From Chryseobacterium sp. W4I1 (lineage in GTDB: Bacteria; Bacteroidota; Bacteroidia; Flavobacteriales; Weeksellaceae), in contig NZ_JAUSXQ010000001.1 in assembly GCF_030816115.1 (NCBI RefSeq), forward strand, positions 1,302,001 through 1,366,000: DNA of 64,000 nucleotides. Reading direction: 5' to 3'. The notes under the pieces are model-generated. The model had not been told where the DNA came from, ran no database searches, and saw nothing but the letters and a program-made list of their open reading frames with translations. The translations under genes were made by a program, and so were the position numbers. The stretch's first letter is position 1, and every line of letters starts with the position of its first letter. This document shows, piece after piece, positions 1-64,000 of this stretch.

Positions 1-476
1 TTCATGGAAAAACTGACCTTGTCCAACCAAAGTGGAATCTATTTAAGTCAGACAAAAACGTAAAAAATAATATTTATTGCAGTAAAGAACTTATTGAAGC
101 TTTAGATATTCATGACGAAAAATTTGTTTATCCTTTGATAAAACATCGCTCATTTCTTATTCATAATGAGTATGCGATCGGAGGTCATCAAATCTTTCTC
201 AATGATTTAAAAACAAGGTTTCTAGTCACCGAAACGCTGAAAAATCATTTTCCAGAATTAACTGTAGAGTTTGAGGAAAAAGAAATGAGTATAAGTTTTG
301 CAGCCAAATGGTTAATTGACAAGACTTTTGAAACTATAACCGAAGTTTTATTTGAGATTCGTGATGATATTGTCAGAAACCGTAAAGAGGTATTACCATT
401 GTTTTTTTCTATAAGTTCAGACAATACAATGGAATCAACATCAGTTTATTATTGGGGAGACAGAAAACAAATTTAA
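1..476 (+). CDS. 3' end of an unidentified protein (partial)
   Basis: The reading frame is open from base 3 to the TAA at 474-476, so this is the C-terminal 157 or so residues of a gene starting before the window. The first in-window initiator would be a TTG at 135, but coding-like sequence continues upstream of it, so that is not the true start. The visible part is mixed alpha/beta with no signal peptide, membrane segment or motif that I recognise. No function can be given. It lies in an AT-rich strip of accessory genes on the same strand. Confidence 0.6.
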   Translation, partial: HGKTDLVQPKWNLFKSDKNVKNNIYCSKELIEALDIHDEKFVYPLIKHRSFLIHNEYAIGGHQIFLNDLKTRFLVTETLKNHFPELTVEFEEKEMSISFAAKWLIDKTFETITEVLFEIRDDIVRNRKEVLPLFFSISSDNTMESTSVYYWGDRKQI

Positions 477-597
477 GAGCCAGTTACAATAGTGAACAAT
501 AGATAAAGTAAGTCTCACTAAACGATACAAATGAAGAAATAAAGAAGATGGCAGTTAAAAAATAATATTTACGCAAATAGGCTGCGTAGTAGGGGTG

Positions 598-605
598 TAT
601 TTTTG
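598..605 (+). promoter_or_regulatory. Candidate Bacteroidota -7 promoter box
   Basis: The octamer TATTTTTG fits the TAnnTTTG -7 element of Bacteroidota sigma-ABfr promoters. It lies 28 bases before the ATG at 633. No clear TTTG -33 box is visible at the right distance, so the call is tentative. Confidence 0.35.
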
Positions 606-632
606 TATTAAATAAATTATAATTCCCGCAAA

Positions 633-1970
633 ATGACAGACAAAGATAAAATTGAAGATAATTCTTCGTTTGAAGAATTTAGAAATAATTTAAAGGGGGG
701 AAAGTCAGTAAAAAAAATTGTATCACTCTTAGCACCTTTTAGTTCACGAGCTAAAGAAATTTTGGATGCTTTTGAAAATTTTGATGAGATTGAAAAACAA
801 TTCGACGAGATTTCCAAAAGTCCTGACCAATTTAATAATTATTTCAGCGGACTTGGATGGATTGCTCACGAGTCAGGTAATCACGATCTGATTATGGAAT
901 GCATTAATTTGGCAGAATCTGACAATATAAAAGCTGCTGAGGAGAAACTAGCGGATCACTATACTTCCGAGGAAATACAATGGCTGGTAACTTCAACATA
1001 CGGTGTTCCTGAGTTTAGAAAGCGAAATAATTTAATTAATGCAGCCTTTGAAGATACAAAAGCCCAAAGATTTCACTCTGCCATCCCATTACTGTTAATG
1101 ATTATTGATGGTACTGTCAATGACATCAGTAAGAGCAAAGGCTTTTTTGCGGAAAATACTGATCTTACTGCGTGGGATTCTATTGCTGCGCATAGTACAG
1201 GTCTCTCCAAGCTTAGAGACATTTTAAATGTGACACGAAAGTCGACAACTACTGAAGAGATATTTTTCCCCTACAGAAATGGAATATTGCATGGGAGAGA
1301 TATTTCTTATGCTAATAAATATGTTGCTGGCAAAGCATGGTTAACATTATTTGCTATTAATGATTGGGCAAAAGCTTTGCAAAAAAATAAAGAAAACTCA
1401 CCCAAGGAGACTAAGAAGCCTACACTGAAAGAGGCACTATCAAACTTGAAAGAAACTACTGATAAATACAAACTGCAGAAAGAAAAAAGAGCGGAAACTG
1501 ATAAATTCATGAATCATTGGAAATCCAGGAAACCTATCGCAAATATAGATTTTCCGGCTCAGGGAACAGAGGAAGAATATACAGAATTTACGCCAGAGCG
1601 AGATGCTGTTTACTTTTTAACAAATTGGCAGAAAGGCAATTACGGTCAAATGGCTAAACAGATTTGTTTATTTTCCGATGAATTTAATATGGGTAAAGAA
1701 GCTGGAAGAGTTCGAAAAGTTTTTGACCAAAAGAATCTGAAAACCTTTGAAATACTATCAGTTGAACATCAAGCGCCTGCAATTGCAGAAGTAAAGGTAA
1801 AAGTAATTGTATTATTTAACGAAATAGAATATGCAAAAGAAATAATGTTGCGAATGCTTTATCAGAATGAGCAACGAGAAAATATGGTGTATGGCCAAAG
1901 CGGAGGTGTTTGGAGGTATATGGATTCTTTCTTTTTTCATAAAATCGAAATGCTGGATTGGGATTATTAA
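633..1970 (+). CDS. HEPN-like protein of unknown function, 445 aa
   Basis: This is a soluble protein with no signal peptide. A predicted helical region contains the motif FFPYRNGILHGRD, in which Arg215 and His220 form the RX4H signature of HEPN domains. Those domains are often RNases in toxin-antitoxin and abortive-infection systems. A charged Lys/Glu-rich linker follows (about residues 245-300), then a C-terminal domain of about 145 residues that I do not recognise. It stands 0.3 kb before a second RX4H protein, the DUF4209 gene at 2245. The HEPN assignment rests on the motif alone, and a defence role is inference. Confidence 0.6.
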   Translation: MTDKDKIEDNSSFEEFRNNLKGGKSVKKIVSLLAPFSSRAKEILDAFENFDEIEKQFDEISKSPDQFNNYFSGLGWIAHESGNHDLIMECINLAESDNIKAAEEKLADHYTSEEIQWLVTSTYGVPEFRKRNNLINAAFEDTKAQRFHSAIPLLLMIIDGTVNDISKSKGFFAENTDLTAWDSIAAHSTGLSKLRDILNVTRKSTTTEEIFFPYRNGILHGRDISYANKYVAGKAWLTLFAINDWAKALQKNKENSPKETKKPTLKEALSNLKETTDKYKLQKEKRAETDKFMNHWKSRKPIANIDFPAQGTEEEYTEFTPERDAVYFLTNWQKGNYGQMAKQICLFSDEFNMGKEAGRVRKVFDQKNLKTFEILSVEHQAPAIAEVKVKVIVLFNEIEYAKEIMLRMLYQNEQRENMVYGQSGGVWRYMDSFFFHKIEMLDWDY

Positions 1971-1972
1971 AA

Positions 1973-2191
1973 ATTGATAATTATATTAAAGAATTTACTG
2001 AAAGCAAACCAGAAGAAATCAATTGTGTCTTTCAATTCACTGAATGGAATCGATGAAAAAAAGTTCTTAGTAGTAGATTTAATGAATTGACAGGAATAGG
2101 TTCTACATCAGTTGATAAAAATTGCTTTCTAGTTGAAGAAGATGGCCTCATAAAAATTACACAGATTCCAGTTCATTACCTTAAAATTTGA
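1973..2191 (+). pseudogene. Broken small gene between the two RX4H proteins
   Basis: Frame 2 reads as coding-like sequence (LKIDNYIKEFTESKPEEIN...) up to a TGA at 2054-2056. It then continues in the same frame as a further 44 plausible residues to the TGA at 2189-2191, ending in DGLIKITQIPVHYLKI. No good start codon is visible. The composition looks like a small immunity-type or hypothetical protein that has lost its start and gained a stop. The family is not recognised. Confidence 0.3.
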
Positions 2192-2244
2192 TCAACTTCA
2201 GAATTTTAAATGAATTAATTAATAACCAAAAAAAATACATTGCG

Positions 2245-4011
2245 ATGCAATTTACAGATCTTGAATCTTATTATACTTATTTGGAAGAAGATGAAAATTT
2301 TTCCATTCTTGATTTTAATACAACTAAATATCTAAAAATTCTCGGTGACAGCTCTTCTGAAGTAGAGCTTAAAAAATTATGTTCTTACGAGCAGTTTTTT
2401 TGCGACTTTTCAATTAAAAAAGGAGAACATATACCCCAATATCAGATGGGAGATTATAAATATCCAACATTGGAAATGTTTGATGATAATTTTGAATATA
2501 TTAAGAAAAGAGCTAAGGAAACTGTTAATCCGAAATATAAATCTAGATATAATCATATACTTTGGATTAGTCCGCAAAAACATTATACTTATGCAAAGCA
2601 GGCGATTGAAAGTTACATGAATTTTCTTGAAAATTCCAATTTTGCGGCTAATGATAATCTACTAAATAATTCTTTTAGAACATATTTCGAAAATCTTTTT
2701 CTTTTAAGCCAGAGCATAAACTATAAAAGTGCCGAAACTATTGATTACTTTATCACACTTTTATCAGGGAGTAAAATAAGCGAGTTCTGCAAATATGCCA
2801 TCATGAAATTTATAGGTGAAAATATAAAAAAAAGTGATGCTGTGCTTTTTGAGAAGTTTTTAGATTATGCCAAAATTCAGGTGGAGATTGCAGAGGATAG
2901 ATTATTAGAAAGTTTTCTCAAATTATTGATAATTCTAAGTCAAAAATTAAAAAAATCTCCAGCGATTTTTCACGAGAAACTTGGCGATTGGCATATTTCA
3001 CAGCTTAAAAAAGAAGATAAACAAGGTTTTTTAGCTCATCATTTTTATTTAAATGCATTAGAAGAGTATAGGAAAGCAAATATTAAAGTGAAAGTTGAGC
3101 AGACAAGTGTATTGCTGGAACAAGCCAAGAAGAAGATTAATTTAAAGAGAATTCCTTTTGAAATTAAAGACGATAAAATACTGGAAAAACTTAATCAATA
3201 TTGGAAAATAACTTCTGATAATATTAAAAGGATTGTAACTGAAAAATCAAGTAAAGATATTTATGAATATCTTACAGTAGAGAATTTTTTACCTAAACCA
3301 AATTCAGAAGAAGAGGAACCTAAATCAGCATTGCTTGATTTGGTAACAACGATGACATTTGACATCAATAGGAATGTAAATAAAAATAAATCCGGAATGA
3401 TTAACCCTTATCAGCTCCATATTAACAATTTTACTTTGCGACAAATTAGCTGTGTATTTTTGGAAGGCATAAAGGAGGAAAAGATTACATTCAAATCTTT
3501 GATTGGCTACCTGGAAAATTATACCTGGTACGGAGCAGATTTTACTTATGTAGATAACAATAATGAAAAACAGGGATTTGACTGGATCGAATTACTAATT
3601 CCTTCTTTACAAGTTTTCTTTAATCAGATCGAAGCTGATCTTAAAACATCAACTAATCATAATCAGGGATATATACTTGCGATAGATAGTTTAGTATTAA
3701 AATTTGAAGGCCTGCTGCGCGAATTTTCTAGAGCAATCGAGGCGCAAACAATCGAATTTAAAGCAGACGGGACAGAAGAGCGAATTTCATTTGATAAACT
3801 TTTAGACAACGAAAAAATTACGGACTTAATACCAGCTAATGATATTGCTTTTTTTAAATATCTTTTTACTTCAGAAGGAATGAATCTAAGAAATAATATT
3901 GCACATTGTTTTTATAAAACAGAGAATTATAGCTCTGCCACAATGCTATTGCTAATAGTTGCTTTACTAAGACTCGGTAATTATCGCTTTGAGAAGAAGC
4001 TTGATAAATAA
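2245..4011 (+). CDS. DUF4209 (HEPN-like) protein
   Basis: The protein has 588 residues from the ATG at 2245. A TTG at 2188 would add 19 residues but overlaps the end of the upstream relic. Near the C-terminus is the sequence MNLRNNIAHCFYK. It matches the RNxxxH signature that defines DUF4209, which is also a HEPN RX4H motif (Arg549 and His554 in this numbering). The rest is helical and lacks membrane segments. DUF4209 proteins have no established biochemical role, and some are found in defence islands. A pair of RX4H proteins in tandem suggests an RNase-type defence or stress function, but that is inference. Confidence 0.65.
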   Translation: MQFTDLESYYTYLEEDENFSILDFNTTKYLKILGDSSSEVELKKLCSYEQFFCDFSIKKGEHIPQYQMGDYKYPTLEMFDDNFEYIKKRAKETVNPKYKSRYNHILWISPQKHYTYAKQAIESYMNFLENSNFAANDNLLNNSFRTYFENLFLLSQSINYKSAETIDYFITLLSGSKISEFCKYAIMKFIGENIKKSDAVLFEKFLDYAKIQVEIAEDRLLESFLKLLIILSQKLKKSPAIFHEKLGDWHISQLKKEDKQGFLAHHFYLNALEEYRKANIKVKVEQTSVLLEQAKKKINLKRIPFEIKDDKILEKLNQYWKITSDNIKRIVTEKSSKDIYEYLTVENFLPKPNSEEEEPKSALLDLVTTMTFDINRNVNKNKSGMINPYQLHINNFTLRQISCVFLEGIKEEKITFKSLIGYLENYTWYGADFTYVDNNNEKQGFDWIELLIPSLQVFFNQIEADLKTSTNHNQGYILAIDSLVLKFEGLLREFSRAIEAQTIEFKADGTEERISFDKLLDNEKITDLIPANDIAFFKYLFTSEGMNLRNNIAHCFYKTENYSSATMLLLIVALLRLGNYRFEKKLDK

Positions 4012-4070
4012 GATTTATTTGGGATAGCTGGAAAATGTGATATCGACAAGTATATAATTAATAGAATTTA

Positions 4071-4166
4071 ATGAATAAAGAAATTTTTCAAATGCTACTC
4101 ACTGAGAGCGAATCATCAATTTTATACTTTAAGAAAAAAAATATAAAACTTGGGACGAAAAATTAA
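4071..4166 (+). CDS. Possible 31-aa ORF
   Basis: An ATG at 4071 opens a 31-codon frame (MNKEIFQMLLTESESS...) that ends at a TAA, about 40 bases before the lipoprotein gene. The residue mix is plausible, but there is no clear ribosome binding site and nothing to compare it with. It may be the remnant of a longer gene. Confidence 0.2.
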   Translation: MNKEIFQMLLTESESSILYFKKKNIKLGTKN

Positions 4167-4204
4167 ATGATTTAACATAATTAATCTCAAAAAACGATAG
4201 AAAA

Positions 4205-5114
4205 ATGAATGTTTTTATTTCTAAAAACCCTATTCAAATAATTGGTGTTTTTCTAGTTGGCTTCTTTTTTATTCTGACTTCCTGTCGAAATAATAAGATG
4301 GATTACATCGCATATTACAATACTGTAAATTCTATTGATAGTATCTATAGAATAAAGAATGATACTCTTATCGCCATAAAAAAATTTAAAAAACTGTTCC
4401 GAAAATATCCACCTAGAAATGATGAACGAATGGAAGAATATGAAAACTATATTAAGTTTTCTGATAAATACAATAGAAATTTTGGAAGCAAAAAAAGTCT
4501 CTATAAACTTATTCCCTTTAGTTGCTCCTTATTGGAAGTTTAAGCGAGAAGATTCAGATTTTTTCAAACTGTATAAAAAATATGGAATTGATAGTACTAT
4601 TGTAGAGCAAAAAGTAGTAGAATGGAAAAACTCATTAAATAAACAACTTATTGATTCTTTTAGAATTGCTTTTATCAGGGATCAAGCAAAAGATCCTATA
4701 ACAGGAGAACAATCACTTGATAATTTTAGAAAGAACTCTGAATTATTGAAATGGACTCTTAAAAATTTTGGTTATCCATCAATGCAGAAAATTGGACTTG
4801 AAACTGAAGATGGTGTTTTTATGCCGATGGATACGTATTTAAACCATATGGCACAAATAGAAGATTATGAGTATTTCAAAACTAAACTCATAGACTATGT
4901 AAATTCTGGTGACATACCACCAAGGGATTATGCAGAAATGGTAGAAAGATACCTTCAGATTAACCAATTAAACACTGTATATGGTTTGAAAAGAACGGAT
5001 GATGAATTTATAAAAGATTCTGTAATTATAAATCGTAATAGAAGACAAATAGGTCTTCAAAGCATAAAACATCGAAGAAAAATTACAAAAGAATTTTTAA
5101 AGAAAATAAGATGA
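4205..5114 (+). pseudogene. DUF6624-like lipoprotein, frameshifted
   Basis: The ATG at 4205 starts a signal sequence ending in a lipobox (FILTSC), so the product would be a lipoprotein. This frame closes at 4543, while the overlapping frame that ends at 5114 continues the protein. Joining them near 4517 in the run 'ccctttagtt', by removing one T, gives the continuous text KLIPLVAPYWKF. The downstream part resembles DUF6624: a LLKWTLKNFGYPS segment, a TYLNHM segment where the family usually has QH, then GDIPPRDYAEMVERY and VYG. The shift may be a real mutation or a homopolymer error in the sequence. The DUF6624 assignment is from memory of the pattern. Confidence 0.55.
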
Positions 5115-5194
5115 CATCTTTGGCTGAGTATGAAAGAGAACTAATGCAGGTTTGCAGTCTTCAAGAGCAAGAGAAAGAACAGGGGAAAACCTAA
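5111..5194 (+). CDS. Possible 27-aa ORF overlapping the lipoprotein stop
   Basis: The ATG at 5111 overlaps the TGA of the preceding gene (ATGA). The frame encodes 27 polar residues (MTSLAEYERELMQVCSLQEQ...) and ends at 5194. The overlap suggests translational coupling, but it may only be the start of a truncated gene. Confidence 0.25.
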   Translation: MTSLAEYERELMQVCSLQEQEKEQGKT

Positions 5195-5235
5195 GGGATA
5201 TACACAGATAAAACAACTTCTAAACTGTTATTTAT

Positions 5236-5496
5236 GTGACTTGTCTAAAAGATCCAACAAAAGCTCTAGAAGAAATATATAAATCCCTCGGATTGATAAG
5301 AGTTGATATGCCAAAACTCTTGATACTCAAATCGCAATCAGAACTCATCACCGAAATAAACAACGGTCAAAACCTATCACCCGAATCATCCCAGAATTTC
5401 GTTGTTTCCATGCCCCAGAATTTTAATCAATGGGTAAGCGACAATAAAGAAACGCTTGATAAACGAAAAAGCAAACCGTATTTCTTAAAAGTTTAA
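5236..5496 (+). CDS. Fragment or small ORF, 86 aa
   Basis: This frame has only a GTG start, just after an in-frame TAA at 5221. The C-terminal half (FVVSMPQNFNQWVSDN, then KPYFLKV) recalls the C-termini of phage minor head or polymorphic-toxin type proteins, but I cannot confirm the similarity. The missing ATG and odd start suggest the tail of a larger gene whose front is gone. Confidence 0.3.
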   Translation: MTCLKDPTKALEEIYKSLGLIRVDMPKLLILKSQSELITEINNGQNLSPESSQNFVVSMPQNFNQWVSDNKETLDKRKSKPYFLKV

Positions 5497-5629
5497 AAAT
5501 GTAGACAAATTATCTTCACTAACGTCCTGTTCATGGCATCTAGCTAAATTTTGTGGATAATTATTTGTTAAAAAACATATTAATAAGTTGCTTTTGTTAC
5601 AGAATGTATTAATTTTGAACAAAAGAAAA

Positions 5630-5647
5630 CCACCTCAATTGAGGTGG
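5630..5647 (-). terminator. Perfect palindromic stem CCACCTCAATTGAGGTGG
   Basis: The 18-base palindrome is flanked by A-rich sequence on its left, which gives a T-rich tail when read on the minus strand. It would then act as an intrinsic terminator for the small minus-strand ORF that ends about 40 bases upstream of it. Confidence 0.55.
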
Positions 5648-5683
5648 AAACCTTAAAAACCTTAAAAGAATAGTTTTATTAAC

Positions 5684-5752
5684 TCAGTTGCGAGCTTTGT
5701 TAATTCCACTATTGGTTTTAAAAGTTTAACTAAAACTTTAAGCTTTTGCATA
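5684..5752 (-). CDS. Possible 22-aa amphipathic peptide
   Basis: The ATG at 5752-5750 encodes MQKLKVLVKLLKPIVELNKA plus two residues, then a stop. This is a Lys/Leu-rich amphipathic helix. If one T were removed from the TTT run at 5698-5702, the frame would instead extend to 29 residues ending ...TKLATELIKLFF, just before the palindromic terminator. The gene may therefore be a recently broken small membrane-active or regulatory peptide. A gene this short is weakly supported. Confidence 0.3.
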
Positions 5753-6163
5753 GCGTTTAAAATTTATGGTTAAACGGATCAATATTAATCCAAGGATACA
5801 AAATCAAATAAAGATCTATGTATTCTTGGATTTCTATTTGTAAAGATAGAAAAAGGAAAATTTAAAAGCAGTCTATTTAAAATTCAAATACTTTATTTTA
5901 ACAGTAAAAGTTTTCCACATTAACATAGAAATACCTCTGACATTACTATAAAGCCTAAAAAGTAAAATATTCGCATAAAATCATAGTGATTCATTAAACG
6001 ATTGTGTGTAAACTGATTGTATTCAGGTAGTTAAATGTTAAACAGAAAAAATATTGACTATGGCGGAGGACGCGAATAACATCCATTAAATGAAGTTAAA
6101 CATGAATAGCACTTTACTGTTAGTAACTAATCTTTTGTATATTCGAATACTAAAAAAGTAATT

Positions 6164-6376
6164 ATGAATTTCGAAGAAGCTCTAATTAAAAAACAAGATA
6201 TCGTAAATGGCTCAACAAATGGGCCTAGGGAAATATATATAATTTCCGATATACCAGAAGAAGGTGATATGTTTTTACAATTAATACTAAGGCATAAAGT
6301 AAAATACACTGATGATTTATGTAAAGAATATTCTAGTAATGGGAAATATCAAGTTTGGGTTAATCCATTTTCATGA
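6164..6376 (+). CDS. Hypothetical protein, 70 aa
   Basis: This is a short soluble acidic protein (MNFEEALIKKQDIVNGS...) that starts with an ATG. Its TGA overlaps the ATG of the next gene (ATGA at 6373-6376), so the two are likely co-translated. The pairing of a very small gene with a 136-aa partner would fit an accessory two-gene unit. I recognise no family. Confidence 0.55.
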   Translation: MNFEEALIKKQDIVNGSTNGPREIYIISDIPEEGDMFLQLILRHKVKYTDDLCKEYSSNGKYQVWVNPFS

Positions 6377-6783
6377 CACAATCAGAACACAACGAATACG
6401 ACCGCCTCACCCACGAAATGGAGCTACATTTTATAGCTCTCACTCCATTATTTATGGAATACTGTGAGAATGTTATTTTCGGGGAAGAAATCGAGGATCT
6501 CCGGCACTACTGCTTTCACTTCTACAATGACAACTACCTTTCCCACCTATACCAGAAGCTATCATACCGGATTGAGCGACTTTACAAGGAAGTAGACTCT
6601 TTACAATATCCAAATCTTTCAGATGGCTTTGCTAATCTTCTTATTTACCTAAAAGAACCCATTGCCCGGGAAAATGACCTGGAATATAAAGCTGAGAATT
6701 TTGTCTACTGGCGAAATCAGATATTGCAGGATCCTGCTTTAGCTCATAATGGAAGTTTTAGGAAGTATTTGGTAGCGTTGTAG
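6373..6783 (+). CDS. Hypothetical protein, 136 aa
   Basis: The start overlaps the stop of the 70-aa gene by four bases. The protein is helical, rich in aromatic and acidic residues (HEMELHFIALTPLFMEYCEN), and has no signal peptide or membrane helix. Its sequence is less AT-biased than the upstream gene. Function and family are not recognised. Confidence 0.6.
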   Translation: MTQSEHNEYDRLTHEMELHFIALTPLFMEYCENVIFGEEIEDLRHYCFHFYNDNYLSHLYQKLSYRIERLYKEVDSLQYPNLSDGFANLLIYLKEPIARENDLEYKAENFVYWRNQILQDPALAHNGSFRKYLVAL

Positions 6784-6785
6784 TT

Positions 6786-6818
6786 TTTGCTTTTTGAGAG
6801 GGTATTTTGTTATATTTG
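6786..6818 (+). promoter_or_regulatory. Bacteroidota-type promoter
   Basis: A TTTG at 6786-6789 and TATATTTG at 6811-6818, 21 bases apart, fit the -33/-7 consensus of Bacteroidota. The ATG of the 56-aa gene follows at 6841, about 22 bases after the -7 box. Confidence 0.55.
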
Positions 6819-6840
6819 TATAAACTAAAAATTAATAATT

Positions 6841-7011
6841 ATGTTTATAGAAGGCAGAACAGTAAATGGATCAGTTTATTTCAATATCAACAACATATGC
6901 TCAGTAGAAAGGGTCAGATTAGGCACCCTGATCAGGACGTCAGACGGCAAAGAAGTGACTGTTTCTGATAGTATGGATGTTATAATGAGTAGAATCAATT
7001 CCATTAAATAA
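6841..7011 (+). CDS. Small protein, 56 aa
   Basis: An ATG-initiated frame (MFIEGRTVNGSVYFNINNIC...) ends at TAA 7009-7011. It has a good promoter immediately upstream and an intrinsic terminator immediately downstream, so it is a self-contained transcription unit and probably a real gene. The sequence alternates like a small beta-barrel or beta-sheet protein (SVYFNINNICSVERV, then TLIRTSDGKEVTVSD). The family is not recognised. Confidence 0.6.
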   Translation: MFIEGRTVNGSVYFNINNICSVERVRLGTLIRTSDGKEVTVSDSMDVIMSRINSIK

Positions 7012-7014
7012 CAC

Positions 7015-7030
7015 GCCCCTTAATTGGGGC
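7015..7030 (+). terminator. Intrinsic terminator after the 56-aa gene
   Basis: The perfect inverted repeat GCCCCTTAATTGGGGC is followed by 'tttaatttttt', the expected stem plus T-tract. Confidence 0.65.
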
Positions 7031-7063
7031 TTTAATTTTTTATATTTGCTAAAACTTTTAATA

Positions 7064-7849
7064 ATGATAACTTCAACAGAATTACTTTATATATTCGGAG
7101 GAGCAACAGTAGTTGCGCCTGCAATTGTTACCTTTTTGGCTCAAAGATTTTCAGACGCTCAAAATAATAGATGGAGACGTAAGACAGACGAAAAGTTGGA
7201 GTTTATTAAAAATGATTTATCAAATAAAAGCAATGTATTGTCTAACCTCATGGATGTACAAAAATCTAATTATAGTATTGGGCAACAAAGAAGAATTGAG
7301 GCCATTGAAAAATGCTGGATTTTATTAAGTGATTTCACTGTAGAATTCCCAGAATATTACTATTTCATTATAAATAAAATAAGTAGTGATTATAATTTGA
7401 ATTTTAAATCTTATTTAAATACGATAGATGATCTAATGGAACTAGATCAAGATATAGATGTAGAAGATGGTGCATTTATTAAGAGTTATGAAAATCTAGA
7501 GAAAAACCTTAGATACGAACGCCCTTTCATTGGTTTTGAATTGTGGGATAGTATAAGTGCATATAAAAACTTTATAGTTTTTACATTATTATTCACGTCA
7601 AAAAATTTAGAAAATGACAAATATGAACATTGGCAAAAGAATAAAAAGTCTGTGAATATATTGCATAGCTCTTTGCAGCCATCAGCAGTAGAGTATGTTT
7701 TGCGAAACAGAACTAACTCATTTGAGATAGCAATATCTATTCTTCAGTCAAATATTATAGAGAATATAAACGATATACTTTCGGGAAAGATAGCTAGTCA
7801 CAATACTTTAGAATATGTAAAATTAATGAGACTAGAAGAGATTGATTAG
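7064..7849 (+). CDS. Membrane-anchored hypothetical protein, 261 aa
   Basis: The ATG at 7064 (MITSTELLYIFGG...) is preferred over a TTG six codons upstream. Residues 5-30 form one hydrophobic segment (YIFGGATVVAPAIVTFLAQRF), followed by a basic stretch (RWRRKTDEK) that would face the cytoplasm. The remaining 230 or so residues are helical. This single N-terminal helix with a long cytoplasmic helical domain is common in accessory and defence genes, but no family is recognised. A TATATTTG box at 7041-7048 may be its promoter. Confidence 0.6.
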   Translation: MITSTELLYIFGGATVVAPAIVTFLAQRFSDAQNNRWRRKTDEKLEFIKNDLSNKSNVLSNLMDVQKSNYSIGQQRRIEAIEKCWILLSDFTVEFPEYYYFIINKISSDYNLNFKSYLNTIDDLMELDQDIDVEDGAFIKSYENLEKNLRYERPFIGFELWDSISAYKNFIVFTLLFTSKNLENDKYEHWQKNKKSVNILHSSLQPSAVEYVLRNRTNSFEIAISILQSNIIENINDILSGKIASHNTLEYVKLMRLEEID

Positions 7850-7867
7850 AGTATACGAAGCTATAGA

Positions 7868-8107
7868 TTATTCTATTTCATTAATAACTTGATATCCTTG
7901 AGTTGTCAGATTGTCAATTGCATCATTTATAGACAGTACTCCGTCCAGGTATTGATCAAGTCTTACATGCAATATAGCTACATTATTAATATTTAACGAT
8001 AAAACTCCCCAACGATACCGAATGTACATTGGTTTGTTGTCAATGGTTCCCTCCCAAATCATTGGGCATCCGCTTGTTTCCTTTTGAAGTACAATAATAC
8101 TACTCAT
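7868..8107 (-). CDS. Hypothetical protein, 79 aa
   Basis: The ATG at 8107 (MSSIIVLQKETSGC...) is preferred over a TTG three codons upstream. It overlaps the end of an upstream 47-codon frame (stop at 8100-8102), as in an operon. The protein is small, acidic and probably alpha/beta, with a GCPMIWEGTIDNKPMYIRYRW stretch in its middle. Its size and position behind a fragment would fit an immunity- or antitoxin-type partner, but that is only a guess. Confidence 0.5.
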   Translation of the reverse strand: MSSIIVLQKETSGCPMIWEGTIDNKPMYIRYRWGVLSLNINNVAILHVRLDQYLDGVLSINDAIDNLTTQGYQVINEIE

Positions 8108-8243
8108 AATCTTCAATTTGATTTAATAATTGTTCCGCAGCCTCTTTTGTTTCCGGCTGAGGAATCTGCTTAAATACAATCCCGGTCTTTGGTGATGCTC
8201 CGGTAATAGTTTTGTCTTTGTGAGCCGTTAAGAAGTTCCACAT
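8100..8243 (-). pseudogene. C-terminal fragment of a larger gene, 47 codons
   Basis: The minus-strand frame reads ELPEELSESMWNFLTAHKD followed by another 38 or so residues ending in LLNQIEDYE, then TAG. Strong coding character runs up to an in-frame TAA just upstream of ELPEEL, and the only internal ATG is at 8243. It looks like the tail of a longer protein whose front has been lost. It overlaps the start of the 79-aa gene. Confidence 0.4.
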
Positions 8244-8469
8244 GCTCTCTGATAGTTCTTCTGGTAGTTAGTGCAAGTTGTGGCTATTACAAATAATTTT
8301 TGAAAGCAATTCACAGCTCTAATCGATCTTTAGTTGTAGTTCTTTTGATAGTGACTAATTATGAAGACAATAATTTGAAAACACTTTATAACATATACAG
8401 TTAATATTTTTAAAATAGTTTGAAAATATAAAGTAAAAAATGTAAATTTATTTCAATAAATAAGGAATT

Positions 8470-9141
8470 ATGGGTTTTTATCTTATTAATAACAGAGAAA
8501 ATAAACCATCATTTATATTTGTTGATAAACTTGAAGATTTAATATATCATGTTGAAGGTAATATAGATGATACAGTAATTGTAAAAGGGTCTCGAGAATC
8601 GAAACCATTTTTCTTAAAGGACTCTAACGACTATAAAAACCTGTGTGATCAAAAGTACAGGAATGGATTATTGGCGCAAGAAATTTTTAAAAATATTGCA
8701 CGAGAAAGAAGATTTATGATAGAATCTATACCACAAGATATAGATAGTTTTTCGGTGTACAATATTCTAGATTCATTCACTATAAAAAGAGCTGACTTTG
8801 TAATAAAAAATTGCAGAAATATAGAAGTTGATGTTAAATGCCTATCTTTTTACTTAATTAACGACAAAAAATACTTCTATATACGTTATTCAGAAATTAT
8901 GAAATTGGAACGTATGAATAGTCTAATAGAAAAGAATACAATACTTGCTATATTTGATCAAAATACGGTAAGAGGTCAAGATTTTTCTTTAAATATGATA
9001 GAATTGAAAACTATCTTAAAAGAAAATAACAGGTGCGTTGTGTACGATCAAAAAACAAAATGCTTTAAAGTTCCATTGCATTTAACAACAAATGGTTTTG
9101 ATCTCTTAGAAGAATATAGAATTAATAGGGAATTGTACTAA
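8470..9141 (+). CDS. Hypothetical protein with a possible PD-(D/E)XK-like motif, 223 aa
   Basis: This ATG-initiated soluble protein has no signal peptide. In its middle the sequence KRADFVIKNCRNIEVDVKCLSFY places an Asp, then E-x-D-V-K on a predicted beta strand. That is the spacing seen in PD-(D/E)XK nucleases, where D and E/D-x-K are catalytic. Downstream 'YIRYSEIMKL' resembles the helix after the core in such folds. Nuclease function is inferred from this pattern only. A small HTH gene converges on it from the other strand. Confidence 0.5.
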   Translation: MGFYLINNRENKPSFIFVDKLEDLIYHVEGNIDDTVIVKGSRESKPFFLKDSNDYKNLCDQKYRNGLLAQEIFKNIARERRFMIESIPQDIDSFSVYNILDSFTIKRADFVIKNCRNIEVDVKCLSFYLINDKKYFYIRYSEIMKLERMNSLIEKNTILAIFDQNTVRGQDFSLNMIELKTILKENNRCVVYDQKTKCFKVPLHLTTNGFDLLEEYRINRELY

Positions 9142-9193
9142 GTGGCTTATCTAGAATGAGATGAATTGCAATTGGTAATTAACTCCCTTAGAG

Positions 9194-9496
9194 TTAATCT
9201 GGTATATTTATACCCTTTGCATTTTCAAATTCCCTAAAAAAAAATTCTAAAGAATAACGTTCGTGCCTCAATATATTATAAATCGTGGACATTGGAACAT
9301 CATATCCTTGAGGTAGTTTTAATTTTGAGATCGTGGAAGAAGTTATCCCACAAAATTTAGCATATTTATTTTGTGAAATAATATTGCCTTCTTGATCATG
9401 ATATTCACGTAGAAACTTACTTTCAATAAAATTGCATAAATGTTTATTTACTAAAGCATTTTTTCTATTTAAAACATCCTTATCCTGCATGTTCAT
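9194..9496 (-). CDS. Small HTH DNA-binding protein, about 100 aa
   Basis: The start is placed at an ATG at 9496, because the longer frame begins with TTG at 9511. Residues about 40-80 read as a helix-turn-helix (YAKFCGITSSTISKLKLP, then MSTIYNILRHERYSLEFFF). This arrangement resembles short XRE-like regulators of flavobacteria. It is convergent with the 223-aa gene and divergent from the SusC leader. It probably binds DNA near its own promoter, but its target is unknown. Confidence 0.6.
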   Translation of the reverse strand: MNMQDKDVLNRKNALVNKHLCNFIESKFLREYHDQEGNIISQNKYAKFCGITSSTISKLKLPQGYDVPMSTIYNILRHERYSLEFFFREFENAKGINIPD

Positions 9497-9571
9497 TATA
9501 ATCTTTCTCAAAACAACATATTTAAATGAAATTTACTGTTCGTTATGGCGAATGATTTGATTATTTCTTCT

Positions 9572-9579
9572 TATATTTG
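9572..9579 (+). promoter_or_regulatory. Candidate -7 box for the SusC leader
   Basis: TATATTTG matches TAnnTTTG. It lies just before the first hairpin of the structured leader (9588). No well-spaced TTTG -33 box is present, so it may need an activator or alternative sigma factor. Confidence 0.4.
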
Positions 9580-9587
9580 TAAAATAG

Positions 9588-10119
9588 GTTACAATAAATG
9601 TAACTTTGCGATACTTCAACGAATATCAGAAGCTATTGCTTAGAATCTCAACTTGAAAACTGGTAATTTTTAATCACACGAGAGGATAAGTAAGTAAGCT
9701 CACGACCTAGGCGTGGGCTCTCTTATCTGTGTGAAAGGTATACCAGTACCCCAAGTTAGATAATGTAGAGTCCCATGCCGTTTTTATTTCCAATGCAGTA
9801 CGCTATCTCTACATCACTAAGCCGCTTCCACAAAATACAGTATCATACGACACGATACAATAGGTATGTACAACCTATTGCGGCTTTACAGCTTTCACGG
9901 GAACATAAATTTCATTCATATTTCAATTGATGGGCTTAGGGCAGGAGGTTATGCCGTGTGCTTAAGCTTCCTCCCAGGCCTTCATCAATCAGAGATTAGG
10001 AACTCAATAAAACAATAGATTTTTAAGAAACAGAAAGTGTAAAGTATAGTAACCATAGAAGAAAGAGAAAAAGCCCTTTCCGCACCAGAGTTTATTCGAA
10101 TCTACGCTGTGCAGGAAAG
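9588..10119 (+). ncRNA. Structured leader or ncRNA upstream of susC
   Basis: At least six helices can be paired by eye: 9588-9604 (GTTACA/TGTAAC); 9674-9734 (TCACAC/GTGTGA, GATAAG/CTTATC and CACG/CGTG around an ACCTAGG loop); 9763-9814 (ATGTAGAG/CTCTACAT); 9819-9886 (AAGCCGC/GCGGCTT closing two inner hairpins, GTATC/GATAC and AATAGGT/ACCTATT, a three-way junction); 9927-9988 (TTGATG/CATCAA and GGAGG/CCTCC); and 10076-10119 (CTTTCC-GCAC/GTGC-GGAAAG). No ORF of note is present. The last hairpin ends 37 bases before the susC ATG. It could be a 5' regulatory leader or a separate RNA. I do not recognise a known riboswitch. Confidence 0.5.
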
Positions 10120-10156
10120 AGCCTAAGTGCTTAATTAAATTAAACTTTTCAAAAGT

Positions 10157-13100
10157 ATGAAAAAAAACTTTTGCAGCCTAGGCCATATTCAGTTGGCTTT
10201 TGGCTTCACATTGCTGGTGTCTTGCACAGCAATAGGACAGGTGCGCAACATTTCAGGCACGGTCACAGAGAATAATCTGCCTGTTAAAGGAGTTTCGGTA
10301 TTTCAAGAGGGGAGTGATGCAGTAGCGTTGACCGGGGCTTCCGGTAAATATGTGGTGCAGGTTTCAGGAGAAAATCCTGTGCTTATATTTCGTCATCCGG
10401 ATTATGGGGAGCGTAGGGTTCTCGTTAAAAATGAAGAAGTTCTGAATGTCTCTTTAACCTTAGCTGATCAATCAACAACCAACATAGGAGAAGTTATTCT
10501 CAACGCTGGCTACTACAAAGTAAAAGACAAAGAAAGAACGGGTAGCATCGCCAAGGTCTCAGCTAAAGATATAGAAAATCAACCGGTTGGAAATGTACTC
10601 TCATCGGTGCAGGGGAGAATGGCCGGTGTCAACATTACGCAGGGCGGAGGAATGCCCGGCGGAGGGTATGACATACAGATCCGGGGAAGAAACAGCTTAC
10701 GGACCAGCACCAATAGTGAGATAGACGGGAATCAGCCCCTGTATGTAATTGACGGGGTTCCTGTGGGCGGGGATATGAAGTCGGAGTTTTCTACGCTGGT
10801 CATTCCGCTTAGGAGCATAAGCCCCTTGAACGCTATTAACCCCAATGATATAGAAAGCATCGAGGTGCTGAAAGATGCGGATGCCACGGCGATTTACGGT
10901 TCCAGAGGTGCCAATGGGGTGATACTGGTGACCACCAAAAGCGGAAAATCAGGAAAGACGGAACTGAGCCTCAGCACGAATTATGGGCTCAGCAAGGCTA
11001 TGGTAGGACTTAAGATGATGGATACCGGGCAGTACCTCAGGATGCGGACCCAGGCCTATGCCAACGATGGAATCACATCATATCCCGGTACCGCTTACGA
11101 TATCAATGGAAAATGGTCCAAGGACCGGTATACCAACTGGCCTGAGGAGCTGATCGGTAATATGGCGGCCTTTTCCTCACTGCAGCTCTCCCTCAAGGGA
11201 GGAAGTGAGACCACCAACTTTCTACTGAGTCTCGGCCGAAATGAGCAGGAGACGGTCTTTGCGAAAGATTTTAAGTATGTGAACCATACGGTATCAGGCA
11301 ACATATCACACCGCTCCAAAGATAAAAAGTTACAGCTGATGCTTTCCAATCAGTTTTCGATTCAGAAAAACAACGTGGTGAATGAAGACATTACCCAGAA
11401 ATCACTGGTGCTTCCTCCCAATGCCCCACAGCTTTATAAGCCGGATGGAAGCCTGAATTGGGAGAACAATACCTTCACCAACCCCGTGGCAGTGTACAAC
11501 AGTACCTATACTAATGAAAGCATGCAGTACCTGAGCAACCTTGATGCCCGGTTCGAGCTGCTTCCCCATACGCTGTTGAAACTAGCAGGAGGCATCAATT
11601 ATAAAGCTTTTGAAGAATGGTCCCTGCGACCTAATACAGTTTACAACCCGGCCTATGTCACCGGGCAGTCCAGCTTTTACTCCAGCGCTTCAAAAAGCAA
11701 TCACAAGCGCTTTTCCTATATTATAGAACCACAGCTGGAATGGGGTTTTAAAAGAGGCGGGCACGAGCTCACGGCGCTATTGGGGTTAAGCCTTCAGTCA
11801 GAGCAGAATACCCGGGAATCGATGCGGGGGAGCGGTTTTCAGAGCAACGCACTGTTGCATAATATCGGAGCGGCACAAACCAAAACGATTTCCGACCAGG
11901 TCACGACAGAATACCGCTACGCAGCCGTATTCGGGAGGTTGAATTACCAGTATAAAAACAGGTATATCCTCAATATGACTGCAAGACGTGACGGGAGCAG
12001 CCGCTTCGGGGAATACCGCAGGCTGGCATCCTTTGGCGCAGTAGGAGGGGCGTGGCTGTTTTCTGAGGAAGGACTGCTAAAAGACAGCCCTTGGCTGAGT
12101 TTTGGAAAGCTGAGGGGAAGCTATGGGGTGACCGGAAGCGATAATATCGGAGATTACCAGTACCTGGATAGTTATATGGTGTCCGATTATATCTACAACT
12201 CGGTAACGGGGCTGATCCCTTCGCGGCTTTACAATCCTGATTACAGCTGGGAGAAGACCAGAAAATTGGAAACCGCCGTAGAGCTGGGGTTCTTTAAGGA
12301 CCGCCTGAATTTCACTGTTTCCTGGTACCGTAACATCAGTTCCAACCAGTTGGTAGGCTACCAGCTCCCTGCCATGACAGGGTTTACCTCCGTCCTTTCC
12401 AATATGGATGCTGTGGTGGAAAATAAAGGATGGGAATTTGAGCTCAGTGCCAGGCCGGTTGCCGGGCAGTCCCTGCGATGGTCGTCCGGATTTAATATCA
12501 GTTTTCCAAAGAATATCCTCCTGTCTTTCCCCGGACTGGAAGGATCACCTTATGAGAACCAGTTCATCGTCGGCATGCCGGTATCCGTAATAAGGCTTTT
12601 CCAGCTGGAGGGCGTAGATCCCCAGACGGGGCTATACCGGTTCAAAGACTTCAACGGGGACGGGAAGATCACAGCTCCCGAGGATAATAGGGTCGTGGAA
12701 AATATAGGGATCCGTTACTTTGGGGGATGGAGCAATACGCTTCAGTACAAAAGTTGGGAGCTCTCCCTGCTGTTTCAGTTTGTCAAGCAGAGAAATCTCA
12801 ACTATAACAGTTCAATGCCCCTGCCGGGAGGCATGTTTAACCAGCCTGTCGAAGTGCTGGATGTATGGTCGGCTGACCATACTTCAGGGTATTATATGCC
12901 TTACAGTACCGGGACGGTGGGGGATCAGAATACGGCCCAGGAGAACTTTCGAAACAGTACGGCAAGCGTCTCGGATGCGTCGTTTATCCGTCTGAAAAAC
13001 ATTCAGCTGACCTATCATCTTCCCATACGGGGCAGCTTGCTTAAAAGTATGAAGATCTATGTCCAGGGCCAAAACCTCCTGACGTGGACAAAATATTTCG

Positions 13101-13180
13101 GGATGGACCCCGAATTTACGGCAGGAGGTTTCCTGCCACCTCTAAGGACTTTTTCTTTCGGCACACAGATTAATTTTTAA
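10157..13180 (+). CDS. SusC/RagA-family TonB-dependent outer-membrane transporter
   Basis: At 1007 residues it has the usual SusC length. A signal peptide (residues 1-27) is followed by a carboxypeptidase-regulatory-like domain (VRNISGTVTENNLPVKGVSV). A plug domain comes next (GRMAGVNITQGGG, QIRGRNSL, YVIDGVP, IEVLKDADATAIYGSRGANG), then a long beta-barrel ending in aromatic ...FSFGTQINF. Such proteins import oligosaccharides or peptides across the outer membrane with a SusD lid and energy from TonB. The co-transcribed S9 peptidase favours a peptide-like substrate, which is inference. Base composition is clearly richer in G+C than the flanks, which suggests acquisition from another Bacteroidota lineage. 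Confidence 0.93.
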   Translation: MKKNFCSLGHIQLAFGFTLLVSCTAIGQVRNISGTVTENNLPVKGVSVFQEGSDAVALTGASGKYVVQVSGENPVLIFRHPDYGERRVLVKNEEVLNVSLTLADQSTTNIGEVILNAGYYKVKDKERTGSIAKVSAKDIENQPVGNVLSSVQGRMAGVNITQGGGMPGGGYDIQIRGRNSLRTSTNSEIDGNQPLYVIDGVPVGGDMKSEFSTLVIPLRSISPLNAINPNDIESIEVLKDADATAIYGSRGANGVILVTTKSGKSGKTELSLSTNYGLSKAMVGLKMMDTGQYLRMRTQAYANDGITSYPGTAYDINGKWSKDRYTNWPEELIGNMAAFSSLQLSLKGGSETTNFLLSLGRNEQETVFAKDFKYVNHTVSGNISHRSKDKKLQLMLSNQFSIQKNNVVNEDITQKSLVLPPNAPQLYKPDGSLNWENNTFTNPVAVYNSTYTNESMQYLSNLDARFELLPHTLLKLAGGINYKAFEEWSLRPNTVYNPAYVTGQSSFYSSASKSNHKRFSYIIEPQLEWGFKRGGHELTALLGLSLQSEQNTRESMRGSGFQSNALLHNIGAAQTKTISDQVTTEYRYAAVFGRLNYQYKNRYILNMTARRDGSSRFGEYRRLASFGAVGGAWLFSEEGLLKDSPWLSFGKLRGSYGVTGSDNIGDYQYLDSYMVSDYIYNSVTGLIPSRLYNPDYSWEKTRKLETAVELGFFKDRLNFTVSWYRNISSNQLVGYQLPAMTGFTSVLSNMDAVVENKGWEFELSARPVAGQSLRWSSGFNISFPKNILLSFPGLEGSPYENQFIVGMPVSVIRLFQLEGVDPQTGLYRFKDFNGDGKITAPEDNRVVENIGIRYFGGWSNTLQYKSWELSLLFQFVKQRNLNYNSSMPLPGGMFNQPVEVLDVWSADHTSGYYMPYSTGTVGDQNTAQENFRNSTASVSDASFIRLKNIQLTYHLPIRGSLLKSMKIYVQGQNLLTWTKYFGMDPEFTAGGFLPPLRTFSFGTQINF

Positions 13181-13191
13181 AACCAGAAATC

Positions 13192-14583
13192 ATGAAATTA
13201 CCTAAAATTATTCATCTAAGAAATATAGTATTGCTATTGGCAGCATTGCAGATCTTTGTGGCCTGCGAAAACCTGCTGGAAGTGGAGACGCCTTCCGACC
13301 AGCTGGATGCAGGAGAAGTGTTCGAAACGGTACAGACCGGCAATGCAGCCCTGGCCGGGCTCTATGCCAGTTTGTGGGATAATTCTCCCCTGTCAGGGGG
13401 AGCCCAAGGTAGCGGAGTCCTGCTGGGAAGCTATACGGATGATTTGGCGTGTTATTTCTCTTCAGGGGAGAGCAGCGGGGCACTTGACCTGTATAACAAC
13501 CTTCAGATCGCCTCCAATTCCAGTGTATATTCATACTGGTCGTCGGCGTATAAACAGGTGTATATGGCCAATGCCATTATAGAAGGTGCTGAAAAGTCCA
13601 AGTCATTACCTGAGTCTGAAAAAAGAAGGATAAAAGGGGAGGCATTGTTGGTACGGTCTATTCTTTTTTTCTACCTGCAGCAGGTTTTCGGGGATATTCC
13701 AATGCCGCTCACCACTGATTATAAAATCAATCAATCCCTGCCTAAAACTTTAGCAGGACAGGTCCTCTCCATACTGGAATCCGACTTTAATCAGGCCGCA
13801 GACCTTCTTTCTGACCAGTACCGAAGTGGGGAAAGGATATTCCCCAACCGAAAGGTCGCCCAGCTGATGATGGCCAAAACCTATATGCTCGAAGGAAAAT
13901 GGAATGAAGCAGAAGGTTTATTAAAAAGCATCCTCACAGGCCCGCTCTATTCTTTTGAACAGGACATTACCAAGGTGTTTCAAAAGTCCGGCAGTCATAT
14001 CCTCTGGCAGCTTAAACCTAAAAATACCAATGACCCCACCCTTGAGGTGCAAACCTATTATTTTTCTGATACGGCTCCGAGCCTATACGCTCTAAACGAT
14101 CATCTGGTGACTTCTTTTTCACCCGGTGACAAGCGGAAGCTCAATTGGATCAAGCCTGTAACAGTCGGTCAGGATACATGGTACCGCGCCGATAAATATA
14201 AAAACCGGGAATCCAATCCTACGGAGTATTCGGTGGTGCTGAGGATAGAGGATGTTTACCTTAGTCTTGCAGAGGCTTTGGCGAGACAGAATAAACTTTC
14301 CGAGGCTCTGCCATACATCAACTACACCAGAGGCCGAGCGGGACTCTTGCCTCTGGCCAACATAACTTCGCAAGAGATAGTGCTGGATGAGATTCTCTCA
14401 GAAAATCGAAAAGAGTTCTTTTGTGAAATGGGGCATCGTTTTATGGACCTTAAGAGAACAGGAAGCCTCAATACGTTAAGCAGCGTAAAACCCAACTGGA
14501 AAGATTATCACCGGGTATGGCCCCTTCCGCAGAAAGAACTGTTGCTTAATCCTAATATAAAACCACAGAATGATGGATATTAA
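13192..14583 (+). CDS. SusD/RagB-family nutrient-binding lipoprotein
   Basis: It is 463 residues long with an N-terminal lipoprotein signal (LQIFVACENLLEV, Cys at about 25). TPR-like helical pairs follow, as in the SusD fold (QTGNAALAGLYASLW, SYWSSAYKQVYMANAII, GEALLVRSILFFYLQQVFGDIPM). A SusD C-terminal part follows (ILSENRKEFFCEMGHRFMDLKRTG). It forms the lid over the SusC barrel on the cell surface. It starts 11 bases after susC and its last 14 bases overlap the peptidase gene, so the three are one operon. Confidence 0.93.
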   Translation: MKLPKIIHLRNIVLLLAALQIFVACENLLEVETPSDQLDAGEVFETVQTGNAALAGLYASLWDNSPLSGGAQGSGVLLGSYTDDLACYFSSGESSGALDLYNNLQIASNSSVYSYWSSAYKQVYMANAIIEGAEKSKSLPESEKRRIKGEALLVRSILFFYLQQVFGDIPMPLTTDYKINQSLPKTLAGQVLSILESDFNQAADLLSDQYRSGERIFPNRKVAQLMMAKTYMLEGKWNEAEGLLKSILTGPLYSFEQDITKVFQKSGSHILWQLKPKNTNDPTLEVQTYYFSDTAPSLYALNDHLVTSFSPGDKRKLNWIKPVTVGQDTWYRADKYKNRESNPTEYSVVLRIEDVYLSLAEALARQNKLSEALPYINYTRGRAGLLPLANITSQEIVLDEILSENRKEFFCEMGHRFMDLKRTGSLNTLSSVKPNWKDYHRVWPLPQKELLLNPNIKPQNDGY

Positions 14584-17053
14584 ATGGATCGCTAAATTGT
14601 TCCTTATGATTCTTGTTTTGTGGCTGAAGTCTCTTTTTTATGCTCAGCAGGCAGAGCCAAAGGATACCTTGGACCGATGGATTTCAAAATTCTATGAAAC
14701 GGAAGCAATGGCCATGTCACCGGATGGGAGATGGGTAGCGATGAAGAAAAGGTATACGGATCAGGACAGCATTTTCGTTTTTGATACGAAGAAGAAAAAA
14801 ACAGAACGGCCAATAGCTGCCAGGGCATCGATGATTCAGTTTTACAGAGAAAATTATGCAATGCTTAATAGTGCCGGCAGTGTATTATGGTGCAATCTGG
14901 AGACCGGTGGAATGCTTGTATATCCGGAAGTGAAACAAAGTGGTACCTGGTCTGATGACGGGTTTTGTATGGTAGATAGAAAGGGGCGCATGCAGATTAT
15001 GAATAAAATGGGAAAGCTCCTGGCTGAAGTCTCAAACGTGGTCTATTACGTTACGGATGGAAAAGGCAAACTTTTTGTGCAACGAAAAACCCAATCGGGC
15101 CATGAAGTTTTAACGTTTCAAGGCCAGAGCTTCAGAAGACTGGTGGCTCTGGATGATTTTGAGCGGATGGAACTGACCGGATCCGGGAAATATCTTATCA
15201 TCTACAGGCGGTTAAGAAAGGAGGGATTTCGAACACTGGGGGTCATGGATACCCAAAATGGGAACTGGCTGTACCCTTTGGGTGAGCAGGGGGTAAGAGC
15301 TGATTTTTTTACCGTAAGGGAAATTGATGAAGGATCATCCTTCTTAATCGAGAGGTTGAATTATATGCCGTATCCTGACAAAGAGGTTGAGATTTGGTAC
15401 GGAAATGATCGTGATCTGGCGAGCAGGGAAAGGGGTAGGAAGCCATACCGGACGTACTGGCTTTGGAAGGGAGATGGTAAAGCAGATTCGTTACATACCC
15501 GGGAAAATGAAACGGTGAGTACGATAGGAAGCAGCCGTTATTTTTTAGTTTTCAGGGGCGATGAACTGCAGGACTATGTACGGCATATTCCCGACCTTAT
15601 TCTGTACCGATATGATGCGGTGACAGGAATAAAAACCCAAATAGGAGCGGTAAGACCGAGGCTGGTCGCTTCACCGGATGGGCAGCGGCTATTACTGATG
15701 AATCAAAACGGTATATGGCAGCTGCTGGATATGGAAACTTTAAAAAAGAAGGAGATTGAACGTGCAGGGCTGGGAAAACCATATTTCAGTCAGGATTCCG
15801 GAACCGTTTATTTTGAAAGCGGATCAGGATTGTGGATGTACTCTGTAGAGTCAGGGAAAATGAAGAAGCTCAATGGAGAAAGAAAGCATGTTCAAATCAT
15901 CGGGGCCCAAGAACGGCCGCTGTGCACAGGGTATAACTTTTATCAGAATTTTATCCGTGACAAAGAAGGGATAATGCTTAAAACGGAAGATAGGGGAAAT
16001 GGGACGGTTTCCTATTACCAGCTAACGGGCCAAAAAGCCATATTGCGTTATGCCTCTTCTAATCATTTGAAGACCGTATTGTTCAGTGCTGACCATGCAA
16101 AAATGGCGGTTCTGGAAGAAAACTTTAACACACCTCCTGGGCTTTGGTTGATAGAAGCTCGTAAAAAAGAAAAGAAATTGTTGTTTGACAGCGGATCATC
16201 AGACCAGAAGGCCAAACAGCTCAGGCAGCAGATGATCTCTTATACATCCTCTTCAGGCCTTCCGTTAAAAGGAATTTTATATTATCCTTTATATTATGAT
16301 CCGTCTGTTGAATATCCTGTCATTGTCCATATTTACCAGCAGCAGTCAGATCAGGCTAAGACTTATCTTTTGCCGCGATACGATGAAATAGGCTTTAACA
16401 TCCGTACTGTACTGGAAAGGGGATATTTTGTCTACCTTCCTGATGTGATGACGGAGAACAGGTCACCCGGATACTCCGGAATTGACGGGGTAGAGCAGGC
16501 TTTGAATGCTTTAGGGCAGTATCCTCTGAAGCTGAAAAGCTTTGGATTGATAGGGCATTCCTTCGGAAGTTATTTAGCGAACTTTATTGCCACGCATTCC
16601 ACACGGTTTGCTGCCTATATTTCCGGATCGGGAGTCAGTGATCTGATAAGCTCTTACTTTTCCTACAACAGGAATTATTCCACTCCCCATTACTGGCAGC
16701 TAGAGACCGGGCAGTATGAGATGGATGCTTCCTTTTTTCAGGATAAAGAATTATACCTAAAAAATAGTCCTATCCTTAACGCAGATAAGGTGAATGCCCC
16801 TGTTTTGCTCTGGACGGGGCTTAAAGACCACAATGTAGTGCCTGACCAGACCATTGAGTTTTACCTTGCCCTTAAAAGAAGCGGTAAAGAGGTTGTGGCA
16901 TTATTGTATCCCGATGGAGGACACGACCTGGGAATAGGCACTGCGGATGCAAAAGACCTGACCCGAAGGATGATGGACTGGTGGGATTATTTCTTAAAAG
17001 AGAAATCAAATATTACCTGGATTGACAGGCAAATGAAAAAGGATGCTGATTAG
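14570..17053 (+). CDS. S9 prolyl-oligopeptidase-family exported peptidase
   Basis: The protein has 827 residues. An N-terminal hydrophobic segment (about 5-24) suggests export or membrane anchoring. A beta-propeller-like region (MSPDGRWVAM, WSDDGFCMVD, ASPDGQRLLLM) is followed by an alpha/beta hydrolase domain. The visible catalytic triad is Ser664 in GHSFGS, Asp753 in GLKDHN and His785 in DGGHD, in the S9 order. It probably cleaves peptides in the periplasm, next to a SusC/SusD importer. Its start overlaps the susD stop. The GC-rich composition matches susC and susD. Confidence 0.88.
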   Translation: MMDIKWIAKLFLMILVLWLKSLFYAQQAEPKDTLDRWISKFYETEAMAMSPDGRWVAMKKRYTDQDSIFVFDTKKKKTERPIAARASMIQFYRENYAMLNSAGSVLWCNLETGGMLVYPEVKQSGTWSDDGFCMVDRKGRMQIMNKMGKLLAEVSNVVYYVTDGKGKLFVQRKTQSGHEVLTFQGQSFRRLVALDDFERMELTGSGKYLIIYRRLRKEGFRTLGVMDTQNGNWLYPLGEQGVRADFFTVREIDEGSSFLIERLNYMPYPDKEVEIWYGNDRDLASRERGRKPYRTYWLWKGDGKADSLHTRENETVSTIGSSRYFLVFRGDELQDYVRHIPDLILYRYDAVTGIKTQIGAVRPRLVASPDGQRLLLMNQNGIWQLLDMETLKKKEIERAGLGKPYFSQDSGTVYFESGSGLWMYSVESGKMKKLNGERKHVQIIGAQERPLCTGYNFYQNFIRDKEGIMLKTEDRGNGTVSYYQLTGQKAILRYASSNHLKTVLFSADHAKMAVLEENFNTPPGLWLIEARKKEKKLLFDSGSSDQKAKQLRQQMISYTSSSGLPLKGILYYPLYYDPSVEYPVIVHIYQQQSDQAKTYLLPRYDEIGFNIRTVLERGYFVYLPDVMTENRSPGYSGIDGVEQALNALGQYPLKLKSFGLIGHSFGSYLANFIATHSTRFAAYISGSGVSDLISSYFSYNRNYSTPHYWQLETGQYEMDASFFQDKELYLKNSPILNADKVNAPVLLWTGLKDHNVVPDQTIEFYLALKRSGKEVVALLYPDGGHDLGIGTADAKDLTRRMMDWWDYFLKEKSNITWIDRQMKKDAD

Positions 17054-17058
17054 CATCC
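17041..17058. terminator. Bidirectional terminator between the peptidase and DUF6520 genes
   Basis: GGATGC-tgatta-GCATCC is preceded by A-rich and followed by T-rich sequence (tctttcattgtt). It overlaps the last codons of the peptidase gene and serves the convergent DUF6520 gene as well. Confidence 0.65.
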
Positions 17059-17068
17059 TCTTTCATTG

Positions 17069-17329
17069 TTAAGGTTTAAATAAAACATCACCACACTCGG
17101 TAGGACTTTTCGGAGCATTACGAAGCGGTGTTACTCCGTCTGCGGTCCACCTGCAGACTACCTTTTGAATGGTGCTGCATTCCTGGCCAACCTGTACACA
17201 TAATCCAGACTCCGGATCCATACGGTACGTTGGGATGATCAAGGCTTTGTTACTGTTTGCTACTTTGGTTGCAAAAGCAGCTCCTGTGCCCAGTAATACT
17301 AAGGCAGCAGGGATCATTAGCTTTTTCAT
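17069..17329 (-). CDS. DUF6520-family small secreted Cys protein
   Basis: The protein has 86 residues: a signal peptide (MKKLMIPAALVLLGTGAAFA) and a mature part with four Cys (GLCVQVGQECSTI, KVVCRW, PTECGDVL). This is the DUF6520 pattern seen in flavobacteria and sphingobacteria. The cysteines probably form disulfides in the periplasm. It is last in a minus-strand set behind a MauE/DoxX-type membrane protein, which in other systems supports disulfide or cofactor maturation. The function of the family is not established. Confidence 0.75.
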   Translation of the reverse strand: MKKLMIPAALVLLGTGAAFATKVANSNKALIIPTYRMDPESGLCVQVGQECSTIQKVVCRWTADGVTPLRNAPKSPTECGDVLFKP

Positions 17330-17381
17330 AATAAAAAAAATTAAGTGATGCCTACTCTGATCTAAGGTTTTCGGCTTCCCC

Positions 17382-18845
17382 TTATAGTGATTTTCGAAAC
17401 TGATAACTCAGAAGTTCTTTTCCTGAAATCAAATACAGCCCATGGCGTGTCACGATGACATCATCAATCTTTTGGGCGGGCAGATAAAAACTGCCTATGT
17501 ATTCACCCTTGTCCGTCCGGTAAATGTCTACCGCCTTCCTCCCTTTGCGCAGGCGCGCAGGTTCGAATTTGCCAGGTAATCCCGAAACATTATAAATATG
17601 GTTTCCATAGAAAGCTGCATTGAGATTAACCCTGACTGGTGGTGCATTCATGATGTTAGTCCCGTTAGAAAGCCGGGTGATTTTGACCTGCGCTTTGAAA
17701 ATAGAGTCTATGCTAGACTGCCTTTTCACCTTGGGAAGATCGTTACCGATGATAATAAACTGGTTCCTGTAGAAATAAACGTATATAAATTCTTCCCTAT
17801 GCTGCTGATTTTCGATCAGCATGCCATCACAGTCAAAAATACCGTCTATCTGCTTTTCTAAAATGGAAGGAAATAAGGTGGTGGTACTTTTCTGAGCGAT
17901 TTTAAGGCGGGCAATAGTATATTGATGGGTTCTGCTGTCTTGGGTCCGGAGTATGAAATCTGAAGAATCTTTTACAGCCAGTTGGGAAAAGTAAGCGTCC
18001 CCCTTACTAATGGTCCTGGCAATAGAATCTTTTAAATGCCCTCTATAGATAACAGGTACGGTCCCATCATAAAGATATAAGTATGGAGCCCTCACTTTTA
18101 TCTGTAAGCTTTTGAAAGGATGATCTGAATGATCCAGACTGATTTTAGTTGTTGTCATGTTTTTTAGCTTATGATCAATTTCTGTAAGAATTAAAGGCGT
18201 GCCACGTCTTCCCAGGTATAAGTTCTCTGCATCCGTGCCCGCAAAATAATAATCAGTGTGGTTAAGACTTTTCTTTCCGGCTTCCATCAGAAAATTAGGC
18301 AGGAATTTTCTGGTGAAATTATTTTCCTTTTTGATGATATGTTCGGATTGTAAAAAAAGGATAATGACTAGAATAGAGGATGAGACAATGACCGCAGCAG
18401 AGGAAAGAATGTATTTCAGTTTTGCAGTCCCTGTTTGCCGCTCAATAATGATAACGGCAGCCAGCGAAAGCAAAACACAAATAATGTTAAAAATCAAATG
18501 TTCAGTCCAGCCCATTTTCTCCAGGATACCCCCGCATGAACAGGGAACAAAGTCACTGTAATTCAAAATAAGATAAATATAAATGGTAAAAGCCGTCATT
18601 ATACCCATTGAGGCATATAATCCAATCGTGCGCAGTCTTGGGACCAGCAAAAAAGAAACGATAATCAGCTCTGCCGCAATTACGCTGTATGATGTAAATC
18701 CTGCGAATGCACTAAGCAGCGGAGACTGGGCGATCTGCACCTGAAAATTTTCAAAATCCAGTACCTTGCTAATCCCTGCATAGCAGAATAAAAGCACAAA
18801 AAAATAAGCGGTGAGGGTTGGGATGGAGTCTGCAATTTTTTTCAT
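17382..18845 (-). CDS. MauE/DoxX-family redox-associated membrane protein with a C-terminal extension
   Basis: The ATG at 18845 (MKKIADSIPTLTAYFF...) is chosen over a TTG 22 codons upstream. Four helices in the first 140 or so residues carry the family's CSCGGILEKMGW motif, a vicinal-type Cys pair facing the periplasm. A fifth helix at about 155-175 leads to a 300-residue exported domain of beta-rich repeats (possibly a propeller: 'YLYLYDGTVPVIYRG', 'YVYFYRNQFIIIGN', 'TRHGLYLISGKELL'). MauE in methylamine utilisation is needed for disulfide-rich subunit maturation. Here it is likely to act on the nearby Cys-rich small proteins, which is inference. Confidence 0.75.
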   Translation of the reverse strand: MKKIADSIPTLTAYFFVLLFCYAGISKVLDFENFQVQIAQSPLLSAFAGFTSYSVIAAELIIVSFLLVPRLRTIGLYASMGIMTAFTIYIYLILNYSDFVPCSCGGILEKMGWTEHLIFNIICVLLSLAAVIIIERQTGTAKLKYILSSAAVIVSSSILVIILFLQSEHIIKKENNFTRKFLPNFLMEAGKKSLNHTDYYFAGTDAENLYLGRRGTPLILTEIDHKLKNMTTTKISLDHSDHPFKSLQIKVRAPYLYLYDGTVPVIYRGHLKDSIARTISKGDAYFSQLAVKDSSDFILRTQDSRTHQYTIARLKIAQKSTTTLFPSILEKQIDGIFDCDGMLIENQQHREEFIYVYFYRNQFIIIGNDLPKVKRQSSIDSIFKAQVKITRLSNGTNIMNAPPVRVNLNAAFYGNHIYNVSGLPGKFEPARLRKGRKAVDIYRTDKGEYIGSFYLPAQKIDDVIVTRHGLYLISGKELLSYQFRKSL

Positions 18846-18868
18846 GGTAATATTGGGTTTATATTTAT

Positions 18869-19039
18869 TTATCCAATCTGAACAAGTTTCCATTGAATCT
18901 TTTTGCCGCAATAAGCAGGCATTTTGGTTCCCTTTGAGATAGGACTGGTGGTTTTAAAGGCCCCTATACTTTCCCAGATGCCGCTGGCAGGGCAGAGGAA
19001 TCCGGTAGAGCATATAATGGGAGAAGGACAGGGAATCAT
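18869..19039 (-). CDS. Cys-rich small protein, 56 aa
   Basis: An ATG at 19039 opens a 56-residue frame (MIPCPSPIICSTGFLCPASG...) ending at TAA 18869-18871. It has four Cys in all (positions 4, 10, 16 and 44) in a Pro/Ser/Gly-rich sequence, and no obvious signal peptide. It begins 22 bases after the lipoprotein gene and ends 23 bases before the MauE gene, so it is probably in the same operon. Cys density and position suggest a substrate or partner of the MauE protein. It could also be a truncated relative of DUF6520. Confidence 0.5.
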   Translation of the reverse strand: MIPCPSPIICSTGFLCPASGIWESIGAFKTTSPISKGTKMPAYCGKKIQWKLVQIG

Positions 19040-19061
19040 TTCTTTTCGTTTAGAGGTTAGT

Positions 19062-19262
19062 TTATTGATACAGGCGCCAGTCCTGCCCGTCCTTTACCGG
19101 TGGGTCCTTTTGTTGACTGCTGCTGTCCGTTTTGGAATGGGTCTGCATTTTATACCTGTCAAATGACACAGGATCAGGCTGGATGTCCTCATTACTGTCT
19201 GCCTGACGGCAGCTTTGGGCTGTGATGAGTAAAATACTAATGATGGGAATATACTTTTTCAT
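19062..19262 (-). CDS. Small lipoprotein, 66 aa
   Basis: This is a typical lipoprotein signal (MKKYIPIISILLITAQSC) followed by a short polar tail rich in Asp, Ser and Gln. It is the first gene of the minus-strand set (lipoprotein, Cys-rich protein, MauE, DUF6520) and diverges from the TPR-AraC regulator at 19536. Its function is unknown. The tail is too short for a catalytic domain, so a structural or signalling role is more likely. Confidence 0.6.
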   Translation of the reverse strand: MKKYIPIISILLITAQSCRQADSNEDIQPDPVSFDRYKMQTHSKTDSSSQQKDPPVKDGQDWRLYQ

Positions 19263-19535
19263 GATTAATTTTTTAAAGATTAAAGTTTCCCGGCCGGTAT
19301 GTAATCGAATTCGTACTCCAAAATTATTTCAGTTCATCATATAAAAAAACTCATGTGTGGTGGTGTTTAGAAATTGGGACGTCACAATTCTTAAATTTTG
19401 ACATTGAATGTATCATGATATTTGCTTATTAATAGGCTTTTTCATAGGAAAGATTATGAATTATTTATATGGGTGTTTTATTTCACTTATTATTGACATA
19501 AAATACCTATTTTTAGAGGTCTGATTTATACTATT

Positions 19536-21257
19536 ATGATGTCAGCAACCAAGGTTTTGTTATTTTTTCTTTTGATATCTTTTGATCATCATTTTTCCCA
19601 GACCAAAAGTGAAGACTACCTGAGTATTAGAAAAAAGTACGAGAATCTGGAAAAGAATACTTCCGGAGCGATGCCATGGGTCCACCAGTATATCACAAAA
19701 GCAAAAAAGGAAAAAAATTACGCCAGGTTATTTCAGGGATATAAGGATGCTGTATTTTTTTCTCCCTCCGATCAGGATAAGATGCTGTATGCAGACAGTA
19801 CCATTCTGGCTGCTTTGAAATCTGGAGAAAAGGATCTCATTAGCACGGCTTATCTTGGTAAAGGGATTATATACTATTTCAATTTCAAGAAATTTGAACC
19901 TGCCTTAAATGAGTATTTGATAGCCTACAAGCATTCAAAAAATACAAATAATGATTACCTGAGGTATAAGGTAAAATATCATTTGGGTGTGGTTAAGAGT
20001 TATCTCGGATATTATGGGGATGCTTTGGAGCTGTTTAATGAATGTAATCTTTATTTTGAAAAGAAATGCGAAGAAAAACTTTATCCCAATGAGCTTTACA
20101 ACAACACAAGAGGATATTATAATACGCTGCATCAGATGATTGTCTGTTACCGGAATCTAAAACAGTATAATATTTCAGACAGCTTGGTCAGTGTGGCGCT
20201 TTCTAATACTTATGATATGGATGATTTTGCTTTAGAACGTGGATACTTTGTTAAGTGTAAGGGTCTTCTGGAATATAATCATAAGAATTATAAGACTGCC
20301 ATTGTTGATTTGAATCAATCACTGGTACCGATAACAAGAGCAAAAGATTTTGCATGGGCCTCTGTAGTATATTATTATTTGGGGAAAATTTATCAGGATT
20401 CCGGTCAATCAAAAAGCCTGAAATATTTTATGAAGGTAGATTCGATTTTCAGTACCCGTCATTTTATATTGCCTGAGGTCAGACCGAGTTATGAAGAGCT
20501 GATAAAAGATAGTAAACGGGAAAAAAATCTGGAAAAAGAGCTTTATTATACCAAACAGCTCTTAAAAGTCGATAGTGTGTTGAACAGAGATTTTACCTAC
20601 CTATCGGCTAAAATCCACAAAGAATATGATACTAAACTGCTTATTGATAAAAAAGAAATATTGGAGAGGAAAAGCAAAGGAAGACTCATCTCAATGATTG
20701 TATTTATTGTTTTATCATTCATATTCCTTGGAATGTTCATAAAACGATATATCAGAGAGCAGAATGTTCAGAGGAAGTATACGGAACTTCAGTATAGGCT
20801 GGGTAAAGAAGGATTGATTGCCCAGAATAAACTGGACGAAAAAAAAGGGAAGTCCGGACCACCGGTCGAGGAACGGAAAAGCTCACTGACGGCAGAACAG
20901 ACCCTGGAGCTAACTACAAAGCTGGAGTTATTTGAGAAAAATAATGGTTTTCTCCAAAAAGGTCTTACTCAAAATAAGCTGGCGGCAAAACTTAATACCA
21001 ACACTTCATACTTATCAAGTTATATCAACGAACAAAAAAAAGTTAATTTTAACCACTACCTGGCAGAGTTACGCATTGCCTACATTACAAAACTTTTAAA
21101 TTCAAATAAAAAATATCTCAATTACACCATTGAGGCGCTTGCCGAAGAGTGCGGGATTTCTTCTAGGCAGAACTTTTCTGACCTCTTCTATGAAATCAAC
21201 GGCATCAGGCCAAAGGATTTCATCAGAAAGAGAAAAGAAGAATGGGAAGAAGACTGA
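19536..21257 (+). CDS. Membrane-anchored TPR-AraC transcriptional regulator
   Basis: The protein has 573 residues. An N-terminal signal sequence (1-22) is followed by TPR-type repeats outside the membrane (about 60-340). One transmembrane helix (MIVFIVLSFIFLGMFI, near 390) leads to a cytoplasmic AraC HTH domain at the C-terminus (KLAAKLNTNTSYLSSYINEQ, then YTIEALAEECGISSRQNFSD). Such proteins sense a periplasmic signal and control nearby genes. It is divergent from the lipoprotein/MauE/DUF6520 set and is the likely regulator of that locus. Two relatives lie at 25047 and 27421. Confidence 0.8.
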   Translation: MMSATKVLLFFLLISFDHHFSQTKSEDYLSIRKKYENLEKNTSGAMPWVHQYITKAKKEKNYARLFQGYKDAVFFSPSDQDKMLYADSTILAALKSGEKDLISTAYLGKGIIYYFNFKKFEPALNEYLIAYKHSKNTNNDYLRYKVKYHLGVVKSYLGYYGDALELFNECNLYFEKKCEEKLYPNELYNNTRGYYNTLHQMIVCYRNLKQYNISDSLVSVALSNTYDMDDFALERGYFVKCKGLLEYNHKNYKTAIVDLNQSLVPITRAKDFAWASVVYYYLGKIYQDSGQSKSLKYFMKVDSIFSTRHFILPEVRPSYEELIKDSKREKNLEKELYYTKQLLKVDSVLNRDFTYLSAKIHKEYDTKLLIDKKEILERKSKGRLISMIVFIVLSFIFLGMFIKRYIREQNVQRKYTELQYRLGKEGLIAQNKLDEKKGKSGPPVEERKSSLTAEQTLELTTKLELFEKNNGFLQKGLTQNKLAAKLNTNTSYLSSYINEQKKVNFNHYLAELRIAYITKLLNSNKKYLNYTIEALAEECGISSRQNFSDLFYEINGIRPKDFIRKRKEEWEED

Positions 21258-21624
21258 TTTCCATTGATCATTATTGGATCCCCGTTTGTTATTCACTTAC
21301 AATGTCAATCTCCCAATGCTAACTTTAAAAAGGATGTGATATTTGGTGACCCTTAGCGGAGAATCGTCCGCTAGTTTCGAAAGACTACCAAAGAACATCC
21401 ACGAAATTTGTTAGACTTTGTAATTGGACTTTAAAATAAAATATCAGAACTAATTAAAATTCAAGAAATGTCCATATACCTAAAAACGGGCGAATATTGC
21501 GGATTAAAGTTTGAAAAAAAGCGATTGGAATTCGGAATTTCTAACAACCTCCGAAAAGTTCACCCTATAAATATGATTTTCATTGTTGACTTTTGTAGGA
21601 TAATAATATTTAAATAATCAAACA
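21258..21624. other. Spacer with no recognised gene
   Basis: These 367 bases contain short coding-like shreds ('MSIYLKTGEYCGLKFEKK' on the plus strand near 21470) but no complete ORF, hairpin or repeat that I can defend. Confidence 0.4.
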
Positions 21625-21906
21625 ATGTCAACACACGATGTTAAAGGAAAAGTAGTTTTACTTGCGGGAGGTGGTAAAAACTTTGGTGGATTAATAAGTA
21701 AAGGTTTTGCAGCAAAAGGAGCAAAATTAGCAATACATTACAACAGCGAAAATTCTAAAGCTGAAAGTGAAAAAACTTTGGCTGAGGTTCAAGATCTTGG
21801 TGCTGAAGCATTTTCATTTCAGGATGATTTAACCAAAGTAGAACTAGCTGTTAAAATAAATAACAGCTGGTTTTTTTATTTTCAACATATAAATTACTTC
21901 AAATAA
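21625..21906 (+). pseudogene. Truncated short-chain dehydrogenase (SDR)
   Basis: The first 75 or so residues are the N-terminal Rossmann part of an SDR (KGKVVLLAGGGKNFGGLISK, then a DLT segment), with the Gly-rich NAD(P) site. The frame then runs into AVKINNSWFFYF, which is an intrinsic terminator hairpin read as protein. The catalytic YxxxK half is absent. A deletion has evidently joined the front of the gene to a terminator. The product cannot be an active SDR. Confidence 0.7.
21846..21877 (+). terminator. Intrinsic terminator fused into the SDR relic
   Basis: AGCTGTT at 21846-21852 pairs with AACAGCT at 21862-21868 and is followed by GGTTTTTTT, a classic stem plus T-run. Confidence 0.7.
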
Positions 21907-22661
21907 TGAACAAACAAAATAATGTAATTAGAAAACAGCCAAAACATACTTTTCCTAAGAAAAAAATTTTATGTTTGGTTTCCAATGCAGCCCAACTTCA
22001 CGGAATGGAAGTTGGATTTTTTGCCGAAGAAATGACAAGACCATTTTTCGACTTCATCAATGCTGGTTACGATGTAAATATTGCGTCTCCGAAAGGCGGG
22101 AAAGTCGTTTTTGATGGACATAGCAATCCGGAAAACCCAAAAGGAGCTTATCCGAACGATTTGATAAGTATAGGTTTTGTACATCACACAATATTTGGAA
22201 AATGGATGGAAAATACACTGCCTATTGCCAATATCAACGTCGCTGATTATGATGCGATTTGTGTGTCTGGTGGTGGTGCTCCATTAATCAATTTTAAAGA
22301 TGATTTAAAACTGCATAAATTGATAGCAGATTTCTATGAAGCAGGGAAAGTCACTTGTTTAATTTGCCACGGAACATCGTTGTTATTATGGACTCAATTA
22401 AGCGACGGAACTCTTTTAGCGGATGGGAAAACCTGGACTGGATTTGCTGATAGCGAGGAAAATATGATTAATGAAATGTTTGGAATTACGGTAAACGATT
22501 ACACTATCGAAACAGAAGCGCGTAAAAACCCAAACACTAAATTTGAAGTAGCTGGTCCTTTAGAGCCATTTGCAATCAGAGATGGAAGATTGATTACTGC
22601 ACAACAACAGCACAGTAGCTTTTTAGCCTCCCAATTGGTTATCGAAGCTTTATCAGAATAA
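21906..22661 (+). CDS. DJ-1/PfpI (type 1 glutamine amidotransferase-like) protein
   Basis: The protein has 251 residues, within the range for Hsp31/PfpI-like proteins. The fold begins at KILCLVSNAA. The 'YDAICVSGGGAP' turn and the nucleophile elbow VTCLICHGTS are visible, the Cys of ICHG being the expected active residue. The sequence FFAEEMTRPFFDFINAGYDV supplies the usual Glu. Members act as glyoxalases, deglycase-like enzymes or chaperones against reactive aldehydes. Its neighbours (an SDR relic and an aldehyde dehydrogenase) fit carbonyl detoxification. Its start touches the end of the SDR relic. Confidence 0.85.
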   Translation: MNKQNNVIRKQPKHTFPKKKILCLVSNAAQLHGMEVGFFAEEMTRPFFDFINAGYDVNIASPKGGKVVFDGHSNPENPKGAYPNDLISIGFVHHTIFGKWMENTLPIANINVADYDAICVSGGGAPLINFKDDLKLHKLIADFYEAGKVTCLICHGTSLLLWTQLSDGTLLADGKTWTGFADSEENMINEMFGITVNDYTIETEARKNPNTKFEVAGPLEPFAIRDGRLITAQQQHSSFLASQLVIEALSE

Positions 22662-23104
22662 GCTGTTTTTTAAGAAAACGGAAAGTAGAAGATGGTCTGT
22701 TTTTCGTTTTCTTTTTTTCCTGCTTTTATTTTGAAAGCACAAATGATATTAACCTAAATACCTACAATCCTTAAACGGTTGCACTCAATGTATTTTTTAC
22801 TTTTTTGGGGTGCAATTACTAAAGAGAATAATTGTTAAAAAAGCAGAGAAGTGTTTATTTACACCATGATGTATATCTGTTTTGGATAGCGCACAGCTTC
22901 ACAGAGCCGCATTATTTTTGGTGGCGGACTGAACTTTTAAAATGGCTTACAACACAACAATGCTTATATACTAAAGCGTTAAAAAGCAGGAACAAAGTTT
23001 TTAGACTGGTTGTTTTTTTACAATTCATTTGAGAATTGTGGACTTTTTAAATAACTATAATAAATAATTGTCATTCAGAATTTTGAGCGACTAAATAAAA
23101 AGAT
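22662..23104. other. Spacer between the DJ-1 and aldehyde dehydrogenase genes
   Basis: These 443 bases include a 66-codon frame at 22832 that lacks coding character and is probably chance. No convincing hairpin or promoter was seen. Confidence 0.4.
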
Positions 23105-24478
23105 ATGAATAAATACCAATCACTTTTTGATACTCAAAAAGAATTTTTCTATACTGATGTTTCCAAAACTTATGAGTGGAGGATAGGCCAGCTCGATAGG
23201 TTAGAGAAGATGCTTACTGAAAATCAAGAGGCATTTTGTCAGGCTCTAAAAACCGATTTCAATAAACCTCCATTCGAGCAGTTGTTTGAAATAACAGTTC
23301 CTTTAGGAAATATAAAATACTACAAAGAAAACCTTAAACAATTAATGACCCCGGAACCCGTCGCAATACCAAAAGGATTGGAAGAAACTGGTAACAAAGG
23401 TATTATTTATAAAGAACCTTTTGGAGTTACTTTAATAATAGGTCCTTTCAATGCGCCGATTTTGTTGTTGCTCGACCCAGCAATTGCAGCTTTGGCAGCG
23501 GGAAATCCTGTCATTCTTAAACCTGCTAATACAACGCCCACAGTTGCTTTTCTTTTTCAGGAGCTTATTCCAAAATATTTTGAACCTGAAGCGGTAAATA
23601 TAGTTACAGGAGGAAGGGAAGAGATCACGGCATTATTAGAGTTGCCTTTCGATTTTATTTTCTTTACGGGAAGTTCTGCAGTAGGCAAAGTCATAATGCG
23701 GGCTGCTGCAGAAAACTTAACGCCAATCGTTTTGGAGTTGGGCGGCCAGAACCCGACTATAGTCGATGAAACTGCTAATCTTGATATTGCTGTTGACCGT
23801 ATTGTTTGGGGGCATATGGCGATTTCCGGACAATGGTGCATTGCCCCGGGTTACGTATATGTACACGAAAGTATCGCAGATGAGTTTATAGATAAATTGA
23901 AGGAATCTGTTGTGAAAATGTATGGCAAAGACCCAAGCCAAAGCCCTGATTTCGCAAGGATGATTAGCGAGCATGATACCGAAAGGGTAGCTTCATATAT
24001 TATTTCGGAAAAAGTAATTTTAGGAGGAAGATATAATGTCAAGGCCAAATATATGGAGCCGACTATCTTATATCCGAGCACTTGGGAAGATCCCGCAATG
24101 CAACAAGAAATTTTCGGACCCGTGTTTCCTATTTTGGTATACAATGACTTGAAAGAAATTGTAGAAATCATTAAACGCAAACCTAAATCTTTGGCTGCCT
24201 ATTTTTTTAGCAAAAATCAACAGAATATAGATTATTTTTTGAATGCGGTTTCTTTTGGGGGTGGCTGTATCAACCAGACCAATTTGCACTGTTGGATAGA
24301 CAGCCTGCCTTTTGGAGGTGTTGGTTATGCAGGAATGGGCAAGTATTATGGTAAAGCAGGCTTCGAAGCGTTGAGCAATACAAAAGCGATGCTGATAGGG
24401 AATCCAGATTTGGAGCTAGACGTTTTTCCACCTTACGAAGGAAAGGACATTGCTAAGAATTTAAGTATTTTTGGATAA
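23105..24478 (+). CDS. Aldehyde dehydrogenase (NAD(P)-dependent, class-3-like)
   Basis: At 457 residues it is close to ALDH3 length, shorter than the 490-500 of class 1/2. Visible landmarks are FGVTLIIGPFNAPILLLLDP, the NAD-binding GNPVILKPANTTP, FFTGSSAVGK, the general-base Glu in VLELGGQNP, and the Cys nucleophile in SGQWCIAPGYVYV. The C-terminal LPFGGVGYAGMGKYYGKAGF is typical. It oxidises aldehydes to acids in the cytoplasm and probably works with the preceding DJ-1 protein in detoxification. The substrate is unknown. Confidence 0.9.
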   Translation: MNKYQSLFDTQKEFFYTDVSKTYEWRIGQLDRLEKMLTENQEAFCQALKTDFNKPPFEQLFEITVPLGNIKYYKENLKQLMTPEPVAIPKGLEETGNKGIIYKEPFGVTLIIGPFNAPILLLLDPAIAALAAGNPVILKPANTTPTVAFLFQELIPKYFEPEAVNIVTGGREEITALLELPFDFIFFTGSSAVGKVIMRAAAENLTPIVLELGGQNPTIVDETANLDIAVDRIVWGHMAISGQWCIAPGYVYVHESIADEFIDKLKESVVKMYGKDPSQSPDFARMISEHDTERVASYIISEKVILGGRYNVKAKYMEPTILYPSTWEDPAMQQEIFGPVFPILVYNDLKEIVEIIKRKPKSLAAYFFSKNQQNIDYFLNAVSFGGGCINQTNLHCWIDSLPFGGVGYAGMGKYYGKAGFEALSNTKAMLIGNPDLELDVFPPYEGKDIAKNLSIFG

Positions 24479-25046
24479 AAGTGAATCAACAGCAAGTCTT
24501 AATAAGTTAATTGAAAAACATCACAAATAACTAAAATTATCAACTATGGCATTAAAAATTGTTAACTTTGTATTAGTTCTCAAGGGCCGTTTGGCCTATC
24601 CCAGCTTTTATCTTACTAAATGAAATGATGTTGCTATCACAACATATCTATTCATTTCAGTGTTCTAACATCATCTGTTTCTTATGTTGCTGACCTTTGT
24701 AGTGTTTTTCTGGGGAACTTTAGAAGTAGTGTCCATTAAGGTATATTTAATAATGTCTCAATTTCGTCAAAGTTATACCGATAAGCTTTCTACCAGCTGA
24801 GTCTCTTCCAGTCTATTTTGGGAAAATATAAAAAAGGAATTTGAATAAATTCTGCACATATCTAAAACTTAGAAGTTATATTTCACCCTGTCAAGAAAAC
24901 TTAACACAAGTAAAATGGCGGTAATTAAATGATTGGAAGACAGCAAAGTATAAAAGGATATGTAAGTGATTAATTCGGAAAAGCTAACATGTTTCCTATG
25001 CATTAAATGATACATTAGCCCGTAATTTGCTCAGAAACACACTTTA
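24479..25046. other. Spacer with a promoter-like box
   Basis: These 568 bases have no ORF of usual size. A TAACTTTG (-7 type) at 24563-24570 is followed by a small GGGCC-gttt-GGCCT hairpin near 24584-24596, so a small RNA is possible but unsupported. The rest is AT-rich. Confidence 0.35.
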
Positions 25047-25895
25047 ATGACAAAAAAAATTTTCTTCTGTCTATACCTGTTGTCTAGTTTTATTGATGAA
25101 CAATTAAATCATGAACCACAAATTGACACAGATACAGAAAATGTAAAAGGCTTACATGGAAATGGATCCACCAAAATTATGGAACTTTCTAAAAACTCTA
25201 ACCTAATTTTAGAAAAAAGTATAACCCTCTATACTCAATTGAATGACAGTGTCATAAATATAGAAAAAAAAGCTAAAAATACTTCGGTAAAATATATCAT
25301 GGATAAACAAGAAGGAGAGCATCCTGAGAATATCATAAAAATAGTTATTGTCCCATCAATTGTTATTATTTTTTTGCTAAACAGTTGGATTTTGTACAAA
25401 TACAATCAGAAAAAGCTCAATAAAAAAGATGAAATCATTTATCACTTAAAAGAAGAAACAACGGTGAACGAATTTAAATCTGTTTCATTACAAGCTAATG
25501 GCAGAAGGGCAGTTAATAATATCAGTATTTCTGAAGATACTACTATATCTCTGCTCAATAAACTTTCAAAGTTTGAAAAATCTGAAAAGTTTTTAAAAAA
25601 AGATGTAACGCTCACGACTTTATCAAATTCGCTTAATACGAACCCAAGATATCTTTCAGAAATAATTAAACAGCATAAAGGTAAGAACTTCAATAACTAC
25701 CTAAATGGACTTCGAATACACTACATCACCAGTAGATTGTCAACAACTCCCATCTTTAGAGAATATAAAATCAGCTATCTTGCTGAAGCCTGTGGTTTTT
25801 CCTCACGGGAAGTTTTTTCTGTAGTATTCAAAAAAGAAATGGGTGTAACGCCCTCTTATTTTATAAGTCAGCTTAAAAAAATGAAAAAGATCTGA
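25047..25895 (+). CDS. Short TPR-less relative of the TPR-AraC regulators
   Basis: It has 282 residues against 530-573 in the two relatives in this window. It keeps a signal-like N-terminus (MTKKIFFCLYLLSSF), the juxtamembrane segment, one transmembrane helix (IVIVPSIVIIFLLNSWILYK) and the AraC HTH (SYLAEACGFSSREVFSVVFK). The long TPR sensor region between them is nearly absent. From the LYTQLNDS segment on, it aligns by eye with the 27421 gene. It may be a deletion product or a constitutive variant. Confidence 0.65.
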   Translation: MTKKIFFCLYLLSSFIDEQLNHEPQIDTDTENVKGLHGNGSTKIMELSKNSNLILEKSITLYTQLNDSVINIEKKAKNTSVKYIMDKQEGEHPENIIKIVIVPSIVIIFLLNSWILYKYNQKKLNKKDEIIYHLKEETTVNEFKSVSLQANGRRAVNNISISEDTTISLLNKLSKFEKSEKFLKKDVTLTTLSNSLNTNPRYLSEIIKQHKGKNFNNYLNGLRIHYITSRLSTTPIFREYKISYLAEACGFSSREVFSVVFKKEMGVTPSYFISQLKKMKKI

Positions 25896-26079
25896 GATTA
25901 AAGCAATATATATAAGAACCAATATTATTACTAAGGAAAATCAGTATTAAAAAAATAATATGATTTAAATATTATAATATATAATTATTTACGAATCATG
26001 TACTAGACATATAACATGTATATTTAAAAAACAGGAAAATTCTAAATTTTAAGCTTTATTTCTTTTTATAATTTATGCC

Positions 26080-26655
26080 ATGGATTTTTTTAATCATATT
26101 AAAACAGTAATCAGTATTATATTAAGCTTGGGGTTAGGCAGTTTACTCAATGGTACTGTGAAATTTATCCAACATCCCGGAAGAACAAAACCTTATTGGG
26201 TCCATTTATTATGGGTATTGTATTTATTTCTATTGATGATTCACTTTTGGTGGTGGGAGTATGGTCTCAGAGATGTAAGAATATGGACGTTTACTGAGTA
26301 TATATTCATCATCATGTATATTATTCTCTACTTTACGTTATGTCAGCTTCTATATCCATCAGATGTTAAAGATTACGATGATAATTATAAGAATTACTTT
26401 TTTTCAAGAAAGAAATGGTTTTTTCTGTTGCTCATTGTGATTTATTTCATTGATATTTTTGACACTTTAATTAAAGGACCTGTTTATCTGGAAAAGCTAA
26501 TGCCATTATACGCAATAAGAATGGTAAGCCATATTTCATTATGTGCCCTATTTGCATTTCTAAAAACCCGCCGATCAGCTTGGTATGGAGGTATGGTAAT
26601 GTTTTTTATCTTGTTTGAATTGTATTTTATCTTTGACAAATTTTATAATGATTAA
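26080..26655 (+). CDS. Integral membrane protein, 191 aa
   Basis: About five to six hydrophobic segments span the protein (IISIILSLGLGSLLNG, WVHLLWVLYLFLLMIHFWW, IFIIMYIILYFTLCQLL, WFFLLLIVIYFIDIF, and two near the end). It is rich in Trp, Phe and Tyr and has no export signal or motif. It lies alone between two regulator genes. Function and family are not recognised. Confidence 0.6.
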   Translation: MDFFNHIKTVISIILSLGLGSLLNGTVKFIQHPGRTKPYWVHLLWVLYLFLLMIHFWWWEYGLRDVRIWTFTEYIFIIMYIILYFTLCQLLYPSDVKDYDDNYKNYFFSRKKWFFLLLIVIYFIDIFDTLIKGPVYLEKLMPLYAIRMVSHISLCALFAFLKTRRSAWYGGMVMFFILFELYFIFDKFYND

Positions 26656-26923
26656 CTTCTCTGCGTAGGCTTTATACCTCATTTAAATCAATTAAGTCCT
26701 CAATCAATAATCCTTTCTTCAGGGGTCATTATAAATATTATTACAGGATTAATAAGACTTTCAAATTCTGACATTCTACTTTTCTGTCTTATAAAAAAAA
26801 CTGTAATCAACACATTATCATTGGAGATAGTTTATGAAAACATGACATATTGTTCTCTAGAAGCCCTGCAATTCCAGGTAAACAATATTACATTTGGTGA
26901 TATAATCCTTAAATATAAGTTTT

Positions 26924-27223
26924 ATGAAAAATTCATTAAAAGTATTATTCCTGGCAATGTTACTTATTCTTTTGAATTCATGTGGTGCTATTGCAACCTA
27001 TGATGCTCCTCTTGAACCCGGACAAATCGTTTTTTAAACACAAAATGAAAAGTCCAGACCAACAGAAGCGAGATATGAAAACAACAATACTATTCCTGAG
27101 CTGGGACAGATAGAAATGAAATCTAATACCGAAAATAATAATGACAATATTCCGGAACCTGGGCAAACAGAAATGAAAGATGAAGAAGAGCAACAGTTTC
27201 ATCAATTGCATTTTAACCCATAA
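26924..27223 (+). pseudogene. Lipoprotein gene interrupted by an in-frame stop
   Basis: The ATG at 26924 gives a lipoprotein signal (MKNSLKVLFLAMLLILLNSC) and stops at TAA 27035-27037, for 37 residues. The same frame stays open to TAA 27221-27223. It repeats the motif of the first part three times in all (PLEPGQIVF, IPELGQIEMK, IPEPGQTEMK), which shows that the stop lies inside one gene. A single C-to-T change at 27035 would explain it. The short form could still be made as a 37-aa lipoprotein. Confidence 0.5.
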
Positions 27224-27232
27224 GAAATAATT

Positions 27233-27398
27233 ATGATAAGCAAAGTTTTTAATAACAGCAGCATTATTATCAGTGTTTTTGCACCCAAGGTCACAGTGCA
27301 GGCTGAAAAATTGTTTTCAGGGAATTTTCAAGCTCTTCCTTTTGGTTTTAACCGTCAAAGGAGGAGCATCTTTTATAGGCCTGATTGAATCAAACTAA
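27233..27398 (+). pseudogene. Degraded small exported protein
   Basis: The ATG at 27233 starts a signal-like stretch ending APKVTVQAEK. After the run 'ccttttggttttaacc' the better coding continuation is in the next frame (VLTVKGGASFIGLIESN, stop at 27396-27398). A single frameshift joins them. The family is not recognised, and the product would be a very short envelope protein. Confidence 0.3.
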
Positions 27399-27420
27399 AT
27401 AATATTATTACAGTTTAAAA

Positions 27421-28998
27421 TCAGGAATGCTTTATCACATTATCTTTTCTCAGATTATTAATAAAATAAGAAGGCGTAACCCCCGTTTCTTTCTTAAAGG
27501 TAACAGCAAACACTTCCCGTGAGGAAAATCCACAAACTTCCGCTAAATAACTTATCTTATATTCTCTGTAAATAGGATCTGCACAGAGTTTATTAATGAT
27601 ATAGCTTATCCTTAATTCATTAATGTAATTGTTGTAGCTCTTCTCTTTATATTGCTTTATTATTTCTGAAAGATACCTGGTATTGGTATTCAGATCATTG
27701 GCCAGAGAGGTAAGGCTAAGGTCTTTTTTAAGGAATTTTTGAGACTTTTCAAATTTTTCTAATTTTAGCAGCAGGGTTTTGATGGTCTCATCAGTAATGT
27801 TAATGCTTCGGTCTATAGCAATATTCGAATTTGAAGCAGTCGTATTTGATGCTTTTAGATTGGTGATGATTAATTCATATTTACTGTGCAGTTCTTGCTG
27901 TTTTCTCTTCCAGAAAAACCATCCGGCAACCGAAAGCATAATAATAAGCGCGGATATTGTTATTAATATTTTCTGAATGTTGTTGTTATGAATTTCACTT
28001 TGCGCCTCCACTATTTGTTTTACCGGAGTATTTATAGTTTTCTTCTCAGCATTGACCAGACTATCATTCAGTTTTGTATAGAGGTTCATGTATTTTTTTG
28101 AAATTTCCTTTTCACCCAGCTCTACACAAGATTTAAAGTATACTTCATAGATATCTCTGCGGATGTATGGGCTACTGGCTTGTTTTTCTAATTTCTCTGC
28201 CTTTTCAGCATAACTTTTAGACTCTCTGTATCTTTTCTGATCATAATAAAGCCATGCAAATTCATTTAAGGTGGCAATTTCAAGGTTTTTGTTTGATTTA
28301 TACGTTTTATTTTGACATAGTTCCAATGCCTTTGAAAAAAAGGATTCAGCATCCTTTGTTTTTTGCATTGCAACACTTGTCTTCCCTAAATTGATATACG
28401 CCAAAATAAGAGAATGATTCTTTTTATTACTAAAATCCTTGCGGTCATTTACTTTCTTAATGGTTTCAAGACTTTTTCTCTGATAATGAACTACAGAATC
28501 TACGGGTGCATTAATATGAGCCGAATAACTGGCCAAACCGATATATATAAGGGATTCCTGATAATATTTATAGTTATCAGACTTTATTTTGGGAACAATA
28601 TTTAAAGCTTTTTGAAATTCTTTAAGACTCTCATCATTAAAGCCAAGTTCTGTATAGGAACAGGCTCTAAGCCTGTATGTATTTGATAATATTTCATTAT
28701 CGTTAAGCTCAATTGCCAGTATCTCTGTGGCTTTGCTCAGCTCTACAACTTTTTTAAAATTTCCTAAATCATAGTATTTAGCCATCAGAAGATTACCACT
28801 TTCCAGCATTCCTTTTTTGTATCCTTCGTTTTTAGAAATACGATAGATTTCTTCCGAAAGCTGCAGGGATTTAGCCGGTTGATCTGAAGATAGCTCTTTT
28901 GCCGTTTTTATCTCATTATCAATTTTCGAATGACTGATTAACTGGCCATGTATTGTACCGAAAAAAGCACAAAGGATAATGAAAATAAATTTCTTCAT
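27421..28998 (-). CDS. Membrane-anchored TPR-AraC transcriptional regulator
   Basis: The ATG at 28998 (MKKFIFIILCAFFGTIHG) gives a clean signal sequence. ATGs at 29007 and 29013 would add three or five residues. TPR units fill residues 25-320, followed by a transmembrane helix (ILITISALIIMLSVAGWFFW) and a C-terminal AraC HTH (LANDLNTNTRYLSEIIKQYK, then ISYLAEVCGFSSREVFAVTF). It is a close relative of the shortened gene at 25047 and a more distant one of 19536. The signal sensed is unknown. Confidence 0.78.
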   Translation of the reverse strand: MKKFIFIILCAFFGTIHGQLISHSKIDNEIKTAKELSSDQPAKSLQLSEEIYRISKNEGYKKGMLESGNLLMAKYYDLGNFKKVVELSKATEILAIELNDNEILSNTYRLRACSYTELGFNDESLKEFQKALNIVPKIKSDNYKYYQESLIYIGLASYSAHINAPVDSVVHYQRKSLETIKKVNDRKDFSNKKNHSLILAYINLGKTSVAMQKTKDAESFFSKALELCQNKTYKSNKNLEIATLNEFAWLYYDQKRYRESKSYAEKAEKLEKQASSPYIRRDIYEVYFKSCVELGEKEISKKYMNLYTKLNDSLVNAEKKTINTPVKQIVEAQSEIHNNNIQKILITISALIIMLSVAGWFFWKRKQQELHSKYELIITNLKASNTTASNSNIAIDRSINITDETIKTLLLKLEKFEKSQKFLKKDLSLTSLANDLNTNTRYLSEIIKQYKEKSYNNYINELRISYIINKLCADPIYREYKISYLAEVCGFSSREVFAVTFKKETGVTPSYFINNLRKDNVIKHS

Positions 28999-29232
28999 AA
29001 AGTTCATATACATTAAAAAAGTAAATGCTAATTTATGACTAAATAAATCACATGTTATTAGAATTTAATAAGATTTAATTTATTGTACATAAAAAAGAAA
29101 AGTGTAGTATTGCCGTAATTGCTAGATGATCCGAAGAGTAGTTTCTTTTATCAGAGGCATGTGAATTGCGATGAAAAATGTAAAAACGCATGAATGTTAT
29201 TGATGAACCTTTACTTCATTATTAAACTATAA

Positions 29233-29266
29233 AAGAGACTGCAGTACTTTTAAAATGCAGTCTCTT
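29233..29266. terminator. Orphan hairpin AAGAGACTGCA/TGCAGTCTCTT
   Basis: This is a perfect 11-bp stem with a 12-base loop. No annotated gene ends next to it on either strand, so it may end a short RNA or be a relic of a lost gene. Confidence 0.45.
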
Positions 29267-29346
29267 AACCGTTTAAAATAATTTGAATATCAATGGAATG
29301 TTTTTAACTGATCAACAAATCATAAATTCATAACAAAATAAAAGTC

Positions 29347-29382
29347 CCCTCAGAAGAGGGCTGGGAAACAATATTCCCAGCT
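29347..29382 (-). terminator. Paired terminator hairpins for the secreted 331-aa gene
   Basis: CCCCTC-aga-GAGGG (29347-29361) is followed on the minus strand by a T-run. Directly next to it is GCTGGGAA-acaata-TTCCCAGC (29361-29382). They lie 60-95 bases after the stop of the gene at 29442. Confidence 0.65.
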
Positions 29383-29441
29383 CTATTCTAAACATTCTTT
29401 TCTGTATTTTATTCATTAATTACATCAAGTCAATTAACGAA

Positions 29442-30437
29442 TTACAAGCTCAACTTATCAAATGCGTAGGCCATAATATTATGAAGGTATTTTTCCTGAT
29501 CAGTATTAATAATAGTAGTTGAAATACTTGTATTTCTAAATACTCCCTCGTCCCAAAAGAAAATAACTCTGCCGTTTGGCCCGGTGGTCCAGATACCCGC
29601 TTGGACAGTGTTAGCTCCTCCTTCTCTAGCCAAAATCTCAGAGCCCGGCGCTAATTGGGAGTTTAGAACTTTACCTGTTGTTTGCGCACCATTAATAGCA
29701 GTTCCACCGGCAACTGTTCCAAAAACGCCGCTGTAACCAACTGTTCCTGCAACGGAATAAGATGCCAATACTCCTGTACCTACGTTTCCGCTACCTCCAA
29801 ATACCTGAAGTGCAGGTGTATTCCTACCTGAATCGAGAAGAACTATAACAACTCCACCAAGATCTGCAAAGTCTTTTATTTTTGATACCAATAAAGGATC
29901 CAAGTCTACTCCAGCCTGCACACCAATACAAAAAACATCTACAACCATTTTCAGCTGAGCACCGGTAAAATTATTCAGTTCTTCTGTTTGATATTGCTGA
30001 AAATCAATACCTCCGAACTTATTATACATACCTGCGGGACCGTAGTTTACCATACTCTTTAATTGAGAATTAAATGCAGGGAAACCAGTTCCTCCCAATG
30101 CATAAAGATTTCCGTCCCACAAACCAGCCCAATATCCTATTGTTATTCTTCTTTTAGGATTTATAGGAGTAGGATTGGAGTTCCAGTCTGCATATCCAAG
30201 TACGCCATTAGCATCTGCCACCACAATTTTTGTTGCAATAAATGTTTGATCTTTGTTTTCCGATTTTGTTCCTTCCGGTTTTGTAAAAATCGCATTGGCT
30301 GTGTTATGTTTTGGCAGCTCTCTTATTCTCTCAATACCATTTACATCTAATGTTTCAGTAGGATTACTGGTTCTTATTCCTACCTGAGCAAAAGTTGTAG
30401 TAAACAAGAAAATCGATAATAAATTAAATTTTTTCAT
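29442..30437 (-). CDS. Secreted protein with a trimeric-fibre-like start, 331 aa
   Basis: A signal peptide (MKKFNLLSIFLFTTTFAQ) is followed by VGIRTSNPTETLDVNG. This is the motif found at the start of many flavobacterial exported proteins that resemble tail-fibre or collagen-like needle proteins. After a linker, residues 95-330 look like an alpha/beta domain (KRRITIGYWAGLW, KIKDFADLGGVVIVLLDSGR, GRVIFFWDEGVF), reminiscent of ThuA or glutamine-amidotransferase-like folds. No catalytic set can be assigned. It is probably cell-surface or secreted. Confidence 0.6.
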   Translation of the reverse strand: MKKFNLLSIFLFTTTFAQVGIRTSNPTETLDVNGIERIRELPKHNTANAIFTKPEGTKSENKDQTFIATKIVVADANGVLGYADWNSNPTPINPKRRITIGYWAGLWDGNLYALGGTGFPAFNSQLKSMVNYGPAGMYNKFGGIDFQQYQTEELNNFTGAQLKMVVDVFCIGVQAGVDLDPLLVSKIKDFADLGGVVIVLLDSGRNTPALQVFGGSGNVGTGVLASYSVAGTVGYSGVFGTVAGGTAINGAQTTGKVLNSQLAPGSEILAREGGANTVQAGIWTTGPNGRVIFFWDEGVFRNTSISTTIINTDQEKYLHNIMAYAFDKLSL

Positions 30438-31328
30438 AAGTGTGTTTTAATATGTGTTAGTCACTAAATTTTGCACAAATTTGCACAATTATTCAGTCAA
30501 ATACCAGATATTGTAGTTAGATATTCAGAAAAAACATAAAATAAAATGTGTATATATATCTTTAAAAAATATATATATAATCATTTGATTATTAATTGTT
30601 TGTGATCTTATTTTTTATGTATTAACTAAAAATAAATTCCGAAATAAATTTTATTTAATTCACATTTTTCAGTAGTTACATTTAGACTCTATTCTTCATA
30701 ATATATCCGATTCAACAGACGAAATTGCCACTCAACGCTATGTTCATCATACAGAATATTTATCTGCAGTCCGGCAGAATACAGCTGATTTGCTTCAAAT
30801 TCTTTCAAGAGTACAGCAAAGAGGTGTCTCAATCGGTTTGCTGAAAGGCGTGAAATGTTTAGTGACAAAATGGGTATGGTCAATGCTTCTGAACTGTTAA
30901 ATGGAAATATTGTTTTATTCGGAGATACCGGTTAATATCCGGCCGCTTTACCGAATATGGGAGCTTCGTTATTTGCCTACTATATTAAGGTACACCCGGG
31001 AAGACCTGGCATCAGCATGAAAGAATTACAACACATTAATGTAACTACCATTCACAAATTTCAAACTAATTCATCATCATTTATGCCGGAAAATATTCAA
31101 AAGAATAATGACAGATTCTATATTTCTAACTAAGAATTAAATAAATTCTGAATTGTACCATCGAAGTTTTGGCTGATGAATGCTGGAATAGCTGGCGTTA
31201 AAACTTTTCAGATTGTTTTTTTGATACAACTGTATCGGCCAACAGATTATATAGAATCGAAAAGGGACCGTGTATTAGTTGATTAGGCCTTGCATTAGGG
31301 AATTTTTGTAAATTTCTTAAAAAAGGAC
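30438..31328. other. Spacer and eroded gene upstream of rteC
   Basis: These 891 bases hold no intact gene. From about 30690 to 31133 on the plus strand, coding-like text is broken by frameshifts and stops (STDEIATQRYVHHTEYLSAV, then ERREMFSDKMGMVNASELL, then GRPGISMKELQHINVT). One gene or a patchwork has decayed here. The minus-strand frame at 30689 is a shadow of this. No family is recognised. Confidence 0.4.
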
Positions 31329-32174
31329 ATGGTAACAAAAACAATTTTTAAAAGAACTTCATACTTATTGGAGGATCTTGACCTAAAGATTAACGAAGTC
31401 TGTGCTGACGGAAATGATCTGATTAAAATTTCAGAAAAGGCCTTAATACTTATCGATGAGTCAATAAGGAAATTAAAGCTTCTGATTTCCAACCATCATT
31501 TCGATCATATTGCCGAAGAAGTATTCTTTTTTAAAAAGCTGAAACCACAGTTTATTTCAAAATTCATCTATTACTCTGCGGTCCTGGACATCGAGTCTCA
31601 TAAGCCGTCTGCAGGAAATAAGACTTTAAAAAAATATTATGAGGCAGCGCAGGAGAAATTAAAAAACTTCTATTGGGAACATTCTGAATTTTACAGCTAT
31701 TATAAACGTGAAGCCACTTATCTTGATCACAAGATATTTGTCCGTAACTCCTATGATCTGAAAATGAAGCTATCATCAGGGTTTTATAATTATGATCCCA
31801 ATTTTACCACCTCGCATGACCATTTGATCGCCAGATTTATTTCCAACCAGCAATTTGACCATTATTTAAAAAAGCAGATTGAAAATTCTAATGAAAGCAC
31901 AACAGCAAAAGTACTTTCTCCCCTCACATGGTCGGGATCAAAGGTTGGCCTTATAGAACTGATCTATGCTCTTTACCAGATGCGCTGTTTTAATGGGGGC
32001 AATATAGAACTGAGCGAGGTCATCAAATTCACAGAAAAGTCATTGGATTGCGATTTGGGCAACTTTCATAAAACCGTCTTTGAAATCCGTAATCGAAAAC
32101 AGGGCCCAACTAAATTTCTCCAACTGGTGAGCGACAATCTTAATCAGTATTTTATGAACAGTGATGGTGGGTAA
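31329..32174 (+). CDS. rteC: RteC-family regulator of the conjugative element
   Basis: At 281 residues it matches the size and general pattern of RteC (EEVFFFKKLKPQFISKFIYY near residue 60-80, YDPNFTTSHDHLIARFISN, and a C-terminal WSGSKVGLIELIYALYQMRC segment that recalls a winged-helix). In CTnDOT, RteC activates excision genes after induction. It marks one side of the mob/tra region and converges on mobC. No rteA/rteB two-component genes are in the window, so control may differ from CTnDOT. Confidence 0.8.
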   Translation: MVTKTIFKRTSYLLEDLDLKINEVCADGNDLIKISEKALILIDESIRKLKLLISNHHFDHIAEEVFFFKKLKPQFISKFIYYSAVLDIESHKPSAGNKTLKKYYEAAQEKLKNFYWEHSEFYSYYKREATYLDHKIFVRNSYDLKMKLSSGFYNYDPNFTTSHDHLIARFISNQQFDHYLKKQIENSNESTTAKVLSPLTWSGSKVGLIELIYALYQMRCFNGGNIELSEVIKFTEKSLDCDLGNFHKTVFEIRNRKQGPTKFLQLVSDNLNQYFMNSDGG

Positions 32175-32189
32175 CGCGATACCAAATTA

Positions 32190-32219
32190 AAACCTCAAAT
32201 TGTATGGAATTTGAGGTTT
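32190..32219. terminator. Bidirectional terminator between rteC and mobC
   Basis: AAACCTCAAATT pairs perfectly with AATTTGAGGTTT (32208-32219) around a six-base spacer, between two convergent genes. Confidence 0.7.
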
Positions 32220-32224
32220 ATTAT

Positions 32225-34225
32225 TTAATCATTTTTGATCAAATGCTGCAGATCAGGATCTTTTTTTATTCTATCCATCTCATCCGTGATGATGCTAAGA
32301 ATATCGGTCTTAATCCTTTTATAATTATCTTCAATCTGTTTGGTCATCGAATCATTTCCGTCTTCATTAATAAAGGACCGGATTTGCGGAATCTTTTGAT
32401 AGTCTTTCATTTCTCTAGAAAGTTTAACGGGGTCCACCACAATCTCCGAATGAAAAATCTTCTGCTCAATCCTTTCCTCAAAGTTATCGGATACCGCACC
32501 GACAAAGAAACCCTGGGTCAAGGTAGAGATCTTTGATGCCGGGATCAAACTGTCCAACTGGGTTGAAATGGAAGTGGAAATGTCATTGCTATTGATCGAT
32601 ATACTTTGTCTTTTTTGCAGTACTTTTCCAAAACGTTCTGATAAAGTTTTTGCTGTCTCGCCAACCACCTGGCCGCTGAAAATATTACCGACCGTATTCT
32701 GGATAACCTTACTTTCTTTATCTCCGTAGTCTCTAGTCAGCTGGGAGAAATCCTGAAATCCAAGGCAAACCGAAACCTTATTGCTTCTTGCTGTGGCGAT
32801 AAGGTTATCAAGTCCTCTAAAATAAATGGTTGGCAACTCATCGATAATCACTGAGCTTTTCAATTGACCTTTTTTATTGATAAGCTTAACAATTCTTGAA
32901 TTATATAGTCCTAATGCTGCAGAATAGATGTTCTGGCGATCCGGATTATTTCCTACGCACAATATTTTGGGCTCTTCAGGATTATTGATGTCCAAGGAGA
33001 AATCATCACCCGTCATCACCCAATATAATTGAGGTGAGATCATTCTTGACAAAGGGATCTTTGCAGACGCGATTTGCCCTTGCAATTGATCCTGTGCACC
33101 GCCTTGCCATGCATCCATAAAAGGAGAGAGGTAGTTCTCTAATTCAGAATAAGATGTTAATATCGTAAAGACCTCTTCGTATTTTTTGTTCAACAGCTCA
33201 ATAGCATGCGGAAAAGTGCAGTATTTCCCGTTCTCATAAATTTTAAGAAACCATATGATAGCAGCTAACAAAATAATGGGGCTTTCGACAAAGAAGTCAC
33301 CCTGTTTTTGTATCCAGCTTCTATTGAGGTTCAGCATAATGGTATAAGCAGCTTCATAGGCATCTGATATATCCGTCATAAAATTGGGATTTAAGGGATT
33401 GCATCGATGGCTTTTTCTGGGGTTGTCAAAGTTGATGATATAGAATTTCGGCTTTATTTTATAAGCATCGGAATGATTTAAAAGATGGTTGTAGGCAATG
33501 GTAGACAAATCATCGAATTTAAAATCATAGATATACATGGAAAATCCTTTTTCGATATGCTGTCTGATATAATTGTTAACAATGGCGTAGGATTTTCCTG
33601 AGCCTGGTGTTCCTAAAACAATGGTGGCACGAAACGGATTGACTACATTAATCCATCCCTGATGCCATTTCCCCTGGTAATAAAACTTGGTTGGCAGATT
33701 GATGGAATATTCGTTGTATAGCAGTTTGGTCTCCTGCTGGAAACTTTCATTTTCACTGTTGAACACATCATCCATTAAGTTGTTTTTCAAAAGGCGGCTC
33801 ATCCAGACGCCAGCCATCATTAAGGCAAAATAACCTAACGAGATCGTTAAAATATACAGGAATGGCCCTATTTCTGAAGATAGCTTTAACAAAGGTGTAT
33901 TCAGAAAAAAAAGCACAAAGCCTATTCCCAAAGCCGTATAAATTTTAGACCAGGTCATTTTATCGTTTTTAACTCCCTTAGTACCCAGGCAACTTAAAGC
34001 CAGCAAAACCAAAGCAAATACTTTAGTATATAAGGTATGAGAAAACAGTCTGGCGGTATGCTGAAAATTCCCTAATATTTTGTTGATTAACTCTAAAGTC
34101 CAGCCGCGTTCGATAAAGAAACTGTAGCAAAACCAATAAAGGTGCATCAGTACCAAAATAATACTTACGGCCCTCATAAAAGCCATAATCCTGGCAAGCC
34201 CTCTCAAATCGTCTTCTCCCTGCAT
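32225..34225 (-). CDS. mobC: MobC/TraG-type coupling protein (VirD4-like ATPase)
   Basis: The protein has 666 residues. Two or three N-terminal helices (to about residue 155) are followed by an ATPase domain with Walker A at GTPGSGKS and Walker B at SSVIIDELPTIYF. Further landmarks are ARSNKVSVCLGFQDFSQL and 'IQNTVGNIFSGQVVGET'. This is the coupling protein that hands the relaxosome to the type IV transfer channel at the inner membrane. In CTnDOT-type elements it follows mobB; here 2.9 kb of cargo separates them. It looks intact. Confidence 0.88.
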   Translation of the reverse strand: MQGEDDLRGLARIMAFMRAVSIILVLMHLYWFCYSFFIERGWTLELINKILGNFQHTARLFSHTLYTKVFALVLLALSCLGTKGVKNDKMTWSKIYTALGIGFVLFFLNTPLLKLSSEIGPFLYILTISLGYFALMMAGVWMSRLLKNNLMDDVFNSENESFQQETKLLYNEYSINLPTKFYYQGKWHQGWINVVNPFRATIVLGTPGSGKSYAIVNNYIRQHIEKGFSMYIYDFKFDDLSTIAYNHLLNHSDAYKIKPKFYIINFDNPRKSHRCNPLNPNFMTDISDAYEAAYTIMLNLNRSWIQKQGDFFVESPIILLAAIIWFLKIYENGKYCTFPHAIELLNKKYEEVFTILTSYSELENYLSPFMDAWQGGAQDQLQGQIASAKIPLSRMISPQLYWVMTGDDFSLDINNPEEPKILCVGNNPDRQNIYSAALGLYNSRIVKLINKKGQLKSSVIIDELPTIYFRGLDNLIATARSNKVSVCLGFQDFSQLTRDYGDKESKVIQNTVGNIFSGQVVGETAKTLSERFGKVLQKRQSISINSNDISTSISTQLDSLIPASKISTLTQGFFVGAVSDNFEERIEQKIFHSEIVVDPVKLSREMKDYQKIPQIRSFINEDGNDSMTKQIEDNYKRIKTDILSIITDEMDRIKKDPDLQHLIKND

Positions 34226-34376
34226 TATCTAATTTTTAATGATAGTGTGTGAATTTAAAGACTGTGCAGCCCGGCTATAAGAATGTGGAAGTCAATCGCA
34301 GTGTTTGGCTTTTGGAGGCCTTTATATGATTTTTAGACTACAACAACTACCAATTGGGCTACTTTTTATAGGATGA

Positions 34377-35414
<1,038 letters not shown>

Positions 35415-35426
35415 AAACAAAAAACA

Positions 35427-36164
35427 ATGCAGAATATCAAAGGAAAAGTAGTTGCCATTACAGGCGCAAGCAGTGGAATGGGGAAGGTTATCGCCATAGA
35501 ACTAGCCAAAAACGATGCAAAGGTGGTTTTGGGTGCAAGACGAACAGAACAATTACAACAGATTGTTGAAGAAATTAAAAGCCAAGGTGGTGACGCCGCC
35601 TGTGCTCAAATTGATGTGAAGAATAAATCCGATCTTGTAAGACTGGTCAATACAGCAGTTGAGCAATACGGAAAATTAGATGTCATTGTGAACAATGCCG
35701 GAGTCAGTCAGTTAAGCCGCATTGACGAGCTTGATGTTGACGGATGGGAAGAAATGATCGACATTAACCTCAAAGGTGTTTTATATGGAATGGCAGCTGC
35801 AATTCCTGTTTTCAAGCAACAGCAATCGGGTCATATCGTCAATATCATTTCAACGTCAGGAATCAAGATTGTACCCATGCAGGGCGTTTACGCAGGAACC
35901 AAAAATGCGGTAAGAACTATCGCTGAAGCATTTAGACAGGAATCAGACGGAACAATCAGGATTACCGGAATTTCGCCAGGTGTTGTAAAAACCGACTTTG
36001 CCGAGGGTATAAAAAATAAGGAAATGAAAACCATCATCAGGAATAATATGGAAAATCTGGCCATTAGCCCAGATGCCATTGCTAATGCAGTTATTTACGC
36101 CATAAGCCAACCTGCAGATGTTGAAGTTGGTGATATTGTAATTCGTCCGTCAAAACAAAATTGA
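35427..36164 (+). CDS. Short-chain dehydrogenase/reductase
   Basis: This is a complete classical SDR of 245 residues: cofactor site GASSGMGK, NNAG at VIVNNAGVSQ, and the active Ser-Tyr-Lys in STSGIKIVPMQGVYAGTKNA (Tyr and Lys in YAGTK). An Arg after the first strand (GARRTEQ) suggests NADPH. It lies 12 bases after the aldo/keto reductase and overlaps a possible start of the AraC gene, so the three are one operon. Its substrate is unknown. Confidence 0.9.
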   Translation: MQNIKGKVVAITGASSGMGKVIAIELAKNDAKVVLGARRTEQLQQIVEEIKSQGGDAACAQIDVKNKSDLVRLVNTAVEQYGKLDVIVNNAGVSQLSRIDELDVDGWEEMIDINLKGVLYGMAAAIPVFKQQQSGHIVNIISTSGIKIVPMQGVYAGTKNAVRTIAEAFRQESDGTIRITGISPGVVKTDFAEGIKNKEMKTIIRNNMENLAISPDAIANAVIYAISQPADVEVGDIVIRPSKQN

Positions 36165-36181
36165 TTAAATTCGTAAATGAA

Positions 36182-37096
36182 ATGCAACAACAATCTGACA
36201 TCAATCAAATTAAAAGTATATCGCAACTGGTGCGGGTATTGGGATTTCCTGCACCCTTTCATCCATTAATTGCATTGGTTGATTACAATGCAGTGTCGAT
36301 TGAAATGTTTCCAAAAGGGCAAAAAGTAAGTCTTGATTTCTACAAAATTTCCTTTAAGTCTACATTCACAGGAAGCATAAAGTATGGGCAGGGTTATTAC
36401 GATTTTGAAGAAGGCGGACTGGCGTTTCTGAAGCCGAAACAAATTGTTATTTCACCTGAAGAAACGGAAAGCTATGAAGGGATTGCCTTGTATTTCCATC
36501 CGGACTTTATCCGAAATTATCCATTGGGAAAAGCAATCAATCAATTTGGATTTTTTTCTTATGATGTTTCAGAAGCGTTGTTTTTATCGGCAAAGGAAAA
36601 AGAAATTATTGCCAGCTTATTTGCTTCAATAGCAAACGAGTTAGAGAATAATATCGACAGTTTCAGCCAGGATGTTTTGGTGTCGCAGATAGAATTGCTG
36701 TTAAATTACAGCAACCGCTTTTACAACAGGCAATTTATAACCAGGAAAGCAGTCAATCACGACATCATCACTTCTTTGGACCAACTTTTAAACAGCTATT
36801 TTGAAGAAGAAAAAAGTCTGAAAAACGGTTTGCCGTCCGTGAAATATATCAGCACGGAACTGAAGCTGTCGCAACGCTATCTGAGCGATATGTTGAGTTC
36901 ATTGACAGGACTAAATACACAACAATACATTCAGAACGCAGTCATAGAAAAAGCGAAAGAAAAACTATCAGCAACAGATTTATCCGTTTCGGAAATTGCG
37001 TATGAACTGGGCTTTGAGCATTCTCAATCTTTCAGTAAACTTTTCAAGGCGAAGACAAACGTTTCGCCTTTGAAGTTCAGAAAATCGTTTAATTAA
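36182..37096 (+). CDS. AraC-family regulator
   Basis: The ATG at 36182 is chosen, because the TTG at 36161 overlaps the SDR stop. About 304 residues: an N-terminal cupin-type sensing domain (about 1-170) and a C-terminal double HTH (YISTELKLSQRYLSDMLSS, then LSVSEIAYELGFEHSQSFSK). It is a clear relative of the AraC gene at 57280 (shared NRQFITR/DRQFITR and FFSYDVSEAL/FFSYEVNEAL blocks). It probably regulates the reductases in its own operon. Confidence 0.85.
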   Translation: MQQQSDINQIKSISQLVRVLGFPAPFHPLIALVDYNAVSIEMFPKGQKVSLDFYKISFKSTFTGSIKYGQGYYDFEEGGLAFLKPKQIVISPEETESYEGIALYFHPDFIRNYPLGKAINQFGFFSYDVSEALFLSAKEKEIIASLFASIANELENNIDSFSQDVLVSQIELLLNYSNRFYNRQFITRKAVNHDIITSLDQLLNSYFEEEKSLKNGLPSVKYISTELKLSQRYLSDMLSSLTGLNTQQYIQNAVIEKAKEKLSATDLSVSEIAYELGFEHSQSFSKLFKAKTNVSPLKFRKSFN

Positions 37097-37136
37097 AAAG
37101 TTGTACAGAATCCCACTTTCTGCTACTATACCTATT

Positions 37137-38423
37137 TCAATCTCTTCGGCGTTTCACTTTCTTCTTCATCATCTTATGGGCAAAATCCTGTTCCTCGTAA
37201 TCTTCTCTTTGTGCTTCGGGCAATAAACTGCCCAAAGCTTCAAACAATCCATCTTCGGGTTGTCCAGTATTCAAAAAATCGAAAAAATGATGCGGATCTT
37301 CAGCAGGTAAATTCTCCTTATTGCTTGACTGGGAAGCTTTCTGTTGTGGCGGGTTGTTTTCTGTCTGGTCGGCTTTGACATTATTGTACCAATAATCATT
37401 AAAGTTATTAGCAGAAAACTCCTTTCCCAATCGTGACCCGTTCAATACTGTTCTTGATCGGTGATCAATATAAGTTATTCCATATATCCTGCCGTTCTCA
37501 TTTTTGCGAACAACAGTATCAATTCCTTCTTCTTTCAATTTATTTTTAAATGCCTGCTCATTTATTGAATAATGACGAGCATCAATAATCGATCTTTTCA
37601 AGCTTTGTTTGACCGGTTGATCATTGCTTTTGCTTTTAGAAGCAGTAAAGTGTTTTTGGAGAGCATCGATCCCTGCATTTTTCCCAAACAAAGATGCCTT
37701 GAATGGATTTCCTGCTTTTTTTCCTTGGTCATCTAAAGGAAAATAAAGCAATCCTCTTTTTAATTGACCTTTTAATTCTCCCTCCACTTTCTCCACAGTA
37801 ATATTAAATAGTGAAAGCAACGCATTATATTCCCCTAACGATTGAAATTGGTAGTAGGAGGTTATATGCCTTATTACCGATGCCATCTGGCTTTTGATAT
37901 CTCCAGACTTATAGTTGATCGGTCGAAAGATCTTATGATTTTGGTGAGGCTGTTTTTCAACTACTGATATAAGACCGAATTTCTTTTCCAGTTCCCGGCA
38001 GATCTTCATCGAACGGACCTTCTCAAATTGATCAGAGATCTTTTTTCCTTTTTCATCTATACAAACCGAAACAATATGGATATGACTCCGGTCGATATCC
38101 GTATGTTTGAATACTACAAAAGGCTGATTGCCATAACCCATTTCATTCATATACTGCTGAGCCATTTCTCTATATTGTTCATCGGAGACCATATCTTTAG
38201 GATTGGGATTCAGGGAAATATGCAACGTATGCTTTTCAGTCTTTCGGTTTGCCAACAGATAAGGTTCAAATGATTTAGCCAATTGCGCAACAGAATATTT
38301 CCCATCGGCTGTTTCAATCATTTTGTTTGTCAACAGGATCTCTCCTTTTTCCTGTTCCATTTTCAAATTGTTGTAGGACAGTGTGCCAAAAAGATTACTG
38401 CTTCTTCCAATTTTTGCGATCAT
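37137..38423 (-). CDS. mobB: MobB relaxase
   Basis: The protein has 428 residues. The N-terminal 180 residues carry the MOBP-type relaxase pattern of Bacteroidota elements: MIAKIGRSSNLFGTLSYNN at the start and the metal-binding histidine motif KHTDIDRSHIHIVSV. A candidate catalytic Tyr is in the LSYNN segment. The C-terminal half is charged and disordered-looking. It nicks oriT and leads the strand into the recipient. mobA is immediately upstream on the same strand, with one base between them. Confidence 0.88.
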   Translation of the reverse strand: MIAKIGRSSNLFGTLSYNNLKMEQEKGEILLTNKMIETADGKYSVAQLAKSFEPYLLANRKTEKHTLHISLNPNPKDMVSDEQYREMAQQYMNEMGYGNQPFVVFKHTDIDRSHIHIVSVCIDEKGKKISDQFEKVRSMKICRELEKKFGLISVVEKQPHQNHKIFRPINYKSGDIKSQMASVIRHITSYYQFQSLGEYNALLSLFNITVEKVEGELKGQLKRGLLYFPLDDQGKKAGNPFKASLFGKNAGIDALQKHFTASKSKSNDQPVKQSLKRSIIDARHYSINEQAFKNKLKEEGIDTVVRKNENGRIYGITYIDHRSRTVLNGSRLGKEFSANNFNDYWYNNVKADQTENNPPQQKASQSSNKENLPAEDPHHFFDFLNTGQPEDGLFEALGSLLPEAQREDYEEQDFAHKMMKKKVKRRRD

Positions 38424-38424
38424 T

Positions 38425-38865
38425 TTATTCCATTTTTTTCAGATGCTTTCGTTCAAATTCCTCTGTCAGCTGCATCACTTTTTTGAAAATCTCAACCATT
38501 TCAGCAGTGTTCTTCTCCAGTTTATAAAGAAGGGCAGCTGCTTTTTTCTCAGAAAAATTGTGGTACAGGATCTTCACGATCTGATTATAGTTCACCCCTA
38601 CAGCCCGGAACTGGCTATGAAATGAGGTTAACCGCATATAGAAATCCATCGTTCCCTTATCTAATTTCACGGTCCTGATCGTCTTTTCGAAAATGCAGGA
38701 GGTTATAAAATGGGCTTTTACATTCATCCCAGACTGGTCAAAAAGTTCAAGAAAGCGTGAATGTTCTACCTCATTAAATGAGATGGTATATCGAATCTTG
38801 GCAGGATCTGCCTTTGGACGGCGTCCTGTCTTTTTTTGTGGTTTACCGCTATGTTCATTCATCAT
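38425..38865 (-). CDS. mobA: MobA relaxosome accessory protein
   Basis: The start is set at an ATG at 38865 (MMNEHSGKPQKKTGRRPKA). The frame upstream runs through the oriT hairpin and is not coding. The protein has 146 residues with a basic N-terminus, a ribbon-helix-helix-like IRYTISFNEVEHSRFLELF and a C-terminal coiled region (AVGVNYNQIVKILYHNFSEK), typical of MobA/BmgB-type proteins that bend oriT for the relaxase. It is transcribed away from the hairpin and leads into mobB. Confidence 0.82.
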   Translation of the reverse strand: MMNEHSGKPQKKTGRRPKADPAKIRYTISFNEVEHSRFLELFDQSGMNVKAHFITSCIFEKTIRTVKLDKGTMDFYMRLTSFHSQFRAVGVNYNQIVKILYHNFSEKKAAALLYKLEKNTAEMVEIFKKVMQLTEEFERKHLKKME

Positions 38866-38922
38866 CTGTCCAATTAATTTTATAAAACATCGACTTCGGA
38901 GATTGTTTTTCAGCTCCCGGCA

Positions 38923-38980
38923 GGGCAAGTTGTTTTGAGCATCCGAAAACGTTTCGAGATGCTCAAAACACAACTTGCCC
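38923..38980. other. Likely oriT inverted repeat
   Basis: GGGCAAGTTGTTTTGAGCA at 38923 pairs with TGCTCAAAACACAACTTGCCC ending at 38980 with one base of slippage. The loop itself contains CGAAA/TTTCG. It forms a hairpin of about 58 nt directly upstream of mobA, where oriT lies in related elements. Smaller hairpins follow (CTTTCGGGTGAAAG and TCCGGCATACCGGA, 38981-39034). Confidence 0.65.
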
Positions 38981-39035
38981 CTTTCGGGTGAAAGGATAAA
39001 TCCATAATACAATAGATTCAATCCGGCATACCGGA

Positions 39036-39482
39036 GTCTTAAGGTTTGAAAAGATTAAGATCCAGTAGTATGTCCATCTCCTTTAACAAAGTAAACAACT
39101 ATTCCTAACAGAGCCGATGTCATTCATAAAGCCAAACAAAACCACTTCAAGCCAAAGGCAACCATTGAAAAGCTAAGTGTCAATGGATATCAGTTATTTG
39201 TATGAGAATGTCAGCCGGCTTGCCGTATGGCAAAATTGTTTGAAATCGTGCAGGCAAACATTCAGTAGATCAAGCTTTCCAGGTTGCAGGAATGCCGGTG
39301 AGAGAAAGATCATCCAGGAATTACATCCTGACTGATGTAGAAAATGCATTCACGGAGCCACAATTGACTGATTGATAGCCGGACTTCAAGATAGCTTTCA
39401 AGCGTGCTTGATCTCATCCAGCTTTACTGAAAGACATTCTGCTAGATATTCTAAGAAATGTTCAACTATAAAATCAGAAAAA
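39036..39482. other. Spacer between oriT and traA
   Basis: These 447 bases lie between the divergent mob and tra operons. Coding frames here lack character. It probably carries the promoters of both operons, but no TAnnTTTG box stands out. Confidence 0.4.
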
Positions 39483-40250
39483 ATGGAAACAAAAAAGCAA
39501 CCAGTAATTATTGCCTTCTCCACTCAAAAAGGAGGCGTAGGAAAAAGCACTTTCACAGCCCTTTTGGCCAGTATCCTTCATTATCGTCTGGATTATAATG
39601 TCGCCGTGTTCGACTGTGACTTTCCACAGTACAGTTTGATACAGATGAGAGAGAGGGATCTTAAAACGGTGATGCAAAATGAGCTATTAAAAAAAATGGC
39701 TCATAAGCAGTTTACCACCATCAATAAAAAATCGTATCCTGTTTTTCAAAGCAAGACCGACACCGTTTTGAAAGAGCTTGAAGAATATCTTGCTAATGCC
39801 GAAATTGTTCCGGACTTCGTTTTTCTGGATCTGCCAGGCACAGTCAATACGGCTGGTATTCTAAGTACACTCGCCAATGTTCACCATATTTTTTCTCCTA
39901 TCACGGCAGACCGGGTTGTCCTGGAAAGCACCCTGAGTTTTACGGATGTTCTGACCAATGTGCTGATGAAGAAAAAGCATACCGAGATCAAAAGCATTCA
40001 TCTTTTCTGGAATCAGGTCGATGGCAGGGAAAAAACGCCATTGTATAAAAATTACGGAAAGGTTATCAAAGATCTGGGTATTTCATTAATGGAGACCTCC
40101 ATAAGCGACAGCAAGAGATTTAGAAAAGAAGGCGAGATGGTCGCAAAAACCGTTTTCCGATCAACCTTACTGCCTGCAGACCCTAAATTGATGGCATTAT
40201 GCAGACTTGATCAGTTTATGGATGAGTTTTTGAGAATTGTAAAATTGTAA
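39483..40250 (+). CDS. traA: TraA, ParA-family ATPase
   Basis: The ATG at 39483 is chosen over 37 codons of non-conserved upstream frame. The protein has 255 residues, with the ParA deviant Walker A in STQKGGVGKSTFTALLA and 'VAVFDCDFPQYSL' as the Walker A' strand. Walker B is in DFVFLDLPGTVNTAGIL. In CTnDOT-type elements TraA leads the tra operon and is thought to act in partition or positioning of the transfer complex. It is followed after four bases by the DUF3408 gene. Confidence 0.85.
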   Translation: METKKQPVIIAFSTQKGGVGKSTFTALLASILHYRLDYNVAVFDCDFPQYSLIQMRERDLKTVMQNELLKKMAHKQFTTINKKSYPVFQSKTDTVLKELEEYLANAEIVPDFVFLDLPGTVNTAGILSTLANVHHIFSPITADRVVLESTLSFTDVLTNVLMKKKHTEIKSIHLFWNQVDGREKTPLYKNYGKVIKDLGISLMETSISDSKRFRKEGEMVAKTVFRSTLLPADPKLMALCRLDQFMDEFLRIVKL

Positions 40251-40254
40251 AAAG

Positions 40255-40651
40255 ATGAACAATGATAAAAAGACCAGCGAAGACAACGGTATCGATGAAC
40301 AATATCTGATGTCTATAATGGCTGGCAGCACAAAGAAGGAACCGCAGAGCCAAGAACATGACTCCTCAAAGGAAACGTTAATTAGGAAACAAAAAATGAA
40401 AGGCAAAAAAAGTGTTGAAATTACTTATGCGGAACAGTTTCTAACCCATCACACGATGACCAAGCGCGGTGATAAAAGTATTTACATCCGCCCGGAATAT
40501 CATGAACGACTTTCGCCGTATCATCCAAATCATTGCCGAAGATCAGATCCCTCTGTACGCTTATCTCGATAATATTTTGGCTTACCACTTCGAGACGTTT
40601 GAAAAAGAGATCACAGATGATTTCAACAAAAAATACCGTCCAATCTTTTAA
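40255..40651 (+). pseudogene. traB: TraB-type DUF3408 protein, frameshifted
   Basis: The frame from 40255 encodes the usual N-terminal linker and 'SIYIRPEYHERLS' then goes off frame (PYHPNHCRR). The next frame supplies the missing C-terminus (RRIIQIIAEDQIPLYAYLDN, then ending FNKKYRPIF at 40651). Removing one C from 'tcgccgtatc' at about 40516 restores HERLSRIIQIIAED. DUF3408 proteins of tra operons are small and accessory. As written, the protein is broken. A sequencing error is possible. Confidence 0.75.
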
Positions 40652-40662
40652 TACTTGATCTT

Positions 40663-41286
40663 ATGGAACAATTAATTATTATAGGTTTGTTAGTCATTAT
40701 CATCCTAATTCTGTGGGATAAGAAATTTTCAAACCACCATCTTCAGGAAAAAAATACTGAAACGCAGCTCGATTTGCCCTCTATTATTGGAGAAACAAAG
40801 AAAGAAGAGAGGAAACCAGTGCCATCTGATGCTGATCAAGGCCAGAAGGAATCTATCGTAACAAAACCAAATAATTTTGATTCAGAAACTACGGAGGAGG
40901 TATTTGAACTTATTGCTTCAAGGAAAGAACTTGACGACATACTGGTTAAAAGTAATGATTGGGATGGCGAGGAAGAAGACTGGCAATATCAGGATGATTC
41001 TAAAATTGAAAGCGGGTTTGCTACAGGGGTTACCTTCCAGGAATTGAGTACTGCGGATCAGCTGCTTCAACAGGACGTGTTGGAACCTGATTTGGAACGA
41101 CAAGCAGTCGATATTATTCAAAAAATTCAGGGAACCGAGCTTTTTGATCTTTTAGAGAATTCATTAGGAGATGCTTCAAAAAGAATTGCCAGCTTACTAA
41201 GCTCAAGCATTTCAAAAGATGACGAGATCGTTTCTTCTATGCAAAGTGATTCTCCGGACAGTTTCGATATTAGGGAGTTTGTTTAG
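40663..41286 (+). CDS. traD: TraD-like conjugal transfer protein
   Basis: The protein has 207 residues, with one N-terminal membrane helix (LIIIGLLVIIILILWDKKF) and a long acidic, low-complexity middle. A short C-terminal helical region (ADQLLQQDVLEPDLERQAVD) resembles the TraD proteins that follow the DUF3408 genes in flavobacterial elements. The assignment depends on position and general layout. The reverse-oriented YhcG gene breaks the operon after it. Confidence 0.6.
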   Translation: MEQLIIIGLLVIIILILWDKKFSNHHLQEKNTETQLDLPSIIGETKKEERKPVPSDADQGQKESIVTKPNNFDSETTEEVFELIASRKELDDILVKSNDWDGEEEDWQYQDDSKIESGFATGVTFQELSTADQLLQQDVLEPDLERQAVDIIQKIQGTELFDLLENSLGDASKRIASLLSSSISKDDEIVSSMQSDSPDSFDIREFV

Positions 41287-41366
41287 GCAAATTCCCTTTT
41301 TAAATTTTTTTAAAACTCAGATCATATAATCCATGCCTTGACTTCGATGATATTATATTGAGAGAT

Positions 41367-42341
41367 TTATCTAGTATGGTCAAACAACTCATGCAATTTC
41401 TTCTGCAGAACTTTTTTGTCCGGAAGCTGAGTCTTGTATTCAGAGACCATGGTTGGAGACAGACTTCTGCTTAGCGCATATTCTACCACCTCGCTATCTT
41501 TGTCTTTACACAGCAGTACGCCAATACTTGGGTTTTCATTCTGGCGCTTGACATCCCTGTCCAGTGCCTCCAGATAAAAGTTAAGCTGTCCTAGATGCTC
41601 GGGTTTAAATTTATCTGCCTTAAGTTCAAATGCGACCAGACATTGCAGACCTCTGTGGAAGAATAACAGATCGATATAAAAATCAGAATTTCCCACTTGC
41701 ACTTTGTACTCTTCGCTGATAAAAAGAAAATCTCTGCCTAATTCCAGGATGAAGTTTTTCATCTGCTGTATCAGTCCTTTTTGGAGATCGCTTTCATTGA
41801 ACGTTTCGGGTAAATTCAAAAAGTCAAAGACATAGCTGTCCTTAAAGGTATTGGCAATGTCTGCGTTGGTTTCTCTCAACACTGTTGAGAGTTTTGAATT
41901 TCCGATCATGGTTCTTTCAAAAAGGCTGCTGGAAATTTGCCTCTCAAGTTCCCTAAAACTGTAATTTTCCTGCTTTGTGAGTTTGATGTAAAATTCCTGT
42001 TCTTCAATTGTTTTGCAACGTGAAAATATAGCCAGATTATGGGACCAGCTGATTTCTCTCAACAGTGTTGAGATTTTTGGAAACTCCTTGTAGGTTTCAT
42101 AAAACTGCTTCATTCTCCAAAGATTCTTATCCGAAAATCCTTTGATGTCAGGCTCACTGGTCTGGATATAATGAGATAATTCTTTGACCACAGATTGTCC
42201 CCATTCACTTAATTCCACCTTTCTACTGATATATTCACCAATATTCCAATATAAAGTGATTAGTTCTGCATTGACTGTTTTTATAGCATTGTTACGAGAC
42301 CGCTTGATAAGTTCAATAATGTCGGTGAACCTTTTATCCAT
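41367..42341 (-). CDS. YhcG/DUF1016 PDDEXK-nuclease family protein
   Basis: The protein has 324 residues. The N-terminal DUF1016 domain (residues 1-150) shows LYWNIGEYISRKV, WGQSVVKELS, GFSDKNLWRMKQFYETY and ISWSHNLAIFSRC. The C-terminal YhcG nuclease domain shows FYIDLLFFHRGLQCLVAFEL followed by KADKFKPEHLGQL, giving D...E-x-K of the PD-(D/E)XK fold, then NPSIGVLLCKDKDSEVVEYA. The molecular role is not settled; relatives occur in mobile elements and restriction loci. It is on the opposite strand inside the tra operon, between traD and traE, and is likely to be cargo. Confidence 0.88.
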   Translation of the reverse strand: MDKRFTDIIELIKRSRNNAIKTVNAELITLYWNIGEYISRKVELSEWGQSVVKELSHYIQTSEPDIKGFSDKNLWRMKQFYETYKEFPKISTLLREISWSHNLAIFSRCKTIEEQEFYIKLTKQENYSFRELERQISSSLFERTMIGNSKLSTVLRETNADIANTFKDSYVFDFLNLPETFNESDLQKGLIQQMKNFILELGRDFLFISEEYKVQVGNSDFYIDLLFFHRGLQCLVAFELKADKFKPEHLGQLNFYLEALDRDVKRQNENPSIGVLLCKDKDSEVVEYALSRSLSPTMVSEYKTQLPDKKVLQKKLHELFDHTR

Positions 42342-42531
42342 GATTGTCTTTTTTGAAATTCCCTACAAATTTACAATTAATTATAAACGAATGCTGGTAA
42401 GTGCCTTGTTAGTTGAAAGCCAAAAGATTCCTGATAACGCCATTAGCCTAAAATAATTCCAAGGCTCAAACATCTTTGTCCCATAGTTCCGCAAAGTGCG
42501 GCACACCATAACAAATTGATGTGTTTCAATT

Positions 42532-42837
42532 ATGAAAAAACAAAGAAAAAAACTACTGGTATCAGGTTTAACCTTTATGGCAGTAACAGGTGTATTTGCC
42601 CAAGGCAATGGTACCGCAGGGATCAACGAAGCTACTCAGATGGTCACCTCTTATTTTGAACCGGCTACCCAATTGATCTATGCCATCGGGGCAGTCGTCG
42701 GACTCATTGGAGGGGTTAAGGTTTACAACAAGTTCAGCAGCGGTGATCCTGACACAAGCAAGACTGCTGCAAGCTGGTTTGGAGCATGTATATTCCTGAT
42801 CGTCGCTGCAACCATTCTTCGCTCATTCTTCCTTTAA
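42532..42837 (+). CDS. traE: TraE (DUF4134)
   Basis: The protein has 101 residues: a signal sequence (to about residue 24, VFAQG), then two membrane helices (LIYAIGAVVGLIGGVKVYNK and a C-terminal SWFGACIFLIVAATILRSFFL). This is the layout of DUF4134/TraE, a VirB2-like pilin or channel subunit. It starts the second part of the tra operon. The 190 bases upstream contain a GTTCCGCAAAGTGCGGCAC hairpin that may affect expression. Confidence 0.85.
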   Translation: MKKQRKKLLVSGLTFMAVTGVFAQGNGTAGINEATQMVTSYFEPATQLIYAIGAVVGLIGGVKVYNKFSSGDPDTSKTAASWFGACIFLIVAATILRSFFL

Positions 42838-42848
42838 AAATTATTGTT

Positions 42849-43181
42849 ATGAATACCTATCATATCAATAAAGGCATTGGAAGAACAGTGGAGTTTAAAG
42901 GACTCAAAGCACAGTACCTGTTCATTTTTGCAGGGGGATTATTGGGAATACTCGTATTCGTGATGATCATGTACATGGCTGGAATTAATACGTATCTCTG
43001 TTTAATTCTCGGAGGAATCAGTAGTGGCCTTCTTATCTGGCAGACGTTCGCACTGAATGGAAAATACGGTGAGTACGGACTTATGAAAATGGAAGCCCGT
43101 AAGAAACATCCCAAATACATCATCAGCCGAAGGAGTATTTATCGATATCTGAAAACTAAACGTAAGAGTGCTTCGATATGA
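42849..43181 (+). CDS. traF: TraF (DUF4133)
   Basis: The ATG at 42849 (MNTYHINKGIGRTVEFKGLK) is the conserved family start. Two membrane helices follow (YLFIFAGGLLGILVFVMIMY and TYLCLILGGISSGLLIWQTF), then a basic C-terminus. DUF4133/TraF is a VirB3-like component that recruits the VirB4 ATPase. Its stop overlaps the start of traG by four bases, a common coupling in these operons. It is 110 residues long, the usual size. Confidence 0.85.
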   Translation: MNTYHINKGIGRTVEFKGLKAQYLFIFAGGLLGILVFVMIMYMAGINTYLCLILGGISSGLLIWQTFALNGKYGEYGLMKMEARKKHPKYIISRRSIYRYLKTKRKSASI

Positions 43182-45688
43182 GAAATTCTTCCAAGGCAGC
43201 AACGTTGGAAAGTAAATTTCCATTGCTGGCAATTGAAAATGATTGCATTATTTCAAAAGGTGCTGATGTTACAGTTTGCTTTAAAGTAAGACTTCCTGAA
43301 TTGTTTACCGTCGCTTCCACTGAATACGAAGCCATGCATTCCGCATGGTTCAAAGCAATTAAAACGCTTCCTGACTATACGGCTGTACATAAGCAGGACT
43401 GGTTTATCAAAGAAAACTATAATCCTGATCTGTCGAAAGAAAACCAGAGTTTTCTATCAAAATCTTTTGAAAGACATTTCAATGAGAGACCATTCTTAAA
43501 CCATTACTGTTACCTGTTCATTACGAAGACCAGTAGGGAGAGAATGAGGATGCAGAGCAACTTCTCATCCCTGTGCAAAGGAAAGCTGATCCCAAAGGAG
43601 ATCAAAGACAAAGAGGTGATCAGTCGCTTTATGGAAGCAGTCGATCAGTTCGAAAGAATTATGAATGACAGCGGCTATATCCATCTGGAGAGAATGACCG
43701 AAGATGAGATATCAGGAACTGCCGAACGATCTGGAATACTAGAACAATACCTGACCTTGTCGAGAGAATCGAATCCTTCTTTACAGGATATCAAACTCGG
43801 ATCGGAAGAAATGCGCATCGGCAACAAGCGTATCAGTATGCATACTTTATCCGATACCGATGATTTGCCAGGAACAGTCTCATCACACAGCCGCTATGAA
43901 AAGTTAAGCACAGATCGCAGTGACTGTCTGCTGTCTTTTGCTTCTCCGGTGGGACTTCTTTTAAGCTGCAATCACATATACAACCAGTACCTGTTCATTG
44001 ACAACAGTGATGAGAATCTGTCTAAGTTTGAAAAATCTGCCAGAAATATGCATTCACTGGCAAGATACAGCAGAGCTAATCAGATCAACAAGGAATGGAT
44101 CGAGAAATACCTCAACGAAGCGCATTCTTATGGTTTGCAATCCATCCGCGCTCATTTCAATGTGATGTCCTGGTCTGATAACCCTGCTGAGCTAAAGCAG
44201 TTGAAAAATGATACAGGAAGTGCTTTAGCCCTCATGGAATGTAAACCTCGTCATAATACCACTGATACAGCCACTCTCTATTGGGCAGGCATTCCGGGAA
44301 ATGCAGGTGATTTCCCGAGTGAAGAAAGCTTTTACACGTTCATCGAACCGGCCTTGTGCTTTTTCACCCAAGAGACCAATTACCAGGACTCTCCTTCACC
44401 GTTCGGTATCAAGATGGCTGACCGCCTCACCGGTAAACCCATTCATTTGGATATCTCCGATCTCCCGATGAAGCAGGGGATTATCACCAATAGAAATAAG
44501 TTTATTCTTGGACCTTCCGGAAGTGGTAAATCTTTCTTCACCAACCATATGGTACGACAGTATTATGAACAGGGCGCACATGTGCTGTTGGTCGATACCG
44601 GAAATTCCTACCAGGGATTATGTGAACTTATTAAAGGTAAAACCAAAGGAGAGGATGGGGTATATTTCACCTATACAGAAGACAATCCTATTGGATTCAA
44701 TCCATTCTACACCGATGACGGAATCTTTGATATCGAAAAACGGGAGAGTATCAAAACATTGATTTTAACGCTATGGAAAAGAGACGATGAACCTCCAACC
44801 CGTTCAGAGGAAGTCGCTTTGTCCAATGCTGTAAGCGGCTACATTGAACAGATTAAGCGTAACGATCAGCATCCCTCATTCAATGGATTCTATGAGTACG
44901 TCAAAATGGATTATCAGAAAGTACTGGAGCAAAAGAAAGTCAGGGAAAAGGATTTTGACATAGCCAATTTTCTCAATGTTTTAGAGCCTTATTACAAAGG
45001 CGGGGAGTATGACTATCTGCTCAATTCAGAAAAACAGCTGGACTTGCTATCCAGGCGTTTTATTGTTTTTGAAATTGATGCCATTAAAGATCATAAAATT
45101 CTGTTTCCCATTGTGACCATTATCATTATGGAAGTCTTTATCAATAAGATGCGAAGACTCAAAGGAATCAGAAAACTGATCCTTATCGAAGAGGCCTGGA
45201 AAGCAATTGCGAAAGAAGGGATGGCAGAATACATTAAATATCTTTTCAAGACAGTCAGGAAATTCTTTGGTGAAGCCATTGTGGTGACTCAGGAAGTAGA
45301 TGATATTATCCAGTCACCGATTGTGAAGGAAAGTATTATTAACAATTCGGACTGTAAAATTCTTCTTGACCAGCGTAAGTATATGAATAAGTTCGATGAC
45401 ATTCAGGCGATGCTGGGATTGACTGATAAAGAAAAATCTCAGGTACTATCCATTAATATGAACAATGATCATAGAAGATTGTATAAGGAAGTTTGGATTG
45501 GATTGGGTGGAACGCACTCTGCCGTCTACGCAACGGAGGTTTCAACCGAGGAATATCTGGCTTATACCACTGAAGAAACAGAAAAGATGGAAGTGATCAA
45601 CCTTGCATCAGAACTTGACGGTAATGTAGAGCATGCCATCAAGCGGATTTCTCTCAAGAGAATCAAATCGAATACGAAAGACAATTAA
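43178..45688 (+). CDS. traG: TraG, VirB4-like conjugation ATPase
   Basis: At 836 residues it is the usual TraG length. An N-terminal domain of about 400 residues is followed by the ATPase part with Walker A GPSGSGKSFFTNHMV and Walker B KLILIEEAWKAIA. Conserved VTQEVDDIIQSPIVKESIIN and LDQRKYMNKFDDI segments follow. It powers pilus or channel assembly at the inner membrane. It overlaps traF and is 21 bases before traI. No damage was seen. Confidence 0.93.
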   Translation: MRNSSKAATLESKFPLLAIENDCIISKGADVTVCFKVRLPELFTVASTEYEAMHSAWFKAIKTLPDYTAVHKQDWFIKENYNPDLSKENQSFLSKSFERHFNERPFLNHYCYLFITKTSRERMRMQSNFSSLCKGKLIPKEIKDKEVISRFMEAVDQFERIMNDSGYIHLERMTEDEISGTAERSGILEQYLTLSRESNPSLQDIKLGSEEMRIGNKRISMHTLSDTDDLPGTVSSHSRYEKLSTDRSDCLLSFASPVGLLLSCNHIYNQYLFIDNSDENLSKFEKSARNMHSLARYSRANQINKEWIEKYLNEAHSYGLQSIRAHFNVMSWSDNPAELKQLKNDTGSALALMECKPRHNTTDTATLYWAGIPGNAGDFPSEESFYTFIEPALCFFTQETNYQDSPSPFGIKMADRLTGKPIHLDISDLPMKQGIITNRNKFILGPSGSGKSFFTNHMVRQYYEQGAHVLLVDTGNSYQGLCELIKGKTKGEDGVYFTYTEDNPIGFNPFYTDDGIFDIEKRESIKTLILTLWKRDDEPPTRSEEVALSNAVSGYIEQIKRNDQHPSFNGFYEYVKMDYQKVLEQKKVREKDFDIANFLNVLEPYYKGGEYDYLLNSEKQLDLLSRRFIVFEIDAIKDHKILFPIVTIIIMEVFINKMRRLKGIRKLILIEEAWKAIAKEGMAEYIKYLFKTVRKFFGEAIVVTQEVDDIIQSPIVKESIINNSDCKILLDQRKYMNKFDDIQAMLGLTDKEKSQVLSINMNNDHRRLYKEVWIGLGGTHSAVYATEVSTEEYLAYTTEETEKMEVINLASELDGNVEHAIKRISLKRIKSNTKDN

Positions 45689-45709
45689 ATCAATTAAAAT
45701 TTTATAACA

Positions 45710-46342
45710 ATGAAAAATTTAATCATTAAAACACTAATGGTAGGCTTCTTTGCTACCGTAACCTACACCAAAGCACAATTTGTAGTAACCGATCCTGCTA
45801 ATCTGGCATCAGGTATTTTGAATTCAGCCAATGAGATTGTACAGACTTCATCAACAGTATCCAACGTTGTTAAGAACTTCAATGAAGTTAAGAAAGTGTA
45901 TGAACAGGGTAAGGAATATTATGACCAGCTAAAAGCCATCAACAATCTGGTAAAAGATGCCAGAAAGGTTCAGCAGACCGTTCTTTTGGTAGGTGATGTT
46001 TCTGAGATGTATGTGAATAATTTCGGTAAAATGCTGAATGACCCCAACTTTAATGCTCAGGAATTAGCTTCTATTGCTAATGGTTATTCTGCGCTTCTTA
46101 CGGAGAGCACGGAGCTGCTGAAAGAACTTAAGGAAATTATTACCTCCAACGGCCTATCCCTTAATGATAAGGAAAGAATGGATGTTGTTGATCGAGTTTA
46201 CAAGGAGGTCAAGGAATATCATAATCTGGTAAGATACTATACCAACAAAAATATTTCGGTGAGCTATCTGAGAGCAAAAAAACAGAATAACACCCAGAGG
46301 GTGTTAAATCTCTACGGAACCTCCAATCAAAAATACTGGTAA
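45710..46342 (+). CDS. traI: TraI (DUF4141)
   Basis: The protein has 210 residues: a signal peptide (MKNLIIKTLMVGFFATVTYTKAQ) and a helical, exported domain (FVVTDPANLASGILNSANEI) typical of DUF4141/TraI, a VirB5-like periplasmic component. The C-terminus NTQRVLNLYG is also conserved. It lies directly before traJ with one base between. Confidence 0.85.
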   Translation: MKNLIIKTLMVGFFATVTYTKAQFVVTDPANLASGILNSANEIVQTSSTVSNVVKNFNEVKKVYEQGKEYYDQLKAINNLVKDARKVQQTVLLVGDVSEMYVNNFGKMLNDPNFNAQELASIANGYSALLTESTELLKELKEIITSNGLSLNDKERMDVVDRVYKEVKEYHNLVRYYTNKNISVSYLRAKKQNNTQRVLNLYGTSNQKYW

Positions 46343-46343
46343 T

Positions 46344-47337
46344 ATGGAACCGAATAACTTACATCAAGTCCTGCGTTCCGTTTACGAAGAAATGATGCCG
46401 ATGTGCGCCGATATGGCTGCAGTTGCTAAAGGTGTTGCTGGTTTAGGTGCTCTGTTTTACGTGGCATTGAAAGTCTGGCAGTCCTTGAGCCGTGCAGAAC
46501 CCATCGATTTATTTCCAATGCTCAGACCCTTTGCCATTGGGATCTGCATTATGTTTTTTTCAACATTAGTCTTAGGTAGTTTGAACGGTGTTATGAGTCC
46601 AATTGTTCAGGGAAGTCATTCAATGTTGGAAAACCAGGTATTAGATATGAATGAACTGCAACTGAAAAAAGATCTTTTGGAGCGTGAAGCAATGCTCAGA
46701 AACCCGGAAATGGCTTATTTGATTTCTAATGAAGAATTTGACAAAAAATTGGAGGAACTGGGATGGTCTCCATCAGATTTGGTAACCATGTCGGGAATGT
46801 ATATTGAAAGAGAAATGTTTGCCATCAAGAAAGATATCAGAGATGGTTTTCGTGAGTTTTTAGAAATTCTATTTCAGGCAGCAGCCTTGGTTATTGATAC
46901 CATTAGAACCTTCTTTCTGATTGTTCTTTCAATATTAGGACCTATTGCATTTGCAATTTCTGTCTGGGATGGTTTCCAAACCACTTTAACCCAATGGTTG
47001 ACCAGATACATTAGCGTTTTATCTGTGGCTTCCCGTTGCCGATATATTCAGTGCCATTCTTGCCAAGATACAGACTTTGATTTTAGAACGAGATATTGAA
47101 ATGCTCGCAGATCCCACCTTTATTCCTGATACCTCCAATACCGTGTACATCATCTATATGGTGATTGGAATCATTGGGTATTTTACTGTACCGACCGTTA
47201 CGGGTTGGGTGATTCAGGCAGGGGGAGCCGGCAATTTTATGCGCAATGTGAACCAGACTGCTACGAAGTCGGGCAATGTGGCTGGAGCAGCAGTAGGTTC
47301 TGCAACAGGAAATATTTCAGGAAAATTATTAAAATAA
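46344..47337 (+). pseudogene. traJ: TraJ (VirB6-like), frameshifted
   Basis: The frame from 46344 encodes the first two thirds of TraJ, ending FQTTLTQWLTRYISV and then off frame to 47099. The correct continuation (YLWLPVADIFSAILAKIQTL, then ERDIEMLADPTFIPDT to the stop at 47337) is one frame over. Removing one T from the run 'agcgttttatctg' at about 47011 restores a 331-residue TraJ of the usual length. TraJ is the multi-helix inner-membrane core, essential for transfer, so the element would be disabled unless this is a sequence error. Confidence 0.8.
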
Positions 47338-47349
47338 AAATACAGTTCT

Positions 47350-47973
47350 ATGGAATTTAAAATTTTAAGAAATATTGAGAACAGCTTTAAGCAGATTCGT
47401 TTGTTTACGTTTGTATTTGCGGTGTTGTGTTTTGGAGTGGTAGGTGTGGTCGTATTCAAATCTTACCAGTTTGCCGAGCAGCAGCGTCAGAAGATCTATG
47501 TGCTGGACAACGGCAAATCATTAATGGTGGCGCTATCTCAGGACATGTCGATCAACAGGCCTGTGGAAGCAAGAGAGCATGTGAGACGATTTCATGAATT
47601 GTTCTTCACCATAGCACCGGATAAGAATGCTATCGAGAGTAATGTGAAAAGAGCTTTCAATTTGGCTGACCAATCTGCATTCAACTACTACAAAGACCTT
47701 CAGGAGAAAGGATATTATAACAGGATTATTTCCGGTAATATCCAGCAAAGGATTGAGGTGGATAGCGTTGTTGCGAACTTCGACAGCTATCCTTATGGCG
47801 TAAAAACGTACGCCAGACAGTTCATCATTAGATCCAGTAATCTTACCATCAGAAATTTAATTACGAACTGCTCACTGGTTAATTCTGTAAGGTCTGACAG
47901 CAATCCCCAGGGGTTTACCATTGAGAAATTCAATGTGATTGAAAACAAAGATGTAGAAACTGTTGAACGCTAA
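47350..47973 (+). CDS. traK: TraK
   Basis: The protein has 207 residues, with one N-terminal membrane helix (IRLFTFVFAVLCFGVVGVVVF) and a periplasmic domain (AREHVRRFHELFFTIAPD, FNLADQSAFNYYKDLQEKGYY) typical of TraK, a VirB8-like scaffold component. It is 12 bases after traJ and overlaps an alternative start of traL. Confidence 0.87.
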   Translation: MEFKILRNIENSFKQIRLFTFVFAVLCFGVVGVVVFKSYQFAEQQRQKIYVLDNGKSLMVALSQDMSINRPVEAREHVRRFHELFFTIAPDKNAIESNVKRAFNLADQSAFNYYKDLQEKGYYNRIISGNIQQRIEVDSVVANFDSYPYGVKTYARQFIIRSSNLTIRNLITNCSLVNSVRSDSNPQGFTIEKFNVIENKDVETVER

Positions 47974-47983
47974 AATTTCCGTA

Positions 47984-48253
47984 ATGAAAAACCTAAGAGA
48001 TAAAATCGAACATTATGTTTTAGAGGCGGAGAATTATTGGAAAATGCTTCCCGTAGCGAAGCAAAGATTTCTAACCAAGATTTTCTTTGGTGTTTATTTT
48101 TTCCTAACGGTCATCGTCGTTGTCAGTGTCTGTATTTCTACAGGCCAGAGAAGAAATACCATATCAATCAATCATATTGATGGAGTTTCTAAGAAATCGT
48201 TTGAAAAAAAATCAGGACAGAATGGTATCGTAAACTCATCCATCAAAAAATAG
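47984..48253 (+). CDS. traL: TraL-like small membrane protein (DUF3989)
   Basis: The ATG at 47984 (MKNLRDKIEHYVLEAENYW) is preferred over an earlier ATG inside traK. The protein has 89 residues with one membrane helix (IFFGVYFFLTVIVVVSVCIS) and a short polar tail. Position between traK and traM and the topology match TraL. Its role in the channel is not known in detail. Confidence 0.75.
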   Translation: MKNLRDKIEHYVLEAENYWKMLPVAKQRFLTKIFFGVYFFLTVIVVVSVCISTGQRRNTISINHIDGVSKKSFEKKSGQNGIVNSSIKK

Positions 48254-48256
48254 AAT

Positions 48257-49555
48257 ATGAAAGATTCAGAGAACATTAAAATTACAGAAAATGATCTTCC
48301 ACAAAATTCTCACGAAGTGGGTGATTTTCCGAAAGCTCAATGGGAGAGATTAAAGAAACCTGTCATTTACTTTTTGATGGCTGTCGTGTGTGCATCTTGC
48401 ATTTACCTCATCTTTAAACCAAAGTCAAATAATGCCATCACTGAGGAGGCTGGTTTTAATGCAGCCATTCCTCAGGCAAAGGACGGACCGTTACAGTCTG
48501 ATAAGCAAAAGGCGTATGAACAGCAGTTATTGGAGCAAAAGAATGAAGATAAAAGAAATGCGATCACCACCTTATCAGACTATTGGAATGACCAAAATGA
48601 TTTAAATCCGAATAGTAATCCGTCCGTTTCAACGTATAATACGGGTACTCTTGAGCAATCGGATAAGAATGCTGTAAACAGCTACCGCAACGCCCAACAG
48701 ACCTTGAGCTCATTCTATGGCAAGGATGATCAAGAAGTCAACAATCTGAGGAAGGAAATTTCAAGATTAAAGAATGAAGCGATTCAAAACAATGCTGTTC
48801 CTGAACGTCTTGGAATGAATGATCAGTTAGAACTTATGGAAAAATCATATCAGATGGCAGCCAAATATCTTCCAACAACCCCAAAACAAGAAGAATCAGC
48901 ACCAAAAGAAGAGGAAGGAAAACTAACTGAAAAGAAGTTTAAGCTGACACCGGCAAAACCAGCACATTCCAGCATTGTCTTTTCATTATACAGAGAGCGG
49001 TCGGATAGTGCTTTTATAGCAAGCTTGAATCAAAATAGATTTTATGACACTCAAAATGATACAAAGATTTCAGATCAATCCAAAAATGCAATAAGAGGTA
49101 TTGTTTATGAGACTAAGGCTATGGTCAATGAAAGTACATTATCCATAAGACTTACAGAAGCAATGCAGCTTGGGCACACTGAAATTCCTCCGGGAAGTTT
49201 GTTAATTGCTGCAGGTAAATTTCAGGGCGGAAGACTTCAGTTAACCATATCCTCCATTCAATATAACGGTAATATCTATCCTGTAGAAATCAATGTTCAT
49301 GACAATGACGGTCAGATGGGGTTGTATGTTCCGTATTCACCGGAGCAGAATGCGGTCAGCGATATTGTAGCTAATATGAGTCAGACATCCGGTACCCATA
49401 TTATGATGACCCAATCGGCAGGACAACAGATTGCTGCTGATTTGAGCAGGGGAATAGTACAAGGATTGTCGGGGTATTTTCAAAAAAGGGTCCGGCAGCT
49501 AAAAGTAACTGTAAAATCAGGTCATCAGGTTTTGCTGGTACCCAAAAATAATTAA
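48257..49555 (+). CDS. traM: TraM (VirB10-like)
   Basis: The protein has 432 residues: a short cytoplasmic start, one membrane helix (about 36-54, VIYFLMAVVCASCIYLIF), a Gln/Asn/Lys-rich linker and a conserved C-terminal domain. That domain includes GIVYETKAMVNESTLSIRLT, IPPGSLLIAAGKFQGGRLQL and VEINVHDNDGQMGLYVP. This is the TraM C-terminal family, bridging inner and outer membranes as VirB10 does. It appears intact. Confidence 0.9.
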   Translation: MKDSENIKITENDLPQNSHEVGDFPKAQWERLKKPVIYFLMAVVCASCIYLIFKPKSNNAITEEAGFNAAIPQAKDGPLQSDKQKAYEQQLLEQKNEDKRNAITTLSDYWNDQNDLNPNSNPSVSTYNTGTLEQSDKNAVNSYRNAQQTLSSFYGKDDQEVNNLRKEISRLKNEAIQNNAVPERLGMNDQLELMEKSYQMAAKYLPTTPKQEESAPKEEEGKLTEKKFKLTPAKPAHSSIVFSLYRERSDSAFIASLNQNRFYDTQNDTKISDQSKNAIRGIVYETKAMVNESTLSIRLTEAMQLGHTEIPPGSLLIAAGKFQGGRLQLTISSIQYNGNIYPVEINVHDNDGQMGLYVPYSPEQNAVSDIVANMSQTSGTHIMMTQSAGQQIAADLSRGIVQGLSGYFQKRVRQLKVTVKSGHQVLLVPKNN

Positions 49556-49570
49556 TCAAAAAATTAAAAA

Positions 49571-50473
49571 ATGAATACACAAAAGAGCCATTATATTCTC
49601 ATTATGCTATTTCTGCTGTTTATAAGCAGAGCATTTGGTCAGGATTCCGTGATGACCTATGTTTCAATGGAACAAGCCAAGCTGGAACCTTTCAGGATGC
49701 AGGTGACCTACAGTAAAACCACTCATGTGATTTTTCCTTCATCAATAAGATACGTCGATCTGGGAAGCGATCTTTTGGTTGCTAATAAAGCAGAGCCTAT
49801 CGGAAATGTTCTCCGGGTTAAATCTGCTGTCAGAGATTTTGAAGAAGAGACCAATTTTTCGGTCATTACAGAAGATGGAAAGTTTTACAGCTTCGATGTC
49901 TTATACAGTGCATATCCTGAGGTCCTCAGTTACGATCTTGTAAAGATGCAGAGAAGCATTGAAAAGGAATATTCAACCGATGTACTTTTTGAAGATCTAA
50001 AGGGAAGCTCTTCATCTCTTACGGAATTGATTATGGAAAACCTGTATCGAAAAAGCAAAAAAAGCGTAAAGCATATCGCATCAAAAAGCTTTGGTATTCA
50101 GTTTTCTGTTGGTGCATTACACGTAAATGACAATAAATTCTACTTTACCATACAAGTTGATAACAGAAGTAATATAGCTTATGATATTGAATTCATCAAT
50201 TTTAAAATTGTAGATAAGAAGAATTTAAAGAGAACTGTTATTCAGGATAAGTTGTTGGAACCAATCAGGGTTTATTCGCCGGTGATGACTGCAAAACATA
50301 ATTCTAAAGTAACGGCTGTTTACTTACTGCAGCAATTTACCTTGTTAAAGGATCAGGTGTTAGTAATTGAAGTTCTGGAAAGAAATGGAGGGCGGCATCA
50401 AAAAGTTCAACTGGAGAATACAGAGCTGATCAATGCTAAACTGATCAATAGTTTAAATTTCAAAATCAACTAA
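49571..50473 (+). CDS. traN: TraN (DUF4138, VirB9-like)
   Basis: The protein has 300 residues: a signal peptide (ILIMLFLLFISRAFGQ) and a beta-rich periplasmic domain (SKTTHVIFPSSIRYVDLGSD, LLVANKAEPIGNVLRVKSA) with C-terminal segments (YFTIQVDNRSNIAYDIEFIN) of the DUF4138 family. This is the outer-membrane-complex component. It is 15 bases after traM. Confidence 0.88.
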   Translation: MNTQKSHYILIMLFLLFISRAFGQDSVMTYVSMEQAKLEPFRMQVTYSKTTHVIFPSSIRYVDLGSDLLVANKAEPIGNVLRVKSAVRDFEEETNFSVITEDGKFYSFDVLYSAYPEVLSYDLVKMQRSIEKEYSTDVLFEDLKGSSSSLTELIMENLYRKSKKSVKHIASKSFGIQFSVGALHVNDNKFYFTIQVDNRSNIAYDIEFINFKIVDKKNLKRTVIQDKLLEPIRVYSPVMTAKHNSKVTAVYLLQQFTLLKDQVLVIEVLERNGGRHQKVQLENTELINAKLINSLNFKIN

Positions 50474-50474
50474 G

Positions 50475-51035
50475 ATGAGCAGATTATTGATAGCAACGCT
50501 TTTTCTTATTACAATAAATATAGAATCATTTGCACAGCAGATGATTCCTGGACAAACAGGTATTGAATTTTCCTATTCTGTATTTCCAAACTCTCCTAAA
50601 AAGCAAAATTATATGTTAAGTACGGGGCTTGTTTCTTACGCAAAGAATGGTCATTATTTTTTTGGACTGGCAGAATATAGCAGGAAATATTATGAATACA
50701 CAAACTATAATATCCCGATAGACACGTTCCTGCTGAGTGGTGGTTACAGTTTTTATGTATGGGGAGACTTGATGCGAAATGTCAATCTTAATCTAGGAAT
50801 TGGAGGTCTTGTAGGGTATGAGCAGGTTAATAGAGGTAATGAATTGATTTACGATGGCTCATTGCTTAAGTCAACAGGTAATTTCATTTACGGGGCAAGT
50901 AGTAAGTTGTCACTTGAAAGTTATCTGACAGGACATTTGGTTTTTCTGGTTAACGGGCAACTTCGCTTTTTGAAAAATAGTCAAATGGCCGAGTTTCATT
51001 GTCTGTTCGGCTTTGGAATAAGATATAATTTTTAA
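50475..51035 (+). CDS. traO: TraO
   Basis: The protein has 186 residues: a signal peptide (LLIATLFLITINIESFAQQ) and a beta-barrel-like sequence of alternating aromatic residues that ends in FGFGIRYNF, a typical outer-membrane C-terminus. Size and order (directly after traN) match TraO. A traP primase gene, which follows traO in CTnDOT, is absent. Confidence 0.82.
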   Translation: MSRLLIATLFLITINIESFAQQMIPGQTGIEFSYSVFPNSPKKQNYMLSTGLVSYAKNGHYFFGLAEYSRKYYEYTNYNIPIDTFLLSGGYSFYVWGDLMRNVNLNLGIGGLVGYEQVNRGNELIYDGSLLKSTGNFIYGASSKLSLESYLTGHLVFLVNGQLRFLKNSQMAEFHCLFGFGIRYNF

Positions 51036-51047
51036 AAATAATATAAA

Positions 51048-51527
51048 ATGAAAAATCTAATTAATAATAAAATTAGAATGCTATTCAAGTGTTTTCTCAT
51101 ACCAGTTATGGTTGGATTACTTGTACAATCTTGTGAGAAGGATGATTTGGAAATTCAGCAGAACTTTCCGTTTGAAGTGTCGGTTATGCCGGTTCCTAAG
51201 GAGATAGTCAAAGATGAATATGTGGAGATACGTATTACAATTCTTCCTGAAGGTAATTTTTCAGACACGAAATATTATCTTCGATATTTTCAATTTGAAG
51301 GAACAGGAAAGCTACAGTATTATAATACACATCCATATTTTCCCAATGATACCTTTCCGCTTTATGAAAAGGAGTTCAGACTGTATTATACTTCAACCTC
51401 GGAAGTTTCACAATCATTCACGGTATGGATTTTTGATAGTTTCGGAAATGAGAAAAAAATTGAATTTCAATTTAACAACAAAAACCAAACAGAGAAATAC
51501 AATCCCTGGGTTGATCAATTTTATTAG
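51048..51527 (+). CDS. traQ: TraQ (DUF3872)
   Basis: The protein has 159 residues. It has a lipoprotein-type signal (PVMVGLLVQSC) and an immunoglobulin-like beta domain (FPFEVSVMPVPKEI, then YVEIRITILPEGNFSDTKYY) characteristic of DUF3872/TraQ. It is last in the tra operon, before two terminators. Its role is structural and not well defined. Confidence 0.85.
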   Translation: MKNLINNKIRMLFKCFLIPVMVGLLVQSCEKDDLEIQQNFPFEVSVMPVPKEIVKDEYVEIRITILPEGNFSDTKYYLRYFQFEGTGKLQYYNTHPYFPNDTFPLYEKEFRLYYTSTSEVSQSFTVWIFDSFGNEKKIEFQFNNKNQTEKYNPWVDQFY

Positions 51528-51591
51528 TGCACTATCTGTTGGAATCTTTTATCTATAATTATTTATAAAGGATAGGCATTGATTACTACTT

Positions 51592-51680
51592 GCGAAAAGA
51601 TGGTTGACCCTTGAAGGACAATCATCTTTTCGCGACGCTACAAGAATCCAGTCCATAATTGGCTCTGGATTCTTATTTTT
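51592..51680 (+). terminator. Double terminator after the tra operon
   Basis: The first stem is GCGAAAAGATG/CATCTTTTCGC (51592-51633). The second is AAGAATCCAG/CTGGATTCTT (51642-51674), followed by ATTTTT. They also separate the tra operon from the convergent RadC-type gene. Confidence 0.7.
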
Positions 51681-51696
51681 AAGAAAATGAGGATTC

Positions 51697-52140
51697 TTAT
51701 AATATACCTTCATCTGAAAAGGAGAAGGAATCTATAGAAGTTATTATACAATGATCCAGTAAGTTAATGTTTAATAGTTTGGCAGCCTCCTTTATTTTCT
51801 GTGTAATGTGTATGTCCTCACGTGAAGGTGTCAAGTTTCCGGAAGGGTGGTTGTGAGCTATTATAAATGACACGGCATTACATAATAAAGCCCCCTGCAT
51901 AATGATTCTGATATCAACGAGAGAAGAGGTAATTCCAGATTCTGAAATTTTTTGTATTCCTAAAACCGTATTAGCTTGATTCATATACATTGAATAAAAT
52001 GACTCTCGGTAATCGATCTGATCTGCATCAAAATGTTCCCGGAAAATATCTGTAGCATCCTTGGAGTTCAGTACTTTTTTTTCGGTATTTCCTTTTCTTG
52101 TATAGATCAATTTGATCTCATTTACTATATTATATTTCAT
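51697..52140 (-). CDS. RadC-type JAB-domain protein
   Basis: The protein has 147 residues. It carries the MPN+/JAMM metal motif (FIIAHNHPSGNLTPSRED, with the later Asp of LLDHCIITS) and the RadC-like core DIRIIMQGALLCNAVSF. Such short RadC proteins are common cargo on mobile elements. A DNA-repair function for the RadC family is disputed, and its biochemical role is not known. The helix-hairpin-helix part of full RadC is missing, as usual for mobile copies. Confidence 0.85.
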   Translation of the reverse strand: MKYNIVNEIKLIYTRKGNTEKKVLNSKDATDIFREHFDADQIDYRESFYSMYMNQANTVLGIQKISESGITSSLVDIRIIMQGALLCNAVSFIIAHNHPSGNLTPSREDIHITQKIKEAAKLLNINLLDHCIITSIDSFSFSDEGIL

Positions 52141-52711
52141 TGTTATTGCTCTGAGTACGGCAGAGCCTTTTATTTCCCGTACTTAAGTTAAACAGCCTTT
52201 ATTTAATGAGTGAACTATTATGTACCTGTTTTTTAGGGTAAAAGCTTTTTCGATCTTTTCTCTTCCCATTCCTCTCCAAGCCTTCTTAGGCTTTAATCAA
52301 TATTTTTCAAAAGAAAACCGAAAAAAGAAAGCAGATATGAAAATGTTGCCAATAGCAGAAAACAAAAGGAAACGGAATAATTGGAGGGTACCTTTAGGGA
52401 GGAAACCGTTTATGCCGTAGTCTTTTGTTGGCATAGGTCGCGGCGGCTGGCAACAATACCTTAGCTGCCTTTTTACCGGTTTATGTTGAAATATTTATAG
52501 CCTATATATACCACTTAAATGTTTAATACAGTATTAGCGATTAAGGACTTTAGATGCCAAAGTAATCCATTAAAAGCTATTGTACGCTGCCTGCGGGTTT
52601 CTCGCATACTTTTAAGTAATCTTTTTGATAGATGCAAAAATTAAATTTTGAGATGAAATATAATATTATACTGATATAAAAGACATTTATTAGTAACACA
52701 AAATCGAAAGT
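52141..52711. other. Spacer between the RadC gene and the regulator pair
   Basis: These 571 bases contain a 66-codon frame at 52220 with basic, low-quality sequence, probably chance. No hairpin beyond short repeats was found. It probably holds promoters for the flanking genes. Confidence 0.4.
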
Positions 52712-52972
52712 ATGGAAGTAAACCTAATCACAAAAGAAGACCTTCAGGAATTCAAAGCCGAATTGCTAGCAGACATTAAAAATCTGTTTAATATCAAAAT
52801 TTCAGAGCAGAAATTATGGCTGCGATCATCAGAGGTTAAAGAACTTCTGAAAATTTCCACAGGAACTTTACAGAACCTTCGTGTTAGTGGATCTTTATCG
52901 TACACTCGTGTCGGAGGAACATTATACTACAGTTACAAAGACATTGAAAAAATGTTGAATAGTAAGGGGTAA
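52712..52972 (+). CDS. Excisionase-type HTH protein
   Basis: The protein has 86 residues. A short helical N-terminus is followed by a winged HTH of the HTH_17/excisionase kind (WLRSSEVKELLKISTGTLQN, LRVSGSLSYTRVGGTLYYSY). In CTnDOT-family elements such proteins (Xis2c/d-like) bend the attachment site for excision. It is the first of two small genes at the end of the element. It could be a regulator instead. Confidence 0.75.
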   Translation: MEVNLITKEDLQEFKAELLADIKNLFNIKISEQKLWLRSSEVKELLKISTGTLQNLRVSGSLSYTRVGGTLYYSYKDIEKMLNSKG

Positions 52973-52994
52973 TTCTCTTCTTAAAAATAACAAA

Positions 52995-53327
52995 ATGAAT
53001 TACATTAAACATCTCACAGGCTTCTATGGAAAGGTAGCTCAGGACAGTATGCTTAATCCTACACATATCAGCCTATACCTAGCTTTATTCCAATTCTGGA
53101 ATTTCAACCGTTTCCGAAATCCGGTCAGTATTTCACGCGATGAAGTAATGCGCATCAGTAAAATCCACTCAAAAGCAACCTACCACAAATGTCTTAAGAA
53201 TCTGCATTCTTCGGGCTATATTGACTATCAGCCGTCCTTTAATCCATTCAAAGGAAGTCAAGTTGTTATGTTGGATTTTGCGCGGGAATTAAAACCTCAT
53301 CTGAAGCAACAAAAAATAAAAAAATAG
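52995..53327 (+). CDS. Small winged-helix-like element protein, 110 aa
   Basis: The protein has 110 basic residues, with an HTH-like stretch (NPVSISRDEVMRISKIHSKA, TYHKCLKNLHSSGYIDYQPS). This MarR- or replication-initiator-like winged helix is often found beside the excisionase gene in flavobacterial conjugative elements. It is 22 bases after that gene, so the two are probably co-transcribed. The exact role is unknown. Confidence 0.65.
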   Translation: MNYIKHLTGFYGKVAQDSMLNPTHISLYLALFQFWNFNRFRNPVSISRDEVMRISKIHSKATYHKCLKNLHSSGYIDYQPSFNPFKGSQVVMLDFARELKPHLKQQKIKK

Positions 53328-53429
53328 ATTGTACCATTCTTATTGAAGTATATATATATCGGCTATTGATTAGCAAATAATTTCAAAATCATAAATACTG
53401 ATTTCTCAAATATATAATTTTGTCAGGGC

Positions 53430-53522
53430 TTGCAACTAAGTATGAGATTATGAAACATCCTCTCGTAATTTCATACTTTGAGATGTTTGTAGCTGAGTAA
53501 GTTTTCAAAAAAATGGTTGCAA
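53430..53522. repeat. Nested inverted repeats with pseudoknot-like order
   Basis: An outer pair TTGCAAC (53430-53436) and GTTGCAA (53516-53522) encloses AAGTATGA (53438-53445) with TCATACTT (53471-53478). Interleaved with these is AAACATC (53453-53459) with GATGTTT (53482-53488). The interleaving is that of an H-type pseudoknot if transcribed, or of paired protein sites if not. Confidence 0.45.
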
Positions 53523-53662
53523 ATCTGAACGGAAATTTCTACTTTTACTAAGTAAAATTATTATATTTAGATTTTACCACTTTTTGCAAATGTCCTATTT
53601 AAGGCCTTTTACAAGATGCTATAGCGAGACACTTATAAATAAAGAGAGTAGGTAAGGTTACA

Positions 53663-53680
53663 AAATCCCTCTCTCTCCGC
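53663..53680 (+). other. tRNA-Ser-like 3' tail, candidate attachment site
   Basis: The stretch 'aaatccctctctctccgc' closely resembles the 3' end of bacterial tRNA-Ser genes (…CTCTCTCCGC). No T-stem partner or rest of a tRNA is present. Such a bare tail is what site-specific integration at a tRNA 3' end leaves behind. An integrase relic lies 130 bases on. Confidence 0.45.
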
Positions 53681-53704
53681 TAGGTTAGAAACCAAAATAA
53701 GCTT

Positions 53705-53738
53705 AAACGCTGTAAACATTGATGTTTATAGCGTTTTT
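53705..53738 (+). terminator. Strong hairpin after the tRNA-like tail
   Basis: AAACGCT-g-TAAACA pairs with TGTTTA-t-AGCGTTT around a ttga loop and runs into TTTT. This is a standard intrinsic terminator. Confidence 0.7.
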
Positions 53739-53768
53739 TGTTTTGCGCTAGAATCATAAAAAATCAAA

Positions 53769-53805
53769 ATAGGTCACGATTTATATGACCTATTTCGTGA
53801 CCTAT
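53769..53805. repeat. Inverted repeat ATAGGTCACGA/TCGTGACCTAT
   Basis: The 11-bp arms are perfect (53769-53779 and 53795-53805), with a third half-site ATGACCTAT between them. Repeats of GGTCAC type often precede tyrosine integrase genes of Bacteroidota elements and may be arm-type or operator sites. Confidence 0.55.
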
Positions 53806-53810
53806 CCTGA

Positions 53811-54081
53811 GACGGCAAGGCAGTGGACATTGTTGCTAAAAGGTATATTAAGTCGTAAAAGTGGGATAACAAAGGACAGAAAGCAACCGGAAACTCTCAG
53901 GAAGTGACACTTAACGTTTATCTTAAAACTTTGAAATAGAAAGTTTATGATTACCATTGCCAGATGCTGAAAGAAGAGCATAATGTTCAGTTACAAAAAT
54001 ATTAAAACCACGCAGCATTATGAAGATTTTGGATAAGAAAGGGAGTGATAATAAGTTGGCTCTAAGAAGCAAACCCTAAGC
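53811..54081 (+). pseudogene. Gutted tyrosine integrase
   Basis: One frame from 53811 reads DGKAVDIVAKRYIKS, a stop (TAA 53856), then KWDNKGQKATGNSQEVTLN, and a second stop (TAG 53937). It then reads KVYDYHCQMLKEEHNVQLQ. This is the N-terminal arm-binding and start of the core-binding domain of a Bacteroidota integrase. It jumps directly to KTTQHY (catalytic Tyr codon at 54019-54021) and, one frame over, KILDKKGSDNKLALRS. The catalytic domain between them is deleted. No integrase can be made. Confidence 0.7.
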
Positions 54082-54165
54082 TATTCCGAATTAATGTGTT
54101 TAAAACTGTTTTCTCCAATTGGTATTTGTACTCAGATTGAAATGATAAAGGGTATTGCAAACTAA

Positions 54166-54351
54166 AAGTTACTGATGCTGGCTGGCTTCGGGTTAAAATC
54201 TATAGACGCTGACATTAGGCTTGCACTGCTGGATATGCTTGAAGGCAGATATGGAAATAGCTCAGTTATCATAACTTCTCAGCTAGCAATTGAAGCATGA
54301 TAAAACTTTATTGATGAGCCAACGCTTGTCGGCGCGATAATAGACAGATTG
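54166..54351 (+). pseudogene. istB: Fragment of an IS21-family istB helper gene
   Basis: The frame reads LAGFGLKSIDADIRLALLDM then LEGRYGNSSVIITSQLAIEA, a TGA, and YNFIDEPTLVGAIIDRL. This matches the second half of IstB, the AAA+ helper of IS21 transposases, where DDFGLK is the Walker B. Here the DD is replaced by AG. No istA gene, start or IS ends were found, so it is an old fragment. Confidence 0.7.
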
Positions 54352-54642
54352 ATAACTCTGGTGTACTTTCGCCCGGAAACAGTGTGTACTTTTGTCAGAA
54401 TATTCATGAAACCCGTAAAAATTAGTATAAGGAGATAAGGAGGTTTCAACAGGACAATAATGGAAATTAAATCTTTATTAAATGATTTACTCAAACATGG
54501 AAGAGAAAACCTACAGTAGTAATTGGGAACTGTTGCCTGGTGTTGGATTAGGAAGAATGGCTTTTCTGATGAGCAGATTACAGATGAAAGCCTTTGATGA
54601 TTTTTTGTCTTCTCGCGATGTTGAAGGTGGAGCCTGATATTT

Positions 54643-55086
54643 TTAATTAGCTGGCATCTTTTTGAAAATATGGACTGCGGCATCCAGATCCAGTGCATCC
54701 ATATCCACAAGCTTTAATGCCTTGACCATGTGGAATGTGGTTGTTTTGTACTTGAGGAAATGCTCCGTTTTCAAATGACATTGGTAAGCCTCTTGGTCTT
54801 TATACATTTCCAATATACGTACCTGCGTCGGATTGTCCTTCTGGAACATCGGAAAGATAGCAATTACTCCTTTTTCAAGCCTGACCGATGCCTCGGCTTC
54901 GACCTCTAGGGACATTTTGTATTCCTCCAGATACTGAGGATGAATTTCGATTTCTGAAATACGTAACATCATTTCATGTTGTTGTGCATGGGCGGTATTA
55001 TTTATTAAAAAAAAGGCTATAATCACCGGAGCCGCCCACAGTGACTGCCTGAAGAAATTACTATATTTAAACATATCATTTGACAT
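54643..55086 (-). CDS. Exported antibiotic-biosynthesis-monooxygenase (ABM)-fold protein
   Basis: The protein has 147 residues. A signal peptide ends at NTAHAQ, followed by an ABM ferredoxin-like domain (MMLRISEIEIHPQYLEEYKM, QVRILEMYKDQEAYQCHLKT, FLKYKTTTFHMVKALKL). ABM proteins include quinol monooxygenases and dimeric stress proteins. Export is less usual for this fold. It is last in the four-gene minus-strand set, separated from the third gene by 211 bases. Confidence 0.78.
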   Translation of the reverse strand: MSNDMFKYSNFFRQSLWAAPVIIAFFLINNTAHAQQHEMMLRISEIEIHPQYLEEYKMSLEVEAEASVRLEKGVIAIFPMFQKDNPTQVRILEMYKDQEAYQCHLKTEHFLKYKTTTFHMVKALKLVDMDALDLDAAVHIFKKMPAN

Positions 55087-55297
55087 ATACTATTTATTAA
55101 AGATTTTTAATTCTTCATTTTTAAGAGGACTGTTGATACTGTTTCAGCCCTATGGCTCTTTCAATAATATTGAACACTTTCCACTAATTATTTTGATGGC
55201 CTTATCAAAAAGGAAACTGACTATACAGCAGGCAAGAATATCTGCAACAAAATAATAATCCTGAAAATTGGTATCAATATCGCGGTTATAACTATAA

Positions 55298-56041
55298 TTA
55301 GCGGGAATTTAGACGTTCTTCGGACTGCTGTTTTCTTGAAAGTATTTTTCGGACTAGATCAGCCTGCGTTTTGCTGATAAATTTTTCGGTCAGTGCAGCA
55401 ACTTGGTCCAATTGGTCTTCAGTGATACCGATATTCATTCCCATACCTATGTGTGCCTCCAGCTGAGGCTCTACACCAGTCATAGCGGCTAATGCTGAAA
55501 TGGTTATAAGTTCCCTCTGCTGATAGCTTAGTACATCACTTTCAAAAATATCAGCAAAAAGATGTTCTTTTAAAAACGCATCTATGCGCGGAGCAAACGA
55601 ACCAAAACCAGGCGCAGGTTTTGCCTGTGGTGTTTTAGTCAATTGCTCCAAAACCTTTCTGCCTTGTTCGTATTTATTACTTTTCTGATCATTTTCTGCA
55701 AATTCTTTACCGGGCTTATCCTTAATACCTCTGGTTTTTCGTTCTTCGAGCACACCTATAAGTGTACTGATACCATTCAGGCTTCTTGGAAAGCCACTAT
55801 AGGCATAGAGCTGTACTAATAATTCTTTTATTTCACTGACAGTAAGACCTGCATCCAGGCCACCATTCAACTGAATTTTTAAATTTTCAAGGTCTCCAAT
55901 TGCGGTGAGAGCGGAAATTGCAACGATACTTTGCTGTTCTTTATTTAAAGTATCGGTTCTAGATTGTGCATTCATTGTATTTACATTTAAAATAAGGCTC
56001 AAAATAATTATCCATTGGCAAAAGAACCTGTGATATTTCAT
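55298..56041 (-). CDS. Exported carboxymuconolactone-decarboxylase-family protein
   Basis: The protein has 247 residues. A signal peptide (IIILSLILNVNTMNAQ) is followed by two CMD/AhpD-like repeats (QQSIVAISALTAIGDLENLK with VSEIKELLVQLYAYSGFPRS, then RELITISALAAMTGVEPQLE). The CxxC of AhpD is not present, so it is of the CMD type rather than the peroxidase type. Some family members act in aromatic acid breakdown or as redox proteins. It lies nine bases after the cupin gene. Confidence 0.82.
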   Translation of the reverse strand: MKYHRFFCQWIIILSLILNVNTMNAQSRTDTLNKEQQSIVAISALTAIGDLENLKIQLNGGLDAGLTVSEIKELLVQLYAYSGFPRSLNGISTLIGVLEERKTRGIKDKPGKEFAENDQKSNKYEQGRKVLEQLTKTPQAKPAPGFGSFAPRIDAFLKEHLFADIFESDVLSYQQRELITISALAAMTGVEPQLEAHIGMGMNIGITEDQLDQVAALTEKFISKTQADLVRKILSRKQQSEERLNSR

Positions 56042-56049
56042 TTTAATAA

Positions 56050-56583
56050 TTATTTGTTATTAACCTGATTGTATTCACTATCTGTAACAGGTTTAAGCCA
56101 AGTCACATTTTCATCGCCCCTATAGTTAGTGACTGCAATGTGGACCATCTTACTGTCTGCGGCTGCTCCGTGCCAGTGTTCAAGATTTTCGGGAATGTTG
56201 ACAACATCGCCTTTTTTGATGGATTGGGCAGGTTTCCCTTTTTCCTGGTACCAACCTTTACCCTCAGTGACAATTAAGACCTGCCCTTTTGGATGTGTAT
56301 GCCAAATAGTCCGTGCACCTGGTTCAAAAGTTACGCTGCCCATCGCGAAATCATTGTTTTTATCTTTCGCCAATAATGGTTGTAGAAAAGCATTTCCGGT
56401 AAACCATTCATTTGATAGTTTTCCCCCTTGGGGAAATAAGGAAGAATCAAGTTGTGTTTTCATTTCAATATTATTTGTCTGTTTAACTTCGAAATTTTTA
56501 TTACTGTTGCTACTACACGAAATCTGGATCAGCAGACCACTTGTAATGAGCATTATCGTTTTGAATTTTATATTTCCTATCAT
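56050..56583 (-). CDS. Cupin-domain lipoprotein
   Basis: The protein has 177 residues. It has a lipoprotein signal (MLITSGLLIQISC) and a cupin with both motifs: TIWHTHPKGQVLIVTEGKG (metal His residues) and VVNIPENLEHWHGA. The usual partners of such cupins in gene clusters are CMD proteins, as here. It may bind or convert a small organic molecule in the periplasm. It is second in the set, 30 bases after the cyclophilin-like gene. Confidence 0.85.
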   Translation of the reverse strand: MIGNIKFKTIMLITSGLLIQISCSSNSNKNFEVKQTNNIEMKTQLDSSLFPQGGKLSNEWFTGNAFLQPLLAKDKNNDFAMGSVTFEPGARTIWHTHPKGQVLIVTEGKGWYQEKGKPAQSIKKGDVVNIPENLEHWHGAAADSKMVHIAVTNYRGDENVTWLKPVTDSEYNQVNNK

Positions 56584-56613
56584 ATCTTATATTCAGATGT
56601 AATCTCTACTTTT

Positions 56614-57102
56614 TTATTGCTCTTCAATGCGTTCAAATCTAACGTTATCTATAGACCCTGAGATTTGAAATGCCTCTTCACCGTTATCTATATGACCAAT
56701 TTTCACTAAACCTTCCGAATAGCTAAAATCTTTGTAGAATATGGCAATATTACCCCAAGGGGCATAGTAGCTTATATCACCAACTGTAGGCTTAACACCA
56801 GCTGGCGCACCTTGGATAGATAATTTCTTCGCGGGGGTGAAAACTTTTTCTGTACTGGCATAATCCTGCAGTTTTACAGTAAAGGGTAATAATGCGATGA
56901 AGTCCCTTGTGGTGGGATTATCGTCTAAAGTTGCTGTGAGGGAGCGGTCCCCAACTATTATTTTAATTTTCATATTGTCTTCTTTTTTTACGGTTTCATT
57001 TACTCCTTTATAGGGTCGATTATTTTTACTGCAGCCATATAACTGAGTGATCGACAAAACAAGAAATAAGAAGTATACGTTTTTTAATATATTTGTTTTC
57101 AT
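56614..57102 (-). CDS. Cyclophilin-like-fold lipoprotein
   Basis: The protein has 162 residues, with a lipoprotein signal (LVLSITQLYGC). The domain matches the bacterial cyclophilin-like family: MKIKIIVGDRSLTATLDDNP, TTRDFIALLPFTVKLQDYAS, VGDISYYAPWGNIAIFYKDF, LVKIGHIDNGEEAF. These are small proteins of unknown activity, often beside cupin and CMD genes. It heads the operon, divergent from the AraC gene at 57280. Confidence 0.82.
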   Translation of the reverse strand: MKTNILKNVYFLFLVLSITQLYGCSKNNRPYKGVNETVKKEDNMKIKIIVGDRSLTATLDDNPTTRDFIALLPFTVKLQDYASTEKVFTPAKKLSIQGAPAGVKPTVGDISYYAPWGNIAIFYKDFSYSEGLVKIGHIDNGEEAFQISGSIDNVRFERIEEQ

Positions 57103-57226
57103 CGTTTAACTTAATTTTAAAAGTTAGTTACCCAACTTACAAGATAACCAAAGTTACATCGAGGGCACGTTGTTTACTTTATATAAATCACGGAATTGTT
57201 TACCAATTTCACCTATTTCTAATCAA

Positions 57227-57260
57227 TTGTATCAATATAAGTGCCTGTTTGCTAAATTTG
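57227..57260 (+). promoter_or_regulatory. Bacteroidota-type promoter of the AraC gene
   Basis: TTG at 57227-57229 and TAAATTTG at 57253-57260, 23 bases apart, resemble -33/-7 boxes. The ATG is at 57280. Confidence 0.45.
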
Positions 57261-57279
57261 TAACATAAAAAATTAAGTC

Positions 57280-58176
57280 ATGGACAAGGTAGAAAGGATT
57301 GATACTGTGAAACAGTATAACAATTACATTGGTGTAGATACATTGCATCCTTTGGTAAGTGTCATCAACTTTGATGATGTTGATCCTATTCAATACTTTA
57401 AAAGATATATGGGTATATATGCCGTATTCTTAAAGGATATAAAATGCGGTGATATCATATATGGATGTCAGCCCTACGATTATGAGGATGGAACCCTGGT
57501 ATTCGTTTCCCCAGGACAGGTATATGGTATCGATAGCAATGGAGTCATGACAAAACCCTCGGGATATGCTCTTGTATTTCACCCTGATCTACTCGAGCGA
57601 ACTCATTTAGCAAAAACAATCAAGGATTATACTTTTTTTTCCTACGAAGTAAACGAAGCCCTGCATGTATCTAAAAAGGAACGAAAAACTATTGTAAACT
57701 GCCTGAACGAAATTTCAAACGAAATAGAGCAGAACATTGATAAGCATAGTAAAACAGTGATAGTATCAAACATAGAACTGTTTTTAAATTACTGTATGCG
57801 CTTTTATGACCGCCAATTCATTACGCGCAGCCATGTGAACAAAGACATTCTCACACGATTTGAAAACCTGCTCAACGAATATTTTCAATCGGGAAAATGT
57901 GAGACAATGGGGCTTCCTACGGTAAGTTACTGTGCCGAAGAACTGAATTTTTCTGTTAATTATTTCAGGGACCTTATAAAAAAAGAAACCGGACATACTC
58001 CTTTAGATTTTATACAGTCCAGGGTAATTGAAACAGCGAAGTCATTGATTTTCGGAACAGATAAAACCATCAGTGAAATCGCATACCAGTTAGGATTTAA
58101 ATACCATCAACACTTTACAAGGCTGTTTAAGCAAAAGGTAGGGGTTTCACCTAATGGATATCGAAGTGCGAATTAG
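57280..58176 (+). CDS. AraC-family regulator
   Basis: The protein has 298 residues: an N-terminal sensing domain and a C-terminal double HTH (YCAEELNFSVNYFRDLIKKE, then KTISEIAYQLGFKYHQHFTR). It is a relative of the AraC at 36182, with shared FFSYEVNEAL and DRQFITR blocks. It is divergent from the cyclophilin-cupin-CMD-ABM operon, which it is likely to control. The inducer is unknown. Confidence 0.88.
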   Translation: MDKVERIDTVKQYNNYIGVDTLHPLVSVINFDDVDPIQYFKRYMGIYAVFLKDIKCGDIIYGCQPYDYEDGTLVFVSPGQVYGIDSNGVMTKPSGYALVFHPDLLERTHLAKTIKDYTFFSYEVNEALHVSKKERKTIVNCLNEISNEIEQNIDKHSKTVIVSNIELFLNYCMRFYDRQFITRSHVNKDILTRFENLLNEYFQSGKCETMGLPTVSYCAEELNFSVNYFRDLIKKETGHTPLDFIQSRVIETAKSLIFGTDKTISEIAYQLGFKYHQHFTRLFKQKVGVSPNGYRSAN

Positions 58177-58383
58177 CTCTAAACTTAATTCATGCATTTA
58201 AAAATCCTGTCAAATACGTTAAATCAATAAAATGACGATAATATACCGTACAGCCAAGTAGATAGTTTTATTAATGCAAAAAACACTTGAAATAGGGGAT
58301 AGCCTTCTCTACTGCAATTGTCTGTCCGGTGAGATGGCTTACAATAAGTTTTTCCAAGAAAAGTAAATATTTAAAATAATTTA
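58177..58383. other. Spacer after the AraC gene
   Basis: Short AT-rich spacer with no gene or clear terminator, grading into the minus-strand relic. Confidence 0.4.
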
Positions 58384-58575
58384 TTATTTAGTGGTATAAA
58401 GGTCATTTCCTGCTATCGAATAATAACCGTATGGTTTGAAATTGACACCGATGGAATTTACGGGAACATTACCTTTGAGTAGAACTTTAGTATGGTGCTG
58501 TCCTACCAAGTGAATGTCAAACTTCGAATGGGGATAAGTTTGATCTTGAATAATATGTTCATATTCCCCGCTATA
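58384..58575 (-). pseudogene. Fragment of an AraC-type N-terminal domain
   Basis: The minus-strand frame reads NYSGEYEHIIQDQTYPHSKF then DIHLVGQHHTKVLLKGNVPV and IGVNFKPYGYYSIAG before its stop at 58384. This resembles the sensing domain (DUF6597-like) of AraC regulators. The HTH part and start are missing, so it is a relic. Confidence 0.45.
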
Positions 58576-58700
58576 ATTCCATATTAGAATCTATCGACCC
58601 GATGGAATAATAGTCGCTTGTTCTCTATAAATTAAGTATGTATTTTTAATTTCTGTCACGTATTTTCTTCTAAATTTTGCTTTTCAAACATATTATAATT

Positions 58701-59429
58701 TTATTTCTTGAGCTTAAATAAATCGAAAGAATTATACTGGGGATCGTAACCCGTTAAAAGTTTAGTCTTCTGAATGTCAAGTCGTTTATACGTATTATTG
58801 GAAATAGCATTTAATATTTCAAATTTTATGTTTTTAGATTCAATACATAGATGAAGGAGCTGATTTAAATCATCGGGATGCAGATAGGCGCTTAAATCCC
58901 GAGCATTCATTTCTGTGAAATCTTCCGGAAATTCATAGGCTCCAATTCTAAGACATATTGCAGTTAAGTCACTGCTGAAACAATGGTAGGAAAGCAGGGC
59001 TTCTCCAAAACATTTAGAAACACCATATAAATTGCCAGGCTTTATAGGCATCTCGGTGTTAAGCTGAACGTCTTTTGGATAACCTTCTATCGTTTGTGCA
59101 CTACTTGCATAAATAATTTTTTTACAACCCGCCGCAATAGCGGCATCAATAATATTCTTTGTTCCAATGATATTGGCGTCCAGTAAATCATCAAATGTGG
59201 CATCGGGAGTGGCAATACCACCCAGATGAATAACAATATCCATATTTTCACAAGCCTTTATGAGGTATTCCTTATCCGTGAGATTTCCTTGAAAATATTC
59301 AATGGATGTATCTTGAGTCTGGGGAGGGTGGAGATCTAAAACTCTAAATTTATAGTGATCTGAAAAAGATTTGATAAAGTGGCTTCCAATTTTCCCGGAA
59401 CCGCCAGTAATTAATATTTTGTTATGCAT
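58701..59429 (-). CDS. NAD-dependent epimerase/dehydratase-family protein
   Basis: The ATG at 59429 gives MHNKILITGGSGKIGSHFIK, the expected start with the GxxGxxG cofactor motif. The longer frame upstream is not conserved. Active residues are visible in NLYGVSKCFGEAL (Tyr and Lys of YxxxK) and YASSAQTIEG (Ser). At 242 residues it is shorter than most sugar epimerases and resembles uronate dehydrogenase-like or general reductase members. It follows the MFS gene on the same strand. Confidence 0.83.
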   Translation of the reverse strand: MHNKILITGGSGKIGSHFIKSFSDHYKFRVLDLHPPQTQDTSIEYFQGNLTDKEYLIKACENMDIVIHLGGIATPDATFDDLLDANIIGTKNIIDAAIAAGCKKIIYASSAQTIEGYPKDVQLNTEMPIKPGNLYGVSKCFGEALLSYHCFSSDLTAICLRIGAYEFPEDFTEMNARDLSAYLHPDDLNQLLHLCIESKNIKFEILNAISNNTYKRLDIQKTKLLTGYDPQYNSFDLFKLKK

Positions 59430-59541
59430 AAGTATTTGTTTATGAAATTGTATAAGAAGTGTAAGATATTGGGATAGTTGCAATTCCACTGTCATTGCCC
59501 GGATCAGACAAAGGTTGTCAGTGGAAGAACTATAAAAATAC

Positions 59542-60729
59542 TTATCTATGTTCACATGCAGATGCTACATGTTTCAATTGTTTTGCCTCTTCATTTTCTG
59601 TACTGTTTTTAGGAAAAGTCATAAAACTCAGAATAAATGTTACTGTCAAAAGTAAAACACTTACCCATAGAACATACTGAACTCCGTAATAGGCACTTAC
59701 TATCCCGCCGAGAAACGCACCTAAAGAAATTCCAATGTTAAAAGATGAAGTCAATAAACTGTTAACAAATTCCAGTGCATGATGCGGAACAGATTGTGTG
59801 GTTCGGATATTTGAAACCAGAAATCCTCCGGTATGGATCATTCCCCATAGAGAGACGATGAGGACCATGGGCATAAAAATTCCCCCAAGATAATAAGCTA
59901 GAATCTGTACTGTCACCAAGAGGATTAAAAATAATCTTGCAGTCACAAGTACATTGCGATTCAAAGCTATTCCCATAAGCCAATTCCCTAGCGTTCCCAT
60001 ACCACCGAAAAGGAGCAGCATCATACTGATCTGGGCACCATCCATCTTTGTAATCTGTTCAAGGAAAGCAGTGAGATAGGTATAGCTGGCAAACATTGCT
60101 GCTAGTGTGGCAATGCTGGAAATTAGGTTGAGCCACAAAAGAGGGCTTTTCAATATGGCTAGCTGATTCTGTGTGGATTTTGTGTTATCTGCAGGAATAG
60201 AGGGGATGAAGAGCAACAGACCAATAAAGGCAATTAAACTTATTGCACTGCTAAGAAAAAATGATGCCTGCCAATGATGGAAAAGGTCCACAGCATAGGT
60301 TGTCAAGGGAATACCGAGCACCGTCGCTAAGCTTAATCCCAACATTACTGTCGATACTCCTTTTGCTCCTTTTTCCTTGAATGTAATGGCGATAGAAATA
60401 TTCCAGAACAGAGGATGCAATATTGCAGGTAATATCCGGGCGATCATAAGCATCGTAAAATTGGTGGAAAATGCAGAGATTAGGTTAGAAAGGACAAATA
60501 TGCTCATGACCAGACACAGCAAGAACTTGCGGTTTATTTTGGTTGTAAATGAAGTGATAAAGGGTGAAGACACAGCCACAGTTATTGCAAAGGCACTAAG
60601 CAGCCATCCTGCGGTATCGATTGATACACCGAATTGCCTGCTAATAGTGGGTAGGATACCAACTATCCCAAATTCAGTGGTAATAATGCCAAAAGCTCCC
60701 AGTGCCAGGACATAGATTGATGTTTTCAT
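59542..60729 (-). CDS. MFS transporter (AraJ-like efflux family)
   Basis: The protein has 395 residues and 12 predicted helices. The start FGIITTEFGIVGILPTISRQ is typical of the drug/arabinose efflux group. Later segments (GMGTLGNWLMGIALNRNVLV, GISLGAFLGGIVSAYYG) fit the fold. It is an inner-membrane proton-linked exporter of small molecules, substrate unknown. It is divergent from the AraC gene at 60818, which probably regulates it. Confidence 0.87.
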   Translation of the reverse strand: MKTSIYVLALGAFGIITTEFGIVGILPTISRQFGVSIDTAGWLLSAFAITVAVSSPFITSFTTKINRKFLLCLVMSIFVLSNLISAFSTNFTMLMIARILPAILHPLFWNISIAITFKEKGAKGVSTVMLGLSLATVLGIPLTTYAVDLFHHWQASFFLSSAISLIAFIGLLLFIPSIPADNTKSTQNQLAILKSPLLWLNLISSIATLAAMFASYTYLTAFLEQITKMDGAQISMMLLLFGGMGTLGNWLMGIALNRNVLVTARLFLILLVTVQILAYYLGGIFMPMVLIVSLWGMIHTGGFLVSNIRTTQSVPHHALEFVNSLLTSSFNIGISLGAFLGGIVSAYYGVQYVLWVSVLLLTVTFILSFMTFPKNSTENEEAKQLKHVASACEHR

Positions 60730-60817
60730 GAATGCTTACAATTTTGATGTAGCAAATTTGAACAGAAAAATTTAAAAAAATCAGTATATTTTAATGATAA
60801 ATGGGTAGTTTTGTCCT

Positions 60818-61663
60818 ATGAAAAGAGAGAATATAGATCAATTGGTAAAGGTAGAATACCATCAGGCCGCAAACTGTCCCTTAAAAGACAGCCAATTCTC
60901 CTTTTTTCAGATTGTCTATGTTATTTCAGGAAAAGGGTTCCTTAAAATAAATGATAACATTTCTTCATACAGTAAAGGCAGCCTGATTCTCATTACACCA
61001 AATGACCAGCACTATCTGGAAATTGTTGAAAAAACAGATCTTTTGCTCGTTAAGTTCAGTGAACGGTATGTAAAAGAGTATAAGTGGAACAGTATTAATT
61101 CGATGGAATGTCTGTTGTATGGTGCTTCCTTTTTGTCTGGATGTATTTTACAAAATAAACCGGACATCGTTTTGGTTGATTCAGTCGTAACCTCACTGCT
61201 CCATGGTCTGAATCATCCTGACCTCTATCATGAGGAACTTACTCTACACTACGTAAATGCATTGATCGTGATAGCAGCCAGAAATATTTCAAAGATGAGA
61301 GCGGAGAATGTAGCTTCGAATGCTGATAAAAGAGTACTGGATATTATCAATTATATTCAGGGAAATATCCATGATCCGGCATTGTTGAAGGTCTCTGCGA
61401 TATCTCAGAAATTCGGGTTTTCTGAAAGCTATCTTGGGAGTTACTTTAAAAAGCAATGTGGAGAAACCGTACAGCATTTTATATTGAATTATAAAATGAG
61501 ATTGATAGAGCATCGCCTTCTTTTCAGCGATATGCGTATCAATGAAATTGTAACCGAATTTGGTTTTTCAGATGAAAGTCACCTCAATAAATTTTTTAAG
61601 AAGCAACATCATATGAGTTTGACGGAATTTAAAAAGATGAAAAGGCCTAAAGTACTGGCTTGA
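60818..61663 (+). CDS. AraC-family regulator
   Basis: The protein has 281 residues: an N-terminal cupin sensing domain (FFQIVYVISGKGFLKINDN, GSLILITPNDQHYLEI) and a C-terminal AraC HTH (ISQKFGFSESYLGSYFKKQC, RINEIVTEFGFSDESHLNKF). It is divergent from the MFS and epimerase genes, a standard layout for local control. A TAGTTTTG box lies only five bases before its ATG. Confidence 0.87.
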   Translation: MKRENIDQLVKVEYHQAANCPLKDSQFSFFQIVYVISGKGFLKINDNISSYSKGSLILITPNDQHYLEIVEKTDLLLVKFSERYVKEYKWNSINSMECLLYGASFLSGCILQNKPDIVLVDSVVTSLLHGLNHPDLYHEELTLHYVNALIVIAARNISKMRAENVASNADKRVLDIINYIQGNIHDPALLKVSAISQKFGFSESYLGSYFKKQCGETVQHFILNYKMRLIEHRLLFSDMRINEIVTEFGFSDESHLNKFFKKQHHMSLTEFKKMKRPKVLA

Positions 61664-61863
61664 TGGTCATCCTGTAATATTTAGGTTCCGTATATTTTGT
61701 GGAATGGGTAATGTCTTTGAATGAATTGAAGAGAAATATAAAATGTTATCCTACTAATATCTATTGGTTATCATTAGAGTTCACCAGTGGGAGGATCAAA
61801 AGAATTTGATGGAGAATTGAATTAAATATTTGCTTTTGTCAATAAATTTCACTATATTGATAC

Positions 61864-62025
61864 ATGAAAAAAAGCGAAAATCAAGGTATAACACATGCAA
61901 GTAAAGTTAACGAAAGAACAAGGGCTATGGAAGTTCTTGAAAAAGCAAAGCAAACGCAAGGGAAAATTACATTCCTAAGGCAAGGGGCTGGTAGAAACTT
62001 TAAGCCAAAAAATGAAGAGTCCTAA
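61864..62025 (+). CDS. Small basic protein, 53 aa
   Basis: The ATG at 61864 opens a 53-residue frame (MKKSENQGITHASKVNERTR...) rich in Lys, Arg and Gln, ending at TAA 62023-62025. The sequence resembles the short N-terminal parts of small DNA- or RNA-associated proteins. Downstream (about 62060-62180) further coding-like scraps (MDKEELEKTRTRNNNS, HIHIGDHNGNLFIDFNEVSS) are out of frame with each other. It may be a real small gene or the front of a broken one. Confidence 0.4.
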   Translation: MKKSENQGITHASKVNERTRAMEVLEKAKQTQGKITFLRQGAGRNFKPKNEES

Positions 62026-62227
62026 ATTGATTAGCTTATATTGAAGAATAGTATCTTTGTCTATGGACAAAGAAGAGCTAGAAAAAACACGTACTCGAAA
62101 TAATAACAGCTAAACACATCCACATCGGAGATCACAACGGTAATCTATTCATCGATTTTAATGAAGTTTCCTCTGGTTGACGGCAAAATAAAAGATTGAA
62201 TTCCAAATAAATCTTTTATTTAAAGAG

Positions 62228-62257
62228 CAATGCTCTCTGTATTTACAGAGAGCATTG
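62228..62257 (-). terminator. Terminator of the first repeated gene
   Basis: CAATGCTCTCTG pairs perfectly with CAGAGAGCATTG around tattta, directly after the gene's stop on the minus strand. Confidence 0.7.
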
Positions 62258-62264
62258 AATACTT

Positions 62265-62876
62265 TTAGTTATATTGTGAATAGAAAAGGTGACTGATTGC
62301 AGCACTTGCCGATGCTCCTGCAGCTCCTGCAGCAACCCCGATCGGGCCGCCTACAAGTCCGCCAAAAAATCCTCCGGCAAAATCCTGAACTCCAATGTAT
62401 CCGACAACCTGTTCTCTTGTAGGAGGTCTTCTTGCCACGACATCATTCGTTGTATCAAGAAGATCTAAATATGCAGAACCCTCTTTAGAAGACCATAATT
62501 CTACCGAACTGATTAAGATTGAAGAACAGTCTTTGTATAACTGCAATTCTTTCTCATCCAGTTTTGCTTCTGAGAATCTTTTGTTAAGGAATTCTTCGTA
62601 ATTCACATTATCATTTTTTAACAGATAATCGATATCTTCTCTCAAAACGGCATGCAGATCTTCCGACATTCTGTCTTTAACTGAATCAATAACTTCAAAA
62701 GGACTATTGAAATTTAAGCCCTGTGCAAAAAGTTCTACATTATCTCTTCCATAGGTGTCAATAAATCCCTGAAGAACAACCTCTTTCTTTTGCTCTGCTG
62801 TCATATCCGGAGATATTGTAACATTTCCCATAATAGCTGTAATCATTTCATTGTGAAGTTGACCATAATTTTCCAT
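62265..62876 (-). CDS. Gly/Ala-tailed protein, copy 1, 203 aa
   Basis: The protein has a helical N-terminal 150 residues (MENYGQLHNEMITAIMGNVT...) without a signal peptide. Its last 40 or so residues are rich in Gly and Ala and hydrophobic (FAGGFFGGLVGGPIGVAAGA then AGASASAAISHLFYSQYN). Such glycine-zipper tails occur in bacteriocins and membrane-inserting proteins. The near-identical copy at 63206 differs at one residue (KRFSEA here, KRVSEA there). A bacteriocin or contact toxin is possible, and no homology search was done. Confidence 0.7.
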   Translation of the reverse strand: MENYGQLHNEMITAIMGNVTISPDMTAEQKKEVVLQGFIDTYGRDNVELFAQGLNFNSPFEVIDSVKDRMSEDLHAVLREDIDYLLKNDNVNYEEFLNKRFSEAKLDEKELQLYKDCSSILISSVELWSSKEGSAYLDLLDTTNDVVARRPPTREQVVGYIGVQDFAGGFFGGLVGGPIGVAAGAAGASASAAISHLFYSQYN

Positions 62877-63090
62877 AATTTTTTCTTTTGCTTGTTTTAA
62901 TATTAATTTTTTACGATTTTGCAGTAATCAAGAGTTTTAAAAGTGCCTAGGATTCTCATCCCCTTAATTACTGAAACAAAGATAATGGCGGGTAGCGACA
63001 GAACTCGTCGTGTTATATTTTCTTTGAAAAAAAATGAAAAAAAATATAGTTTATAAGCGCAAAAAATATCACGAATTAATTGTGTAAAAA

Positions 63091-63108
63091 AACCGTCATA
63101 AGACGGTT
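63091..63108. terminator. Hairpin between the two repeats
   Basis: AACCGTC-ataa-GACGGTT is followed by 'aatataattttttt'. It lies in the junction region and is not repeated after copy 1. Confidence 0.6.
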
Positions 63109-63168
63109 AATATAATTTTTTTAAGCTCGTTTTTATAGGAAACTCCAATAAATCCTTTATTTAAAGAG

Positions 63169-63198
63169 CAATGCTCTCTGTATTTACAGAGAGCATTG
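63169..63198 (-). terminator. Terminator of the second repeated gene
   Basis: This is the same stem as at 62228, CAATGCTCTCTG/CAGAGAGCATTG. Confidence 0.7.
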
Positions 63199-63205
63199 AA
63201 TACTT

Positions 63206-63817
63206 TTAGTTATATTGTGAATAGAAAAGGTGACTGATTGCAGCACTTGCCGATGCTCCTGCAGCTCCTGCAGCAACCCCGATCGGGCCGCCTACAAGTC
63301 CGCCAAAAAATCCTCCGGCAAAATCCTGAACTCCAATGTATCCGACAACCTGTTCTCTTGTAGGAGGTCTTCTTGCCACGACATCATTCGTTGTATCAAG
63401 AAGATCTAAATATGCAGAACCCTCTTTAGAAGACCATAATTCTACCGAACTGATTAAGATTGAAGAACAGTCTTTGTATAACTGCAATTCTTTCTCATCC
63501 AGTTTTGCTTCTGAGACTCTTTTGTTAAGGAATTCTTCATAATTCACATTATCATTTTTTAACAGATAATCGATATCTTCTCTCAAAACGGCATGCAGAT
63601 CTTCCGACATTCTGTCTTTAACTGAATCAATAACTTCGAAAGGACTATTGAAATTTAAGCCCTGTGCAAAAAGTTCTACATTATCTCTTCCATAGGTGTC
63701 AATAAATCCCTGAAGAACAACCTCTTTCTTTTGCTCTGCTGTCATATCCGGAGATATTGTAACATTTCCCATAATAGCTGTAATCATTTCATTGTGAAGT
63801 TGACCATAATTTTCCAT
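63206..63817 (-). CDS. Gly/Ala-tailed protein, copy 2, 203 aa
   Basis: This is identical to copy 1 except for Val instead of Phe in KRVSEA. The DNA differs at only a few more positions. The near-identity of both coding and intergenic sequence indicates a recent duplication. It has its own terminator, and the upstream region is shared with copy 1, so both are probably expressed alike. The function is as discussed for copy 1. Confidence 0.7.
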   Translation of the reverse strand: MENYGQLHNEMITAIMGNVTISPDMTAEQKKEVVLQGFIDTYGRDNVELFAQGLNFNSPFEVIDSVKDRMSEDLHAVLREDIDYLLKNDNVNYEEFLNKRVSEAKLDEKELQLYKDCSSILISSVELWSSKEGSAYLDLLDTTNDVVARRPPTREQVVGYIGVQDFAGGFFGGLVGGPIGVAAGAAGASASAAISHLFYSQYN

Positions 63818-64000
63818 AATTTTTTCTTTTGCTTGTTTTAATATTAATTTTTACGATTTGGAGTAATCAAGAGTTTTAAAAGTGCCTAGGATTCTCATCC
63901 CCTTAATTACTGAAACAAAGATAATGGCGGGTAGCGACAGAACTCGTCGTGTTATATTTTCTTTGAAAAAAAACGAAAAAAATATAGTTTATAAGCGCAA

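Follow-up and report, generated by a model that had tools for sequence, protein, structure and literature searches.

A conserved Bacteroidota cassette in which a SusCD importer and an S9 peptidase face a MauE fusion and the exported cysteine protein DUF6520

SusCD importers are usually seen as machinery for feeding on glycans or peptides from outside the cell, and in Bacteroidota there are known SusCD/RagAB peptide importers that come with peptidases. The locus considered here, from Chryseobacterium sp. W4I1, lies in a stretch of 64,000 nucleotides (the window) and raises the question of why such an importer stands face to face with genes for a MauE redox membrane protein and small cysteine proteins, and whether the two sets form one system, as an earlier note on this DNA had proposed.

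The two facing gene sets

Every gene named in that note, including the divergent membrane-anchored regulator, was found by profile searches. The forward set opens with a SusC/RagA-type TonB-dependent outer-membrane transporter (10157..13180, + strand), which has Plug and barrel domains and scores 668.3 bits against TIGR04056 (cut-off 368.25), followed by a SusD/RagB-type surface lipoprotein (13192..14583, +; PF14322 and PF07980 above cut-off) and an exported S9 (prolyl-oligopeptidase-type) peptidase with an N-terminal hydrophobic segment (14570..17053, +; PF00326, E 2e-22). With the SusC/RagA subfamily profile above its cut-off and the SusD lipoprotein adjacent, the pair is of the SusCD importer type, and import of peptides is predicted for it. 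The S9 catalytic triad of the window is Ser664, Asp753 and His785, columns which are intact throughout the alignment (S in 100/101 rows and H in 100/101, with one gap each; D in 101/101). Facing these genes on the minus strand are DUF6520, a small exported protein with four cysteines (17069..17329; C44, C51, C59, C79; PF20130), a DUF805b RNA (17349..17384), a MauE redox membrane protein with a C-terminal domain of about 300 residues (17382..18845), a 56-residue cysteine protein, Cys56 (18869..19039), and a short lipoprotein (19062..19262). The TPR/AraC-type regulator (HTH_18 above cut-off, TPR weak; one transmembrane segment, residues 384-402) is divergent as described, but at 19536..21257 on the plus strand it falls outside the range 10157..19262 in which it had been placed. 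The ATG at 18845 was taken as the MauE start because an upstream TTG would overlap the 56-residue ORF and relatives align from this ATG.

The locus sample comprised 141 loci picked by the MauE fusion, of which 110 were left after dereplication. DUF6520 adjoins the MauE fusion in all 110, and the convergent partners S9, SusD and SusC are present in 101, 99 and 96 of them, respectively; this is the opposite of what the note had expected to refute it, namely that DUF6520 and MauE genes would rarely lie near SusCD elsewhere. Nine of the 110 loci are without all three partners, and in five of these the stretch ends less than 5 kb away; four loci (L043, L070, L167 and L172), one of them from a close relative of the window, have no S9, SusD or SusC in more than 9 kb read. 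A reverse search from DUF6520 gave 11 strong matches (three from genomes already in the locus sample), all of which have a MauE fusion within 1.5 kb and ten an S9 gene. The DUF6520 and S9 genes stand end to end, the gap between them having a median of 27 nt and being 60 nt or less in 105 of 127 cases. The pairing of SusCD-S9 with MauE-DUF6520 is kept across genera and families, and the MauE fusion was not found at the strict cut-off in 372 of 395 sampled Bacteroidota genomes. Chance adjacency is ruled out, as the gene order recurs far more than chance allows. Judged by gene order, the two facing sets are one conserved unit in most loci, which bears out the proposal of a single system. A literature search for MauE together with SusD returned, among the matches examined, author names only.

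Among 51 complete loci the core genes co-vary (r 0.73-0.91), as do the TPR regulator, Cys56 and the lipoprotein among themselves (0.65-0.83); between the two groups r is 0.19-0.39, and the regulator hardly co-varies with DUF6520 (r 0.24). The best predictor of mature DUF6520 is the N-terminal part of the S9 peptidase (beta 0.53, p 0.002), with SusC also contributing (0.20, p 0.018); for MauE, the coefficient of the C-terminal domain is not significant and that of the membrane part, itself strongly conserved, is weak (0.09, p 0.026). In close pairs DUF6520 is tracked equally by the catalytic (r 0.89) and N-terminal (r 0.88) parts of S9. Such co-variation can reflect inheritance as a cassette, against which the decoupled regulatory module is the main argument.

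The core proteins and the DUF805b leader

The MauE protein of the window matches PF07291 over residues 8-131 (105.2 bits, cut-off 27; E 3.8e-30). This part has four transmembrane segments and a PCSCGG motif which is invariant in two alignments, one of 51 rows (the window and 50 of the first 60 loci) and one of 67 rows (66 of 80 named loci taken), the rows left out of each being mostly near-duplicates. A fifth segment lies ahead of the C-terminal domain, hydropathy giving five hydrophobic segments in the fusion. The domain, called new in the earlier note, is uncharacterised: no Pfam family was recognised in it and no PDB sequence matched (best E 1). A guess from the sequence pattern that it is a BF3164/DUF5128-type propeller was not borne out, with an hhalign probability of 1% against eight DUF5128 proteins and no support from Pfam or PDB sequences.

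The four cysteines of DUF6520 are invariant across 63 alignment rows (62 of 80 loci taken, those left out being mostly near-duplicates), all of which match PF20130 at E<=1; the match of the window's own protein is marginal, at 25.9 bits against a cut-off of 25.4, and falls below it in a six-frame genome search (24.6 bits). By hydropathy, a signal-like hydrophobic segment is present in 110/110 DUF6520 proteins, and the gene is under purifying selection in seven close pairs. Among PDB sequences the best match has an E of only 0.25 and is with the N-terminal 27 residues of a cytochrome c1 chain, and the literature searched gave no paper on DUF6520 and none on NVEALA. Kinship with NVEALA is unsupported, the profile matching 1/63 rows at E 0.1; it is also scarce in the sample, with matches in 2/198 genomes and none above cut-off. 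On both the NVEALA and the DUF5128 side, the cassette does not match the NVEALA/DUF5128 sets of Bacteroides.

Directly 5' of DUF6520, and overlapping the MauE stop codon, the DUF805b RNA is a member of its family (RF02914; 45.3 bits, gathering cut-off 35.6, E 1.1e-9). We propose that it folds as an H-type pseudoknot, with P1 formed by 17383-17380 and 17367-17364 and P2 by 17375-17373 and 17352-17350; of these two helices the printed Rfam model has just P1. In an alignment of 64 leaders (the window and 63 of the 102 others found, those left out being mostly near-duplicates) the covariation of the pseudoknot was 0.286 compared with 0.117 (sd 0.011) in shuffles, 0/500 of which reached it, and P2 was paired in 100% of cells. 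Pairs changed on both sides numbered 5 against 3.7 in shuffles, a value matched by 46/500, and an outermost P1 pair, when tried, was unpaired in 41/57. The proposed pseudoknot is backed by this covariation. Across five genomes of the genus, 38 of 59 DUF805b sites precede bacteriocin/RiPP-like precursor genes and 12 precede other genes, with 8/13 preceding such precursors in the genome studied here. The classes were assigned by eye; of ten precursors tested, seven passed NCBIfam cut-offs. Outside the genus the genes behind DUF805b are more diverse. No tie of DUF805b to DUF6520 or to bacteriocin-like genes was found in the literature searched, which did not take in the RNA family's presumed source paper, and a search for DUF805 gave no title concerning this RNA.

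An exchangeable regulatory module and sister cassettes

Conservation of the ORF of 56 residues between the lipoprotein and MauE genes had been suggested as a check. The ORF occurs at the expected place in 67/110 dereplicated loci, its dN/dS ranges from 0 to 0.22 across seven close pairs, and it behaves as a real gene. An alignment of 29 rows (28/40 taken; those left out mostly near-duplicates) gives the motif tGxxCPxSGxWexxG...MPxYCGkKvxWxL, in which the second cysteine is not invariant, and against Pfam yielded weak Imm72 matches only (7/29 rows, best E 0.023). Cys56 co-varies with the TPR regulator (r 0.83) and far less with the adjoining MauE (r 0.33); for the lipoprotein, which has a lipobox pattern in 70/75 dereplicated loci and a PxKDGxDW-like motif near its C-terminus in 67/75, the corresponding values are 0.81 and 0.38. 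Other taxa have another AraC or a Crp-type protein where the TPR regulator would be. From these patterns, Cys56, the lipoprotein and the TPR-AraC regulator are a separate, exchangeable module.

Both small cysteine proteins had been regarded as plausible MauE substrates. This holds up for DUF6520, which is exported and beside MauE in every dereplicated locus, but Cys56 is an unlikely substrate, because 66 of 67 Cys56 proteins have no signal-like segment (1/67 against 110/110 for DUF6520 at the same hydropathy setting), the second cysteine varies and co-variation is with the regulator and not with MauE.

Loci with a short MauE are a parallel unit to the DUF6520 cassette as judged from their gene content. 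Twenty of about 28 such matches were taken, and 19 of these have an exported-looking protein of exactly two cysteines and a convergent SusD, the SusCD being mostly of another group than that of the main cassette. A thioredoxin-fold gene is added in 4/20, and the S9 profile matched in none of the 20 stretches.

Related systems and possible roles

The cassette resembles SusCD/RagAB importers in that a single operon encodes SusC, SusD and an exported peptidase, but differs by its convergent MauE, exported four-cysteine protein and RNA leader. With the Mau system, in which MauE/MauD serve methylamine dehydrogenase maturation, it shares the adjacency of a MauE-family membrane protein and a small exported cysteine protein, the thioredoxin-fold gene of the four sister cassettes being a further likeness; however, the extra C-terminal domain and the SusCD linkage set it apart, and profile searches found no methylamine dehydrogenase gene or MauD-like thioredoxin partner among the cassette genes. 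A TonB receptor also occurs beside lasso peptide isopeptidase genes, and loci with an AtxE2-type isopeptidase have an S9-type peptidase in common with the cassette, which differs by the Sec-type signal of DUF6520 and by the lack of any match to a lasso biosynthesis profile. As a lasso peptide isopeptidase (NF033523) the S9 protein was rejected, at 80.4 bits against a cut-off of 400. Isopeptidase genes adjoin lasso peptide clusters, according to an excerpt of PMC13352647, and excerpts of the decRiPPter study (PMC7794033) describe, in Streptomyces, three families of candidate RiPPs that have mauE homologues, the predicted precursor of each containing at least eight cysteines. The latter share with the cassette, as far as those excerpts go, a MauE homologue and a cysteine-rich predicted precursor, but belong to another phylum, and the cassette has a Sec-type signal peptide, a TonB-type importer and a peptidase. 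DUF6520 does not qualify as a RiPP precursor: its signal is of the Sec type, and none of the cassette genes matched a known modifying-enzyme profile.

The reading we favour, albeit tentatively, is of a two-module cassette in which MauE matures the disulfides of DUF6520, itself a dedicated partner, and probably the cargo, of SusCD-S9. The core module would be SusC-SusD-S9 facing the MauE fusion, the DUF805b RNA and DUF6520. DUF6520 would reach the periplasm via Sec, where MauE, with a CxC motif predicted to lie on this side of the membrane, would help to form its two disulfides, the C-terminal domain acting as a docking part; the folded protein would most likely be either the importer's cargo or a carrier of it, which SusCD would take up and the S9 peptidase, or a thioredoxin-like enzyme in its place in some sister cassettes, would open. 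The pseudoknot may set the output of DUF6520 apart from that of MauE, and the regulatory module (TPR-AraC, lipoprotein and Cys56; another AraC or Crp-type protein elsewhere) would turn the cassette on, the gain to the cell being perhaps metal or nutrient scavenging, or signalling. An extension of this, which we think unlikely, is that a self-made disulfide protein is released, retaken via its dedicated SusCD and opened by the peptidase or thioredoxin-like enzyme, and would be the equivalent, in protein form, of a siderophore or autosignal, produced under DUF805b, whose regulon in this genus would be mainly exported peptides.

The earlier note had spoken of a candidate export or redox system. 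Among the cassette genes none was recognised as an export gene, those for transport being of import type, and DUF6520 may therefore never leave the periplasm. There, stabilised by its disulfides, it could inhibit, chaperone or regulate S9, which would digest peptide imported by SusCD, with MauE only folding DUF6520 as an accessory and not a cargo. The Sec-type signal with no recognised outer-membrane export route, the close tracking of mature DUF6520 by the S9 N-terminal part and the end-to-end genes all point this way, but the sister cassettes keep an exported cysteine protein beside SusCD with no S9 profile match in their 20 stretches, and SusC is an independent significant predictor of DUF6520, so that we hold this explanation to be somewhat unlikely.

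Two further explanations carry less weight. The DUF805b leader which DUF6520 has in common with the bacteriocin/RiPP-like precursors (38/59 sites in the five genomes; 8/13 in its own) would fit a bacteriocin-like product or a peptide signal that is secreted and that SusCD-S9 returns and degrades, whether to give immunity, to recycle it or to let the TPR regulator sense it; the Sec-type signal in place of a GG leader, the lack of recognised export or modification genes, the swapping of the regulator in other taxa with its low co-variation with DUF6520, and the purifying selection on DUF6520 make this improbable. It is very doubtful that the locus is an ordinary one for peptide nutrients, with SusCD-S9 importing outside peptides and MauE-DUF6520 a stress or redox pair kept near by shared regulation only: known RagAB-like importers with peptidases and the four loci with MauE-DUF6520 alone would agree with it, but the pairing is seen in different genera and families, and it turns up again where the SusCD is mostly of a different group and the exported cysteine protein is of another kind.

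The cassette gives a gene context to DUF6520, to the MauE C-terminal domain and to the orphan RNA family DUF805b, which, as it mostly marks bacteriocin/RiPP-like precursor genes in five genomes of the genus, could serve to find them. If the favoured reading of DUF6520 as partner and probable cargo is true, some SusCD importers, a large conserved group with their own exported disulfide protein and a MauE helper, would serve a molecule made by the cell itself.

Composition and conservation of the cassette

Every gene named in the earlier note was found in the window with an open reading frame. The forward-strand operon comprises SusC (10157-13180), SusD (13192-14583) and an exported S9 peptidase (14570-17053), and converges with a reverse-strand operon of a lipoprotein (19062-19262), a 56-aa Cys protein (Cys56; 18869-19039), a MauE fusion with an uncharacterised domain of some 300 aa (17382-18845) and DUF6520 (17069-17329); a TPR/AraC regulator (19536-21257, forward strand) is divergent from the lipoprotein gene. 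The whole genome (4.62 Mb) is one contig. Elsewhere in the window are conjugative transposon genes (YWFCY/coupling protein, TraG-family ATPase and TraN; 32225-34225 and 43178-50473), with a YhcG-type PDDEXK nuclease (DUF1016) gene inside the conjugative region (41367-42341), and at 2188-4011 a 607-aa DUF4209/DUF7380 protein matching the PADLOC candidate defence model PDC-S39.

A search for the MauE fusion in the same family gave matches, short MauE genes counted, in 89 of 197 genomes, from which 60 places were taken, mainly by score; a further 80 named loci, chosen as the best among 550, came from a second collection. Both sets were searched for all window genes and, with the window, gave 141 loci, or 110 once near-identical MauE genes were removed. 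Among the best 80 were loci from Pedobacter, Sphingobacterium, Chitinophaga, Empedobacter, Sunxiuqinia, Draconibacterium and Chryseobacterium, the last supplying the closest named MauE relatives (five loci, 67-74% identity). The grouping suggested in the earlier note, DUF6520 beside MauE and SusCD with a conserved Cys ORF of about 56 aa, recurs in these genomes: in the 110 dereplicated loci, DUF6520 was found in the expected orientation in 110, S9 in 101, SusD in 99 and SusC in 96, and the regulator, lipoprotein and Cys56 in 78, 75 and 67, respectively. SusC is missing from 14 loci, nine of which also lack S9 and SusD; in five of these nine the stretch stops within 5 kb. The coupling of MauE-DUF6520 to SusCD-S9 is strong, yet not absolute, because four loci (L043, L070, L167 and L172) have the MauE fusion and DUF6520 but no S9, SusD or SusC in the more than 9 kb read beyond them.

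In the reverse direction, a DUF6520 profile gave 14 matches in 12 of 118 Bacteroidota genomes. All 11 with E ≤ 5e-5, three of them from genomes used before, adjoin a MauE fusion (one split into two frames), with a facing S9 gene within 1.5 kb in ten and the leader RNA pattern in nine; the three weaker matches have no adjoining MauE and seem to rest on the signal peptide. DUF6520 and S9 are separated by a median of 27 nt, and by at most 60 nt in 105 of 127 cases, counted before dereplication. The window cassette is thus mostly one unit. In L135, genes resembling Cas2, Cas1 and a large Cas9 (13131-18602; by eye, from translation) lie between DUF6520 and an S9 fragment.

The exported Cys protein and its probable partners

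Of about 28 family matches to short MauE genes that lack the C-terminal domain, 20 loci (L333-L352) were read. In 19, MauE is followed by a small protein with exactly two Cys and a signal-like N-terminus (16 by pattern, three by eye), present twice in L347, and in the same 19 SusD converges on it; SusC lies inside the stretch in 16. A divergent TPR-AraC gene was found in 16, the lipoprotein in nine and Cys56 in six, and S9 in none of the 20 stretches; in four, the small protein and SusD are separated by a thioredoxin-fold gene, in the place that S9 takes in the main group. Against the main-group profile, sister SusD proteins score 61-92 bits in 17 loci, 37 and 40 for a split gene and 371 in one, and the low scores place the sister cassettes mostly in another SusCD group; the exception is L351. 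Four of five two-Cys proteins tested match the Pfam family DUF6520, one just over the cut-off, and the fifth has no match. Of all the evidence, this recurrence argues most strongly that an exported Cys protein, MauE and SusCD work together.

A signal-like N-terminus and, across 63 alignment rows, four invariant Cys characterise DUF6520. The CxC motif of MauE is likewise invariant and, from hydropathy, would lie in a periplasmic loop, and the S9 triad is intact in all rows with letters at those columns. We think that MauE may help to form the disulfides of DUF6520. Parallels are the Mau system, in which MauE is speculated to have a role in disulfide formation, and candidate RiPP clusters of Streptomyces with mauE homologues and predicted precursors of at least eight Cys (PMC7794033).

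In a regression on mature DUF6520 distances (96 loci, standardised coefficients), the best predictor was the N-terminal region of S9 (0.53, p 0.002), followed by SusC (0.20, p 0.018) and, weakly, the MauE membrane part (0.09, p 0.026); no significant effect came from the C-terminal domain of MauE, from SusD or from the catalytic part of S9. As the catalytic end of S9 is encoded nearest DUF6520, this argues against simple linkage; however, in close pairs both S9 parts follow DUF6520 equally (r 0.88 and 0.89), and the tracking is correlation, not contact. With its disulfides formed, DUF6520 would be the specific partner of SusCD-S9, and probably its cargo. This reading has two main weaknesses: the cassette genes include no recognisable route to the outside, and MauE-DUF6520 occurs in a few loci with no SusCD-S9 nearby; the best rival is that DUF6520 acts in the periplasm on S9. 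The parts are of known kinds; their fixed combination is not known to us, and a limited literature search, judged mostly by title-level information, found no paper on it.

A probable, separable control module

In 51 loci where all eight genes are present, pairwise protein distances fall into two groups: SusC, SusD, S9, DUF6520 and MauE correlate mutually at r 0.73-0.91 (0.63-0.90 in 96 core loci), and TPR-AraC, Cys56 and the lipoprotein at 0.65-0.83, whereas between groups r is 0.19-0.39, still with p 0.001-0.003. Cys56 adjoins MauE yet groups with the regulator, and SusC, several kb away, groups with MauE. Between L046 and L178 the regulators are 97% identical, MauE 47% and DUF6520 27%; as Cys56 is only 64% identical, a swap may involve just part of the block. 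Outside Weeksellaceae, another AraC-type protein (HTH_18 in all five tested, over cut-off in three) or, in some loci, a Crp-like protein (below cut-off in both tested) stands upstream of MauE. Co-variation, exchange and these other regulators make Cys56 and the lipoprotein most likely parts of a control module. At the same hydropathy setting, a hydrophobic segment was found in 1 of 67 Cys56 proteins versus 110 of 110 DUF6520 proteins. The lipoproteins vary in sequence apart from a PxKDGxDW-like motif at the C-terminus in 67 of 75 loci, a pattern as in a tethered ligand peptide.

The DUF805b leader

Between MauE and DUF6520 lies a DUF805b RNA that the earlier note did not recognise (Rfam RF02914; 17349-17384, reverse strand), scoring 45.3 bits where the gathering score is 35.6. 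By pattern, 103 of 110 loci carry the leader ahead of DUF6520, with its end 19-27 nt from the start codon, and the seven misses are visible variants; none of the other seven genes showed it upstream (0/96, 0/99, 0/101, 0/78, 0/75, 0/67 and 0/110), with the first start codon taken as gene start. An H-type pseudoknot is supported by 64 leaders: pairing reaches 89.8% of cells against 80.8% in shuffles, the covariation of 0.286 compares with 0.117 (0/500 shuffles as high), helix P2 is paired in all cells, and shifting the partner by one column lowers pairing to at most 49%. Less favourable are the relatedness of the leaders, the count of pairs changed on both sides (five, reached in 46 of 500 shuffles) and the outermost P1 pair tried, which is mostly unpaired. 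In the related family f2, P2 is changed on both sides, e.g., GATC with GATC (by eye). Four of the 20 sister loci (L346, L347, L349 and L350) also show the pattern downstream of MauE.

The window's genome holds 13 strong copies (E ≤ 5.1e-6, ten over the gathering score; next match 0.22). Classed by eye, eight stand ahead of short precursors of the GG-leader or RiPP type, one ahead of DUF6520 and four ahead of other genes. Each of 16 genus genomes sampled has 2-15 copies, and at 1e-5 the RNA was found in 9 of 25 family genomes. Behind 59 of 61 sites read in five genus genomes, classed by eye, were 38 GG-leader-type precursors, six DUF6520, three exported proteins with two Cys, of which one was read from L347, and 12 others; seven of ten chosen precursors pass NCBIfam cut-offs (bacteriocin-like, lanthipeptide and related models), two fall below and one has no match. 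From these counts, DUF805b in the genus is mainly, though not solely, a leader of exported-peptide genes; outside it the downstream genes are more varied. Single own-genome loci adjoin LanB-, ATP-grasp-, HlyD- or peptidase-ABC transporter-like genes (by eye). At G000:C1:4008229 and 4009144 in the same genome (L184 and L194), genes that by eye look caspase-like and trypsin-like adjoin, each with its own leader, a pair seen again in another genome (L276 and L282). DUF805b could mark bacteriocin- or RiPP-like precursor genes in the genus (window 17349-17384, L183-L195 and L273-L332).
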